Source: Sesamum alatum (Eukaryota; Streptophyta; Magnoliopsida; Lamiales; Pedaliaceae). Taken from it: a stretch of DNA of 64,000 nucleotides. The DNA is taken from the NCBI GenBank assembly GCA_034509735.1, contig JACGWO010000007.1, positions 27,122,046 to 27,186,045 of the forward strand. The letters run 5' to 3'. Below, one piece after another: positions 1-64,000 of the stretch. Made by a program: the position numbers and the translations under genes. A model generated the notes under the pieces. It saw only the letters and a program-made list of their open reading frames with translations. It did not search any database and was not told the origin of the DNA. Numbering within the stretch: position 1 is the stretch's first letter; each line of letters starts with the position of its first letter.

Positions 1-59
1 GAAGTACCTCCAAGAACGCAACACAAATATTAACAAATTTTTTATATCCGTATACAACG

Positions 60-320
60 AAAACTATATTTATTTGTGATAGCGGTGGTGGTGGCGAAAG
101 TGGTGCCGGCATATTAAAATTAAGTCGCTCCGCAAAGGGCATACCATTGACACTCCAACACCCATAAAAGTGGTCTTTCTCTAATATTAGTTTCGTCTAC
201 AGGGTGAAAGTTATCATATGTTAGAGCTCATACAAAACAATAAAATAGAACTGAAGGTTGAATGTAGTTGAATAACTGAATAAAGATCTACATTATTTCA
301 ATATTTGAGTTGTGTGTCAT
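60..320 (-). pseudogene. Minus-strand family member (exons 1 and 2), unit 0
   Basis: Read on the minus strand, exon 1 (320 down to 292) begins ATG-ACA-CAC-AAC and is followed by a GTAGAT donor. An intron ending CCTGTAG leads to exon 2 (196 down to about 70), which reads ...EKDHFYGCW, then NG, then a proline-rich end. This is the same module as exons 1-2 of gene A at 31848-32087 in opposite orientation. Exon 2 is open throughout, unlike the other decayed members. No downstream exons are visible before the window edge, so this is a fragment or pseudogene; an intact gene continuing off-window cannot be excluded. Positions 1-27 look like the plus-strand end of another exon 2 (CAAGTACCTCCAAGA-like), implying an inverted junction nearby. 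Confidence 0.55.
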
Positions 321-648
321 CGTTTTACAGACGAAAGCTACTCACTGAATAAAGATCTACATTATGTACTAACTCAAGGAGAAGTCATGTTTCTAAATAT
401 AAAAATCCACCATAAAGTTTTATAGACGAAAAAATATACCATGTATATTTAATTTACCACATGAATAATAGATATAGTAAATCTTATAATACACATTCCA
501 ATTATAAACATCACAAATGAGTTTTTCATAATACCCTATGACTGTGTTGTACCATCCTTGGCATTTTAAGAGATTTTAGAAATAATCTATTGTTGGAATT
601 GATGATGTTGAAATTAAATTGTATGCATATAAATTGCATTGTGTATAA

Positions 649-657
649 TAAATTTAA
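649..657. other. Empty target site of the 5-kb MULE
   Basis: The nonamer TAAATTTAA occurs once here, in the same local context (GTGTATA before; ACCATCAATTTCAC after) that flanks the MULEs at 39036-44046 and 58690-63678, where it is duplicated on either side. It is a paralogous pre-insertion site. Confidence 0.9.
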
Positions 658-794
658 ATTTAGGTGGACCATCAATTTCACGTGAACACTCAGCCTACAA
701 CAAAATTTCAAGATTGAGACTTTATTATTTACATGGACATGTAACTTCTATTCACGACTCATTACTATTCAATATATTAAAAGAAGAGGAGAAT

Positions 795-797
<3 letters not shown>

Positions 798-879
<82 letters not shown>
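798..879. repeat. Compound (GT)n(GA)n microsatellite
   Basis: About 11 GT units run directly into about 29 GA units. The equivalent tract is at 44191-44267 in unit 1 and is much shorter in unit 2 (about 63823-63860), so it is hypervariable between units. Open frames through it are artefacts of the dinucleotide repeat. Confidence 0.95.
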
Positions 880-881
<2 letters not shown>

Positions 882-1174
882 TCTTTTTCACATAGCAAAC
901 CTTATATCCAAAAAGAAAAAAGAAAAACGAAACATTGTGAAGTCCAATTTTTTAGTTTTTCTAAAAGTTTTATTTTAAAAATCAAAGAGAAAAAAAAGGG
1001 ATTGTATTTACACTTCAAAGATTAAGCACTTACCTTTCTTAAGTTAGTACTTCTTATAAAATTTATATTTAAAATAAAATATTTAAACAAAAGAAGAAGT
1101 GCGAAGATCGCACAAATGTATATCTAAAAAAATAAAAGAGAACCAAAAGAACGAAATAAAAATCTGCCATTCCT

Positions 1175-1430
1175 ATTGGACTCTTGGAGGTACTTATTGT
1201 GATGTTGTGGCGGCGGAAGTGGTGCAGACACATTAAAATTAGTAGCTCCGAAAAGATCACACTATTAACCATCCAACACCTGTAAAAGTAGTCGTTCCCA
1301 ATATTGATTTCATTTACAAGATGAAAATCAACATATGTTAGAGATCATACAAAACTATAAAATCCAAAATTGTAAATCACTAAATAAAGATCTACATTGT
1401 TTCCATTATTTTAGTTGTGCCCCATTGTTT
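1175..1430 (-). pseudogene. Minus-strand family member, head-to-head partner of the 1812 copy
   Basis: Reverse complement shows exon 1 (about 1430 down to 1393, ATG-GGG-CAC-AAC with the start context AAACA) and an exon 2 equivalent (about 1310 down to 1175) matching gene A exon 2, but with small indels that break the YGCW...NG reading frame. The unit 1 counterpart is 44390-44610. Together with the plus-strand copy starting at 1812 it forms a divergent pair whose promoters and exons are inverted repeats of each other. Confidence 0.6.
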
Positions 1431-1811
1431 CTTGTGCGCAAAAAATGTTGTGTGGAGTATGTGTCTATCAGAGAGACTGGGTAAATTGAGAGTGAAGACA
1501 AAGACAAGAGAGTGAGCAATCAATTGATAGGTAATTATGTATGCGAATGTTTATGTTTGCAAATATATAAAGAGTGAACGTAATGGACACAATTCTGTCT
1601 ATCGATATCTACACTAGTTTATATAAGATATTTTCATAACAAACAGTGAGTATGATGTCATGTCACCATATCATATTTACGCAAACTTCAATCACAGACA
1701 TAAATACTTATTGATTGTCCACTCACACACTTGTCTTTGTCTACACTCTCTATCACTCAGTCTCTCTCACGCACACATACTCCACACAACACTTTGTGCA
1801 CACAAGAAACA
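1431..1811. promoter_or_regulatory. Shared divergent promoter of the head-to-head pair, unit 0
   Basis: About 380 bp separate the two start codons. Both halves contain the same ordered motifs in opposite orientation: an ACTCCACACAA-type block just before the ATG, a CT-rich leader, a TTGATTGTC/CAATTGATAG block and a cytosine-rich ACTCACAC segment. The centre, about 1620-1665, holds TATAAGAT and a decayed ACAAACAGTGAG...TGTCATGTCA half-palindrome that is complete upstream of gene A (31530-31593). Confidence 0.6.
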
Positions 1812-2050
1812 ATGGCACACAAGTCAAATGATGGAAGCAAGGTAGATCTTTACTTAGCGATTCAACTACATTCAACGTTCAATCGTATTTTATATTTTTT
1901 ATAAGCTCTAAGGTTTGTTCATTTTCTCCCTGTAGATGGAACCAATACGGGAGAAAGACTACTTCTAAGGGTGTTGGAGAGTTAATGATATGCTTTTTTC
2001 AAAGCCACTGATGTTTAATGCGTCCGCACCACCTCCACCATGATCACCAG
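1812..2050 (+). pseudogene. Plus-strand family member C, unit 0 (nonsense in exon 2)
   Basis: Exon 1 is 1812-1841 (ATG GCA CAC AAG TCA AAT, ending AAG) with a good GTAGAT donor. The intron ends CCCTGTAG at 1935 and exon 2 begins ATGGAACCAATA. The frame stops at the eleventh codon (TAC TTC TAA), where intact members read TAC/TAT GGG. Unit 1's copy (44980, exon 2 from 45109) has the same TAA, so the lesion predates the duplication. The rest of exon 2 is cut by the DNA transposon at 2056. Confidence 0.7.
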
Positions 2051-2055
2051 CTGTA

Positions 2056-2671
2056 GAGAGTGTTTGTGCGAGCTTTGTAAAAGAACTTTTCAGCTTTTGG
2101 GTTTCTAAAAAGCACTTTCGAGCTGTTTGAGATACTAGCTTCTATTTTTAGAACTTTTACAAAAAAACACTTTTGAGCCAAAAGCTAGAAGTACCTTGGG
2201 GGTGCTTTTGGCTTTTTTGTAAAAAAATTCAACTTTTTTTTGGACTACTTTAGCCTCAGTATAATAATTTTAATTCGATTTTATCCTTTAAATTTATTGA
2301 ATTAGACATTCGGTTTTTTCATTAGTATTCAATATCTTAGTAATATAAAAGATAAATATTTGTAAAAATAAATATGAAGTACACTAATTGAAATAAAATT
2401 TATTATTTTTTGAGGAAAAATTATTATTATCAAAACACAAGTACAAATATTAAGCAAAAATAGTATCTTTTTTAACGCATGTGGACAAATCAGTCTTTAA
2501 CCAATTAAGTTTCTTTTTAGGAGTGTTTTTTTCCCAAACACTACCCAATTTAGCTTTTATATGCTTTTTACTTTCTTTTACAAACATTACCCATTTTTGA
2601 TTCTGCTACAACTTCTGACTTTCTCTACGAAGATCACTTCTCTAACAACAGAAGTATTCCCAAACACTCCC
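2056..2671. mobile_element. 'R' non-autonomous DNA transposon, unit 0 copy
   Basis: Begins GAGAGTGTTTGTGCGAGC and ends ...CCAAACACTCCC, giving short terminal inverted repeats (GGGAGTGTTTG). The subterminal regions repeat CAAACACTACCC and AAAAGC...CTTTT motifs. Copies of the same family lie at 20086-26580 (interrupted by a LINE) and 45225-46290. The insertion site is identical in units 0 and 1, so it predates the array. No target duplication could be assigned, so the superfamily is left open (hAT- or Harbinger-type possible). Confidence 0.6.
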
Positions 2672-2940
2672 TCAATCATTTTCTTAAAAGCCCAAAATAA
2701 AGGAGTACCCCCACCTGCTAGCCCAGCAGTCCCAACCTGCTGCCCCAAGCAAAAAGAAAAGTTATCAGTGTGGCAGGCTTAAAAAACAAAACCCAATCCG
2801 CAAGGTCACACAATGGACTGTGGGGACGACACATCATATGAATTCTACACGACACATGCCATGTAACCATAAAAGATCTCCAACTAACCTTTATATATCA
2901 GTGGGACCAGTCGAGTCAATAGTTACTAATCACATCTTGT
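2672..2940. other. Intergenic flank shared with unit 1
   Basis: It matches 46291-46351 plus 47608-47784 (for example GACGACACATCATATG and CCATGTAACCATAAAAGATC). In unit 1 the 1.2-kb MULE-like element splits it. No coding potential was seen. Confidence 0.7.
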
Positions 2941-3460
2941 GTTTGTCCGGGTTGATTGGGCAATGATTGTTCAAACAATCACAACTCTTCAAAGATAAGT
3001 TCAAATCAGGTTTGGATACTCTTGTTAGTTAGCTAACATCCGTAGATTTCTACTTATATGCAGGTTGCCCTAACTAACTTCCGAATTTCGCTCTAAGTCC
3101 ATCTATAAATAGAGATGAAGTTGTAGTAAAAAAGGTAACTCAACTCACCCATGAAATATAGTAAGGATACTTGTTTATTGCTCTTTTTCAGCACTCTACC
3201 AGCTCATTCTAGCTTACATTTCCATATCCAATCACTCCAAATAACTCATTTCACTATTGTCTCTCGTTATATCAAGTTTTCTTGTTTATTTCTCAGTAAT
3301 TTAGGTATTGACTTAAAATCGAAGTGTTAATCCTTGTTTTGTAGGTTAGTCCTCAGGTGATCATAAAATTTTTGAAGATTCTTCAACGATTGTGGTGTTA
3401 TTGGACTCCAGTACGCATCAAATATATATTGAGATAAAAATATTTGAAATAGTGTATATT
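2940..3460 (+). mobile_element. LTR-retrotransposon LTR fragment (Gypsy-like)
   Basis: Homology to the array stops near 2940. The segment has an LTR-type layout: a TATAAATA box at about 3104, a CT-rich leader, then TTGACTTAAAATCGAAG followed by TTTTGTAGG near 3309-3347, resembling the TTGAGCGTCGGAG...TTTGCAGG signature near the 3' end of many plant Gypsy LTRs. No termini or target duplication were identified and no pol domain is attached. Assignment is by pattern only. Confidence 0.4.
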
Positions 3461-4314
3461 AATTTCTTTTTCCTAGTTAAATTTTATTAAAACTTTTTGA
3501 TTGTGAACCTATAAATATTTGAGCTAAACTCATTATTCAACACTTTTAATCATTGAATGAGTATTTTTTATGTAAATATTTAGTTTTAGTATAATTAGTT
3601 TAGGTTAGAGTAGTTGTCCTACATCAATTGGCGGGTAGAGATAAATTTTGATCAAAATCCGTTTCCGCATCAATTAATTTTCCAACCATTTAAACTTTTT
3701 TTAGAAGCCAACGTTGTTACACGCCTCATCAACATAAACAGATTCATACACCAGACTATAGATGCTAATGCACTATTAGCAACGAAGTAATGAAGAAGAA
3801 TAAGAATGAGGAAGTCTACGTTAAATGTCAAAACATGAACCACTTATAAGATGATATATAACATCCTTACTTGTTGTATCAAGATCACAATATACTATGA
3901 GTTTTCGCCACTGAGCAAAGTACCTAGCAACAGGTTGGTGGTTTGTTATAAAAATAAGTTTCGCATTCAACTTAACACCAGTAATGTTCATTATCTCCAC
4001 ATAATTTATTTTTGACAAAATAAAAGTATAAATTATACAATTAAATAATCCTCTAACTTAACTACCCAATTCAAAAAGTAATTTTGATTATGATTTCAAA
4101 AATACATAAAAAGAATTGGACCAGAAAACTTATAAGACGGTGGATTCCTAGTTTGTGGATAAAGAAGATTGTTTTGTTTTAATAATTATTTATTTATTTG
4201 AATTAAAATAATATATAAGAACAAAAAAGACCTATGCAAACTATTAAAAAAACCGAGGAAGAGAAAATTAAATCAATTCTCAAGTTAAAATCAAAATAAA
4301 AAGATAATTCTTTT
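3461..4314. other. AT-rich interval, nothing recognised
   Basis: Low-complexity AT-rich sequence. A 65-codon minus-strand frame at 3821-4018 has no recognisable domain. No repeats with clear ends were found. Confidence 0.5.
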
Positions 4315-4323
4315 TAGAATCAA

Positions 4324-4814
4324 GGGTTAATTACACTTACACCCCCTTTGAGAATGTATAATTACACTTTCCCCCAAAAAGTTTTGAAATTACACTTACA
4401 CCCCCTCCGAAAATTTTCTGTTTACACCTGACCCCCATCCGTTAGAGTTTGGACGAAAAATGTTCACGTCAACAAAAATAATTACACAAATTTTAAATTT
4501 TTCCCATCATTTAACATTCTCATGTATATTTTTTGTACTTATAAGAGGATAAGTGTAACGTATATGTATGGAGTGAGGCCAATATTATTATATTTTTTTC
4601 CTTATAAGTACAAAATTATTGCACGAGAATGTTAAATGAGAGGTAAAATTAAAAATTTATGTAATTATTTTTGTTGAAATGAACATTTTTCGCCTAAACT
4701 TTAACGAATGGAGGTCAGGTGTAAACAAAGAATTTTTAGAGAGGGTGTAAATGTAATTTCAAATTTTCTTTGGGGGAAAGTGTAATTATGCATTTTCAGA
4801 GGGTCTAAATATTA
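4324..4814. mobile_element. MULE-type foldback MITE with 9-bp TSD
   Basis: Flanked by TAGAATCAA at 4315-4323 and 4815-4823 (exact). The two halves are near inverted repeats: TAATTACACTTTCCCCCAAA on the left is mirrored on the right, and TTGTACTTATAAG mirrors CTTATAAGTACAA near the centre. There is no coding capacity. The element at 19608-19985 and the half elements at about 35525-35740 and 55190-55400 belong to the same family. A 9-bp duplication and long inverted repeats are Mutator hallmarks. Confidence 0.85.
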
Positions 4815-4823
4815 TAGAATCAA

Positions 4824-5110
4824 TAATAATAATTGTGATGGGAATAGAAAATATAACATTGGCGGGGCATTTCACAGTAGTTAAAATTGAAGAAGAGTCG
4901 CCAATCACCCTGATCTGATCGCCTCCATTAAATTATTGATATGTCCTCAATTAAGAAATGACAATCACTCAACAATAATTAATTAGGCAACCTGAGTTAT
5001 TATATATGTACAATGGTTAAGGCTGAAGTCTATGAATAAGTTATACGTCATGTGTTTGAGTTATAATGAATGTGTGGTTATTTATTTTATTTTATATGAG
5101 TTTATTGTAA
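4824..5110. other. AT-rich interval, nothing recognised
   Basis: No open frame, repeat or regulatory signal that can be supported. Confidence 0.5.
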
Positions 5111-5119
5111 TTTATTTTA

Positions 5120-5676
5120 AAAGGTAATTATACCCCCTTTCCTGAGGTTTGGTATAATTACACATCGCCCCCCTGTAATTTAAAAATTTATATCTAGTAC
5201 CATTAAGGTTTGCTCCTATCTAACAAATAGCCCCCCCCTCCCCCCCCGGTCAGTCAATATCACCAAATTCGTTGATATTAATAAAAAAAACCTTAATAAA
5301 AATTAATATTTACTATCGATTGACCTATTACTGACTTATGTAGATCAAACAAATATTTTTTATGACCAAACTACCCTTATTTATATCTTCACATGTTAAT
5401 GCATGTGAGGAGGTACGTTTCACCGTTATAAGGGTAGTTTAGTCATAAAAAATTTGTTTGGCCTACAATAAGTCAGTAATAAGTCAATTGAAGGTAAAGA
5501 TCGATTTTCATTAAGTTTTTTTTATTAATATCAATAAATTAGATGAATTTTGACTAACGGAGGGACCTATTTCTTAGACATAAGCAAGCCTCAAGGGTAC
5601 TAGATGTAATTTTTCAAACCACAAGGGGTTTACGTGTAATTAAACCAAACCTCAGGGGAGGGGGTGTAATTATCTC
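5120..5676. mobile_element. Foldback MITE, MULE-like
   Basis: Left end AAAGGTAATTATACCCCC and right end, reversed, AGAGATAATTACACCCCC. CCTGAGGTTTGG also recurs inverted, and the arms continue to a central CACATG...CATGTG. Flanks TTTATTTTA (5111-5119) and TTTATTTTT (5677-5685) agree at 8 of 9 positions as a target duplication. Poly-C runs (5229-5247) lie inside. Non-coding. Confidence 0.7.
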
Positions 5677-5699
5677 TTTATTTTTTAATGTTTTGTTAT

Positions 5700-6690
5700 A
5701 TTAATGTGATGCAAGCAAAAGGTTGTTCGTTTGGGTACGTCCAACTTGAGATCTTTGGGTTTAATTTTTCACAAGTCTTGGAAATGGGACATACAAAAAA
5801 CCCGTTAGCACTTCAACGTTCAAATAAGTACACATTGATGGAAATACGAATTAAACTGAAAAAACCGTAATATAAAGTAACAATTCGGTGCCACAATATT
5901 TGTGCAATAGCGTTTTTATGCGTACAAGTGTTGAGAAAAATATTATCATCTACGGGGGAAAGGGTCCCATTCTCTTGGACCCAGAAAGTGGTTGCCAAGA
6001 GATAGACTCTTACTGCTCTGGGACTCCTTGTCCACATTTTTTAACATTTAAACTGTTGGGACTCATCTCTTCGGTCCATTCTATGGATATGATTATCCTC
6101 CTCAGGAGGGTGGTTAAGGCAACCCGAACTTTCTCCGTAGATCTTCAGCGTTTTTTCTAATGGGGCTAACCTCTTCTCTGACTTGTCTTGGTGGAACTCG
6201 TCCACGTGCCATTGATGCTTTCTTTGGGGCTGACTTGACTGCCATGTGAGTGCCTTAATTGGCCTCCATAAGCATTCTTGGTTTGTCTTGAACCTTTTGG
6301 GGCCCTCCAAAACCTCCCTAACGGATTGGGCCTCCTCCAAGAGCTGAAGTAAATATGATTTTGCCTTTAGATTGTCAGGTGTCCACGACCTTGGGTTTTC
6401 AAGCTACGCAGGCGGCTATGGGCCAATTACTGTAGGTCCTAATTCTTGAATCTGTTCTTCTCTTGGGCTGGGGGAGGTGAACTCTTTCTTATTGGGTCCA
6501 CAAGGTGGAGGGCCCAGAACCTAGGCCCAACCACGGCTTTAGCAGCCTTTGGGCTCCCTTTTATTGGGCCAAAAGCAAGCCTGCCAAATTCCTTTTCAGA
6601 ATATTCAGACTTGTAATTAACCTACCCCTCATTGTTGTAGTAATAGTTGTAGGAATTAATTGTATTTGTCTCATGATATGTTGGATTTAA
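5700..6690. other. GC-richer interval with GGGCC/TGGGCC blocks, possibly a decayed LTR element
   Basis: The stretch 5890-6600 is richer in GC than its surroundings and repeats TTGGGCC, GGGCCC and CCTAGGCCCAAC motifs, a texture common in decayed plant LTR elements. It holds small frames on both strands (for example minus 6041-6340) without any recognised domain. No termini were found. Confidence 0.25.
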
Positions 6691-7260
6691 TTTGCAATAA
6701 TTATTGTACTAATTTAAAACTCATTGCAAAAAATAAAATAAAATTAATTTTTGTGACAAAATATTATTTTAAATTTATCACTAAAGGAATATATTAAGTC
6801 ACAAAAAAGTCGATCTTATCATTACATAATTATTAGTTAAAAGAATTATGCACAAAATTGTAATTATAGATAATTACTCACACATCTATAGTGACGATTT
6901 AGTAACAATACAATTTAATAGCAAAAATTATTTATTGTCACTATACCTTCATTATATATATGTCTAATTATGCACTATCTTTTGTTACTAATTCTTAACA
7001 ATAATAACTTATAGAAAATAATAGGCACTATTAAAATCATGAAAAAGTTTTATTGAGACAAAATAAAAATTTTTGTCACTAAAACTATATATAATTAATG
7101 ATAATATTAAAATTGTGCACTCATTTTTTGTTCTTAATTTGTTTTTAGCGAGTTTTAACGAATTTAATATTTTATTGAGTAAATTAATTAATTAAATTTA
7201 ACAGCACTAAACTAATTTTCTGACTTCACCACTCGTTCCAGCATATATTGACCAATAGGA
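6690..7260. other. AT-rich interval with GTGACAAAA/TTTTGTCAC repeats
   Basis: Short GTGAC/GTCAC-containing motifs recur in both orientations (TTGTGACAAAA, TAGTGACGATT, TTGTCACTATA, TTTTGTCACTAAA), as in subterminal regions of CACTA-type elements. ACTACAAAAATAA occurs at 7268 but no matching opposite terminus was seen, so the class is a guess. Non-coding. Confidence 0.3.
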
Positions 7261-7269
7261 ATAATTACT

Positions 7270-7544
7270 ACAAAAATAACCACTTGGAATGAGATTTGGT
7301 GAAATAATCTTAAGGGCTATAAAACGTACCACGTCAGCCACTTCCAATGATCCCATAATTTAGTAAATTATTGTATTGTTTGGACTTTAGGTGGGTTAAC
7401 ATTTGACAAGTAGAGTTAGATGTGAAAAACGTGGACTTCCTTTTTTTTTTTTTCTTGATAATTAGGAAAACGTGGGAAGGGAATGAAATAAAAACCCAAA
7501 AAAGCAGCCTACTGCAGGAAAAATAACAGTAGCTAAGACAAAGC
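7270..7544 (+). promoter_or_regulatory. Probable promoter region displaced from the 8.4-8.8 kb gene
   Basis: Contains CTATAAAA (about 7317-7324), ACCACGTCAGCC (ACGT-core box, about 7328) and a pyrimidine tract. The LINE at 7561-8349 inserted between this segment and the GC-rich leader at 8366, as shown by the duplicated target flanking it. Before insertion the two were contiguous. The promoter role is inferred from position and motifs only. Confidence 0.35.
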
Positions 7545-7560
7545 AAGAATCAGGGTGGGT

Positions 7561-8319
7561 AATGAAAATGACACACATCTACCGGGAAGGAAACCAGGCT
7601 GCAGACCTCCTTGCCAATCAGGCTTGCTCTGTACAGCATCTAACAATCAAGAAAAACGAGCCACTCACAGGTATGATTAAAGGTATCACCACACTTGACA
7701 GGTTATGCATGCCTTATATCAGATTCATGAAAGGTAGTACTCTTAGTTTCACTTATCTGCTCTTATTTGAAACTTGTGCGTACTATTTTTTTGTAATGCT
7801 GTGATATTCCCTAAACCATACGGACACACTCAATGGGAGTTGACCACCTCATTTTGGCTAACTGTTTATTTGTCCCTTTCTAGTCATAACTGTACAAATC
7901 TAGGTTTACATGACACTATGCAACCCTCGGAGCATATGATACATAGGAGGTACATTCCTAGGCACTCTATCTTTTTGGAAAATTGCCCTTTTGTCAATTG
8001 TATGCAGGTGCACAAACTTTGAGACATACTGATCCAAGGCATCAGACTGACAAACCTGATTGTAGGGCGATTAGAACTAGAAACTCTTTTTGTAAGGGAG
8101 TAGTACTCCTCATTTACGCTTTGCATACTATTGTAAGGGAGTAGTACTCCTCATTTACGCTTTCCTGATCAAAACTTGTAAGGGAGTAGTACTCCTTGTT
8201 TATTGCTTTGTAGAGGATACTAGGGAGTCAGTACTCCCCGTTGTATTTTTGCTCCTTTTTGGTTGTTAATATAGAAGGGACGGGGACCCCGAAAAGCTCC
8301 CCCCACCTTCGGGTGGTTT

Positions 8320-8349
<30 letters not shown>
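7561..8349 (+). mobile_element. 5'-truncated LINE (RNase H tail, 3' UTR, poly-A)
   Basis: Flanked by a 16-bp target duplication AAGAATCAGGGTGGGT (7545-7560 and 8350-8365). The 5' end enters ORF2 within the RNase H domain: 7562 onward reads MKMTHIYREGNQAADLLANQ, the typical RNase H C-terminal helix of plant L1s. The frame continues to about 7730. The 3' UTR has four GGGAGTAGTACTCC-type hairpins (8096-8245), then GGGGACCCCGAAAAGCTCC, a CCACC-TTCG-GGTGG stem-loop and about 25 A residues. It is the same family as the element at 20263-25968. Dead on arrival. Confidence 0.93.
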
Positions 8350-8352
<3 letters not shown>

Positions 8353-8366
8353 AATCAGGGTGGGTC

Positions 8367-8661
8367 GAGCTCCGGAGAAGGGGGTTCGTCGGGTTAAATC
8401 CTTTACATTCGGAGCTCCGATCGTCTGACCGGACGGCGGAGAGATGAAGGGCCCTTTACTGTCATTGCGTCGTCGGTGATGCCGCTTCCACCGTCGTTCT
8501 TTCTTCCTCCTCCTCCGCTTCCGGTGACCGTGACCTCACTTTCAATCCCTCCACCACTCAGGTAATAATAATCTTCCTCATTTCCTAGTTCTGTTAATGG
8601 GCTTAATTTGTTAATTTTGTTTCTCAAAATAATCCATTCTCCTCTGTTTCTTGTTTGAAGG
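8367..8661 (+). promoter_or_regulatory. GC-rich 5' leader exon with uORFs and 99-bp leader intron
   Basis: The sequence from 8367 is GC-rich, unlike its surroundings. A first uORF (8444-8479, 11 codons, MKGPLLSLRRR) ends in TGA overlapping the next ATG (TGATG, 8477-8481). The second frame (MPLPPSFFLPPPPLP...) runs to a CAG|GTAATA donor at 8561/8562. The intron 8562-8660 ends TTGTTTGAAG. Spliced, the second frame continues out of register through the main ORF start and ends at TGA 8719-8721. The intron is inferred from consensus sites. Confidence 0.4.
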
Positions 8662-8668
8662 GCAAATC

Positions 8669-8764
8669 ATGAACTCCGGCGCGCCGTCGCCGGAGAAGGG
8701 AAAATATACACCAAAGTTTGATGGTTTGAGCTTCATAGAGACGCTGATCACGGCTCACCGCTGA
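8669..8764 (+). CDS. Small peptide gene candidate, 31 aa
   Basis: A 31-codon frame starting 8 nt after the predicted leader-intron acceptor. It begins MNSGAPSPEKGKYTPKFDG and ends FIETLITAHR. It has an SPEK/GK basic N-terminal half, a FDGLSFIETL amphipathic stretch and no signal peptide or membrane segment. The GC-rich codons and leader, the 5' intron and the following AT-rich tail with AATAAA near 9055 look like a genuine plant transcription unit rather than transposon sequence. I do not recognise the family with confidence. It is too short for standard ORF filters. An L1 insertion lies just upstream of the leader (7561-8349), so expression may be altered. The alternative is that the proline-rich frame starting at 8479 is the real product. 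Confidence 0.45.
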   Translation: MNSGAPSPEKGKYTPKFDGLSFIETLITAHR

Positions 8765-9798
8765 CCCAATTTGAGTGGAATTTGCATGGCACGTTTTAGT
8801 GTTTTGGCGCCTAGTGTAGCTGGATATATTGGCTTCTTGTTCTTGAATCTTGATAAATATGTAATGATAAGTTGACAATTTTTGTTTGCTCATGCTCATG
8901 GATTGTAGTTTCCAAGGCATCCCTGTGAGTTGTTTTAAGTGTGCAAACATCCCTTTTAGATTGCACTCGAGAAAGATTTTCTATTACAATTTGTGTTTCA
9001 TTGTCTATTTTCTTTCACATATATATTATGTGTATAAAATGATGTGTATATATAAAATAAATAGGAAATTCAATTCGGATTCTACTTCTTATGAATTCAA
9101 ATTTCCTTTTTCTTTGGTTATTGCGTTGGCAATTCTGCACTGCAATTATTTAAGTGTTTGTAATGTGATTTCAACTTTATTTGCAAAAGAGAAAGGCTAA
9201 AAGTTACCATAATGTGAAATCCAACAGATCCCTCACCATCCCCATCCCAACAGGGCCTATACATCTTTTTATGGGCTCAATGTTCAATTGGACCTTGGTT
9301 AAAGAGGTGTATTGAGAAAGGGTCTTCAACTTCATGTTTATCATAGCCTATGGAACTTGAACCAATGACCATAAAACCTGTATATTGAGAAGCCTTGGTT
9401 AGTGCAGCCTATTTGGCCTTTGCAGCCATCCTGCGCAAGAGATTGAGAAAGGGATTAATATTGTTTCGAAATTCTAAATCAAATTGGATTTTCTCGGACC
9501 TGAATCACTTATAATACAAGTAAAATTTATCATATGATTGGTGTATACTATAGAGAAAGTGACCAATCACACAACAAGTGTATCACACTTGTCCTGTGAT
9601 TGATTTGATTTGACTAAACCTGATTTAAATTGGAATTTCCCCTAATTATTAGCCGTTTAGCGCAATGCTATACCCTGCTGGGGCAAGCTCACATGCCTGT
9701 CCACTGATGTTGTCGACGTGCGGCACTCATGTAGACGGTGCATTGGTGTTGCAACACAAGTTGATTTGGCTAACACATGACACAGTGCTGGACATATA
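8765..9798. other. 3' flank of the small gene and intergenic DNA
   Basis: AT-rich downstream sequence with a polyadenylation-type AATAAA at about 9055, then unannotated intergenic DNA. The frame at 8886-9200 overlaps the presumed 3' UTR and has no known domain. A strong hairpin at 9564-9602 is listed separately. Confidence 0.45.
9564..9602. repeat. Near-perfect hairpin
   Basis: CAATCACACAACAAGTGT, loop ATC, then ACACTTGTCCTGTGATTG: an 18-bp stem with two mismatches. A second, nested inverted pair TGATTGGT...ACCAATCA (9536-9569) overlaps its left arm. This resembles the core of a foldback MITE whose outer ends were not located. Confidence 0.7.
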
Positions 9799-10212
9799 TT
9801 TTTTTTTTTCGGGGAGGGGGGGGGAGACGAATGTAATTTTCATATAACTGTAACAAAGCGTACAAGTACAACAAGGCGAAGTCACCGGCAACGACAACAC
9901 GGCCGTGTACAACAGGACACGACCGTGTTGTGCACTGTTTACATGACAAAACTTGCCTGACCTAACACGACCGTGTTCCGACGATGACACGACCGTGTTG
10001 GACATTGTTCCCACGCAATTTTCCAAACCCTATATGTAGCAATGACCTGCAACGAAGGGGGCCGGGGGCTGCTAAGTAACCGATTCCTGATCTGCTCAAC
10101 AACAATGCCAACAAGGACCTCAGGACTACGAAAGAACTGCTGGAACGCCACATGTTTCGCTCCATCCACAAGAGATAAACAAGGCTGGTGAGGAGGGAAC
10201 GGTATGAAGCAT

Positions 10213-13200
10213 TCAGAAGATGGGTGCCTCGCTACCTCCTGGCTGCCCAAGCAATGCCACGATGCCAATCCGCATAAGGCTAAGAAAATCGAACCTCCCG
10301 TCGACACAGACGCAGACACGTTGTCGAGAAAGCATAGTAAAAAAAGAGGTGTTGATGGCTCTCCACCACCGCCATCCCACACAACACACAATTAGAAGCC
10401 AAATGCTGCAACCATGGCTTGTCCAACGTGAACAGCCGATCCTGTATAGCCAGACAAAGCACAAACGAGTTTGGGGGTATCTTAACAGGCCCTCGAAGAA
10501 AAATAGACCAACCCACAGGTGGCAGACGAGGCTGGAATAATTCGAGCGCTGAAGAACCTGAGAAACTACCCCCATTGGCATTTCACATAATCGAATCCGG
10601 CCCACCCCGAATCGGCGGGATAACCGCCATGATCTGTCTCACCTCCACAACAGGTGGTCGTGGCCAAACCCACTCCCCACCATGTATGACCTTCTGCAAC
10701 AAGATCAGAAACCAATGTGGTTGCCATGGTTCCTGCCAAAGCAAAAAGGTGCCACCAACGCCCACATTAAACGAAATGCCTCTCCTGAATTCATCACGGA
10801 CCTTCAAGATTTGCTTCCTGCTCCAAGAGCCCGAGCCAGGCCAGGCAACCCAAATAGATGTCCGTCTCAGCCGATAGGTCCTGACCCACCACACCCATAA
10901 CGACGAACGTTGCATATCAAGAATGTTCCAAAGATGGCGGCTCATCAAAGCTTTGTTCATAGGATAAACAGGCTGAATTCTCAACCCACCACAATCAATC
11001 GGGAGACACACCGAGGACCAAGCCACTTTAGCCATGCCGGTCCCTTGCCGCCCATGCCATAAAAACGTCCGTAGCTGCCTCTCGATCTTGTGAACCACCC
11101 CCTTGGGTTGGAGGAAAACCATGGCCCAATAAATATACATATCTAAGAGTACCGACCGTATAAGCTGGACTCGACCTACAAATAAGAGTAAGCGCAAACC
11201 CCAAGAGTGAATCCGGGAGTCCAATCTATCCAGGAGTGGTCGACAGTCCCCAAGTGTAAGCTTTGTTGTGATCAAGGGCACTCCCAAATAATGAATAGGC
11301 AATGTGCCTTGAGGGTAGCCCAGGAGGTCCTGCAGATGCTGGGGATTGACCACAGACTTGGAGAAAAAAGTCAGGCTCTTGTGGATATTGGCCTGCAACC
11401 CAGATATCCTAGAGAAGTCCAAGAGACCCTATTGTATCACCCTAACCGATGCCTCATCTTCCTTACAAAAAACCATCGAATCATCAACAAACGTGAACAT
11501 AAATAACTCCAGCTCTACACAACGCCAATGGTAGCGAAAATCCGTGCCCAAATGTATCCTTCGCTTGAGCCCTGCATGTAGGAGTTCCATCACCAGCACA
11601 AAACAGGTAGGGGACATGGGATCGCTCTACCGGAGGCCACGGGCTCTCTCAAGAAAACCCCGTGGTTGCCCATTCAAACAAATAGAGTAGGAGACGTGCA
11701 CACACACTCTTTAACCCACAGGACAAAGGTATCATGGAAGCCAAATAGACGTAATGCAGCAAACGAACAGTCCCAATCTACCATATTGTACACCTTACGT
11801 AGATCAGTCTTAACCGCCACCGCTTGGGAAGCCTGACCTGATTATAACCAGAGAGCTGGTCCTGTGCAACCATGATGATCTCACTGATATTCCGTCCCGG
11901 GATAAAGGCATTCTGACTCTCATCAATAAGCTTATGCAACACACCCTTCATCCGTTGCACAAGTATTTTAGAAATTATTTTATAGATCACATTGCAGCAC
12001 GAGATTGGCCGGAAATCAGCCACTGTGGCCAGCGTCTGCACCTTAGGAACCAAGGCAATAAGGGCGGCGTTCACCTAACGCAGCAAGTGACCCATGGTGA
12101 AAAATTCCCTCACCACCTCCACTACGTCCTCCCCCACTACCGACCACGCCTCTTTGAAGAAATTGGCCGAGTAACCATCCGGACCTGGCGCTTTATTGTC
12201 ATCAATAGCAAACAACGCCCGGCGTACCTCCTCCGGGGGAATAGGTTGGACCATGCACTCTGCCTCCTCCGCTGTGAGAGTGCCTGGGATGAATACTCTC
12301 AGGGACTCCAAATCAACTGTCTGTGGCTCCTGTGGTCCCCCCAACAAATTCTGAAAATAAGACACAAATTCCTCAACAACTTGTGCCTCCTCGTGGACCA
12401 CCTCCCGGTCGAGGTCCTGATCTGGAATATCTTCTGCCATGCCCGGCGAGCAACAGTCTTTTGAAAGAAAAATCACGTGCATTGGTCCTCATCATGCAAC
12501 CACTGCAGTTTAGCTCGCTGCTGCAACATGGTCTGCTCCTGCTTCACCGCAGCCACGTAGACTAAGTGACATGGCCTCTCTATATGCTGCAGAAACATGT
12601 CAGTCGGGAGCTCCTGCAGCAAAGTTTGGATTTGGGCCAGAAACCCACTAGCCTCCAGAACATTCCGAGAGAGGTCCCCCTTCTGACCTCGCATAGTGCG
12701 AAAGGTACGCTTGAGGCATTTGAGCTTCCACAACACCCCAAACATGCGGACTCCATGCACCTTATACCTCCAAATCCTAGTTACCTCACGGAGAAACAAA
12801 GCATCAGCGCAAAGAAAATTATCGAACCGAAACATACCTACTCTACGAGCGGGGGGGCCGGCCGCAAAGAGAACAAGCGGGCAATGATCCAAAGTGTGCT
12901 GCGTGGAACATAGGTACTCCCCATCCGGCTAATGCTCAAGCCATGGTTCATTCACCAAGGCACGGTCCAAACGCCTCCACTGACTTCTCTCCCCCATACT
13001 GCTATTGTGCCATGGGTATTGATTACCCCACACAGGCGAAGCGTGAAGTTAGGCCTAGTGGACGCAATCTCGGAATTCCCCCATAGCCAAAGAACTATCC
13101 GCGTGAAGCCCCAGAATCTCACTAGCGTCCATGACCGTGTTGAAGTCCCCCAAAATGAGCCATGGGATGTCCTCACAATGTCCAGCAAGTGCCACCATGG

Positions 13201-13560
13201 AATTCCACAATTTCCACCTTGTTCCAACATCGTTCGAGCCATAGACAAACGTGATTAACCAGCTCCGTGCAGTGCGAAGCTGGGTGATCTTGCAATGCAC
13301 TAGCTGGTGCTGAGCCTGGAGAATGTCCACATTCACCTCTGATACATCCCATCCTACCCATATTCTGTTTCCAGGCCCCAAGCTCGCGTAATCTGTAAAC
13401 CACATTCATTCCGGTCGCACCGAGTCCCGAACTCGTGCTACATTATGCTGAGCGACCCTACATTCCAACAATCCTATCAACACCAATCCAAATTCCCGAA
13501 TAAGCTCTATAACTTCACATTCATGGTCCTTTCATTAAGACCCTGAACATTCCAACAGGC
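10213..13560 (-). pseudogene. LINE ORF2 remnant: endonuclease and reverse transcriptase
   Basis: Pieces in several frames. Endonuclease core at 13405-13055 (WLITFVYGSNDVGTRWKLW, then PWLILGDFNTV) and its end near 12890 (DHCPLVLFA). Linker with KAPGPDGYSANFFKEAW at 12482-12075. RT at 12074-11778 (ADFRPISCCNVIYKIISKIL, NAFIPGRNI). Catalytic block near 11460-11500 read as FTFVDDSMVF, where the usual motif is F/Y-A-D-D. Thumb region with IHYLGVPL and SWGLRLLLFVGRVQLIRSVL at 11422-10583. A Cys/His zf-RVT-like stretch (RLFTLDKPWLQH...CVLCG) is at 10516-10280. Multiple frameshifts and stops make it non-functional. Confidence 0.85.
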
Positions 13561-13568
13561 CGCAGATA

Positions 13569-14310
13569 TCATGGGAAATCATCGTGAGGGCTGCAATGTT
13601 TAGGGCCCTGATTATCCGGGGAGAGCAAAGAGGTGCAGGCGTCGTGTATCGAATCACCCAACACGGAAAACTGGTTGTAGATGACGAGTTCCTTGCCCTT
13701 GCTGGAGCTAGTCACGCCTGGGGTGGAACACAGCCGTGTGCTGGAGGAAGGAGGCTGGGTTTGCATGGCCGAGGAGAAAATGACCGTGTTGGAGTGGGGA
13801 CACGGCCGTGGGGCGGGAGCTGCATCCGACACGACCCTAGGGCAAGGCCGTGTGGCAGGAGGCCGTGCAACGGGAGGTTTTGACATGGCCGTGTGTGGGT
13901 CGTGTTCCTCTCGGGTCTGGGCGCTCTGAATTGCTGCGAGGAGCACTATTCTGTTGGCGAGTTTTCTGCACATAAAACCCCCTCTTGCTCAACCCCGCCA
14001 TCTTCCTTCTCCGAGCGGACGCCCTCAACCTTTGTTGCTCCCTCAAAGTGGGGCACCCATTTAACCGACAGATCCGCCAATGCATCTAAGGAATTATCGT
14101 CCCCACAAGAGAGAACACGCTTGGCCACTTTAGCAAAACTCCGTGAAGTTAAACCCTGCCCTAACACGCTCCCGACTAGCCGAAGAAGGCACATAGCCCT
14201 CCAGCCCCGCCGCAGGCGGCGGAGTCCCAACGTCATGCACGACCGTCACCGCCGGATCATCATCCCCGTTGCCATCCAGGTCATCGTTAGGGTTTGCAGT
14301 GTGTGTAGGG
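13569..14310 (-). pseudogene. LINE ORF1 remnant
   Basis: Minus-strand frames upstream of the endonuclease: an acidic N-terminus (NPNDDLDGNGDDDPAVTVV, about 14290), then FAKVAKRVLSCGDDNSL (about 14140-14080), then a proline/serine-rich C-terminal part (13973-13569) with SSKGKELVIYNQFSVLGD. At least one frameshift separates the N-terminal and central parts. ORF1 of plant L1s encodes an RNA-binding, nucleocapsid-like protein; no CCHC knuckle survives here. Assignment rests mainly on position upstream of ORF2. Confidence 0.55.
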
Positions 14311-14340
14311 TCATCCTAGACATACTAGAGATATGATATC

Positions 14341-15384
14341 AGGTGGTGTTAGACAGTGGTGCGTGATGGTAGACGTGCGCGAGTACACTTATTAAGCACT
14401 AGGTGAGAAGCCTACGCGCGTAAGAGTAGGCGACAAGCGCATGCGCATATTAACAAGCTTGACTCATTTGTCTATTACTCATTTATCCCATCCACCATAT
14501 TAACGAGCCTTTAATCGATATAATTGACTGGGACGGAAAAAAATCACACGTTGATTGGGCAATAGTTATGCTAAATATGATATTTTAAATACAAATATTG
14601 AATAAAAGTATTGAAAAATTCTTAAATAAACATGCTGTTATTTTTTGTACAGAGCACTGTCAGTGGATCACATTTTAATTCAAACCCGATTCAAATTCAA
14701 TTTTACTTTTGGAGTTCATAATTAATTATAATATCATCTAATGAACATGATTGTATGGAGTTGGATGGTTTGACCCGTTTAAATTCTAGCACAATGCAAT
14801 ATTTAATTATTTTTCAAGAACAACTCAAAAATTTAATTGATATGAAGTGAAAGAACTGATGAAATTATTAGGTGTATAGTTCTCACACTTACAGCATTTA
14901 TATGTAGACATATTTAGATCTTTTCAGAAAATATACATATTAAAATTATAATTTTTAATCCAAAAGCTACGATATCAAGAATCTGTCTTTTTCTGATCAA
15001 ATTCTTATGAAAGCAGCCCAAGTAAATGTTTCAAGAAAAAGACATCTTCTTCTAGAAAAATACTATTTGCAACTTTTATATAAGAGTAAAATAATTCTAA
15101 ACGATAAAGTTTGAAATTAAAATAAAATAAAATAAAAATACAATATTAATTAATTCATTAGGTACACGTACCAAGTGCAAGTGAATTTGTATATTAAATA
15201 TCTATAAATTTCTTTCCTTAATTATTCCTTCCAAATATTATTTCTAACTTTACGTTGGGCAACTTTTTATTGAGCCCTTCAAATTCAATTAACCATTTCA
15301 CCAATGACAAGGAATTATATGTTCAAACTTTTCAACTATAACTTCAATTATTTTTTTAATTAATATATCTAACTTTAAGGTGCA
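14341..15384. other. AT-rich interval, nothing recognised
   Basis: A short GC-richer block with GCATGCGC and GCGCG (14370-14450) is followed by AT-rich sequence. No frame, terminal repeat or target duplication could be supported. Confidence 0.5.
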
Positions 15385-15636
15385 CAGTTTGATTGGTGGC
15401 CCAGAACGATCCAATATTATTCATTGCCGGTTTTGGAGTAGTCTTGGTCTTTAAATAGGTCACAATTGGGTCTATTTTTAAGCCTAGGCCCGGTGCTTGG
15501 ATCAGGCTGGGCATATTTTATTTTTATTTTTTATGAAATTGTGGTAACTTTTGAGTAACTACTTCAATTTTTTATTGCTTTATAAAATAAATAAATAATA
15601 AATTAAGCTAAATAAAATTTTGTAATAACATATTTA

Positions 15637-17348
15637 GGGTTAAATACACTTTGCACCGTTGAACTATGCATAAAGTGCATTTACCCCCTAAATTGTAAAA
15701 TATAACAAAATGGCCCCTCATGATATGATTAATTTTTTTATGACAAAAATATCCTTATTGTTTACACCTCTAAAATATGTTTATTTCAATCATTTCCCTA
15801 AAATATAATTTGAATTACTATAAAAATTATATTTAACATAAATACTATCCAAAATGTATTATTTTTATAATTAGTATAGAAACTGTATAAACTCTATAAG
15901 TTTACAGTCATTATATTTTTTTAAATTACTATTTAAAAATTTACATAATTTTTCTTGCGTTGTTATATATATGTTACAATTTAAAATATTACATCGAACA
16001 TAATAAATTATAAAATATGCAATATATAATATATTAACGTATAATATTCTATAATCTCTTGAGTAATGAAATGATATAATTTAATTATGCGTACATATAC
16101 CTGGACAAAAATTTATAGGTTATATAAAATATTTTTTTATAAAATTATATGCATTATGTATTTACACATATTTACATGTACTTTTTAACATAAATAATTT
16201 ACTTTATAAAACATATATACATAGAATGGCTTGTAAATATTTTTTGTATTACATAATTGTTAGATTTTTTCAGTCCTGCAGTGAGCCCAAGAAGGATCAC
16301 ACTACCCAACCTAACCAATCAACTATTACAATACGGATACGGGTTTACAAATAACCCTTTTATATTACAGATTTATAATTGGGGGAAAAGTTGTTATTAG
16401 AACACAAGAGAAGGAAAATGGGTTAGTGAATAAATAGAGTATATATATATATATATGTGTGTGTGTGCATAAATATATATATATATATGTAAGACTAATA
16501 AATAGAGAGACGAGAGGTCGGCTTAGATCCTCAGATCCGATGAATCTCAAAGGGCCCCAAAACTTCGGCAACCCAAACACGGTTGCTTTGGCCCAATCGC
16601 CACACAGGCTCTATCCACAACAGGACCTCACGAGGACCACTGTCCATAAAGGACTTCACCAAGAACACAATCCACAAAGGACTACAAAGGCACCACAGAA
16701 ACTATTCACAAAGAACTCAATCAGAGAGAGCATGAAGAAAAGAAGAAAGGAGAAAAAGAGGATCTTAAGCTTATCTTGGAGGAACATCCATGGAGGGGTA
16801 TTTATAGAGAAGAAGAAGAAGAAGAGCCTTGATGAAGCCATCAATTCCAAAGACATAGGAAGAGGCGGTGGTGGATTCGAGGATGATTGAGGGAGAGACG
16901 AGGACGCATCATTGAAGATGAGAGAGGAAGAGACTTTAGGATTTCAACAAATGAGAAGAAGTCATCTTTTATGAATGAAGAGAAAATGGCTCGAGTTTAG
17001 TCCTTATGGGTTGAAGGGATTGGTCAAGCCTTCCAGTGTTGGGCCAGAAGCTTTAGGAACATGGGCCAAAAAACCCAACAATAATTAATAAAAAAACATC
17101 TCTAAATTTTAAATACTATTTTTAAATAAAATTTGAGTAAAAATTTTAAATCACTAAAAGTATTTTTGGCAAAGTAATAAAACATAGCTTTAGGGGATAA
17201 AATGAAATGTATAGGAGATAAATGAGAAGAACATTTTTCTCCTTTCAATGTCAAATTATTTTGTCAAGAGGCTTTTTGTTACCTTTCAAACTTTAGAGGC
17301 CTAATGCGGCTACATACGTAGTTCAGGGGTGCAAAACATATTTAACCC
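15637..17348. mobile_element. Non-autonomous MULE split by a solo LTR
   Basis: Terminal inverted repeats GGGTTAAATACACTTTGCAC (left) and, reversed, GGGTTAAATATGTTTTGCAC (right), continuing with TGAACTA in both arms. Flanks ACATATTTA (15628-15636) and AAATATTTA (17349-17357) agree at 8 of 9 bases. The interior is AT-rich, non-coding, and interrupted by the LTR at 16258-17080. Confidence 0.85.
16258..17080 (+). mobile_element. Solo LTR, 823 bp, with 5-bp TSD
   Basis: Begins TGTTAGATTTTTTC and ends AACCCAACA, flanked by ATAAT on both sides (16253-16257 and 17081-17085). Inside are a TATTTATAGAG box (about 16798-16808), a purine-rich leader and TA/TG microsatellites (16439-16490). The TGTT...AACA ends with a 5-bp duplication are the LTR retrotransposon signature. 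Absence of primer-binding site, internal region and second LTR makes this a recombination-derived solo LTR. The 143-codon frame through it (16459-16890) has no domain and is not counted as a gene. Confidence 0.9.
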
Positions 17349-17859
17349 AAATATTTATAACTAGAAAAAAGTACAATCAAACTACATAATAAAAATTAAC
17401 TAATAATTTGACTAACAAGCTTACAACAATAACAAACTTAGATTGTAACAAGCCAAAAATATTTAAAATAAATTTTGAAAAAGTAAACAAAGAGTTAATG
17501 AATTAATGAAGTAAAAATCTAGAAGTAAAACAATAAAAATAAAATTTTTAAAGTTTCAAAAGTTTAAAAAATATATTAGTATAGTCAACTTAGAAAAATA
17601 AAATAAAAATTAAAAGTCATGCATTATTAAAAAAGTTGGCCAATTAAGCCGACCCACTAGCCGAGATCAAGCGCGAATCAGAACCAGACAGTCCTGGCCT
17701 ACTGGGCTGGGCCAGTATCAATTGATACTCGGGACTGGCTCTGGGCCAACTTGGTTCCAACTGGACTTGGATCGTATCAACTTGCTTTTTATTGGGCCCA
17801 ATCTCATTCTGAATCAGCATGGCCCAATCTGGCCCATTGCACAACTTATACGAAATACT

Positions 17860-19020
17860 AAGGGAATTATTATTTTATAATTAATATGTAGGTTAAAGGG
17901 GCAGAGAGAGATCCATTAAAAAGAAAGAAAAAGTAAGATTTGAAATTGATAAATTAATAATTTTCTGCAGTGCAACAGTAAAAAGAATGATATTCCTATA
18001 TATATTCCCTAACAACAGCAATAAAGATGACATTGCAAAGAGCCGTTGCAAAAGTATATTTGAATGTCAAGCAACCAAAATAAGGAGAATTAGAGTTTGC
18101 TATTAAAAAAAAAAAAAGTATCACTAATATGTCTCAAGGAAAAGAAGCCTCTTTTTAAACTTTTGTTCTGCTTTAATTTTTGCAAAGTTAATTAATTTTT
18201 TAAAAATATATTTTTTACTATTTACCTGCCAAAATCTTTGAGCAACTTTATTTCAGTTGTAGGTAGCTCTGTATACATACACAATAAATGAATGCAAGTT
18301 ATCTTTGAAATATTTAGGTTAATTTGACTAGAGCGGAAAAAGATTCAAGTCGGGTCAATTACATCATTGATCAAGCTAATTTAAATTATTATTATTAAGT
18401 TTCAAAAATTATGTTTGAATTTGATTTGATTATTGATCTAATCGAACTCAAACGATCTTTAATTGGATCAAACACGAGACGAGATTGAGTAATTTGATAT
18501 TTTTAAATATATTTATTATTTTTGTACTAATTGAATCGAGTTTAAAGTTTACCAAGAAGAAATTTTTGTTTAAGTTTGATTTGTTAAGTTTAACAAATCG
18601 AGATCAAACGAGCTTTTATCGACTGATTACGATCGAGTGTCGAATAGTTTGATTTTTTTTTTCAGCCTTAATCCGACCTCAATGCTAAGAGTAACATCTG
18701 TTTTCTTTTTCTTTTTATTGAATGGGGTTATACTTAAAACAAAAAGTTTAATTATTATATAACAACTCTTGCAATCAACATATCGATTATCAACATCAAA
18801 TATTTACAACTAACCAATAATTATTATAAAACATAAATAGAAGAAAATTCATATTTTGGTAACATTTGAATTCATAAGTTTATAGTCGTGAGACGTCGAT
18901 TTCGTCAACTAAACTAAGATTCATTAGCCAGTAAGATTTGTTTATTTGCTCTAATTATTAACGCAATCACATAAACGTGGAAAAAGGTAAATTGGCATAA
19001 GGTAAAAAGAGTATACAGAA
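17860..19020. other. AT-rich interval, mostly unassigned
   Basis: From about 18340 to 18670 there are dispersed GATTGAG/TCAAACGA/ATCGAG motifs in both orientations, suggestive of an old inverted-repeat element whose ends were not found. The remainder shows nothing that can be supported. Confidence 0.35.
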
Positions 19021-19033
19021 ATGATTAATTATA

Positions 19034-19306
19034 GGGTTAATTATATTTAGACCTCATAATCTATGATCTTTTTACACAAATTATCCCGATTTCTTGGATA
19101 ATTACACATACACCCATCAGAATATCAATATCATTTACACAAATCATCCTCTATTTTTTCAAAAATTACACACCCTTAAAAACGTTAATATTATTACACA
19201 AACTACCATGTTTTTTGGTTATTAGGGGTAATTCTATAATTATACAAAAAGTGGGACGATTTGTATAAATTATTCATAGGTCTAAGGGTGTAAATGTAAT
19301 TATTCC
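19034..19306. mobile_element. Short MULE-type MITE
   Basis: Ends GGGTTAATTATATTTAGACC and, reversed, GGAATAATTACATTTACACC with a further TTAGACC. Flanks TTAATTATA (19025-19033) and TAAATTATA (19307-19315) agree at 8 of 9. The interior repeats ATTACACA/TTACACAAA motifs. Non-coding. Confidence 0.75.
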
Positions 19307-19607
19307 TAAATTATAATGTAATGGTTGGTCATTGGTGGTTTGGGAATTGCACCCATGTGAAGTGATTCGGAGGAACTATTCTCAATTTATGGCCCCACCC
19401 CATATATCGGAAAAGCCCCCAACACTCTTACTATACAACTCACAAAATTTTATGACCAATCAGACTTTTTAATAAAATTGATAATTTGACATATTACTTT
19501 TTGAGACGTGTGGAGTCTAAATCATGTCCACGTTCACTATTTGGTAACTTTTCTTTTTTTTTTTTTGGTAATTTTTTTATTGAACGTGGTTCAATAAAAA
19601 GTAAAAT

Positions 19608-19985
19608 GGGTTAATTACGTTAAGACCCTTCTAAAAATAAAAAATTACACATTTTCCTAAAAACGTTGTGAAATTATCCTTATACTCCCTCCGAAAATTT
19701 TTCATTTATATATGCCTCCCTTCTGTTAGGGTTTGAACGAAAAAAGCTAACATAAGCAAAAAGAATTACATAAAATTTTCGTTTTACCCCTCATTTATAA
19801 GGTTAACATCATTACAGTTTTTTCCTTATAAGCACAAAATTATTACATGAGAATGTTAAAAAAGGGGTAAAATTGAAGTTTATGTAATTTTTTTGCTCAC
19901 ATCAACATTTTTTGTCCAAATCCTAATAGAATGAGGTCGCGTGTAAATGGAGAATTTTTGGAGGGGTGTAAATGTAATTAACCCT
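19608..19985. mobile_element. MULE-type MITE, same family as 4324-4814
   Basis: Begins GGGTTAATTACG and ends GTAATTAACCCT. Exact 9-bp duplication AAGTAAAAT (19599-19607, 19986-19994). It shares internal blocks with the 4.3-kb element (CCTCCGAAAATTTT, TTAGGGTTTGAACGAAAAA, CCTTATAAGCACAAAATTATT). Confidence 0.88.
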
Positions 19986-20412
19986 AAGTAAAATTGGTTA
20001 TACGGTAATAGAAAGATGATAGAGATCGAGAAGTAATATAATACGTATAATATTAATAAATAATATTGATATCTCCCTCGGGGAGTGTTTGTGTGAGCAG
20101 TTCTTGGTTTCCAAAAAGCATTTTTAAGGTATTTGAGATGTCAGTTTCTGCTTTTAGAACTACTACAAAAATTACTTTTGAGTCAAAAGCTAAAAGCACC
20201 CTAGAGGTGCTTCTAGCCGCTTTCTTTTTTTTTTTTTTTTTTGTAAATAAGTTCAACTTTCACGACTTCTCCCTCTCTCTCTCTCTAGAAATGACCGTTA
20301 TAGAGCTTTATCCCCGCCGGAACCCTGCCGAAATCCCACCTTCCCTCGCCTCACCTCTTTCTCCCCCTCCTCCCCTTTCTTTTGCCCTCTCATGACAACC
20401 TAAGCCACCCCC

Positions 20413-21180
20413 ATGGCTGACCCACCTCCTCCCATAACAAAACATCAACCCAACCCACAAGCCCTTCCAACCCCAAATGTCCCCTCTGCGAAGAAATCTT
20501 ACGCCTCTGTTGTACAACACCTCACAGCTTTGCACTTCCAACATGATCCAGAATGCGCTGCAAAGAAATATTTTCAACGAGGATCTTCTACTGATGGGCA
20601 CGGCCACGAGACACAAAGGTGACCCAGGAATGAAGTTCTCCAGAGAGGAAATTGCCAAGCTCTTTGAAAGGTTGAAATTCGCCCTAATCGGTAAATTCTC
20701 GCACGGCCTTCCTAATCTTAATTTTCTAAAGCTGAGAATTATCAAACTCGGGCTTAAAGGATCTGTATCGGTGGGAGCCATTAACCTAAAACATGTTTTG
20801 ATTCGCCTTTCCCATGAGGAGATTTTTCACAGTTATGGCTTAGGGGCGAGTGGCTTTTTGACAACTTTCCGATGAGGGTATTCAAATGGACTCCTGCTTT
20901 TAACCCCCAAATCGAGTCTCCTATTGTTCCAGTCTGGATAAAGTTCCCTGAACTCCCATGCCATTTCTTTGAGAAGGGAGCGCTGTTTGGTATAACCAAT
21001 CTAATTGGTAAGCCCGTCTGAATGGACGAACCCACTGCAGATTTGTCAAGACCAAGCCTAGCAAGGGTTTATGTTGAGCTCGATCTCACAGCCCCTCGTA
21101 TTCCTGTTATTTACCCGGAGGATGATGAACAACTGCGACCCATGAACAACTACAGGACCAGATCCTAGCAGACTCTGCCC
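20413..21180 (+). pseudogene. LINE ORF1: DUF4283-type RNA-binding protein, frameshifted
   Basis: Starts MADPPPPITKHQPNPQ and includes KKSYASVVQ, typical of plant L1 ORF1. After a frameshift near 20615 the next frame continues FSREEIAKLFERLKFALIGKFSHG and GSVSVGAINLKHVLIRL, matching the DUF4283 domain. A further frame change near 20860 leads to FKWTPAFNPQIESPIVPVW and PELPCHFFEKGALFG, the domain's C-terminal part. Such proteins bind LINE RNA in the ribonucleoprotein particle. At least two frame shifts make it non-functional here. Confidence 0.8.
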
Positions 21181-21340
21181 TCTCTCACAGACCCTAAAGA
21201 AACAAATCCCAAGAGAACTCTAGCCCAAAAACCACACCAAAAGTGACAGGCAAAGGTAAGCGGAACAAAGGTAACTCCTCTCTTAAAAATCTCCCTGAGA
21301 GACACACAAGATCATCTTCCTCTTCTTCTCCACAATTTTA

Positions 21341-24300
21341 ATGTTTAAGATCTTAATTTGGAATGTGAGAGGCATTGGTAATGCTGACAAGAAGAAAATA
21401 CTTTTTAACATGATTTTGGAGCACAAACCACACATTTTGGTTCTTTTTGAACCTTTTGTTCAGATGAAATCGCACTACTTTACTCGTAGATTTGGCTTTA
21501 GATATGTTCTGTCTAATTCCAATAATAAAATCTGGTGTTTTGCTTCTCATCATGTGAATGTTCAAGTGATTATGGATATTATTCAATTTCTGCATGTTAA
21601 AGTGACATCTGCTTTCTTTACTGATGCTCTGTATTGCTCATTTATATATGCTAAATGTTATAGAACCCCTAGGAAACTTCTTTGGGATCAACCTAAAAAT
21701 CTGTCTCATGCTAATGTGCCCTGGCTGGTGTAGGGGGATTTCAATACCATCATCCATTGGGATGAAAATCAGGAAGGCACTAGCAACATTCTTGGCCTCA
21801 TGGAAGATTTTAGTGATATGGTTTTTGAGGCTAGACTCATTGGTGGGGGCTTTGAAAGGGAACCCTTTACCTGGACTAATAATAGAATTTGGAAAAGACT
21901 TGATAGAGTCCTTTACTCCCAAAAATAGGCTGAACAATTTTCTAGTACTAGAGTCACACACTTGCCTAGAAGACTTTCTGACCATCATCCCTTGCTCATC
22001 TCTGCCACCAAAACTACTGAAAAATGTCCCTCATCCTTTAGATTTCAAAACATGTGGCTAAGACATCCTATATTCCTGAACACTGTGAGTCAATCCTGGG
22101 GTTCCCCCATTCAGGGCAGAGGCAAGTACAAACTCCAACAAAAACTCTATAGGAATAAGGATCTCTTTAAACAATGGAATAAACATACATTTGGAAATGT
22201 TTTTAATTGTATCACTTAGGCTAAGAATGAAGCCACTGAGGCTGAAAAAGCCTTTGACAATAACTCCTCTGAAGCCAACCTCAATGCCCTTAATAAATGC
22301 AATGTTGATCTGACCTTTGCCCTCACTCTTGAATCGGACTACTGGCGCCAGAAAAGCTCTTGCAAGTGGCTTGAAGCTGGCGAAAGAAACACTAAATAAT
22401 TTCACTCCCTTGTTAAAAAGAAAAGACAAAAATCCAAAATTCTGAGTATAAATGACAACAACCATGTCATGACCAATCCTGGTCAAATCAAAGAGTTTGT
22501 TGCTTCTTTCTTTGAACAACTCCTGACTAACAATCACACTTCTGACCCTGACCCTGATTTTCCATTCCAATTACGTCAAATTTCTGAGGATTCTGCCTCA
22601 AACATCTACAATATCCCCTCCCTTGAGGAGATCAAAGATGTTGTCTTCAATATCAACAAGGACAGCGTTGCTGGTCCTGATGGCTACCCCTTATCCTTCT
22701 TCCAAGCTTTCCGGGATTTTATTGCCCTTTATGTCTAGGAGGCAGTCAGAGACTTCTTTTGTGGCACCCCTATGCCCAGAAGTTTCACTAAGGTCGAATC
22801 ACCACAGTCCTTGAGTGACTTCAGACCCATCTCGTTGTGCAATGTGACTAACAAAATCCTCTCCTAATTCTTGTACCTAAAACTCTCCCACCTCCTCCCT
22901 GGTCTCATCTCTCCTGCTCAAAGCGGTTTTGTCCCGGGCAGGCTCATAGTGGACAACATTCTCATGGCTCAAGAGATGGTCCACCACCTTGATCTTAAAA
23001 CCAGTAAAGGAAACCTGATCATTAAACTGGACATGACTAAGGCTTATGATAAAGTCAGATGGTCTTTCCTTTACAAGGTCCTTCAGAAAATGGGGTTCCC
23101 TCCCAGGTTTCTCCTTCTCATCCAAATTGCAATTGAGAACTGTTGGTTCACCACTCTTATTAATGGTGAAGCCTCTGGCTTTTTCAAATCCACTCAAGGC
23201 CTTAGGCAAGGTGACCCTATCTCCCCTGACCTCTTTATCATAGCTGCTGAAGCTCTCTGTAGAGGTCTTGATCATCTCTATACTAGGAATCCGGGAATGC
23301 TCTTTTAGATGAAATGTGCCATTCCAGTCACACATCTGGCCTATGCCGATGATGTGATCCTGTTCATGAACTGTCATGACACCAGCCTCTCCAAACTCAT
23401 GCAAATCCTGAGGACCTTCGAAGATAGGTCTGGGCAGAGAATCAACTACTCGAAAAGCTTCTTTGCTGCTGGTAAAAAAGCCAACCTTCATGCTCACAGA
23501 ATCAAAATCATCACTGGCTTCACCCTGAAAACCTTTCCCATCATCTACCTTGGTGCCCCTCTTTCCAAGGGTCATAAACGAAAAATCCTCTATGAACCCC
23601 TTGTGGACAAAATCAGGGCTCGTATCTCGAGGTGGGAACACTGTCACTTGTCTTATGGTGGCAGGCTCCAGCTTATCAAGAGTGTTCTTTCCTCCATGCC
23701 TGTTTACCTTCTCCAAGTCCTCAACACCCGCCCCCCCATCCATATCGGGGTCATCCAAAAAATCGAGCAGCTTTTCGCTAAGTTTTTTTGGGGATCTTTT
23801 GGGGAACATAGGAAAATTAACTGGACTAAGTGGCATAACATTTGCTATCCTACTGGGGAAGGTAGCCCGAGGATTAGAAACTTGAGAGATGTGATTACTG
23901 CCTTCTCCCACAAACTCTGGTGGAGATTGAGACTCAATACTTCCCTTTGGACCAATTTTACCCTTAGTAAATACTGTGGTGAGTGTCCCCCTTCCATGGC
24001 CAAAGTCTCTAGACAAGACTCCCCTATATGGAAGAGACTTGGGAATATTCGACATGAAGCCCAAAACAACATTTTTGGAGCCTTAGAGCTGGCAATATCT
24101 CAGTCTGGCGGGACTGGTGGCTCCCTGAGGGTCCTCTCCAGCCTCTCCTTGGCACGGATTGGGCTGACGACACTCTTGTCAAAATATTTTGGAGAGATGG
24201 TCATTGGGACAGCTATAAGCTTCAACGGATTCTCCCTCAGAAGTTGGTGGACCTGATCCTGGAGGTTCCTATTTCTGGTGGCACCCATGATACCATGTTC

Positions 24301-25418
24301 TAGAAACTTTCTACCAATGGTGCCTTCTCCTCATCTTCAACTTGGGAAGCCAACAGGGATATCACAGAACCCAAATCTCTTTGTTCAAAACTCTGTGGTC
24401 CCCCTTGCTTACCCCCTCCATCTCTATTTTCATTTGGCGCCTTGTTAATGGTTGGATTCCTGTTGATAATAGGCTTCAGAAGAAAGGAATTTCCCTTGCC
24501 TCTAAATGTTGTTGCTGTGCTGATATTGAGACCATACCCCATATTTTCTTACATAGCAATAGTGCTCTAGAGGTTTGGAACTCCTTTGCGGCCAAATTCC
24601 ATATTTCCCTGCCTCACACCAACAACATCACTGTCTTCCTTCAAGCCTGGAAACATAGGCCTCTTCGTCACCCCCACCTCAGAGATATTGATCATGCCCT
24701 GGTCTTATGGAACATTTTGAAGCTTAGGAATGGAGCCAAACATGAAGGCACCCCTTCAAAGCGAACACTATCATCTTCAGAACCTTAGATCACCTCTAGA
24801 GACTTAATCATGCCAAGCTTCTTAAACCTGAGCATATTAAAGGTGACCTGATGGCTGCCCACCTTTTGAGGATCCATGTTCAGGGCAGAAATTCTAAAAA
24901 ACAGATTCAACTCGTGCATTGGAGGAGGCCCTAGGAAGGTTGGCTCAAACTTAACATTGATGGGGCCTCCAAAGGGAACCCTGGGTCTCTGGAGTGGGGG
25001 TATTTTGAGAGATTGCTTTGGCCAACCAATCTTTGCCTTCCATGAACCACTTGGCCACACTTCTAACAATCAAGCAGAAATCAAAGCACTCCTTAGGAGT
25101 CTGCAAATCAGCGCTGAAAAGGGGCTCAACCACATCTAGATTGAAACTGATGCTAAGAACACCATCAAACTCATCTCCTCCCCTCAATAAAGAGCTTGGC
25201 ATTTTCAAAATTCCCTGACTAAAATTCATTCTCTCATGAAGCAAATGGACACATACATCACACATATTTTTTGGGAAGGTAATCAAGCTACTGATTATTT
25301 TGCTAATCTTGCCTGTGTTGAGCAACAACTTTGCATTCTGAATAAAAACAAAATCAGAGGTCATGTTACTGGTATTATTCGTTTGGACTCTTTTGGCATT
25401 CCATACCTGCGGATTTAG
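21341..25418 (+). pseudogene. LINE ORF2: endonuclease, reverse transcriptase and RNase H
   Basis: Starts MFKILIWNVRGIGNADKKK (APE-type endonuclease, catalytic N) and continues through GDFNTIIHWDE (21737) and SDHHPLL (21977). RT spans roughly 22600-23600: GPDGYPLSFF, SGFVPGRLIVDNILMAQE, KLDMTKAYDKV, GLRQGDPISP, and the catalytic YADD at 23342-23353. A Cys/His zf-RVT region (KCCCCADIETIPHIFLHSN) lies near 24500. RNase H begins LNIDGASKGNPG (24950) and ends HIFWEGNQATDYFANLACV (about 25320). About six in-frame stops and a few frameshifts, including one in the RNase H domain, inactivate it. Domain order and length fit a complete plant L1 ORF2. Confidence 0.93.
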
Positions 25419-25769
25419 GGCAGCAGTACCATTGGTTTCACTCAGGTGTGATATGAAACGAGCTGGTACTTTTTGGCCCTCTGTCCTTTTGCTTTATGAG
25501 CTCCCCTACAATGGGGCAAAGAGCATTGTTATCGTTCTTTCCTTTGTTGTTGTTGCATTTTATACTGCTTTAGACATGCATTTTACCTGGTTGTTCTTAA
25601 TATTGTTGCCTCCATTGCATATTTTTTGTGGTATAGTCTGGGCCTTTTGCAGGGACAATGCTCTTTTACCTTTTATTGGATGTGCTTCTAGAAAAATTGG
25701 CTTTGCTGCAGAATCTTTTTGACTAGCCAATACACTTAGCCCAATCATGACTTCCCCCCTTTTTTTGAA

Positions 25770-25968
25770 ATGCAATGTAAGGGAGTAGTACTCCTCATTT
25801 ACACTTTCTCTACACTTGTAAGGGAGTAGTAGTCCTTATTTATAGCTTTTTTAGAATTCTTAGGGAGGTTGCTCTCCCAGCTGTAAATTGTTCTCTTTTT
25901 TATGATTAATATAGAAGGGACGGGGACCCCGAAAAGCTCCCCCCACCTCTTGGTGGTTAATTAAAAAA
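25770..25968 (+). promoter_or_regulatory. LINE 3' UTR hairpin array and terminal stem-loop
   Basis: Three short inverted repeats in a row: GGGAGTAGTACTCC, GGGAGTAGTAGTCC and GGGAGGTTGCTCTCCC. Then come GGGGACCCCGAAAAGCTCC and a CCACC-TCTT-GGTGG stem-loop just before the A tail. The truncated sibling has CCACC-TTCG-GGTGG at the same place: the stem is conserved while the loop differs. In L1-type elements 3' structures can be recognised by the reverse transcriptase; that role is inferred. Confidence 0.6.
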
Positions 25969-26580
25969 AAGTTCAACTTTCATTTTTACTACTTTACCTT
26001 CACTATAATAATCTTAATTCGACTTTACTCTTTTTAATTTATTTTTCAGAATTGCTCATCTAAAGTTGATGTCATAATTTTCCAATAATTTGAGTAATTT
26101 TTCACTAAAAAAAATTCATAATTTCACATGCTTAATATTTTAATTTTTTTATATTTTTTCTATAATATTTAATATATTCCTATATCATAGAAAAATATAA
26201 ATTAAATTGCTATGATTAATTAAAATAATACATGGCAATCATGTTATTTATTGTGCATGAATGAACAACTATATTACATAGTGGGAACATTATTGAATTA
26301 GATATTCAGTTTTGCCATTAGTATTCAATATTTTAGTAATATAAATTATAATATTTGTAAAAGTAAATATGAGATACACTAATTGAAAGAAAAAAAATTA
26401 TTATCCAAAGAAAAGTGCAAATATTAAGCAAAAAATAGTATCTTTTTAACGCATGTGGACAAAACAGTCTTTAATCAATTAAGTTTGTTTTAGAAGTATT
26501 TTTTTTTTCAAACACTACTCAATTTAGCTTTTATCTATTTTTCATTGTTTTTACAAACACTACCCACTTTTATTTCTGTT

Positions 26581-27826
26581 ATAACTTTCAACTTTCTCTG
26601 AAAAATAATAGAAAACGATAAATTTAAATTCAAATTATTATAATAAAGTCAAAGTTCTCCAAAATGAAGTTTAACTTATCTATATATATATATATAGCAA
26701 AATGATAACGGACCAAAATCAAGTTAATTTGACGAAAATACTAAATTCTGATAATTTTAAAACTTTTAATTATCAACAAAAAAATCATATTGGTTAGAAA
26801 CACCATCTATTTACGTATATTTAACTATTTATTTTTTATTTATCCAAAATCCTATTTTTAGATTATATCTTTTATTTGTTTCATTGACTAATGTTTCTAT
26901 TTAAAATTTACATTTAGCTACACATATTAATTCATAAGTTCTTTCAATTCCATAATTTTTTTCAACCAAAGTACTCATATTAATTGTTCATTCCTATGTA
27001 TTTGTTATTTTATTTTCATAAACTACATATATATATATATATATATATACAAATATGTCCTTTTAATTATATTGGATACGTTTTTTTTCCTTTCAACTTG
27101 ATGTCGGTTCCAACATAAACTATCTTTTTGTTTGGATAAGTGAATTTATCTAGATAAATATTGAGAAATTTTAATTAATTTAAAGTAGATGAGGTTTTTA
27201 ACCATTAAAAAAACATCTTAATAATCAAAAAATAAAATATAATCCTAAAATATGTATAAAGTTAAGATAAACAGAAATTAAATAGGATCTATATCTTGAA
27301 GATAATATTTTAGATAAATATATATTAAATATTTATTTTATATTTATACGAATCTTATCTCTAAGATTATAAATGAATTATAAAATTTTTTAGAAATTAT
27401 CTTATTTGTTAGAAATATTATCTATTTTTAAAATATTATATATTTACTTTGTATTTATCTGAAATCTTACCTCCAAGATCATGGTATCCACCAAATTTGT
27501 ATTTAAATAGACAAAATCACTCTCCATCTCTTCATTTATTAACTAGGCTCAAGTTGGTGGAATGTTCTTTTTAATTAGATTATTTGATGGATTATATATA
27601 TAATTCATTTAAAAAGGTTCTTATAGAACTTTTTCTAGCTATAAAATGGGACTGTATATTTAGAAAAACCTCTTAAAATAAATTATATATATATATATAA
27701 ATTCCACTAAAAAATTCAATTCAAAAGTATATTCCACCAACTTTCCATTCAAAACTCCAAACATTTAATAAAAAATATTAAGGTAACCTTTTTACACTTG
27801 AAATGAAAAACTTTAGTTTAAAAAAA
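26581..27826. other. AT-rich interval with TA microsatellites
   Basis: TA repeats at 26681-26695, 27026-27050 and 27689-27700. The segment 27540-27760 (GTTGGTGGAATGT...ATTCCACCAAC) is an inverted pair similar to the core of the element at 27827-28931. No coding potential. Confidence 0.5.
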
Positions 27827-28411
27827 TAAAAATGCTACATTTGTTCTCTTAAGTTTTCGTTAAGAAACACTTTAGTAATTCAAATTCATTTATTTACTTT
27901 AGCATCCTTAAATTCTAGTTTTTGTCTCACTTTGGTTCCTTTGACCATTTTCCAGCAAAAATGTGACCAGATTTTGACTTTTTTTAGGATAAAATAGTGA
28001 ATTTAAGTTTGATTTACTCACTTTAGTCCCATAAATTTATAAAATTTTCATAAAAAAGGCCTAAGCAGTTTTTATTTTTATTTTTTTGTACATTGAATAT
28101 AATGTAATTATCTTGTGTGAACAATGAAACTTTGAACTCTTATAAACTTAATAATAACATATTGTTTAACTTAAAATAAAATAGTCGCTTTTTTTTTCAT
28201 TTTAAAAGTTACAAAAAAAAAAATTAAAATTAAGAATAAATTTTATAAATGTTATCTTATCTGAAAATATAATAAAAAAATATAATTTAGTAAGCTTTAA
28301 TCTTAGGAGTTAAAGATAAGTTTAAAAAAATTAAGTCTTAACAATGTTTAGTAAATATTAACAAAAAGGGTTTTGAACAAAAAGTTGGTGGAATGTACTT
28401 TTTAAATAGAT

Positions 28412-28443
<32 letters not shown>

Positions 28444-28931
28444 CCACCAAAGTCTAGTTCAAAAGTTTATTCCACTATTTTTTGGGAACTCAAACATTTA
28501 AATAAATATGTTAAGGTTTAACTTTTTTAGACTTATGTCTAACACTAAGAAAAAAAAAATTGATTAACTTAGATTTATTTTTTGTTATATTTTCAGATTA
28601 GATAAGTTTTATAAAATTAATTCATAATTTTGATTTTTTTAATAACTGAAAAAAAGAGACCGCTTATTTAAGTTAAACAATATGTTATTATTACGTTCAC
28701 AAAAGTTCATTTCATTATTCACATAAGATAAATACATCATATTCAACATACAAAAATATAAAAGAGTTATTTTTTTGCTTAAAAAAATGAATCACAGTTT
28801 CGCCAGAAAACGGTCAGAGGGACCAAACTGAGATAAAAATTAAATTTTCGAGATACTAAAGTCAAGAAATGAACTTGAGAGATTAAATAATATTAAATAA
28901 AAACTTGAGGGATTAAATGTAGCATTTTTCC
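27827..28931. mobile_element. TIR element, 1.1 kb, broken by the duplication junction in unit 2
   Basis: Long inverted repeats of roughly 170 bp: AAAAATGCTACATTTG...TTAAGTTTTCG on the left and, reversed, AAAAATGCTACATTTAATCCCTCAAG on the right, both continuing with CTCA(C/G)TTTGGT. The interior contains a second inverted pair (AACAATATGTTATTA, TTGTGTGAACAATGAAA). Non-coding. The tandem duplication starts inside it, at about 27993, so unit 2 has only its right part (47788-48805). Confidence 0.75.
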
Positions 28932-28959
28932 TAAAACATTACAAAACTTTCATCATCAA

Positions 28960-29125
28960 TTCATCATCTTTAACCCCTCATCCCTCCTCCCCCTTCGATC
29001 ATCCTCTTTCGTCCCCCATCCTCTCTTTCTTTGTAGTCGTTGATCTATTGAGTCCACCCGCTCCGACCCCGCAACCTTTTCTTCTCCCGTATTTTGCCGC
29101 CGTCGACCGTCTCTCTCTCTTTCTA
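28960..29125 (+). other. C-rich leader-like segment, captured or unassigned
   Basis: CATCATC/CCCCTC-rich sequence with CCGCCGTCGACC and a CT tail (repeated at 48825-49000). Its base composition resembles a gene 5' leader, but no exon follows in either unit. It directly abuts a TA microsatellite (29125-29142). Confidence 0.3.
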
Positions 29126-29245
29126 TATATATATATATATATTACATTTATACTAAATAATATCTTTTTTATTTTTAATTTATATATAATATAGTCAATA
29201 TATACCAAATAAAAAGAATTTGTCTAAAATATGTGTATACATATA

Positions 29246-30011
29246 GGCCTCATTTAGTTCGTGTGATAAAATTAAGCATGATACGATTGGATGGGATGTG
29301 AAATGATATGATAATTAATCTTATCATCCATTATATAGTGTTTGGTCTAATGTATTGTAAATGTGATATCCTATGTGATAATATAATTTGGTGTTTGGTT
29401 GAAGGGATTTCAAAATATGTTAATCGTAAAAAGACCATTAAGAGTATCATTTTTTAAGTTATTTTTATTTTAACATTGTATCTTGTGAATAATTACAAAA
29501 GATAGAAAAAAAACTTTTAATATCTATTGAAATACAATTTTTAAAATAATTTTCTTGTGGAATATTTCCCTTTTTTTCCCTACATTCATATGAAAACCAA
29601 GTCCAAAATAGACATTCAATAAAAAATAAATAAAAAGAAAGAAAGAGGACAAAGGTTTATGTAAAAAAAAATTGTTATAAAAGTAATAATAATCAAAACC
29701 AAAATATTTTTTTAGAAGTCCCAAAAAAATGAAGTAATCTTTTTTATTATATTTTATTATTAAATTATTATAATTTGATGTACATTCATTTAAGTATACA
29801 TCTATTTCACGAGTAAGAACATATAAGAAAAAAAAAATTAATCATACTTTAGACTAACTGTGATGGGATAGTGTATCCGACCTCTTAGGTGGGATACACT
29901 ATCCCATCAATTAACTCATATTGATACCGGGCTCTAATACTGTAAATCAAACATGTGATTATGCATGATAAAAACTCTTATCATGTCTAATCATATAAAC
30001 CAAATAAGAGC
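29246..30011. mobile_element. Tourist-like MITE with internal perfect hairpin
   Basis: Ends GGCCTCATTTAGTTCGTGTGAT and, reversed, GCTCTTATTTGGTTTATATGAT. The flanking ATA on each side suits a 3-bp duplication, as in the PIF/Harbinger group. The interior is AT-rich. Unit 2 copy: 49112-49865. Confidence 0.65.
29861..29909. repeat. 49-nt hairpin, 18-bp perfect outer stem
   Basis: TGATGGGATAGTGTATCC pairs perfectly with GGATACACTATCCCATCA. A G/G mismatch is followed by ACCT-CTT-AGGT, extending the stem to 22 pairs with a 3-nt loop. Unit 2 retains it unchanged except at the outermost bases (49715-49761). Confidence 0.85.
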
Positions 30012-30391
30012 ATATAGTATATAAGATTATCAAATCTGGCCATCATTTAAGTATATTATATTGAAACCGTTGATTTATGCAAAAATGAGAAAATCTCTTG
30101 AACAACCCATATGCCACACAATGCGCTTCAGGTTTTTTGTACTCCATTATAAAATATAAAAAGGGATATTTTGCTAATTTTTTTTTATAGGAGGTGTTTA
30201 AACATGCCCATGTAATACAAAGTTCTTGCATTTTTTCCTTTTTTGAAGTGCATGGAATTTCCAATAAATATATATTTATATATATATATATATATATATG
30301 ATGACTCAAGAAAGATTTTTTTAGGGAAAGTTCAAAAGAGATAGAAGATTTATTTATATCATAAAAATAAAAATCACCATCTATTTAATTT

Positions 30392-30810
30392 CTCCATATT
30401 CTTATGGAGATATTGTAAATATCTTATACCTAGACACGATTTAATTATGTGCATCCATACACAACAAAAATTGCATGTCCGTACTGAAGATTTCGTACAT
30501 AACGAAAATACAAAATAATTATTGATGAAGGTACGACCATGTTAATGATCCATATACTTTAAGAATTAATACATTTATCCGTTAATGATCCATATTCTTA
30601 TGAAGATATTGTAAATATCTTGTGCCTAGACATGATCTAATTATGTACATTCGTACACAACAATAATTACATATCCGTACACAACGAAAATTACATGCTC
30701 GTACTGAAGATTTCGTACGTAACGAAAATGCATGATAACCTCCTATGAACGTACGATCATGTTAATGATCCATATACTTTTAATAATTAATACATTCATC
30801 CGTTTTTATA
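30392..30810. repeat. Tandem repeat of about 200 bp, two copies
   Basis: CCATATTCTTATGGAGATATTG at 30392 recurs at about 30590, followed in each copy by ATGTAATTATG-like, CGTACTGAAGATTTCGTAC and GTACGAYCATGTTAATGATCC blocks. The second copy has an extra TCCGTACACAACGAAAATTACATG insertion. Unit 2 copy: 50138-50560. Confidence 0.8.
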
Positions 30811-31529
30811 TGGAATTAAATTGTACTAGAATGTGTTCAAGGAAAATAATCGATAACTACTTTTTACTTCAAATTGAATTTTATTCAATTACTAATATAT
30901 GAATAATGACACGTACAACTTAAAACTTTGGATTAAACTAGCCAGGCCATCACAGTTAATTTAGTATCAACAGTAACAGAAATAGAAAATACAAAATGCA
31001 GTCCATATACATACAATTAATTTCAATTATGTATCATTAATCTCAACAATAGGCCTATTTAATTTCTAAAATATCTTAAATTGCCAAGGCTAGTATAACA
31101 CATTTGTAGGATATTATGGAAATTAATTTTAAAATGTATATTGTTGCAATTAATGTGTATTATATGACTTACTATATCTATTATTCATGTGTTCAATTAA
31201 TTATATATGGTTAGTGAGTAGCTTTGGCCTGTAAATCTTTATGGTGGAATGTTTTTATTTAAAAGTAACATTTTTCATTATTTAGTTAGATTGTGTTATT
31301 TAAATTATTGCAATATTATAAATATTTTGAATTTGGATACAATCTCATGTGTCATAAATACACTCCTATTTTCTATTAAAGTTGTGTTTATCTGTTGTTG
31401 TTGTTGTTGTTGAATATTTTTTTAAGGCTTTAAATCTTTTTTAATTAGTAATTGCATTCTAGCCATCTATTCAAGGATCAATAAAAAATTATATTTTAAA
31501 AAATATTTGCCTACATTTGATGTTCTATG
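30811..31529. other. Upstream region of gene A
   Basis: AT-rich. From about 31295 it contains the block TTTGAATTTGGATACAATCTCATGTGTCATAAATACACTC that is also upstream of B (36680), so it belongs to the family's conserved promoter-distal region. A TTG microsatellite lies at 31393-31413. No open frame of note. Confidence 0.6.
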
Positions 31530-31593
31530 ACAAACAGTGAGGATCATGCCACGTCAATACGATCTGTTGACGTGGAGTCATCCTACTGTTTGT
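31530..31593. promoter_or_regulatory. ACGT-box palindrome upstream of gene A
   Basis: A 64-bp imperfect palindrome starting ACAAACAGTGAGGATC and ending ATCCTACTGTTTGT, with GCCACGTCAA and TTGACGTGG facing each other around a 9-nt centre. TGACGTGG-type motifs are C/G-box hybrids bound by plant bZIP factors, and ACGTGG(C) is also the ABRE core. A TTATACA TATA-like box follows at about 31606. Copies lie upstream of A in unit 2 (51268-51332) and of B (about 36947-37010 and 56597-56660). Confidence 0.65.
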
Positions 31594-31679
31594 TATGAAA
31601 ATATTTTATACAAGTCAGTGTACATATCGCTAAATAAAATTGTATGAATTGTCTCAATTACATTCACTCAATACATATT

Positions 31680-31762
31680 TACACACACACGCACACACAC
31701 ATACACTCACATACACAATTACTTGTTCACCCTCTTGTCTTTGTTTCCTCCATTCTCTCTTA

Positions 31763-31806
<44 letters not shown>
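31680..31806. repeat. CA and CT microsatellites in the gene A leader
   Basis: ACACAC tract at 31680-31700 and a (CT)n tract at about 31768-31806. Unit 2 has the same tracts with different lengths and interruptions (51412-51434, 51497-51538). They probably lie in the 5' UTR. Confidence 0.9.
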
Positions 31807-31809
<3 letters not shown>

Positions 31810-31847
31810 CACACATACTCACAACACTTTGTACGCACGACAAAAAG

Positions 31848-32405
31848 ATGGAGCACAACTCAACTAATGGAAGCAATGTAGATCTTTACTTAATGATTCA
31901 ACCTTCAATTGTATTTTATAGTTTTGTATAAGTTCTAACATATGTTAATTACACCTTGTAGATGGAACCAATACTCGAGAGAGACAACTTATACGGGTGT
32001 TGGAGAATTAACGGTGTGCTCTTTCCGGAGCCACTCGATTTTAATTGGCCGGCACCACCTCCACCATCACAACATGCACCTCCAAGAGTGCAACAGGCAT
32101 GGGCAGATCTTTCTTTCTATATATATTTTTTATTGTTTTCTAATATATATATATATATATACATGTGTATGAACTTTGCTGCTCCTCTTTTTTTTTAGAT
32201 CTTAATATTTTATATATGAATTTTACAAGAGTACTAACTTAATTTGTAACTGCTCAATCTTGAAAGTGTAAACACAATCCCTTAATGGATTTGTCCCTTC
32301 GAATTTTGAAATAAAGCTTTTCGAAAAAATAAAAAATTGGCTTTCTAAAAAAAAGTTATATATAAGGTTTGATCTATGGGAAGATTATTTCTTCTCCATC
32401 TTAAG

Positions 32406-32444
<39 letters not shown>

Positions 32445-34890
32445 CTCTCTCCCCAATTTTTTTGGAGGAGGGAGGGGTACAGGATTCGATATGTGAAAAG
32501 CTTCTTTCTTTTCTATCTTAAGGTTCTATCTCTCACTCCCTTTCATTTTCTTTTTCTTTTGTTTTTAAGGGGGGTACAAGGTTCGATTTGTGAGAAATAT
32601 TCTTTCTTCTCCATGTTAAGATTCTCCCTCTCTCTCTCTCTCTCCTCCTTCTTCTTCTTCTTTTTTTTTTTATTATTGGTGAACACTAATGAGTGGGGTA
32701 GGAGTTACATGCCCATCCAAATAATAAAGTCTGAATTCAAGGAATTTATTGAAGGTTGAGTGTTCATATAAAAAATAGGTTAAAAAGCTATGCGTCAAGT
32801 TAAAACTATCAGAGCAGCTATTAAAAAACAATAGTAGTTTTGTTTTCATAATCAAGATCAATTAGGTATCATATTAATTTGCAGCTTGTCTTTTTTTTTT
32901 TTTTTTATGGAACAAATTTTGCAGCTTGTCTTGAATTACCTTTTAACATGTGTACCATAGAGAATTCAACAAACCAAAAGAGCTACTCTATAGTCAACAC
33001 ACCCATAAGTGCATATACTAAAGTAGAAGTAAGAGGAAATATATTGCCTATCAAACCAAATTAAGAGAATTAACACTTTATATATGCATATACTTGTTAT
33101 GCCGTCAATTCAAAACTCGTATATGCTTATTCTATTAATCATTTAACCTCGCATGGTTCTGTGAATTTAAGGAAAAAAAAAGAAAAAAAAAACTTAGCAC
33201 ATGGATTACAAATCATTCTCACCATTTTAATTTTTCTTTATTTGTCAACTTCATCAACTAATAATTATGTTAAGATTCAATTCTTGCAGAGCAAGCACGA
33301 TCAAGCAACGAAGGATCTTCACAAAGGAGAGAAAACGGGAAATCTAACTGCATCTAGGATTGTCGCATCAAAAGCAATTTTGCTCAGACTTTTAAGATGC
33401 GAAGAAACGTCTGAATATATTTTGGAGATGTTGGAGGTTGCCTTAATTTCTTGTTTTATGAATTCATTCTTTGTGTATAGTCACTATAAGAAAATCATGA
33501 AAGAAGCAATACTAATAAAAACAAAGGGCCTTATACTTATATTTCACATTAAATTTGAATGTGAAAAGGCAAAAGGTTTCATCTTCTAACATTGTTGCTA
33601 CACACAAGGAAAAAAAAAAAAAAAGAACTAAACATGACAATTAAACTTGAGATATATAAAATACCAAAATTAGTATAACCCTCTTATGCATATTCTTGTT
33701 TTCTTGCACCAAAGATTGCAACAGGAAAGACAACATATTATGTTTTATTGCCATTTGAGAAATTGGGTAGAAAAAAGATGGAAGCGAAAGAAATCTACCT
33801 TGGGCTGAGGGTGGTGTTCCCGGTGAATGAAGAAGTCTATCCCGATATAGAAAGCAAGTATCCGTTATCAATGAAAGAGCAACTGGATGGGAGATGGACT
33901 ATTGAGGTTAGAGAACGTACGGGAATTATCAAGACTGAAAAGGTACGTTACTTAATATAACTACACCCATCTCTTAGTTAAGTACATACAGAAGGTATGT
34001 TAGTTAATTCAACTCCATACATCTCTTGGTTGGGTAAGTTAATACAACTACACGTGTATCTTAGTTAAATAGATACAGAAGTTACATTAGTCAATATAAC
34101 TACATGCGTCTTTTAGATAAGTAGATAATAAGGTACGTTAGTTAATTAAGATACTGCGCGTGTCTCTTAGTTAAGTAGGATAGAAGATACGTTAGATAAT
34201 ATAACTACACACATCTCGTAGTTAAGTTAATACAACTGCACGTGTCTTTTGGTTAAGTAGATACATAAATTACATTAGTCAATATAACTACATGCGTCTC
34301 CTAGTTAAGTAGACACATATTATAAAAGATACATTGAAATCAAGGCGACACTACTTCATAGACGTGTGTATGGTTGTAGACAATATGAAAATACTTGTAT
34401 GTTGGATTTCGTTGTTTTTTATCTTATTATAGTTCATAACAGAGTCACCAATGTTTGCTTTCATGTAACAAGTTATATATTTTGACATAAAGTTATTATC
34501 ATTTATGATCTTGTCTTAGCGACACTACATCATATAATACATCATTCATGATATCAAATTTTAATTTATTTAATTTAAAAAAATAGTCCGCGAAGCTATG
34601 AAATATTTGTACAACACCCACGAATTGGATGGCCTAAACATTGTGGTCTTGAAATATTATCTATTGGATTTATATGTGTATTTTTCTTTTTTTTTTTTTT
34701 TTGCACAAGGATATATCTACTAATTAACAAGATTTCTAATTATTTATGTTCCAAGAATTATAAATCACTTCCATTAATTTTCTAACCAAAATTTTCTTCT
34801 TTTTAGTTTTATTTCCATGAAAAGATCAACAAAACCATGCGATCTATGAATGATATTGCCACGTTCATCATGTACCGTGTGATTTACTAG
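31848..34890 (+). CDS. Gene A, unit 1: novel five-exon gene, about 204 aa, MBD-like C-terminus
   Basis: Model: exons 31848-31877, 31962-32087, 33290-33436, 33715-33942 and 34807-34890, all introns GT-AG and phase 0, stop TAG at 34888. Exon 1 gives MEHNSTNGSN. Exon 2 has DNLYGCWRINGVLFPEPLDF then polyproline. Exon 3 holds TASRIVASKAILLRLLRCEE. Exon 4 has GKTTYYVLLPFEKLGRKK and ends DGRWTIEVRERTG. Exon 5 is FYFHEKINKTMRSMNDIATF. The GRWTIEVRERTG...KFYFHE..NKTMRSM pattern resembles a methyl-CpG-binding domain (W-x-x-E-x-x-x-R-x-x-G, then Y-F/Y and K-x-x-R-S), and KTTYY..SP...K in exon 4 (unit 2 reading) may be a second, partial one. That assignment is tentative. Exon 3 begins in a frame different from unit 2 for about 17 codons, then returns to register. 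Confidence 0.5.
32409..32451. repeat. (CT)n microsatellite in gene A intron 2
   Basis: Nearly pure CT repeat, expanded in unit 2 (52143-52196). Shorter CT runs follow at about 32627-32645. Confidence 0.95.
32920..33064 (+). other. Possible extra exon within gene A intron 2
   Basis: After TTTTGCAG there is an open frame, LPFNMCTIENSTNQKSYSIV..., retained in both units (unit 2: 52660-52812, reading LPFDMC...). No convincing donor follows, and several differences between units are non-synonymous. It is noted as a candidate alternative exon only. Confidence 0.2.
33941..34325. repeat. Intronic minisatellite starting at the 5' splice site of intron 4
   Basis: Degenerate units of about 50-60 bp, each built from GGTACGTTAGTTAATATAAC, then CTACA(C/T)GCGTCTCTTAG and TTAAGTAGATA. 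The first unit starts exactly at the AAG|GTACGT donor, so several later units carry donor-like AGGTACGTTA or GGTATGTTA copies. Unit 2 equivalent: 53667-54050. Confidence 0.75.
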
Positions 34891-35524
34891 ACTCCGGTGA
34901 GTACTTACTCTAATGCATCTTCAAACTTTCCAAAAGTTTCATCTAAGAATTTTAATATACATCTTACTATCACTAAAATTTTTGATGTGCAGGTTTGAGA
35001 AGGAAGATGTCGTTATAGACCGGCCCAATGAAGCTCGAGCTTAAACTTATTCCGGCTGAAAAGATGCATGTTTCTTTTGTTAGCCCTTAAGGTTGTTTCT
35101 AGTTGTCTTGAACATTGTATGGGAGAAGAAAATTTAGCTCAGTAATGATTTTTGTAGTTTTGTAAATATTTGCCGTTAACTTTCCGTAACCCTCTCCGGT
35201 GGAGCAACCGTCGGTTTCTTTCCTACTTTGTTTAACCTTGGCTTCCTAACAGATATATACTCTGATGACCATGATATGCAGCCTTCTTCCGTGCAATTCT
35301 ATGTTTGAAGACTTTAAATGTTAACTAGTCCAAAACGCACGCTCGATGTGTGTGCAATTACAATAATATTTTATTAAACTAATAATTTGTTATCAAAACG
35401 CAATTGAGTAGAATAAAATAGAGAGAATAAATGGATGATGGAAAATTCATATATACAAAAAAATATGAATGAGTGAGATAATAAGTGGGGGGAGTTACTT
35501 GAACATGGGAAGTGAACAAATAAA
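34891..35524 (+). other. Gene A 3' region
   Basis: Six nt after the stop is a donor-like CCG|GTGAGT (34897), and GATGTGCAG ends at 34992, so a 3' UTR intron is possible. The sequence to about 35180 is retained in unit 2 with few changes. No polyadenylation site can be fixed. Confidence 0.4.
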
Positions 35525-35746
35525 ATAATTACACTTAAATTCCCTCAAAAAAATATGAAATTACACTTTTTCCAAAGAATTTTCAAAGTTAGACTTACAC
35601 CCTTTCGAAAAATTTACTGTTTACACTTGAACCCCTTCCGTTTAAGGCTTGAACAAAAAGGTTTGAGTTTAAAAAAAATACATAAATTTTCAATTTACCC
35701 TTCGTTCACAATTCACTATAATATTTTCATATTTATAAGGGAGTAA

Positions 35747-35785
<39 letters not shown>

Positions 35786-35790
35786 AAAAA
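35525..35790. mobile_element. Half MITE of the 4.3-kb family plus TA microsatellite
   Basis: ATTACACTTAAATTCCCTC..., CTGTTTACACTTGAACCCC and TTCCGTTTAAGGCTTGAAC match the left arm of 4324-4814. The right arm is missing and replaced by a (TA)n tract at 35752-35781. Unit 2 copy: 55190-55430. Confidence 0.6.
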
Positions 35791-36285
35791 TATGTAATTG
35801 TAATAAGCGTGGGTGCACAAGTGGAGCGCCACAAGGATCTAGCAAGGCCATGCACTTGGCCAGTTTTCCCCCAAAAAGTCGGGATATGGATAACATCGAA
35901 TCCCCCGATTGACCTCTCTTAAACCAGGCAAGAGTCTTTTGAGACCTCCCGATCACCCTTGGATATTAAAGAGGCCCATCCACAATAACCACCCCTGACT
36001 CCTAGGGATATAAGACTCCTTCCTCCCTCGCCAGGAGATCCAACTATAAATATAGGTTTTGGTGGGGGGACACTTACTTAATTTTGGATAAGCACTTACT
36101 CACTAACTGAATTTTTATCTCAATTTCGTTAGTATCATAGCTCGTCATTTCATTAACACGCTTATATCATTTTATTCTAACACTGCGTACTAATGCGAGC
36201 GTCGAAATATTAATGTTTCGTTTGCAGGTTCCCGTTTCAGGCTTGCTAGGGAAGTTGGCCCTAGCGACCTTCAATCCATGGACTC
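35791..36285 (+). mobile_element. Gypsy-like LTR fragment
   Basis: Contains GGAGCGCCACAAGGATC, an ACTATAAATATAGG TATA box (36042-36055), and GCGAGCGTCGAAATATTA followed by TTTGCAGGTTCCCG (36193-36235). Unit 2's version (CTGACTCGAGCGTCG) is closer to the usual Gypsy LTR signature. No internal region or primer-binding site was recognised. Confidence 0.5.
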
Positions 36286-36659
36286 TCTTACGTGCGTTTT
36301 TCCAAGCGTCACTATAATGACTTCTCAAACGGGCGTGGCTTCTTTACATGTGAAGACCCCAATGTTTGCATGGGTAAAAAGCATAATTGCTTCAAGATTT
36401 ATATTTTTTTCTTCAAAGCAGTTATATTCTCCCTTACCCCGCCCCCGCCCCAAAGTGTTTCCAAGCTAAAACACGCGTCAATTTCTCTCCAGCAAAAACA
36501 AATGAACAACCACATACCCATCAGTTAAATTACAAACAAAAAACTAGGAGATGACCAAAAGAGCTTTTTTTGGTAAGGGACCAAAAGTGCCAATTATAAC
36601 GAATGAGACTAGAAGTGAAAATGGCTAAAACCAGAAAAATGCTTTACCCCCTATTCAAA

Positions 36660-37460
36660 TTGTTGCAACCATAGAAATGTTTCGAATTTGGACACAATCT
36701 CCTGTGTCATAAATACACTCATATCCCCTATTAAAGTTTCATAAATATCATATCCCCTACTAAAGTTTCATAAATACACTCATATCCCCTATTAAAGTTG
36801 TGTTTTATCTCTTGTTCTCGTTGATTTTTTTTTCTTTTTAGCCTTAGATCTCTTTTAAATTAATTAGTAAGTACATCATAGCCATCTACAGGGACATGTG
36901 AAAAATATTTTTTCTAAAATATTTGTCTACACTTGGTGTTGTGTAACAAACGGTAAAGGTCATGCCACATCAATATAATATGTTAACGTGGCACCATCCT
37001 TACTTTTTGTACGAGAACATCTTATATAAGTGAGTGTGATCATCGCTAGGAGAATTGTCTCCATTATATTCACTCTTTATATATTTACACACACACATAA
37101 ATAATTACTTTTTGATTATTTTCTCACACTCTTGCATTTGTTTCAACTCTTTATTTACTCAGTCTTTCACTTACACATACTCCACACAACAATTTTTGCA
37201 CAAGAAACAATAGCGCACAACTTAAATGATGGAAGAAATGTAGATCTTTATTCAACTACATTCAACCTTCAATTGTATTGTAAAGTTTTATATGAGCTCT
37301 AACATGTATTAATTTTCATCTTGAAATTGGAACTAATATTGAAGAAAGACTATTTCTATGGGTGTTGAGGGTTAATGGCGTGCTTTTTCTGGAGCCACTT
37401 AATTTTAATTTGTCGGCCCTAGCCCCACCATCAGTACCACCACCATCACAACACCTCCAA
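36660..37460 (+). pseudogene. Paralogue B, unit 1 (decayed)
   Basis: The promoter block matches gene A, including the palindrome at about 36947-37010 and ATATAAGTGAGTG. The exon 1 start is lost (ATA GCG CAC AAC at about 37210). Exon 2 (about 37325-37450) lacks the CTTGTAG acceptor (CTTGAAATTG instead), and the YGCW tryptophan codon region is frameshifted to TGA. Proline-rich PPSVPPPS-like codons follow. Unit 2's copy (56310-57120) has the same lesions, so B was dead before the duplication. An AT/CC-rich triplication of CATATCCCC(T)ATTAAAG lies upstream. Confidence 0.7.
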
Positions 37461-37510
37461 TAGTGTAACATGCATGGCAGATATATTTTTTCTGTCTTTT
37501 TGTTTGTCTC

Positions 37511-38310
37511 TTTTTTTTAGTAAAGTCGTCTGTACCTAGACGGGGGGTTTGACGGACCCCTACCCATTTATTGATTCAAAGGGCTAAAAAATAGTTTATA
37601 ACAGTGCACAAACTACAAAACTCTAACATCACTTGAAATGAAAGTTGGGTGAATGCATATAAAAAAATCAAGTAAGGTTGCCACATTTTGTAGTCCGTAT
37701 CCTTCAACGATCCCCCCAGCATGACATTCATAGGCAAGATTCGCCAATGCATCTGCTACCAGTTTGCTTCACAGTATATATGCGTAAATTTCAGGCTCAT
37801 GTGTCGTCTAAATCTACGGATAGATGTCAAGAAATGTTGAAAGCTCCAATCACCGATCCTTAATTGTACTACGTGGAGGACCACTTGTGAGTCGAACTCG
37901 TCCCACTCCTACTTGGACCCCTTGGCCACACAATATCTAGTCCCCTAGCTAGTGTCGCCAGCTCAGTGTATGTATTAGTTTGGACTCCAAGATATTGATA
38001 ATATGTCACAATTGCACGACCATCCTCATCGCGCGAGAAGCCCCCACAGCCGATAATCTTGGGGTTTCCCTTGGACACCCCGTCACGTTTAACTTAATCC
38101 AGCCCCCCGACGGTGGATGCCGTCATACAACCTTAGGCCTTGGCTGGGGAGCATGCTGAATATGAAAACCAAGCCTAGCTGTCGCGCCGAAGTCCCCTCG
38201 CCAATGCGACGCTCGGGATGAGCCAACCTTGTAGGCATGCGACAGGTAATTAGTGATATTACGGATTGTGGTTGCCGCTCTGAAAGGTGTTCCTTGGTGT
38301 TTAGCCTGAT
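37511..38310 (-). mobile_element. 5'-truncated minus-strand LINE fragment with RNase H
   Basis: Inserted in B's intron region: sequence homologous to gene A's post-exon-2 region resumes at 38311 (TTTGTTTCTCC...). Poly-A tail appears as TTTTTTTT at 37512-37519. Minus strand reads GVSKGNPKIIGCGGF, EDGRAIVTYYQYLG, TYTELATLARGLDI and, after indels, LKFTHIYCEAN...VADALANLAYE: an RNase H (RVT_3) domain. A CGTCTAGG...CAGACG inverted repeat sits in the 3' UTR. Unit 2 (57171-57960) keeps longer open frames. The family differs from the LINE at 20263. Confidence 0.85.
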
Positions 38311-38545
38311 TTTTTTTGTTTCTCCTTTATATATATATATACATACATACATGTGTGCGATCTTTGTCCTTCTTCTTTTGTTCAGATCTTTTATTTTAAA
38401 TATAAATTTTATTAGAAGTACTATCTTAAATTGGCAAGTGCTCAATCTTGAAAGTATAAACACAATTCCTTTGTTTTTGCCTTCGAATTTTGAAATAAGG
38501 CTTTTAGAAAAAAATCAAAATTGGCCTTCTCAATTTGTTTTCTTT
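38311..38545 (+). other. Tail of paralogue B
   Basis: Aligns with 32140-32350 downstream of gene A exon 2 (TGCTCAATCTTGAAAGT, CCTTCGAATTTTGAAATAA). At about 38540 it is fused directly to the minus-strand family member, which has thereby lost its exon 2; unit 0 keeps that exon. Confidence 0.65.
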
Positions 38546-38720
38546 CTCTAATATTGGTTTCGTCTATAAGGTGAAAGTTATCGTATGTTAGAGTTCATAC
38601 AAAATTATAAAATGGAATTAAAGGTTGAATATAGTTGACTCGCTGAATAAAGATCTACATTATTTCAATCATTTGAGTTGTGAGTCATCGTTTTACAAAC
38701 GAAAGCTACTCGCTAAATAA
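38546..38720 (-). pseudogene. Minus-strand family member remnant, unit 1
   Basis: Matches 175-345 of unit 0: the intron-1 segment (GGTGAAAGTTATCGTATG) and exon 1 region (TTTGAGTTGTGAGTCAT on the plus strand). Exon 2 is truncated by the fusion with B's tail. A second TAAAGATCTACATTATTT block at about 38718 repeats the intron start. Confidence 0.55.
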
Positions 38721-39270
38721 AGATCTACATTATTTACTAACTCAAGGAAGTCTTCTTTCTAAATATGAAAATCCACCATAAAGTTTTACAGACGAAAGCT
38801 ACTCATATACCATGTATATTTAATTTAGCACATGAATAGTTGATATAGTAAATCTTGTAATACACATTGCAATTATAAAACATCATAAAATAATTTTTCC
38901 ATAATACCCTACGACTGTATTGTACCATCCTTGACATTTTAAGGGATTTTAGAAATAATAGGCCTATTTTTTGGATAGATGATATTGCAATTAAAATTAT
39001 ATGTATATAGATTGCATTGTGTATACTAAATTTAAGGGTAAAATGCAAAAAAATCCCCCTATGTTTTGGAGAAAATGCTAAAAACCCCCGGTGATATGAA
39101 AATAGGCTAATGGTACCCTGTGTTTTATAAAAGTCTGCAAAAAACCCCCACATTCCGTCTATTTTTTACGGCATTTATGCTGGACGCGCTCCTATGCAAA
39201 TATTGGTCTTGTTTTTCGCTTTTTGGCCACTTTTGGCATGTGGAACTGTCATTTTTGCCCTTCCTATACC

Positions 39271-39432
39271 TATATAAATAACCCTTTGTTGACAAGAAGC
39301 ATTTTTGCCTCTTCTTTCCCTCAAATCGACTTCTTGCTGCAGTAGGTTAGTAAATAATTTTTTTTTCATTTTCTTATTAAAAAAGTTATTTTTGTTATTC
39401 ATTTATTTTTTTAAAAAAAATATGTTTGTAGG
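39271..39432 (+). promoter_or_regulatory. Promoter and leader intron of the GRF gene
   Basis: TATATAAATA box at 39271-39280. A leader intron is inferred from AGTAG|GTTAGT (39345/39346) and TTTGTAG ending at 39431, with ATG two bases later. Both features are unchanged in unit 2 (TATATAAATA at 58927; ATG 59089). Confidence 0.6.
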
Positions 39433-39846
39433 ATGTCTTCTTCATCGAAAACATCAACATCGAAGAAGGAAGAAAAGCTTGAACTGAGGTATAAAAATCC
39501 TAAATGTTATTGCCAAAAAAATGCAGTGATACGAGTTATTGGTCTACTTAAAGAAACGGAGGGAAAATTATTTTGCAATTGTCGGATGAATAATTATAAT
39601 TATTTTGCATGGTTAGAACCTGTTAGTGTTTGTTGCAAAAACTCAGATGTATTACAACAAGTGCCGGAAATTGAAGACGAAGTTGAATCGAACAGAGTTG
39701 TCGGATTTGATGAAAATATAGCCGAATTGATTTACGTGTGTCAAGAATTGACAACAAGCATAAAAAAGATGGAGAAGAATCAAAGAATGATGAAGTTCAT
39801 AACTTGTGTTATTTTTGCTATGTTATTTATTGTAATGTTGAAGTAG
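39433..39846 (+). CDS. GRF-type zinc finger protein, MULE-borne, unit 1
   Basis: A 137-aa single-frame CDS. Residues 24-61 form a GRF zinc finger: CYCQ...VIRVIG...EGKLFCNC...NYNYFAWLEP, with Cys at 25, 27, 48 and 50; the canonical G-R-x-F is G-K-L-F here. The central part is acidic (VPEIEDEVESN). A helical region (ENIAELIYVCQELTTSIKKM) leads to a C-terminal membrane segment (about 121-136, FITCVIFAMLFIVMLK). Small plant GRF proteins commonly share this finger, coiled coil and C-terminal hydrophobic tail. It lies inside the MULE, convergent with the transposase, and remains open in both units with 11 amino-acid differences. Its role in the element is unknown. Confidence 0.75.
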   Translation: MSSSSKTSTSKKEEKLELRYKNPKCYCQKNAVIRVIGLLKETEGKLFCNCRMNNYNYFAWLEPVSVCCKNSDVLQQVPEIEDEVESNRVVGFDENIAELIYVCQELTTSIKKMEKNQRMMKFITCVIFAMLFIVMLK

Positions 39847-40081
39847 TACTTTGACTCATGTAAATTGCACTTAACTCATGTAATTGCTAAGTTGTACTTT
39901 ATCTTTATGAAATGAAGTTGTTAGATTTTGTAGTATTATACTTATTGAAATATAGAAAGGCAACCGGCAGACCATTTCATGAACGCTAGAATACAACCAT
40001 AAAACACCAAAAGATAATAACATACTTCCATTTCATCAATTCCATTTCAAAAGCAACAATGACACAACAAGTTATAAACAA

Positions 40082-40508
40082 GGGTAAATTACATCTACCT
40101 CGCCTGAGGTTTGACATAATCACAAATACCCCCTCGTTGTTTGAAAAATTACAAATACCCCCCTGAGGTTTGTAACTTTTAACCAAAAGCCTGAAATGGA
40201 CTATTTTGCCCTTGAACTTTTTATTAAAATTATAGAAAAATCGGCCAAGGCAAATTGCGTTATTGCTCCTCTGGGTAAAAAACTTAAGAAACCTCTCCCT
40301 GCACATTGTAGTTCAAAAAAAATTAAGAATTAAATAAAAATATTTCAGTACATAAGGGCATTTTGGTCAGTTCACCCATAAAAATTGATGGGAATGGGTT
40401 ATTTGTTATACGATTACAAACCTTAGGGGGGTATTTGTAATTTTTCAAACAACGAGGGGGTATTTGTCACTATGCCAAACCTCATGGGAGGGTAGATGTA
40501 GTTTACCT
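40082..40508. mobile_element. MITE nested in the MULE, 10-bp TSD
   Basis: Ends GGGTAAATTACATCTACC and GGTAGATGTAGTTTACC. The flanks TTATAAACAA (40072-40081, 40509-40518) are identical. The arms share CAAATACCCCC and CCTGAGGTTTG. Unit 2 copy: 59738-60163. The 9-10-bp duplication and C-rich arms place it with the Mutator-type MITEs. Confidence 0.88.
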
Positions 40509-40794
40509 TTATAAACAATGACAAAAACAACCTACTTCCATTTCATCAATTCCATTTCAAAAGCAACAATGACACAAACAACTTAACAATGACAAAAGCA
40601 ACCTGTTTCCATTTCATCAATTCCATCTAACATGTCCAAAAAGAGGTCTTTAAATCCAACAACAAATTACATAAATGTAATATCAATACCAACATCCATC
40701 AACTAATAAATTCCACATGTTTCACAGAAGACACCCATCCACTATTTCATCAGCACAAACCTGATGTTTAATCACCACAAACAGTTGAACATTA

Positions 40795-43122
40795 TTTCTT
40801 TTGTGATGAATGTTGCTTTCCATTTGAATTCCTTGATGGTGATGAAGTTGATGTGTGAGGAGAAGAACAAAAACTATTTTGAAAGGGCTTTTTCTTTGCA
40901 GGCACAGGGGGGAGGGGGATTGTTGGTGGCATTCTTCTCTTTGGACATGTTTGCTTCCTTGATTTTTGATGATGACTTTTGTGATTGGGCATTTGAGGCA
41001 GATTGTAATACAGGGGGGGTGGGAAACATGTTTATATGATGCGATTGTGAGTAAACTATTTAATATATAGAAAAAGAAAGAAATACAAACATTCATTACT
41101 ACATAAAAACTGCACATGGAAATCATCATCATACAAATGAATGGATGTCCTCCTAATTTGCTATTGGACTGTTTGTGAGACCGGGGGGGGGGGGGGTCAC
41201 CTATTTATATGATGTGATTGTAAGTAAATTATTCATATAAAAGAATGAATAAAATTCAAACATTGAATTAGTACACGAAACTATACCTGAAAATCATCAT
41301 CATTTAAGTTAATTGATATGAAGCCAATTTGCTCTTGGACTGAAGTTTGTGTTGGCATCTAAACTTGAAAAAAAAAACAATTTATAGGATGTTGGGCTTC
41401 TTGATTGGTAGGGGGGATTTCTCTTTCATTGGTAGGATGTTGGGCTTCTTGATTGGTAGCAGACTGAAAGAATAAAATATAATCACAACATGCTACATTA
41501 AACAATTACATGACTATAATTAGAAAGTGTAAAACCTGTTCATTTGATGGTGGAATATTTGAGTTATTTTCAGCTTGTGAAGGGCCATGTGTACGACCTG
41601 GAGCCTAAAAAATTATAAATTGACACAAAAATAGTATTAGAAAAATATTGAATTATGCTTAAAAATTATATTTTTGCATGACTAAGATTGAAGTTACCTT
41701 GTAAAACCTTGAATTTGGATGGGGAGGATTCTTGCAACTTCTTTTATTATGGCCTTTCTCCAAGCCTATGGCATATGTGTGAGTGAGACCCCTTTGGGGA
41801 ATCCCCTCACCATCCCTCCTTCTCACTTTCTTGGGTCTTCGTTGTCTGATAAGTATGTCTAGGGGATTAACCATGCCAAGAGGGGATTCTTCATATTCAT
41901 GCATACCGGGAACAAAATTTATTATATGGTTGTACACAGACATGTGCACATTTTTTCTTCAAAGATCCATGCACATAGTCCTCCATATTCAACCTATGAT
42001 ACCCTATTGCTGCAATTGCATGACAGCAAGGGTATCCACAAAGCTGGAACATCCCACATCTGCAGTGTCTCTCATTAAGGTACACCACATGATTTTCCAT
42101 TAAATGTTGCACCTCATACTTGTCCTCCGCAGCCCAACTAGGAAAACAATGTTTGCTCTCACTCCTTTGCTTATCAATTTTTCTGACAATGTTCGGACAA
42201 ACCACCCCTTGCTACCTCTCCATCCCTTCTCTTTTAATCTGTATCCTTGTCTTGCATCACCTCCTTATCCACTCAAATATATCAATAATAGCAAGCTCTC
42301 TAGCCTCCAAGATGTAGCTATTAAATGATTCTGATTGTTGTTAACAATTACATAACACTTCGTTTGTAGTGGAACGAAACACCTTGCCCAATGATGTGAT
42401 GGAATGTTTTGCAGCCATTCATATGGAGTGAGTTGATTGGGCCTTTTCGGCCACCCCATTTCATTCTGTTTCATGACTCTTAAATGTTGTTTCACATTTT
42501 ATGTAGAAGTGGCCTTCCAGAACAATTTTTTTAAGCTCATGTCCCTTAAACTTCATTTTAAAATTGTTGTACATGTGCCTCAAACAATACATTTGTTCAG
42601 CATGTAAAGCAAGTGTGTTAACTGCTTCAATTTACCCCTTCTGCTTGTCAGATATAAATGCCCATCCCCTCTCATCGGCAGGCCCAATATCCCTCAGCAA
42701 CAGGTTTAAAAACGACTCCCAACTATCTGCCTTTTCAGCCTCAACAAATGCAAATGCCATTAGATATATGTTATCATTTTCATCCCTTACCACAACTGAT
42801 AACAATTGACCCTTATACACCCATTTCAAAAAGCACCCATCTAGCCCAATTATAGGTCTGCATCCATTTAAAAAAACCCTCTCTTAACCCCGAAAAAACA
42901 CACATACATTCTCTACAATACAGGGGGACTCAAAGCCCGATCAACCTTCAAGACAAAAGTGCTAGTGGGATTGTGTTTTGCAACTGTAGCACAATAATCA
43001 TAGAGCCTATGATATTGTTCTTTTATGTTCCCCCTCACCAGCTCTAATGCATGTCTTTTTGCCCTATACACCTTGTCGGGTAAAATGAAAATCAAGTTAT
43101 AGAAAATAGGCACCATTAGCAC
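40795..43122 (-). pseudogene. MULE transposase, N-terminally truncated and interrupted, unit 1
   Basis: Minus strand. 43122 onward: KVYRAKRHALELVRGNIKEQ and STFVLKVDRALSP. DDE domain near 42860-42630: IIGLDGCFLKW (first Asp), VYKGQLLSVVVRDENDNIY, KADSWESFLNLLL and GWAFISDKQKG, then an in-frame stop present in both units. Next an AVNTLALHAEQMYCLRHMY stretch. SWIM zinc finger near 42100-41990 (HCRCGMFQL...YPCCHAIA). The C-terminal zinc knuckle (TYAIGLEKGHNKRSC) has lost its first two cysteines. The last exon ends QKK-stop at 40795. The usual N-terminal 200-300 residues are absent. Confidence 0.85.
41180..41660. other. Intron and linker sequence of the MULE transposase
   Basis: Short exon-like minus-strand segments (for example QEQIGFISINLNDDDFQ at about 41290-41340, and APGRTHGPSQAENNSN at about 41560-41605) are separated by introns with CAG/GT-type boundaries. 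GTAGGATGTTGGGCTTCTTG is duplicated at 41384 and 41433 in unit 1 only. A G15 run lies at 41183-41197. Confidence 0.45.
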
Positions 43123-43139
43123 ATATATAAATTAGTAAA

Positions 43140-44046
43140 GGGACCCCAACACAAGACCCCATATACATTAAAAAAATCGAATCGTAATAAAAAAGAACCC
43201 CTGAAATCAAAATTTTGTCCCCGTTTGTAGAACATTATGTACAGGAGAGGGGGGCCAATTTCTTTTCAAAATCTGCCAAAACCCCTCATTTTTACCCATT
43301 CAAGAAATCCTAATTTGTCAAAGAAGAATATTTCTGTTTTATGCAAGTCTATATCGTTTTAGTTTTTGAAGCATTTGGCTCTTATTCGTGTTTCCCTCGT
43401 CTTTATTTGTTTGAGGAATGTGCATATTGGTTTTTGGCATATATGCACATTCAGCTTGCTATTTCCAAGAAGGATTACAAAAGGTTCAGGCTTGTGGGGG
43501 GCCATCTTTTTCTTTTTGTAAAATATGACTTCCCAAACACTACAAATATGAACAATATGAAGAATACCTACCTTTTGTGCCTATTTTCAGTTTCAGATTC
43601 GCAGGTTTGTCGCTTTCTTCGTCTTCTTCATTTTCTTCTTTTCCTCGCAAATCACTTGAAAATACATCGTGGGTCTTCTCTCAATGATGCAAACAAACCT
43701 TTCCCTCTATTTCTTTAGTGAAAATCAAAATCTATCTTCCAAAATTTCCCCTAAATCATACCCAAAAACCCTAGAAATTTTTTCACCCTTTCTTCTCTCG
43801 TCTTTTCCTTACTTTCTCTCTCTTCAATTTACCGTCTGTCAAATACATAGATAAAATGCACTCAATTTCACTGAAGGGTATAACGGGAAGTTCACTAATT
43901 TTTCTAATGCCGTTAGTTGTAAAAGTCAAAAGGGGACAGTGTGCAGATTTTTATAAAACACAAGGTACCATTTAGCCTATTTTCATATCAAATGGGGTTT
44001 TTAGCATTTTTTGCTAAAAACACCGGATGGGTTGGCATTTTACCCT
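43140..44046. other. Right terminal region of the MULE
   Basis: No transposase N-terminus is seen. The plus-strand frame 43341-43718 is partly shared with unit 2 (62995-63345) but interrupted differently and lacks a domain. The terminal inverted repeat starts at about 43900. Leader-like CCCTCTATTTC/TCTCTCTTC pyrimidine tracts lie at 43700-43830. Confidence 0.45.
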
Positions 44047-44189
44047 AAATTTAATTTAGCTATACCATCAATTTCACTTGAATACTCAGCCATCAACAAA
44101 TTTTCAAAATTGAGACTTTATTATTTACATGGGCATATAACTTCCATTCACGATTCATTACTATTCAATATATTAAAAGAAGAGGAGAA

Positions 44190-44190
<1 letters not shown>

Positions 44191-44267
<77 letters not shown>
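44191..44267. repeat. Compound (GT)n(GA)n microsatellite, unit 1
   Basis: Ten GT units followed by about 28 GA units; counterpart of 798-879. Confidence 0.95.
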
Positions 44268-44274
<7 letters not shown>

Positions 44275-44389
44275 AAGAGAGAAGAGAGAAAGAGAATCTT
44301 TCCCACATAACAAACCTTATATCCAAGAAGAAAAAAGAAATATTGTGAAGACATGCCATTGTTGTTGCGCTCTAGGAGGTACTTGTTGT

Positions 44390-44610
44390 GATTCTGGTAG
44401 CGGCGGAAATGGTGCCGACACATTAAAATTAAGTAGCTACAAAAGATCACACATGACCATCCAACACCAGTAAAAGTAGTTTTTCCCTATATTAATTCCA
44501 TTTACAAGATGAAAATCAACATATTTTAGAGATCATACAAAACTATAAAACACTAAATAAAGATCTACATTGTTTCCATTATTTTAGTTGTGTGCCATTG
44601 TTTCTTGTGT
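44390..44610 (-). pseudogene. Minus-strand family member of the head-to-head pair, unit 1
   Basis: Reverse complement shows ATG-GCA-CAC-AAC (44605 down) and an exon 2-like block (about 44520 down to 44395) ending in proline codons, with frameshifts. A deletion of about 225 bp at 44344 relative to units 0 and 2 removes its downstream flank. Confidence 0.6.
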
Positions 44611-44979
44611 GCAGAAAGTATTGTGTGGAGTATGTGCCTATGAGAGAGACTGGGTAAATAAATGAAGACAAAGGCAAGAGCGTGAGCAAACAATTAATAG
44701 ATAATTATGTATGCGAGTGTTTATGTTAGTAAATATATCAAGAGTGAATGTAATTGACACAATTCTTCGACGATATCTACACTGGCTTATGTAAGATGTT
44801 TTCATAACAAATAGTGAGTATGATGCCATGTCAATAGATCATATTTACCCAAATTCACAGTCACAACATAAATACTTATTAATTGTTTACTCACACTCTT
44901 ATCTTTGTCTCCACTCTCTATTGCTCAATCTCTCTCACGCACACATACTCCACACAACACTTTGTGCGCACAAGGAACA
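44606..44979. promoter_or_regulatory. Shared divergent promoter, unit 1
   Basis: The same arrangement as 1431-1811: paired CACATACTCCACACAA blocks next to the two start codons, ATTAATTGTTTRCTCAC blocks further in, and a centre at about 44795 with TATGTAAGATG and a decayed half-palindrome. The two arms together form an inverted repeat of about 190 bp per side, continuing into exons 1 and 2. Confidence 0.6.
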
Positions 44980-45215
44980 ATGGCGCACAACTCAAATGAT
45001 GGAAGCAATGTAGATATATCTTTACTAAGCGATTCGACTACATTCAACCTTTAATTGTATTTTATATTTTTTTATGAGCTCTGAGGTATGTTAATTTTCT
45101 CCTTGCAGATGGAACCAATACAGGAAAAAGACTACTTTTAAGGGTGTTGGAGAGTTAATGGTATGTTTTTTTCAGAGCCACTTATTTTAATGCGTCCGCA
45201 CCACCTCCACCATCA
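44980..45215 (+). pseudogene. Plus-strand family member C, unit 1 (nonsense in exon 2)
   Basis: Exon 1 44980-45009 (MAHNSNDGSN), intron to CCTTGCAG at 45108, exon 2 from 45109 (ATGGAACCAATACAGG). It stops at TAC TTT TAA, the same position as in unit 0. The R transposon at 45225 removes the rest. Confidence 0.7.
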
Positions 45216-45224
45216 CCAGCTTTA

Positions 45225-46290
45225 GGGAGTATTTGCGCAAACTTTGTAAAAGCACCTTTCAACTTTTGGGTTGAAAAAAGTACTTTTGAGGTTTTGAGAT
45301 GCCTCTAGAAAAAATATTTTTGAGCTAAAAGCTAGAAGCACCTTGGGGGTGCTTCTAGCTACTTTGGCTTTTTTGTAAGTAAATTCAACTTTCTTTGGAC
45401 TACTTTAGACTCACTATAGTAATATTAATTCAGTTTTATCCTTTTAAAATTGTTCATCTAAAGTTGATATTTGAATTTTCAAATAATTTAAATATTTTAT
45501 CACTAAAAAATTTATAATTTTACATATTTAAATTATAAATTTTTTATGTTATTTTCTATATTATTTGATATTATTCATATATCATAGAAAGATATAAACT
45601 TTGCTATGAATAATTAAAGAATACTTTTTTTGGTAATCATGCAAGTTTATTTATTGTGCATGAATTAACAACTACATTACATAGTGGGAACATTATTGAA
45701 TTAGACATTCAGTTTTTCCATTAGTGTTCAATATTTTAGTAATATAAATGAAAAATATTTGTAAAAATAAATATGAGATACGCTAATTACAATAAAATTT
45801 ATTTATTTTGAAGAAAAAATTATTATTATCAAAAGGCAAATGCAAATATTAAGCAAAAATAATATCCTTATAACGCATGTGGACAAAACGGTCTTTAACC
45901 AATTAAGTTTTTTTAAGAAGTGCTTTTTTTGGGGGGTGGGGGAATGTAAACTTTCATTAAAATAAAGGTAGAGTACAAATACAACAAGGCAGGAAGCCGG
46001 GCTCGATAACACGGCCATAGATAGGGGGACACGGCCGTGTTACGTACTGTTGCTACAACAAAAAGCACGCCTATCCAAACACGGCCGTGTGTTGATGGGT
46101 ACACGGCCGTGTAGTATACTAGAAGTGATTTTTTTCTCAAACATTACCCAATTAAGCTTTTATCTGCTTTTCACTTATTCTTTTACAAACACTATCCATT
46201 TTTGATTCTGCTACAACTTTCCACTTTCTCTACGAAAATCACTTCTCTAAAAGCAGAAGTTTTCACAAACACTCCCTCAATCATTTTTCT
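45225..46290. mobile_element. 'R' DNA transposon, unit 1 copy
   Basis: GGGAGTATTTGCGCAAAC at the left; ...ACAAACACTCCC at the right. Aligns with 2056-2671, with a longer interior. It contains a 190-bp LINE insertion at 45931-46120. Confidence 0.65.
45931..46120 (-). mobile_element. Very short 5'-truncated LINE, GGCCGTGT family
   Basis: 190 bp inserted in R, flanked by AGAAGTGCTTTTTTT (45916-45930) and AGAAGTGATTTTTTT (46121-46135). It consists of the 3' UTR of the family at 9799-14340: AGTACAAATACAACAAGGC, then four ACACGGCCGTGT-type palindromes with matching spacing. Confidence 0.85.
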
Positions 46291-46360
46291 AAAAGCCCAA
46301 AATAAAGAAGTGCCCCACCTGCCAGCCCAGCAGACCCAACTTGTTGGCCCAAAATAAAAG

Positions 46361-47598
46361 GGCTAAATAGCATAAAATCCCCCTGTGTTTTGAAACTCAG
46401 CAAAAAACCCCCCCTTATGTTTTAAAAATAGGCTAAAACCCCCCTCTGTTTTCTTAAATGTAGCTCGATCGCCCTACTCCGTCAAGTGTAACTAACACCG
46501 TTAAATTTTTTATAAAGTGACAGTTATACCCTTACTTTTATATATTATTTCTTATTTTGATGACCGTTGGATCTTTTTGAATGAATAAAAATCGTTGGAT
46601 CTGATCAATTCATTTTAACCGTTGGATCTAAAAAATTGAGGGTCCAGATTTAACAAATTTATATTATATGCAAATTATAAAAATTAAATAATTATTATTA
46701 ATATAAATTTAATAAAAAAGTTAAACCTTACACCCCACCCCACCCCCGCCCACCCACCCACCCACTCGTCGCCTCCGCAGAGAGGAGCGACCCGTCGCCC
46801 CCCAATCTGGGCGACGCGACGCTGCCCAGACCAGGCGTTAGGCGATGGCGTCGCCGTCGCCCAGATTCGGTGGCGATGGCATCGCCGTCGCCCAGATTCG
46901 GTGGCGATGGCGACGGGCGCCATCGCCCTTCTTGGCATCACCGTCGCCCCCCATTTATAAAAAATAAAAATTTAATTAATATTTAATTAAAATAAAACTA
47001 ACAAAATTAAATTTTAAAATTTTTTAAGATTTTCAAAAAAAATAAGAAATTTGATTTACATTTAATTATCATAACTTAAAGTATTAAATTTTTATTGTAA
47101 ATATAAATATATCGTAGTAATTTAATTTTAAATATTAATGACAATAAATGATATAAATTATTCATAGTAAATAAAATATTTATTAAAATGTATTTTAATT
47201 AAATAATAATTTAAATTAATTTATTCATATTATTAGTATTTTGATATTTAAATAAATATAGTTAAGACCAAAAAATTATATTTTTAGAATGACTGAAAAT
47301 ACAAAACAAAAGCACTAAAACTAAGGTTAAAATAAGTAATTTTGACTATGGTAATTTTAGAGACAATATAGGGGCATTTTAGTCAAAAATGCCTAAAAAT
47401 AAGGCCCATAACATCAGAAACACCTCACCAAGCGCACCACTCGTGCGTGCATTACACTCTCCGTCAATTACTAGCGGAATGGGGGTTTTTTGCCGAGATT
47501 TTTTAAAACACAAGGGGATTTTTTGCCTATTTTCATAACACAAGGGGTTTTTTAGCTATTTCAGTAAAACACAGGGGGGTAAAAAATGGAGTTTGTCC
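46361..47598. mobile_element. Non-autonomous MULE with GC-rich captured insert
   Basis: AAATAAAAG duplicated at 46352-46360 and 47599-47607; the uninterrupted version is in unit 0 near 2745-2765. The ends GGCTAAATAGCATAAAATCC and, reversed, GGACAAACTCCATTTTTTACC share CCCCCTGTGTTTT. At 46727-46962 a sharply GC-rich block (GGCGACG/CGCCGTCGCC repeats) sits in an otherwise AT-rich interior, as in Pack-MULEs that capture gene fragments. A minus-strand frame crosses it (46941-46684) but shows no domain. Confidence 0.8.
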
Positions 47599-47787
47599 AA
47601 ATAAAAGGTATCAGTGTGGCAGACTTATAAAACAAAGCCCAATGCGCAATCTCACACGATGAACAGCGGGACGACACATCATATGGATTCTACGACATAG
47701 GCCATGTAACCATAAAAGATCTCCAACTAACCTTTCTATATCAGCGGAACCAACCAAATCAATAGCTACTAACCACATCTCGCTTAC

Positions 47788-48805
47788 AATAGTGAATTTA
47801 AGTTTGATTTACTCACTTTAGTCCCATAAATTTGTAAAATTTCCATAAAAAAGGCCTAAGCAGTTTTTATATTTATTTTTTGTACATTGAATATAATGTA
47901 ATTATTTTGTGTGAACAATGAAACTTTGAACTCTTATAAACTTAATAATAACATATTGTTTAATTTAAAATAAAATAGTCTCTTTTTTTCATTTTCAAAA
48001 GTTAGAAAAAAAATTAAAATTAAAAATAAATTTTATAAAACTTATCTTATCTGAAAATATAATAAAAAAATATAAGTTCGTAATTTTTAATCTTAGGAGT
48101 TAAAGATAAGTTTAAAAAAATTAAGTCTTAACAATGTTTAGTAAATATTAACAGCAAGGGTTTTGAAAAAAAAGTTGATGGAATGTACTTTTTAAATAGA
48201 TTATATATATGTGTATATATATATATATATAAAATCCACCAAAGTCTAGTTCAAAAGTATATTCCACTATTTTTTGGGAACTCAAACATTTAATAAATAT
48301 GTTAGGGTTTAACTTTTTTAGACTTATCTCTAACACTAACAAAAAAATTGATTAACTTAGATTTATTTTTTGTTATATTTTTAGATTAGATAAGTTTTAT
48401 AAAATTAATTCATAATTTTGATTTTTTTAACTACTGAAAAAAGAGACCACTTATTTAAGTTAAACAATATGTTATTATTACGTTCACAAAAGTTCATTTC
48501 ATTATTCACATAAGATAAATACGTCATATTCAACATACAAAAATATAAAAGAGTTATTTTTTTGCTTAAAAGAATGAGTAATTTGACAATATTACAAACT
48601 CAAGGGACTAAAGTAAAAACCAAACTTAGTGACCATTTTACCCTAGAAAAAGTTAAAATCTGATCACGGTTTCGCCAAAAAATGGTCAGAAGGACCAAAC
48701 TGAGATAAAAACTAAAATTTTGGGATACTAAAGTCAAGAAATGAACTTGCGAGATTAAATAATATTAAATGAAAACTTAAGGGATTAAATGTAGCATTTT
48801 TCCTT
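47788..48805. mobile_element. TIR element remnant at the duplication junction
   Basis: Right part of the element at 27827-28931. The left terminus is missing because the duplication breakpoint lies inside it. It includes a segment (about 48575-48665) absent from unit 1, where unit 1 has a small deletion. Confidence 0.75.
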
Positions 48806-49111
48806 AATATTACGAAACTTTCATCATCAATTCATCATCTTTAACCCCTCATCCCTCCTCCCCCTTCGATCACCCTCTTTCGTCCCCCATCCTCTCTTTC
48901 TTTGTAGTCGTTGATCTATTGAATCCACCCCCCTCCGACCCCGCAACCTTTCCTTCTCCCGTATTTCGCCGCCGTCGACTCTCTCTCTCTCTCTCTATAT
49001 ATATATATTATATTTATACTAAATAATATCTTTTTTATTTTTAATTTATATATAATATAGTCAATATATACCAAATAAAAAGAATTTGTCTAAAATGTGT
49101 GTATACATATA

Positions 49112-49865
49112 GGCCTCATTTGGTTCGTGTGATTAAATTAAGCATGATACGATTGGATGGGATGTGAAATGATATGATAATTAATCTTATCATCCATTGT
49201 ATAGTATTTGGTCTGATGTATTGTGAATGTGATATCCTATGTGATAATATAATTTGGTGTTTGGTTGAAGGGATTTCAAAATATGTTAATCGTAAAAAGA
49301 CCATTAAGAGTATCATTTTTTAAGTTATTTTTATTTTAACATTGTATCTTGTGAATAATTACAAAAGATAAAAAAAAACTTTTAATATTTATTGGAATAC
49401 AATTTTTAAAATAATTTTCTTGTGGAATATTTCCTTTTTTTTCCCTACATTCATATGAAAACCAAGTCCAAAATAGACATTCAATAAAAAAACTAAAGAA
49501 AGAGAACAAAGGTTTATGTAAAAAAAATTGTTATAATAGTAATAATAATCAAAACCCAAATATTTTTTTAGACGTCCCAAAAAAATGAAGTAATCTTTTT
49601 ATTATATTTTATTATTAAACTATTATAATTTGATGTACATTCATTAAAGTATACATCTATTTCACAAGTAAGAACATATAAAAAAAAAAATTAATCATAC
49701 TTTAGACTAACCGCGATGGGATAGTGTATCCGACCTCTTAGGTGGGATACACTATCCCATCAATTAGCTCGGTATTAATACCGGGCTTTAATACTGTAAA
49801 TCAAATATGTAATTATACATGATAAAAACTCCTATCATATCTAATCATTCGAACCAAATAAGAGC
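49112..49865. mobile_element. Tourist-like MITE, unit 2
   Basis: Counterpart of 29246-30011 with the same ends and ATA flanks. It contains the conserved hairpin at 49715-49761. Confidence 0.65.
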
Positions 49866-50137
49866 ATATAGTATATAAGATTATCGAATCGTTGATGGAA
49901 TTTAAGTATATTATATTGAAACCGTTGATTTATGCAAAATGAGAAAATCTCTTGAACAACCCATATGGCACGCATGCCCGTGTAGTACAAGGTTCTTGCA
50001 TTTTTGAAGTGCATGGAATTTCCAATATATATATATATATATGATAACTCAAGAAAGATTTTTTAGTGAAAGTTCAAAAAGATAGAAGATTTATTTATAT
50101 CACAAAAATAAAAATCACCATCTATTTAATTTCTCCA

Positions 50138-50560
50138 TATTCTTATGGAGATATTGTAAATATCTTATACCTAGACACGATTTAATTATGTGCATCCATA
50201 CATAACAAAAATTGCATGTCCGTACTGAAGATTTCGTACATAACGAAAATACAAAATAATTATCTATGAAGGTACGACCATGTTAATGATCCATATACTT
50301 TAAGAATTAATACATTTATCCGTTAATGATCCATATTCTTATGGAGATATTGTAAATATCTCGTGCCTAGACATGATCTAATTATGTAAATTTGTACACA
50401 ACAAAAACTACATATCCCTACACAACGAAAATTGCATGCTCGTACTGAAGATTTCGTACATAACAAAAATGCATGATAACCTCCTATGAACGTACGACCA
50501 TGTTAATGATCCATATACTTTTAATAATTAATACATTCATCCGTTTCTGTATGGAATTAA
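50138..50560. repeat. Tandem repeat of about 200 bp, unit 2
   Basis: Two copies, as at 30392-30810, with the same internal insertion in the second copy. Confidence 0.8.
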
Positions 50561-51267
50561 ATTGTACCTGAATGTGTTCAAGGAAAATAATCGATAACTA
50601 CTTTTTACTCCAAATTGAATTTTATTCAATTACTAATATATGATTAATGGCACGTACAACTTAAAACTTTGTATTGCACCAGCCAGGCCATCACAGTTAA
50701 TTTAGTAGCAACAGTAACAGAAATAGAAAATACAAAATGCAGTCCATATACATACAATTAATTTCAATTATGTATCATTAATCTCAACAAGAGGCCTATT
50801 TAATTTCTAAAATATCTTAAATTGCCAAGGCTGGTATAACACATTTGTAGGATATTATGGATATTAATTTTAAAATGTATATTGTTGCAATTAATGTGTA
50901 TTATATGATTTACTATATCTATTATTCATGTGTTCAATTAATTATATATGGTTAGTGAGTAGCTTTGGCCTGTAAATCTTTATGGTGGAATGTTTTTATT
51001 TAAAAGTAACATTTTTCATAATTTAATTAGATTGTGTTATTTAAATTGTTGCAATATTATAAATATTTTGAATTTGAATACAATCTCATGTGTCATAAAT
51101 ACACTCATATTTTCTATTAAAGTTGTGTTTATCTGTTGTTGTTGTGGTTGAATATTTTTTTAAGGCTTTAAATCTTTTTTAATTAGTAATTGCATTCTAG
51201 CCATCTATTCAAGGATCAATAAGAAATTATATTTTAAAAAATATTTGCCTACATTTGATGTTTTATG

Positions 51268-51332
51268 ACAAACAGTGAGGATCATGCCACGTCAATACGA
51301 TCTGTTAACGTGGCGTAATCCTTACTGTTTGT
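51268..51332. promoter_or_regulatory. ACGT-box palindrome upstream of gene A, unit 2
   Basis: ACAAACAGTGAGGATCATGC on the left arm pairs with GCGTAATCCTTACTGTTTGT on the right. The facing boxes are GCCACGTCAA and TTAACGTGGC. Within each 25-nt arm 22 positions pair. Confidence 0.65.
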
Positions 51333-51506
51333 TATGAAAATATTTTATACAAGTCAGTGTAGATATCGCTAAATAAAATTGTCTCCATTACATTCACTCA
51401 ATACATATTTACACACACACACACACACACACATACACTCACATAAATAATTACTTGTTCACCCTCTTGTCTTTGTTTCCTCCATTCTCTCTTTTCTCTC
51501 TCTCTT

Positions 51507-51538
<32 letters not shown>

Positions 51539-51581
51539 ATACACACATACTCCACACAACACTTTGTACGCACAACAAAAG

Positions 51582-52138
51582 ATGGAGCACAACCCAACTA
51601 ATGAAAGCAATGTAGATCTTTACTTAATGATTCAACCTTCAATTGTATTTTATAGTTTTGTATAAGTTCTAACATATGTTAATTACACCTTGTAGATGGA
51701 ACCAATACTCGAGAGAGACAACTTATACGGGTGTTGGAGAATTAATGGTGTGCTCTTTCCGGAGCCACTCGATTTTAATTGGCCGGCACCACCTCCGCCA
51801 CCACCTCCACCATCACAACATGCACCTCCAAGAGTGCAACAGGCATGGGGCAGATCTTTCTTTCTATATATATTTTTTATTGTTTTCTAATATATATATA
51901 TATATATATACATGTGTATGAACTTTGTTGCTCCTATTTTTTTTAGATCTTAATATTTTATATATGAATTTTATAAGAGTACTAACTCAATTTGTAACTG
52001 CTCAATCTTGAAAGTGTAAACACAATCCCTTAATTGGTTTGTCCCTTCGAATTTTGAAATAAAGCTTTTCGAAAAAATAAAAAATTGGTTTTCTTAAAAA
52101 AAAGTTATATATAAGGTTTGATCTGTGGGAAGATTATT

Positions 52139-52190
<52 letters not shown>

Positions 52191-54552
52191 CTCTCTCCCC
52201 AATTTTTTTGGAGGAGGGAGGGGTACAGGATTCGATATGTGAAAAAGCTTCTTTCTTTTCTATCTTAAGGTTCTATCTCTCGCTCCCTTCATTTTCTTTT
52301 TCTTTTGTTTTTAAGGGGGGTACAAGGTTCGATTTATGAGAAATATTTCTTTCTTCTCCATGTTAAGATTCTCCCTCTCTCTCTCTCTTTCTTTTTTTTT
52401 TTTTTTTTAATTTATTGGTGAACACTAATGACTGGGGATAAGAGTTACATGCCCATCCAAATAATAAAGTCTGAATTCAAGGAATTTGTTGAAGGTTGAG
52501 TGTTCATATAAAAATAGGTTAAAAAGCTATGCGTCAAGTTAAAACTGTCAGAGCAGCTATTAAAAAAAATAGTAGTTTTGCTTTTACAATCAAGATTAAT
52601 TAGGTATCATATTAATTTGCAGCTTGTCTTTTTTTTTTTTTTTTTTTGGAACAAATTTTGCAGTTTGTCTTAAATTACCTTTTGACATGTGTACCATAGA
52701 GAATTCAACAAACCAAAAGAGCTACTCTATAGTCAACACACCCATAAGTGCATATACTAAAGTAGAAGTAAGAGGAAATATATTGCCTATCAAACCAAAT
52801 TTAGAGAATTAACACTTTATATATGCATATACTTGTTATGCCGTCAATTCAAAACTTGAATATGCTTATTCTATTAATCATTTAACCTCGCATGGTTCTG
52901 TGAATTTAAGGAAAAAAAAAAAGAACTTGGCACATTGATTACAAATCATTCTCACCATTTTAATTTTTCTTTATTTGTCCACTTCATCAACTAATAATTA
53001 TGTTAAGATTCAATTCATGCAGGAGCAAGCACGATCAAGCAACGAAGGATCTTCACAAAGGAGAAAACGGGACCTAACTGCATCGAGGATTGTCGCATCA
53101 AAAGCAATTTTGCTCAGACTTTTAAGATGCGAAGAAACGTCTGAATATATTTTGGAGATGTTGGAGGTTGCTTTAATTTCTTGTTTTGTGAATTCATACT
53201 TAGTGTATAGTCACTATAAGAAAATCATGAAATAAGCAATACTAATAAAAACAAAGGGCCTTATACTTATATTTCACATTAAATTTGAATGTCAAAAGGC
53301 AAAAGGTTTCATCTTCTAACATTGTTGCTACACAAAAAAAAAAAAAAAAGGAACTAAACATGACAATTAAACTTGAGATATATAAAATACCAAAATTAGT
53401 ATAACCCTCTTATTCATATTCTTGTTTTCTTGTATCAAAGACTGCAACTGGGAAGACAACATATTATGTTTTATCGCCATTTGAGAAATTGGGTAGAAAA
53501 AAGATGGAAGCAAAAGAAATCTACCTTGGGCAGAGGGTGGTGTTCCCGGTGAATGAAGAAGTCTATCCCGATATAGAAAGCAAGTATCCGTTATCAATGA
53601 AAGAGCGACTGGAGGGGAGATGGACTATTGAGGTTAGAGAACGTACGGGAATTATCAAGACCGAAAAGGTACGTTACTTAATATAACTGGACTTATCTCT
53701 TAGTTAAGTACATATAGAAGGTATGTTAGTTAATTCAACTCCATGCATCTCTTAGTTGGGTAAGTTAATACAACTACACGTGTATCTTAGTTAAATAGAT
53801 ACAAAAGTTACGTTAGTCAATATAACTACATGCGTCTTTTAGATAAGTAGATAATAAGGTACGTTAGTTAATATACTGCGCGTGTCTCTTAGTTAAGTAG
53901 GATAGAAGATACGTTAGATAATATAACTACACACGTCTCGTAGTTAAGTTAATACAACTGCACGTGTCTTTTGTTAAGTAGATACATAAATTACATTAGT
54001 CAATATAACTACATGCGTCTCCTAGTTAAGTAGACACATATTATAAAAGATACATTGAAATCAAGGCCGACACTACTTCATAGACGTGTGTATGGTTGTA
54101 GACAATATGAAAATACTTGTATGTTGGATTTCGTTGTTTTTTATCTTATTATAGTTCATAACAGAGTCGCCAATGTTGCTTTCATGTAACAAGTTATATA
54201 TTTTGACATAAAGTTATTATCATTTATGATCTTGTCTTAGCGCCACTACATCATATAATACATCATTCATGATATCAAATTTTAATTTATTTAATTTGAA
54301 AATATAGTTCGTGAAGCTATAAAATATTTGTACAACACCCACGAATTGGATGGCCTAAATATTGTGGTCTTGAAATATTATCTATTTGATTTATATGTGT
54401 ATTTTTCTTTCTTTTTTTTTTTTTGCACAAGGATATATCTACTAATTAACAAGATTTCTTCTTTTTAGTTTTATTTCCATGAAAAGGTCAACAAAACCAT
54501 GCGATCTATGAATGATATTGCAACGTTCATCATGTACCATGTGATTTACTAG
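51582..54552 (+). CDS. Gene A, unit 2: five exons, about 207 aa
   Basis: Exons 51582-51611, 51696-51833, 53023-53166, 53441-53668 and 54469-54552, each a multiple of three with phase-0 GT-AG introns, stop TAG at 54550. Exon 2 reads MEPILERDNLYGCWRING then an eight-proline run. Exon 3 reads EQARSSNEGSSQRRKRDL, whose RRKR could act as a nuclear signal, then TASRIVASKAILLRLLRCEE. Exon 4 starts TATGKTTYYVLSPFEKLG, and exons 4/5 give the MBD-like EGRWTIEVRERTG...KFYFHEKVNKTMRSM. Compared with unit 1 it has three fewer residues' difference overall (207 against 204): two extra Pro pairs in exon 2 and one codon less in exon 3. I do not recognise the full-length family. Expression is not known. Confidence 0.52.
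52143..52196. repeat. (CT)n microsatellite, gene A intron 2, unit 2
   Basis: Longer than the unit 1 tract at 32409-32451. Confidence 0.95.
53667..54050. repeat. Splice-site minisatellite, unit 2
   Basis: Same array as 33941-34325 with small indels; it begins at the AAG|GTACGT donor of intron 4. Confidence 0.75.
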
Positions 54553-55930
54553 ACTGCGGTGAGTACTTACTCTAATGTATCTTCAAACTTTCCAAAAGTT
54601 TCATCCAAAAATTTTAATATACATCTTACTATCACTAGAATTTTGATGTGCAGGTTTGAGAAGGAAGATGTTGTTACAGACCGGCCCAATGAAGCTCGAG
54701 CTTAAACTTATTCCGGCTGAAAAGATGCATGTTTCTTTTGTTAGCCCTTAAGGTTGTTTCTAGTTGTCTTGAACGTTGTATGGGAGAAGAAAATTTAGCT
54801 CAGTAATGATTTTTCTAGTTTTGCAAATATTTGCCGTTAACTTTCCGTAACCCTCTCCGGTGGAGCAACCGTCGGTTTCTTTCCTAATTTGTTTGGCCTT
54901 GGCTTCCTAACAGATGTATACTCTGATGACCATGATATGCAGCCTTCTTCCGTGCAAGTCTATGTTTGAAGACTTTAAATGTTAACTAGTCCAAAACGCA
55001 CGCTCGATGTGTGTGCAATTAAAATAATATTTTATTAAACTAATAATTTGTTATCAAAACGCAATTGAGTAGAATAAAATAGAGAGAGAATAAATGGATG
55101 ATGGAAAATTCATATATACAAAAAAATATGGATGAGTGAGATAATAAGTGGGGGAGAGTTACTTGAACATGGGAAGTGAACAAATAAAATAATCACACTT
55201 AAATTTCCTCGAAAAATATGAAATTACACTTTTTCCAAAGAATTTTCAAAGTTAGACTTACACCCCTTTCGAAAATTCACTGTTTACACTTGAACCCCTT
55301 CCGTTAAGGCTTGAACGAAACGATTGAGTTAAAAAAAAATACATAAATTTCCAATTTTACCCTTCGTTCACAATTCACTATAAAATTTTCATATTTCTAA
55401 GGGAGTAAATATAATATATATATATAAAGTCAAAAATACATAATTGTAATAAGCGTGGGTGCACAAGTGGAGCGCCACAAGGATCTAGCAAGGCCATGCA
55501 CTTGGCCAGTTTTCCCTCAAAAAGTCGGGATATGGATAACATCGTATCCCCCCGATTGACCTCTCTTAAACCAGGCAAGAGTCTTTTCAGACCTCTCGGT
55601 CACCCTCGGATATTGAAGAGGCTCATCCACAGTAACCACCCCTGACTCCTAGGGATATAAGACTCCTTCCTCCCTCGCCAGGAGATTCCAACTATAAATA
55701 TAGGTTTGGCTGGGGGGACACTTACTTAATTTTGCATAAGCACTTACTCACTAACTGAATTTTTATCTCAATTTCGTTAGTATCATAGCTCGTCATTTCA
55801 TTAACACGCTTCTATCATTTTATTCTAAAACTGCGTACTGACTCGAGCGTCGAAATGTTACCGTTTCTTTTGCAGGTTCCCGTTTCAGGCTTGCTAGGGA
55901 AGTTGGCCCTAGAGACCTTCAGTCCATGGA
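54553..55930. other. Gene A 3' region, half MITE and LTR fragment, unit 2
   Basis: Collinear with 34891-36285: 3' UTR-like sequence to about 54840, the half MITE at 55190-55430, then the Gypsy-like LTR fragment (55440-55930) with ACTATAAATATAGG (about 55691) and CTGACTCGAGCGTCG (about 55836). Confidence 0.6.
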
Positions 55931-56309
55931 CTCTGTTACGTGCGTTTTTCCACGCGTCACTATAATGACTTCTCAAACGGGCGTGGCTTCTTTACATGTG
56001 AAGACCCACCAATGTTTGCATGGGTAAAAAGCATAATTGCTTCAAGATTTATTTTTTTTTCTTCAAAGTAGTTATATTCCCCCTCATCCCCGCCCCCGCC
56101 CCCAAAGTGTTTCCAAGCTAAAACACGCGTCAATTTTCTCTCCAGTAAAAACAAATGAACAACCACATACCCAGCGGTTAAATTACAAACAAATAACTAG
56201 GAGATGACCAAAAGAGCTTTTTTTGGTAAGGGACCAAAAGTGCCAATTATAACGAATGAGACTAGAAGTGAAAATGGCTAAAACCAAAATAATGCTTTAC
56301 CCCCTATTC

Positions 56310-57160
56310 AGATTGTTGCAACCATAGAAATGTTTCGAATTTGGACACAATCTCCTGTGTCATAAATACACTCATATCCCCTATTAAAGTTTCATAAATA
56401 TCATATCCCCTACTAAAGTTTCATAAATACACTTATATCCCCTATTAAAGTTGTGTTTATCTCTTGTTCTCGTTGATTTTTTTCTTTTTGGCCTTAGATC
56501 TTTTTTAAATTAATTAGTAAGTACATCATAGCCATCTATAGGGACATGTGAAAAATATTTTTTCTAAAATATTTGCCTACACTTGGTGTTCTATAACAAA
56601 CGGTAAAGGTCATGCCACATCAATATAATATGTTAACGTGGCATCATCCTTACTTTTTGTACGAGAACATCTTATATAAGTGAGTGTGAATATCGCTAGG
56701 GAGAATTGTCTCCATTATATTCACTCTTTATATATTTACACACACACACATAAATAATTACCTTTTGATTATTTGCTCACACTCTTGCATTTGTTTCAAC
56801 TCTCTATTTACTCAGTCGCTCACTCACACATGCTCCACACAACACTTTTTGCACAAGAAACAATAACGCACAACTCAAATGATGGAAGAAATGTAGATCT
56901 TTATTCCACTACATTCAACCTTCAATTGTATTGTAAAGTTTTATATGAGCTCTAACATATATTAATTTTCATCTTGAAATTGGAACTAATACTGAAGAAA
57001 GACTATTTCTATGGGTGTTGAGGGTTAATGGTGTGTTTTTTCTAGAGCCACTTAATTTTAATTTTTCGGCCCCAGCCCCACCATCAGTACCACCACCATC
57101 ACAACAAGTACCTCCAATAGTGCAACATGCATGGCAGATATGCTTTTCTGTCTTTTTGTT
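56310..57160 (+). pseudogene. Paralogue B, unit 2 (decayed)
   Basis: Same lesions as unit 1: start codon changed to ATA (ATA ACG CAC AAC near 56861), exon 2 acceptor lost, and a TGA within the YGCW region. The palindrome is at about 56597-56660. The end of exon 2 keeps CAAGTACCTCCAATAGTG. Confidence 0.7.
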
Positions 57161-57960
57161 TGTCTTTTTTTTTTAGTAAAGTCGTCTGTGCCTAGACGGG
57201 GGGTTTGACGGACCCCTACCCATTTATTGATTCAAAGGGCTCAAAAATAGTTTATAACAGTGCACAAACTACAAAACTCTAACATCACTTGAAATGAAAG
57301 TTGGGTGAATGCATATCAAAAAATCAAGGTTGCCACAGTTTGTAGTCTGTATCCTTCAACGATCCCCCGGCATGACATTCATAGGCAAGATTCGCCAATG
57401 CATCTGCTACCCTGTTTGCTTCACAGTATATATGCGTAAATTTCAGGCTCATGTGTCGTCTAAATCTATGGATAGATGTCAAGAAATGCTGAAAGCTCCA
57501 ATCACCGATCCTGAATTGTACCACGTGGAGGACCACTTTTGAGTCGAACTCATCCCACTCCTGCTTGAACCCCTTGGCCATGCAATATCCAGTCCCCTAG
57601 CTAGTGTCGCCAGCTCAGTGTATGTATTAGTTTGGAATCCAAGATATTGATAATATGTTACAATTTCACGACCATCCTCATCGCACAAGAAGCCCCCACC
57701 GCCGATAATCTTGGGGTTTCCCTTGGACACCCCATCACGTTTAACTTAATCCAGCCCCTCGACAGTGGATGTCGTCATACCTTAGGCCTTGGCTGGGGAG
57801 CATGCTGAAAATGAAAACCAAGCCTAGCTGCCGCGCGGAAGTCCCCTCGCCAATGCGACGCTCGGGATGAGCCAACCTTGTAGGCATGCGACAAGTAATT
57901 AGTGATATTATGGATTGTGGTTGCCGCTCTGAAAGGTATTCCTTGGTGTTTAGCCTGATT
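57161..57960 (-). mobile_element. LINE RNase H fragment in B, unit 2
   Basis: Counterpart of 37511-38310. The minus strand keeps GVSKGNPKIIGGGGFLCDED, ELATLARGLDIAW and FTHIYCEANRVADALANLAY, but the usual N-V-D-G aspartate reads N-V-M-G. Two frames (57730-57479 and 57581-57324) overlap by one shift. Confidence 0.85.
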
Positions 57961-58199
57961 TTTTTTTGTTTCTCCTTTATATATATATATATATACATAC
58001 ATACATGTGTGTGATCTTTGTCCTTCTTCTTTTGTTTAGATCTTTTATTTTAAATATAAATTTTATTAGAAGTACTATCTTAAATTGGCAAGTGCTCAAT
58101 CTTGAAAGTATAAACACAATTCCTTTGTTTTTTCCTTCGAATTTTGAAATAAAGCTTTTAGAAAAAAAATCAAAATTGGCCTTCTCAATTTGTTTTCTT

Positions 58200-58370
58200 T
58201 CTCTAATATTGGTTTCGTCTATAAGGTGAAAGTTATCGTATATTAGAGTTCATACAAAACTATAAAATGGAATTAAAGGTTGAATATAGTTGACTCACTG
58301 AATAAAGATCTACATTATTTCAATCATTTGAGTTGTTCGTCATCATTTTACAAACGAAAGCTACTCGCTG
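58200..58370 (-). pseudogene. Minus-strand family member remnant, unit 2
   Basis: Matches 38546-38720 and 175-345; exon 1 region (TTTGAGTTGTTCGTCAT) and intron are recognisable, and exon 2 is truncated as in unit 1. Confidence 0.5.
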
Positions 58371-59088
58371 AATAAAGATCTACATTATTTACTAACTCAA
58401 GGAAGTCTTCTTTCTAAATATGAAATTCCACCATAAAGTTTTACAGACGAAAGCTACTCATATACCATGTATATTTAATTTAGCACATGAATAGTTGATA
58501 TAGTAAATCTTGTAATACACATTGCAATTATAAACATCATAAAATAATTTTTCCATAATACCCTAGGACTTTGTTGTACCATCCTTGGCATTTTAAGAGA
58601 TTTTAGAAATAATAGGCCTATTGTTTGGATTGATGATATTGCAATTAAAATTGTATGTATATAGATTGCATTGTGTATACTAAATTTAAGGGTAAAATGC
58701 AAAAAAATCTCCCTATGTTTTGGAGAAAATGCTAAAAACCCCCGGTGATATGAAAATAGGCTAAATGGTACCCTGTGTTTTATAAAAGTCTGCAAAAAAC
58801 CCCCCACATTCCGTCTATTTTTTACGGCATTTATGCTGCACGCGCTCCTGTGCGAATATTGGTCTTGTTTTTCGCTTTTTGGCCACTTTTGGCATGTGGC
58901 AATGTCATTTTAGCCCTTCCTATACCTATATAAATAACCCTTTGTTGAGAAGAAGCATTTTTGCCTCTTCTTTCCCTCAAATCGACTTCTTGCTGCAGTA
59001 GGTTAGTAAATAATTTTTTTTCATTTTTTTATTAAAAAAGTTATTTTTGTTATTTATTTATTTTTTTGAAAAAAAATATGTTTGTAGG

Positions 59089-59502
59089 ATGTCTTCTTCA
59101 TCGAAAATATCAACAACGAAGAAGGAAGAAAAGCTTGAACTAAGGTATAAAAATCCTAAATGTTATTGCCAAAAAAATGCAATGATACGAGTTGTTGGTC
59201 CACTTAAAGAAACCGAGGGGAAATTATTTTGCAATTGTCGAATAAATAATTATAATTATTTTGCATGGTTAGAACCTGTTAGTGTTTGTTGGGAAAACTC
59301 AGATGTATTACAACAAGTGCCGGAAATTGATGACGAAGTTGAATCGAACAGAGTTGTCGGATTTGATGAAAATATAGCCGAATTGATTTACGTGTGTCAA
59401 GAATTGACAACAAGCATAGAAAAGATGGAGAAGAATCAAAGAATGATGAAGTTCATAACTTGTGTTATTTTTGCTATGTTATTTATTTTAATGTTGAAGT
59501 AG
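59089..59502 (+). CDS. GRF-type zinc finger protein, MULE-borne, unit 2
   Basis: 137 aa, same length as unit 1's copy. The finger cysteines (25, 27, 48, 50) and FAWLEP are intact, as are the helical segment and membrane tail. Differences from unit 1 are T7I, S10T, V32M, I36V, L38P, M52I, C68W, K69E, E81D, K110E and V134L: scattered and mostly outside the metal-binding residues. The leader intron and TATATAAATA box are preserved. An in-frame ATG at 59047 lies in the putative leader intron and is not preferred. Confidence 0.75.
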   Translation: MSSSSKISTTKKEEKLELRYKNPKCYCQKNAMIRVVGPLKETEGKLFCNCRINNYNYFAWLEPVSVCWENSDVLQQVPEIDDEVESNRVVGFDENIAELIYVCQELTTSIEKMEKNQRMMKFITCVIFAMLFILMLK

Positions 59503-59737
59503 TACTTTAACTCGTGTAAATTGCACTTAACTCATGTAATTGCTAAGTTGTACTTTATCTTTATGAAATGAAGTTGTTAGAGTTTGTAGTATTATACTTA
59601 TTGAAATATAGAAAGGCAACCGGCAGATCATTTCATGAACGCTAGAATACAACCATAAAACACCAAAGGATAATAACCTACTTGCATTTCATCAATTCCA
59701 TTTCAAAAGCAACAATGACACAACAAGTTATAAACAA

Positions 59738-60163
59738 GGGTAAATTAAATCTACCTCGCCTGAGGTTTGACATAATCACAAATACCCCCTCATTGTTTAA
59801 AAAATTACAAATACCCCCCTGAGGTTTGTAATTTTTAACCAAAGGCCTGAAATGGACTATTTTGCCCTTGAACTTTTTAGTAAAATTATAGAAAAATCGG
59901 CCAAGGAAAATTACATTATTGCTCCTTTGGGTAAAAAACTTAAGAAACCTCTCCCTGCACATTGTAGTTCAAAAACAATTTAAGAATTAAATAAAAATAA
60001 TTCAGTACATAAGGGCATTTTGGTCAGTTCACACATAAAAATTGATGGGAATGGGTTATTTGTTATATGATTACAAACCTTAGGGGGGTATTTGTAATTT
60101 TTCAAACAACGAGGGGTATTTATCACTATGCCAAACCTCAGGAGAGGTAGATGTAATTTACCC
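59738..60163. mobile_element. Nested MITE in the MULE, unit 2
   Basis: GGGTAAATTAAATC...GATGTAATTTACCC, flanked by TTATAAACAA on both sides (59728-59737, 60164-60173). Confidence 0.88.
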
Positions 60164-60445
60164 TTATAAACAATGACAAAAACAACCTGCTTCCATTTCA
60201 TCAATTCATTTCAAAAGCAACAATGACACAAACAACTTAACAATGACAAAAGCAACCTGTTTCCATTTCATCAATTCCATCCAACATATCCAAAAAGAGG
60301 TCTTTAAATCCAACAAGAAATTACATAAATGTAATATCAATACCAATATCCATCAACTAATAAATCCCACATGTTTCACAAAAGACACCCATCCACTGTT
60401 TCATCAGCACAAACCTGATGTTTAATCACCACAAACAGTTGAACA

Positions 60446-62804
60446 TTATTTCTTTTGTGATGAATGTTGCTTTTCATTTGAATTCCTTGATGGTAATGAA
60501 GTGGATGTGTGAGAAGAAGAACAAAAACTACTTTGAAAGGGCTTTTTCTTTGCAGGCACAGGGGGAGAGGGGGATTGTTGGTGGCATTCTTCTCTTTGGA
60601 CATGTTTGCTTTCTTGATTTTGATGATGACTTTTGTGATTGGACATTTGAGGCAGATTGTGATACAGGGGGGTGGGAAACATATTTATATGATGCAATTG
60701 TGAGTACACTATTTAATATATAAAAAAAGAAAGAAATACAAACATTCATTACTACATAAAAACTGCACTTGAAAATCATCATCATTCAAATGAATGGATG
60801 TCCTCCTAATTTGCTATTGGACTGTTTGTGAGACCGGGGGAGGGGGGTTCACCTATTTATATGATGTGATTATAAGTAAATTATTCATATAAAAGAATGA
60901 ATGAAATTCAAACATTGAATTAGTACACGAAACAATACCTGAAAATCGTCATCATTCAAGTTAATTGATGTGAAGCCAATTTGCTCTTGGACTAAAGTTT
61001 GTGTTGGCATCTAAAATTGCAAAAAAAAAAACAATTTGTTAGGCTAAAACAATTGGAAAAATAAAATTGTATTGCAAATTACCTGATTGGCAGAGGGGAT
61101 TTCTCTTTCATTGGTAGGATGTTGGGCTTCTTGATTGGCAGCAGACTGAAACAATAAAATATAATCACAACATGCTACATTAAACAATTACATGACTATA
61201 ATTAGAAAGTGTAAAACCTGTTCATTTGATGGTGGAATATTTGAGTTATTTTCAGCTTGTGAAGGGCCATGTGTACGACCTGGAGCCTAAAAAATTATAA
61301 ATTGACACAATAATAGTATTAGAAAAATATTGAATTATGCTTAAAAATTATATTTTTGCATGACTTAGATTGAAGTTACCTTATAAAACCTTGAATATGG
61401 ATGGGGAGGATTCTTGCAACTTCTTTTATTATGGCCTTTCTCCAAGCCTATGGCATATGTGTGAGTGAGACCCCTTCGGGGAATCCCCTCACCATCCCTC
61501 CTTCTCACTTTTTTGGGTCTTCCTTGTCTGATAAGTATGTCTAGGAGATTAACCATGCCAAGAGGGCATTCTTCATATTCATGCATACTAGGAACGAAAT
61601 TTATTATATGGTTGTACACAGACATGTGCACTTTTTTTTTTCAAATATCCATGCACATAGTCCTCCATATTCAACCTATGATACCCTATTGCTGCGATTG
61701 CAGGACAGCAAGGGTATCCACAAAGCTGGAACATCCCACAGCTGCAGTGTCTCTCATTAAGGTACACCACATGATTCTCCATATAATGTTGCACCTCATA
61801 CTTGTCCTCCGCAGCCCAACAAGGAAAACAGTGTTTGCTCTCACTCCTTTGCTTATCAATTTTTCTGACAATGTTTGGACAAACCACCCCTTGCTACCTC
61901 TCCATCCCTTCTCTTTTAATCTGTATCCTTGTCTTGCATCACCTCCTTATCCACTCAAATATATCAATAATAGCAAGCTCTCTAGCCTCCAAGATGTAGC
62001 TATTAAATGATTCTGATATGTTGTTAACAATTACATAACACTTCGTTTGTAGTGGAACGAAACACCTTGCCCAATGATGTGATGGAATGTTTTGCAGCCA
62101 TTCATACGGAGTGAGTTGATTGGGCCTTTTCGGCCACCCGATTTCATTCTGTTTCATGACTCTTAAATGTTGTTTCACATTTTATGTAGAAGTAGCCTTC
62201 CAGAATAATTTTTTTTAGCTCATGTCCCTTAAACTTCACTTTAAAATTGTTGTACATGTGCCTCAAACAATACATTTGTTCAGCATGTGTAGCAAGTGTG
62301 TTAACTGCTTCAATTTACCCCTTCTGCTTGTCAGATATAAATGCCCATCCCCTCTCATCTGCAGCCCCAATATCCCTCAGCAACAGGTTTAAAAACGACT
62401 CCCAACTATCTGCCTTTTCAGCCTCAACAAATGCAAATGCAGTTAGATATATGTTATCATTTTTATCCCTTACCACAACTGATAACAATTGACCTTTATA
62501 CACCCATTTCAAAAAGCACCAATCTAGCCCAATTATAGGTCTGCATCCATTTAAAAAAACCCTCCTTTAACCCCGAAAAACACACATACATTCTCTGCAA
62601 TACAGGGGGACTCAAAGCCCTATCAACCTTCAAGACAAAGGTGCTAGTGGGATTGTGTTTTGCAACTGTGGCACAATAATCATAGAGCCTATGATATTGT
62701 TCTTTTATGTTCCCCCTCACCAGCTCTAATGCATGTCTTTTTGCCCTATACACCTTGTCGGGTAAAATAAAAATCAAGTTATAGAAAATATGCACCATTA
62801 GCAC
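60446..62804 (-). pseudogene. MULE transposase remnant, unit 2
   Basis: Same layout as in unit 1. The DDE start reads LDWCFLKW (Gly to Trp), the ISDKQKG-stop lesion is shared, the SWIM finger has lost its His (YPCCPAIA where unit 1 has YPCCHAIA), and the zinc knuckle lacks its first two cysteines in both. YVCFSGLKEGFF near 62580 is the usual entry to the DDE domain. The C-terminal exon is frameshifted relative to unit 1. Confidence 0.85.
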
Positions 62805-62819
62805 ATATATAAATTAGTA

Positions 62820-63678
62820 AAGGGACCCCAACACAAGACCCCATATACATTAAAAAAATCGAATCGTAATAAAAAAGAACCCCTAAAATTCAAAATTTTG
62901 TCCCCGTTTGTAGAACATTAATTAAAGGAGTGGGGGCAATTTCTTTTCAAAATCTGCCAAAACCCCTCATTTTTACCCATTCAAGAAACCCTAATTGGTC
63001 AAAGAAGAATATTTCTGTTTTATGCAAGTCTATGTCGTTTTAGTTTTCGAAGCATTTGGCTCTTATTCTTGTTTCCCTCATCTTTATTTGTTTGAGGAAT
63101 GTACATATTGGTTTTTGGCATATATGCACATTGAGCTAGCTATCTCCGAGAAGGATTACAAAAGGTTCAGGCTTGTGGGGGGCCATCTTTTTCTTTTTGT
63201 AAAATTAGACTTCCCAAACACTACAAATATGAACAATATGAAGAACCCTCTTCTTCAGTTTCTTCTTTTCCTCGCAAATCACTTGAAAATACATCGTGGG
63301 TCTTCTCTCAATGATGCAAACAAACCATTCCCTCTATTTCTTTAGTGAAAATCAAAATCTATCTTCCAAAATTTCCCTTAAATCATACCCAAGAACCCTA
63401 GAAATTTTTTCACCCTTTCTTCTCTCGTCTTTTCCTTATTTTCTCTCTCTTCAATTTACCGTCTGTCAAATACATAGATAAAATGCATTCAATTTCACTG
63501 AAGGGTATAACGGGAAGTTCACTAATTTTTCTAATGCCGTTAGTTGTAAAAGTCAAAAGAGGACAGTGCGCAGACTTTTATAAAACACAAGGTACCATTT
63601 AGCCTATTTTCATATCAAAGGGGGTTTTTAGCATGTTTGCTAAAACACCAGGGGGGAGGGGGGGTTGGCATTTTACCC
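62820..63678. other. Right terminal region of the MULE, unit 2
   Basis: Parallel to 43140-44046. A stretch of about 50 bp (TACCTTTTGTGCCTATTTTCAG-like in unit 1) is missing near 63245, joining two pyrimidine-rich blocks. Confidence 0.45.
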
Positions 63679-63687
63679 TAAATTTAA

Positions 63688-64000
63688 TTTAGCTATACCA
63701 TCAATTTCACTTCAATACTCAGCCGTCAACAAATTTTCAAAATTGAGACTTTATTATTTACATGGGCATGTAACTTTCACTCACGATTCATTACTATTCA
63801 ATATATTAAAAGAAGAGGAGAATGTATGTGTGTGAGAGAGAGAGAGTGAGAGAGAAGAGAGAAAGAGAATCTTTCCCACATAGCAAACCTTATATCCAAG
63901 AAGAAAAAAGAAAAAAGAAACATTGTGAAGTCCAAATTTTTTTCTAAAAGTTTTATTTTAAAAATCGAAGAAAATAAAGGGATTGTATTTACACTTCAAA
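63688..64000. other. Start of the C region, unit 2 (runs off the window)
   Basis: Aligns with 658-1020 of unit 0 and 44056-44344 of unit 1, including a short GT/GA tract (63823-63860). The last 75 bases match unit 0 positions 941-1020, which unit 1 has lost. The head-to-head gene pair should lie just beyond the window end. Confidence 0.8.

Follow-up and report, generated by a model that had tools for sequence, protein, structure and literature searches.

Gene A, a frame of five exons present intact in both units of a tandem duplication, is best explained (with a probability of about 0.6) as a coding gene of a Lamiales family, with a C terminus that resembles a methyl-CpG-binding domain (MBD) and a 5′ end that has repeatedly been copied in part. 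It was studied in a stretch of 64,000 nucleotides of Sesamum alatum DNA, here called the window. It is probably a gene, and its product probably an unusual representative of an established class of chromatin proteins. The encoded protein would begin with an N-terminal linker, in which a YGC-R-NG motif is followed by a run of prolines and the basic stretch SSQRxKRDL, continue with a conserved block from exons 3 and 4 for which there is no Pfam name, and end in a divergent MBD-like domain that the last coding intron interrupts. If expressed and spliced as modeled, it would be a small nuclear protein binding DNA through an MBD-like fold, perhaps at methylated CpG, a role suggested by likeness, and either the conserved block or the proline run might serve to recruit a partner. 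Gene A would have been duplicated along with a tandem unit of roughly 19.7 kb, and the dead copies would have arisen as its 5′ end was partly duplicated again and again. An expressed gene A would represent a divergent branch of plant methyl-DNA readers that also carries an unnamed conserved block. The array, with its two intact and its inverted partial copies, would offer a tractable case of a regulatory gene family duplicating, decaying, and possibly seeding small RNAs.

Gene structure and relatives in the Lamiales

Two tandem units lie in the window, each with one intact copy of gene A (Table 1). The five-exon frame proposed for both units in a preliminary description, made from the sequence alone, is indeed present. 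All exon lengths are multiples of 3 in both copies, the introns of that model are all GT-AG, and the uninterrupted frames of 205 codons (unit 1) and 208 codons (unit 2) translate into 204 and 207 amino acids without an internal stop. By itself, such a frame is only moderately surprising: mononucleotide shuffles of exons 2, 3, 4, and 5 were open in 229, 60, 4, and 237 of 2,000 cases, respectively. It is the relatives in other species that make the frame more than chance.

Table 1. Positions in the window of the tandem units, the exons of gene A, and the partial copies
Feature	Position	Strand	Basis or remark
Tandem unit 1	30203-44236	+	94.1% identical to 49973-63868
Tandem unit 2	49973-63868	+	94.1% identical to unit 1
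Gene A unit 1, exon 1	31848-31877	+	Translation
Gene A unit 1, exon 2, with probable GC donor	31962-32096	+	Translation and sesame protein; end in preliminary description, 32087
Gene A unit 1, exon 3, frame shifted over first third (compensating indels)	33290-33436	+	
Gene A unit 1, exon 4	33715-33942	+	Translation, alignment to relatives
Gene A unit 1, exon 5	34807-34890	+	Translation, MBD-profile ranking
Gene A unit 2, exon 1 (MEHNPTNESN)	51582-51611	+	Sesame P0001 has ME...SN at the equivalent place
Gene A unit 2, exon 2, VQQ followed by probable GC-AG donor	51696-51842	+	End in preliminary description, 51833
Gene A unit 2, exon 3, ancestral frame	53023-53166	+	Sesame, Buddleja, and Rehmannia proteins
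Gene A unit 2, exon 4, conserved core	53441-53668	+	Alignment to relatives
Gene A unit 2, exon 5 (MBD-like domain, latter half)	54469-54552	+	Stop TAG at 54550-54552
Possible exon 6 or former C terminus	54654-54705	+	Sequence inspection; ORF FEKEDVVTDRPNEARA, then stop
Partial copy, exons 1 and 2	74-325	-	Alignment
Inverted pair of partial 5′ copies, head to head	821-2049	.	Related to 44354-45217
Partial copy with broken frame, from upstream region to slightly beyond exon 2	36765-37493	+	Alignment
Partial copy, exon 1, intron 1, start of exon 2	38537-38693	-	Alignment
Inverted pair of partial 5′ copies, head to head	44354-45217	.	Alignment
Partial copy in unit 2 equivalent to 36765-37493	56418-57139	+	Alignment
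Partial copy, exon 1, intron 1, start of exon 2	58192-58348	-	Alignment

When 5.8 billion proteins were searched with a single sequence and 3,509 candidates were scored, one match emerged at an E value of ≤10, the uncharacterized protein LOC105179568 (P0001) from sesame, Sesamum indicum (E value, 4e-26). A three-row profile built from the two gene A proteins and LOC105179568 gave five matches among 7,992 scored candidates. These were P0001 again, three further uncharacterized proteins at E values of 4e-38 to 9e-32, and P0005, a 74-amino-acid protein without a name (1e-15). The three are BUALT_Bualt19G0034700 from Buddleja alternifolia (P0002; 256 amino acids), DH2020_015096 from Rehmannia glutinosa (P0003; 204 amino acids), and Sindi_1658900 from S. 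indicum (P0004), a 76-amino-acid partial sequence labeled UNVERIFIED_CONTAM that coincides with exon 4. The four named relatives align to parts of exons 1 to 4, with 45 to 79% identity over the aligned part. Over exon 4, the unit 2 protein is 78% identical to P0004, 69% to the Rehmannia protein, 63% to the Buddleja protein, 66% to the short P0005, and 51% to LOC105179568, the last figure referring to a model without the second half of the exon. The exon 4 core of the LOC105179568-like family, ATGK...KMEAKEI...YPDIESKY.LS..ERLEG.WT.E.R, is found in gene A. Compared with gene A, the LOC105179568 model is missing the latter half of exon 3, perhaps through gene-model loss, as well as most of the latter half of exon 4. 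Exon 5 is present in none of the five protein models, which end or diverge after exon 4, and a protein search with the C-terminal half alone gave two candidates and no match. Nothing turned up in a tblastn search of plasmids either, where no match was to be expected.

Buddleja and Rehmannia belong to the Lamiales, as does Sesamum. Judging by these predicted proteins, the family is wider than the array in the window. An orphan gene private to the array is ruled out by the relatives in Sesamum, Buddleja, and Rehmannia, and the novel, lineage-specific family of the preliminary description is not supported, given predicted members in those three genera and the MBD-like C terminus of gene A. In a literature search of titles and the beginnings of abstracts, we found nothing on LOC105179568 and nothing evidently relevant on MBD proteins in Sesamum indicum.

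The relatives also bear on the exon boundaries. In the protein alignment, sesame P0001 reads PPRVQQ-EQVGSNNEGSSQRKKRDL over exons 2 and 3. The reading PPRVQQEQ favors an exon 2 ending after VQQ, probably nine bases further than first modeled, at a GC donor (CAG/GCATGG) of a GC-AG intron; we infer this donor from protein, not cDNA. In exon 3, unit 2 reads EQARSSNEGSSQRRKRDL, alongside EQVGSNNEGSSQRKKRDL in sesame, LLRCDEESVYILE in Buddleja, and LFRCNEDYDYILE in Rehmannia. The sesame reading shows that the ancestral exon 3 frame is retained by unit 2 and not by unit 1. In unit 1, one G is missing at the start of the exon and four extra bases lie further in (−1/+4 indels); the first third is read in another frame that then rejoins, and the conserved SSNEGSSQR stretch is replaced. 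The preliminary exon model is thus upheld in its frame, but its exon 2 donor disagrees with the VQQ of sesame and its unit 1 exon 3 frame is not the ancestral one. The Buddleja and Rehmannia proteins are continuous across the exon 3/4 junction, with E-[IV]ATG as in gene A. The relatives support exon 4 as well as the way it connects with exon 3. The candidate shared joins, over exons 3 and 4 in P0002 and P0003 and over exons 2 and 3 (VQQEQ) in P0001, which skips the latter half of exon 3, come from a comparison of proteins only.

Past exon 5 of unit 2, a donor (GCG/GTGAGT) after position 54558 and an acceptor (GTGCAG/G) are followed by FEKEDVVTDRPNEARA and a stop, in a frame not joined to exon 5. 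Unit 1 has the equivalent GTGAGT donor and GTGCAG acceptor past its exon 5 stop, followed by FEKEDVVIDRPNEARA and a stop, also out of frame. This open reading frame may be a lost C terminus or mark a 3′ untranslated region (UTR) intron; a C terminus lengthened by the putative exon 6 had no match in Pfam.

Intron 4 of both copies contains overlapping tandem repeats (33970-34313 and 53666-54034; approximate periods, 51, 83, and 183 to 188 bases). A short hairpin upstream of gene A, at 51261-51339, has 35-nucleotide arms that are 83% complementary and a 9-nucleotide loop, and is perhaps a small inverted-repeat insertion.

Divergence between the two copies

Across 519 aligned coding bases, units 1 and 2 differ in 16 codons, with 9 nonsynonymous and 7 synonymous changes; these counts exclude the frame-shifted portion of exon 3 as well as the end of exon 2, where the proline run lies. 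The dN/dS ratio was 0.32 by NG86 (dN, 0.022; dS, 0.069), 0.30 by LWL85 (dN, 0.021; dS, 0.069), and 0.53 by YN00 (dN, 0.025; dS, 0.047), and the deficit of nonsynonymous changes gave a P value of 0.03 in a one-sided binomial test. Substitutions between the units number 17 in 611 exon positions and 63 in 2,324 intron positions, so that the exons overall are not slower. Together, these values hint weakly at constraint on gene A. The preliminary description had called gene A the functional member of the array and had proposed dN/dS between the spliced coding sequences as a check. That claim is weakly supported: a ratio of 0.30 to 0.53 speaks for it, but exons that diverge like introns speak against it.

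Decay is a serious rival, if on balance an unlikely one, and the equal divergence of exons and introns speaks for it. Gene A would then have been functional in an ancestor, and both copies would be recent relics whose frames are yet unbroken. The replacement of SSNEGSSQR by the unit 1 indels would fit such a history, as would the probable GC donor of exon 2, the orphan C-terminal reading frame past exon 5, which is out of frame with it, and the nine truncated or broken relatives in the window. Against decay stand the 205 and 208 codons free of internal stops, the unit 1 indels that compensate each other, and the nonsynonymous deficit (9 changes against 7; P = 0.03).

The MBD-like C terminus

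Exon 4 ends with ERLEGRWTIEVRERTGIIKTEK, and exon 5 reads FYFHEKVNKTMRSMNDIATFIMYHVIY. By eye, before the searches had returned any MBD, we took this tail to be a divergent methyl-CpG-binding domain. The exon 4/5 junction quite likely reads through such a domain, with about the last 17 codons of exon 4 forming its first half in unit 2. Over some 40 residues, the tail shares W, E-x-R-x-R-T, K-F-Y (AtMBD5), and R-S positions with Arabidopsis AtMBD5 and AtMBD6 (PDB 7feo and 7d8k). It differs from AtMBD5 in a loop that is three residues shorter, and from both proteins in a Glu for the Asp of the V-D-K position and in its N-terminal part. The MBD fold consists of three strands and one helix. The two MBD arginines that contact methyl-CpG are both aligned in the gene A tail, and their acidic partner, the Asp, is replaced by Glu.

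Against the PDB (177,635 sequences), the native 54-amino-acid tail had a single match at an E value of ≤10, AtMBD5 (E value, 0.44). In Smith-Waterman alignments, 0 of 5,000 shuffles scored as well as the tail against AtMBD5, 3 against AtMBD6, and 33 against MBD2. On a profile of these three sequences, the unit 2 tail was third of 20,002, with two shuffles better. With the exon 4 tail fixed, the two exon 5 copies ranked 1 and 2 on an MBD profile among 1,624 AG-led plus-strand continuations of at least 12 residues from the whole window. Among AG-led continuations downstream of exon 4, the genuine exon 5 came out on top of 69 in unit 2 and of 66 in unit 1. A chimera of the Rehmannia exon 4 tail and the window's exon 5 matched AtMBD5 at an E value of 0.025 and the Pfam MBD at 0.004; AtMBD5 and AtMBD6 were the sole PDB matches among the tail queries (native tail and Rehmannia chimera). 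Pfam MBD was found with four of five chimeras of relatives' exon 4 tails and nothing with the fifth, in a set that shares exon 5 and so is not independent. The best chimera scored 17.2 bits, under the gathering cut-off of 21 for PF01429. One of five shuffled chimeras matched an unrelated Pfam family at an E value of 0.0012, which makes the chimera E values unreliable. The likeness to solved MBDs nevertheless appears to exceed chance, though it is weak, and points to a likely identity that the preliminary description had missed.

Other searches were consistent with a working gene whose C-terminal likeness arose by chance and whose function lies in the exon 3-4 block. PF01429 was not matched by native tails or full proteins (E value of ≤1 in one run and ≤10 in others), and the full 207-amino-acid protein had 18 PDB matches at an E value of ≤10, with no MBD among them. 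The match of a shuffled chimera to an unrelated family would agree with a chance likeness, as would the relatives' models that end or diverge after exon 4. We nonetheless hold this reading to be rather improbable: the only PDB matches of the tail queries are AtMBD5 and AtMBD6, the exon 5 copies are the best two of 1,624, and the likeness crosses the intron in the right frame. A family-tail profile, which kept only 28 positions because most rows (4 of 6) end at exon 4, did not find an MBD in the PDB; its sole match, at an E value of 1.9, was a chance one. Exon 4 alone gave a predicted fold too poor for a fold search (pLDDT, 58.8; pTM, 0.35).

Even with an MBD-like tail as the preferred reading, methyl-CpG binding by gene A should not be assumed, because, of 13 Arabidopsis MBD proteins, MBD5, MBD6, and MBD7 are reported to be the only ones that bind methylated CpG in vitro (PMC4416881).

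Elsewhere in the protein, the exon 2 core contains no recognized domain, as had been noted before. Pfam matches were all below the cut-off and fell within the proline run or close to it (best E value, 0.0014; none for the unit 1 protein), and we attribute them to low complexity. A likeness of exon 4 to death-on-curing protein (E values, 0.22 and 0.59) was not significant.

Partial copies of the 5′ end

The dead paralogues described around gene A are present as nine truncated partial copies in the window, each matching all or some of the upstream DNA, the first exon and intron, and exon 2. They are 70 to 83% identical to each other and to gene A, with closer pairs at 87 to 96%. Exons 3 to 5 were not found in the window outside the two gene A copies (blastn E value, 1e-3; tblastn E value, 1). 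Four of the nine form two inverted pairs, one of copies at about 0.82 to 1.68 kb (−) and 1.69 to 2.05 kb (+), the other of copies at about 44.35 to 44.85 kb (−) and 44.85 to 45.22 kb (+). The copies at 36.8 and 56.4 kb stop 13 to 23 bases past exon 2. The minus-strand copy at 821-1681 aligns about 350 bases into intron 2, in a CT-rich stretch, and a piece of intron 2 (51874-52097) occurs separately at 38310-38533 and 57958-58188.

Exons 3 to 5 missing from all nine copies, the ends just past exon 2 at 36.8 and 56.4 kb, and the two head-to-head pairs might suggest that a mobile or repeat-prone module makes up the 5′ end, from the upstream region through exon 2, with gene A as a fragment caught by this module or donating to it. 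This is extremely unlikely in our judgment, since the end points differ (as the copy reaching into intron 2 illustrates), the intron 2 piece lies apart, there are no inverted repeats of at least 15 bases in 36600-37700, and the sesame protein joins parts of exons 1 to 4.

In the inverted pairs, the longest gap-free arms are 104 to 108 bases long and 83 to 84% complementary. Each pair, as tested over 1124-2049 and 44354-45220, has four exact 21-mers in common with a gene A transcript model to which a guessed 5′ UTR was added. Transcription of the pairs could yield a hairpin and small RNAs, which we offer as a lead only. A bolder version, in which a fast-evolving Lamiales chromatin reader is opposed by hairpin or small RNAs from its own inverted 5′ copies, with gene and silencer in one array, strikes us as very unlikely.

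Each tandem unit also holds a second plus-strand open frame, at 39415-39846 and 59014-59502 (143 and 162 amino acids from stop to stop), with a subthreshold GRF zinc finger (E values, 0.012 and 0.0018) and, by eye, a hydrophobic C terminus. Elsewhere in the window, a LINE-type element at 21299-24788 (+), broken into several frames, retains a reverse transcriptase domain (PF00078; E value, 4e-19; 22868-23305) and a zf-RVT domain (PF13966; E value, 1e-15; 24291-24785).
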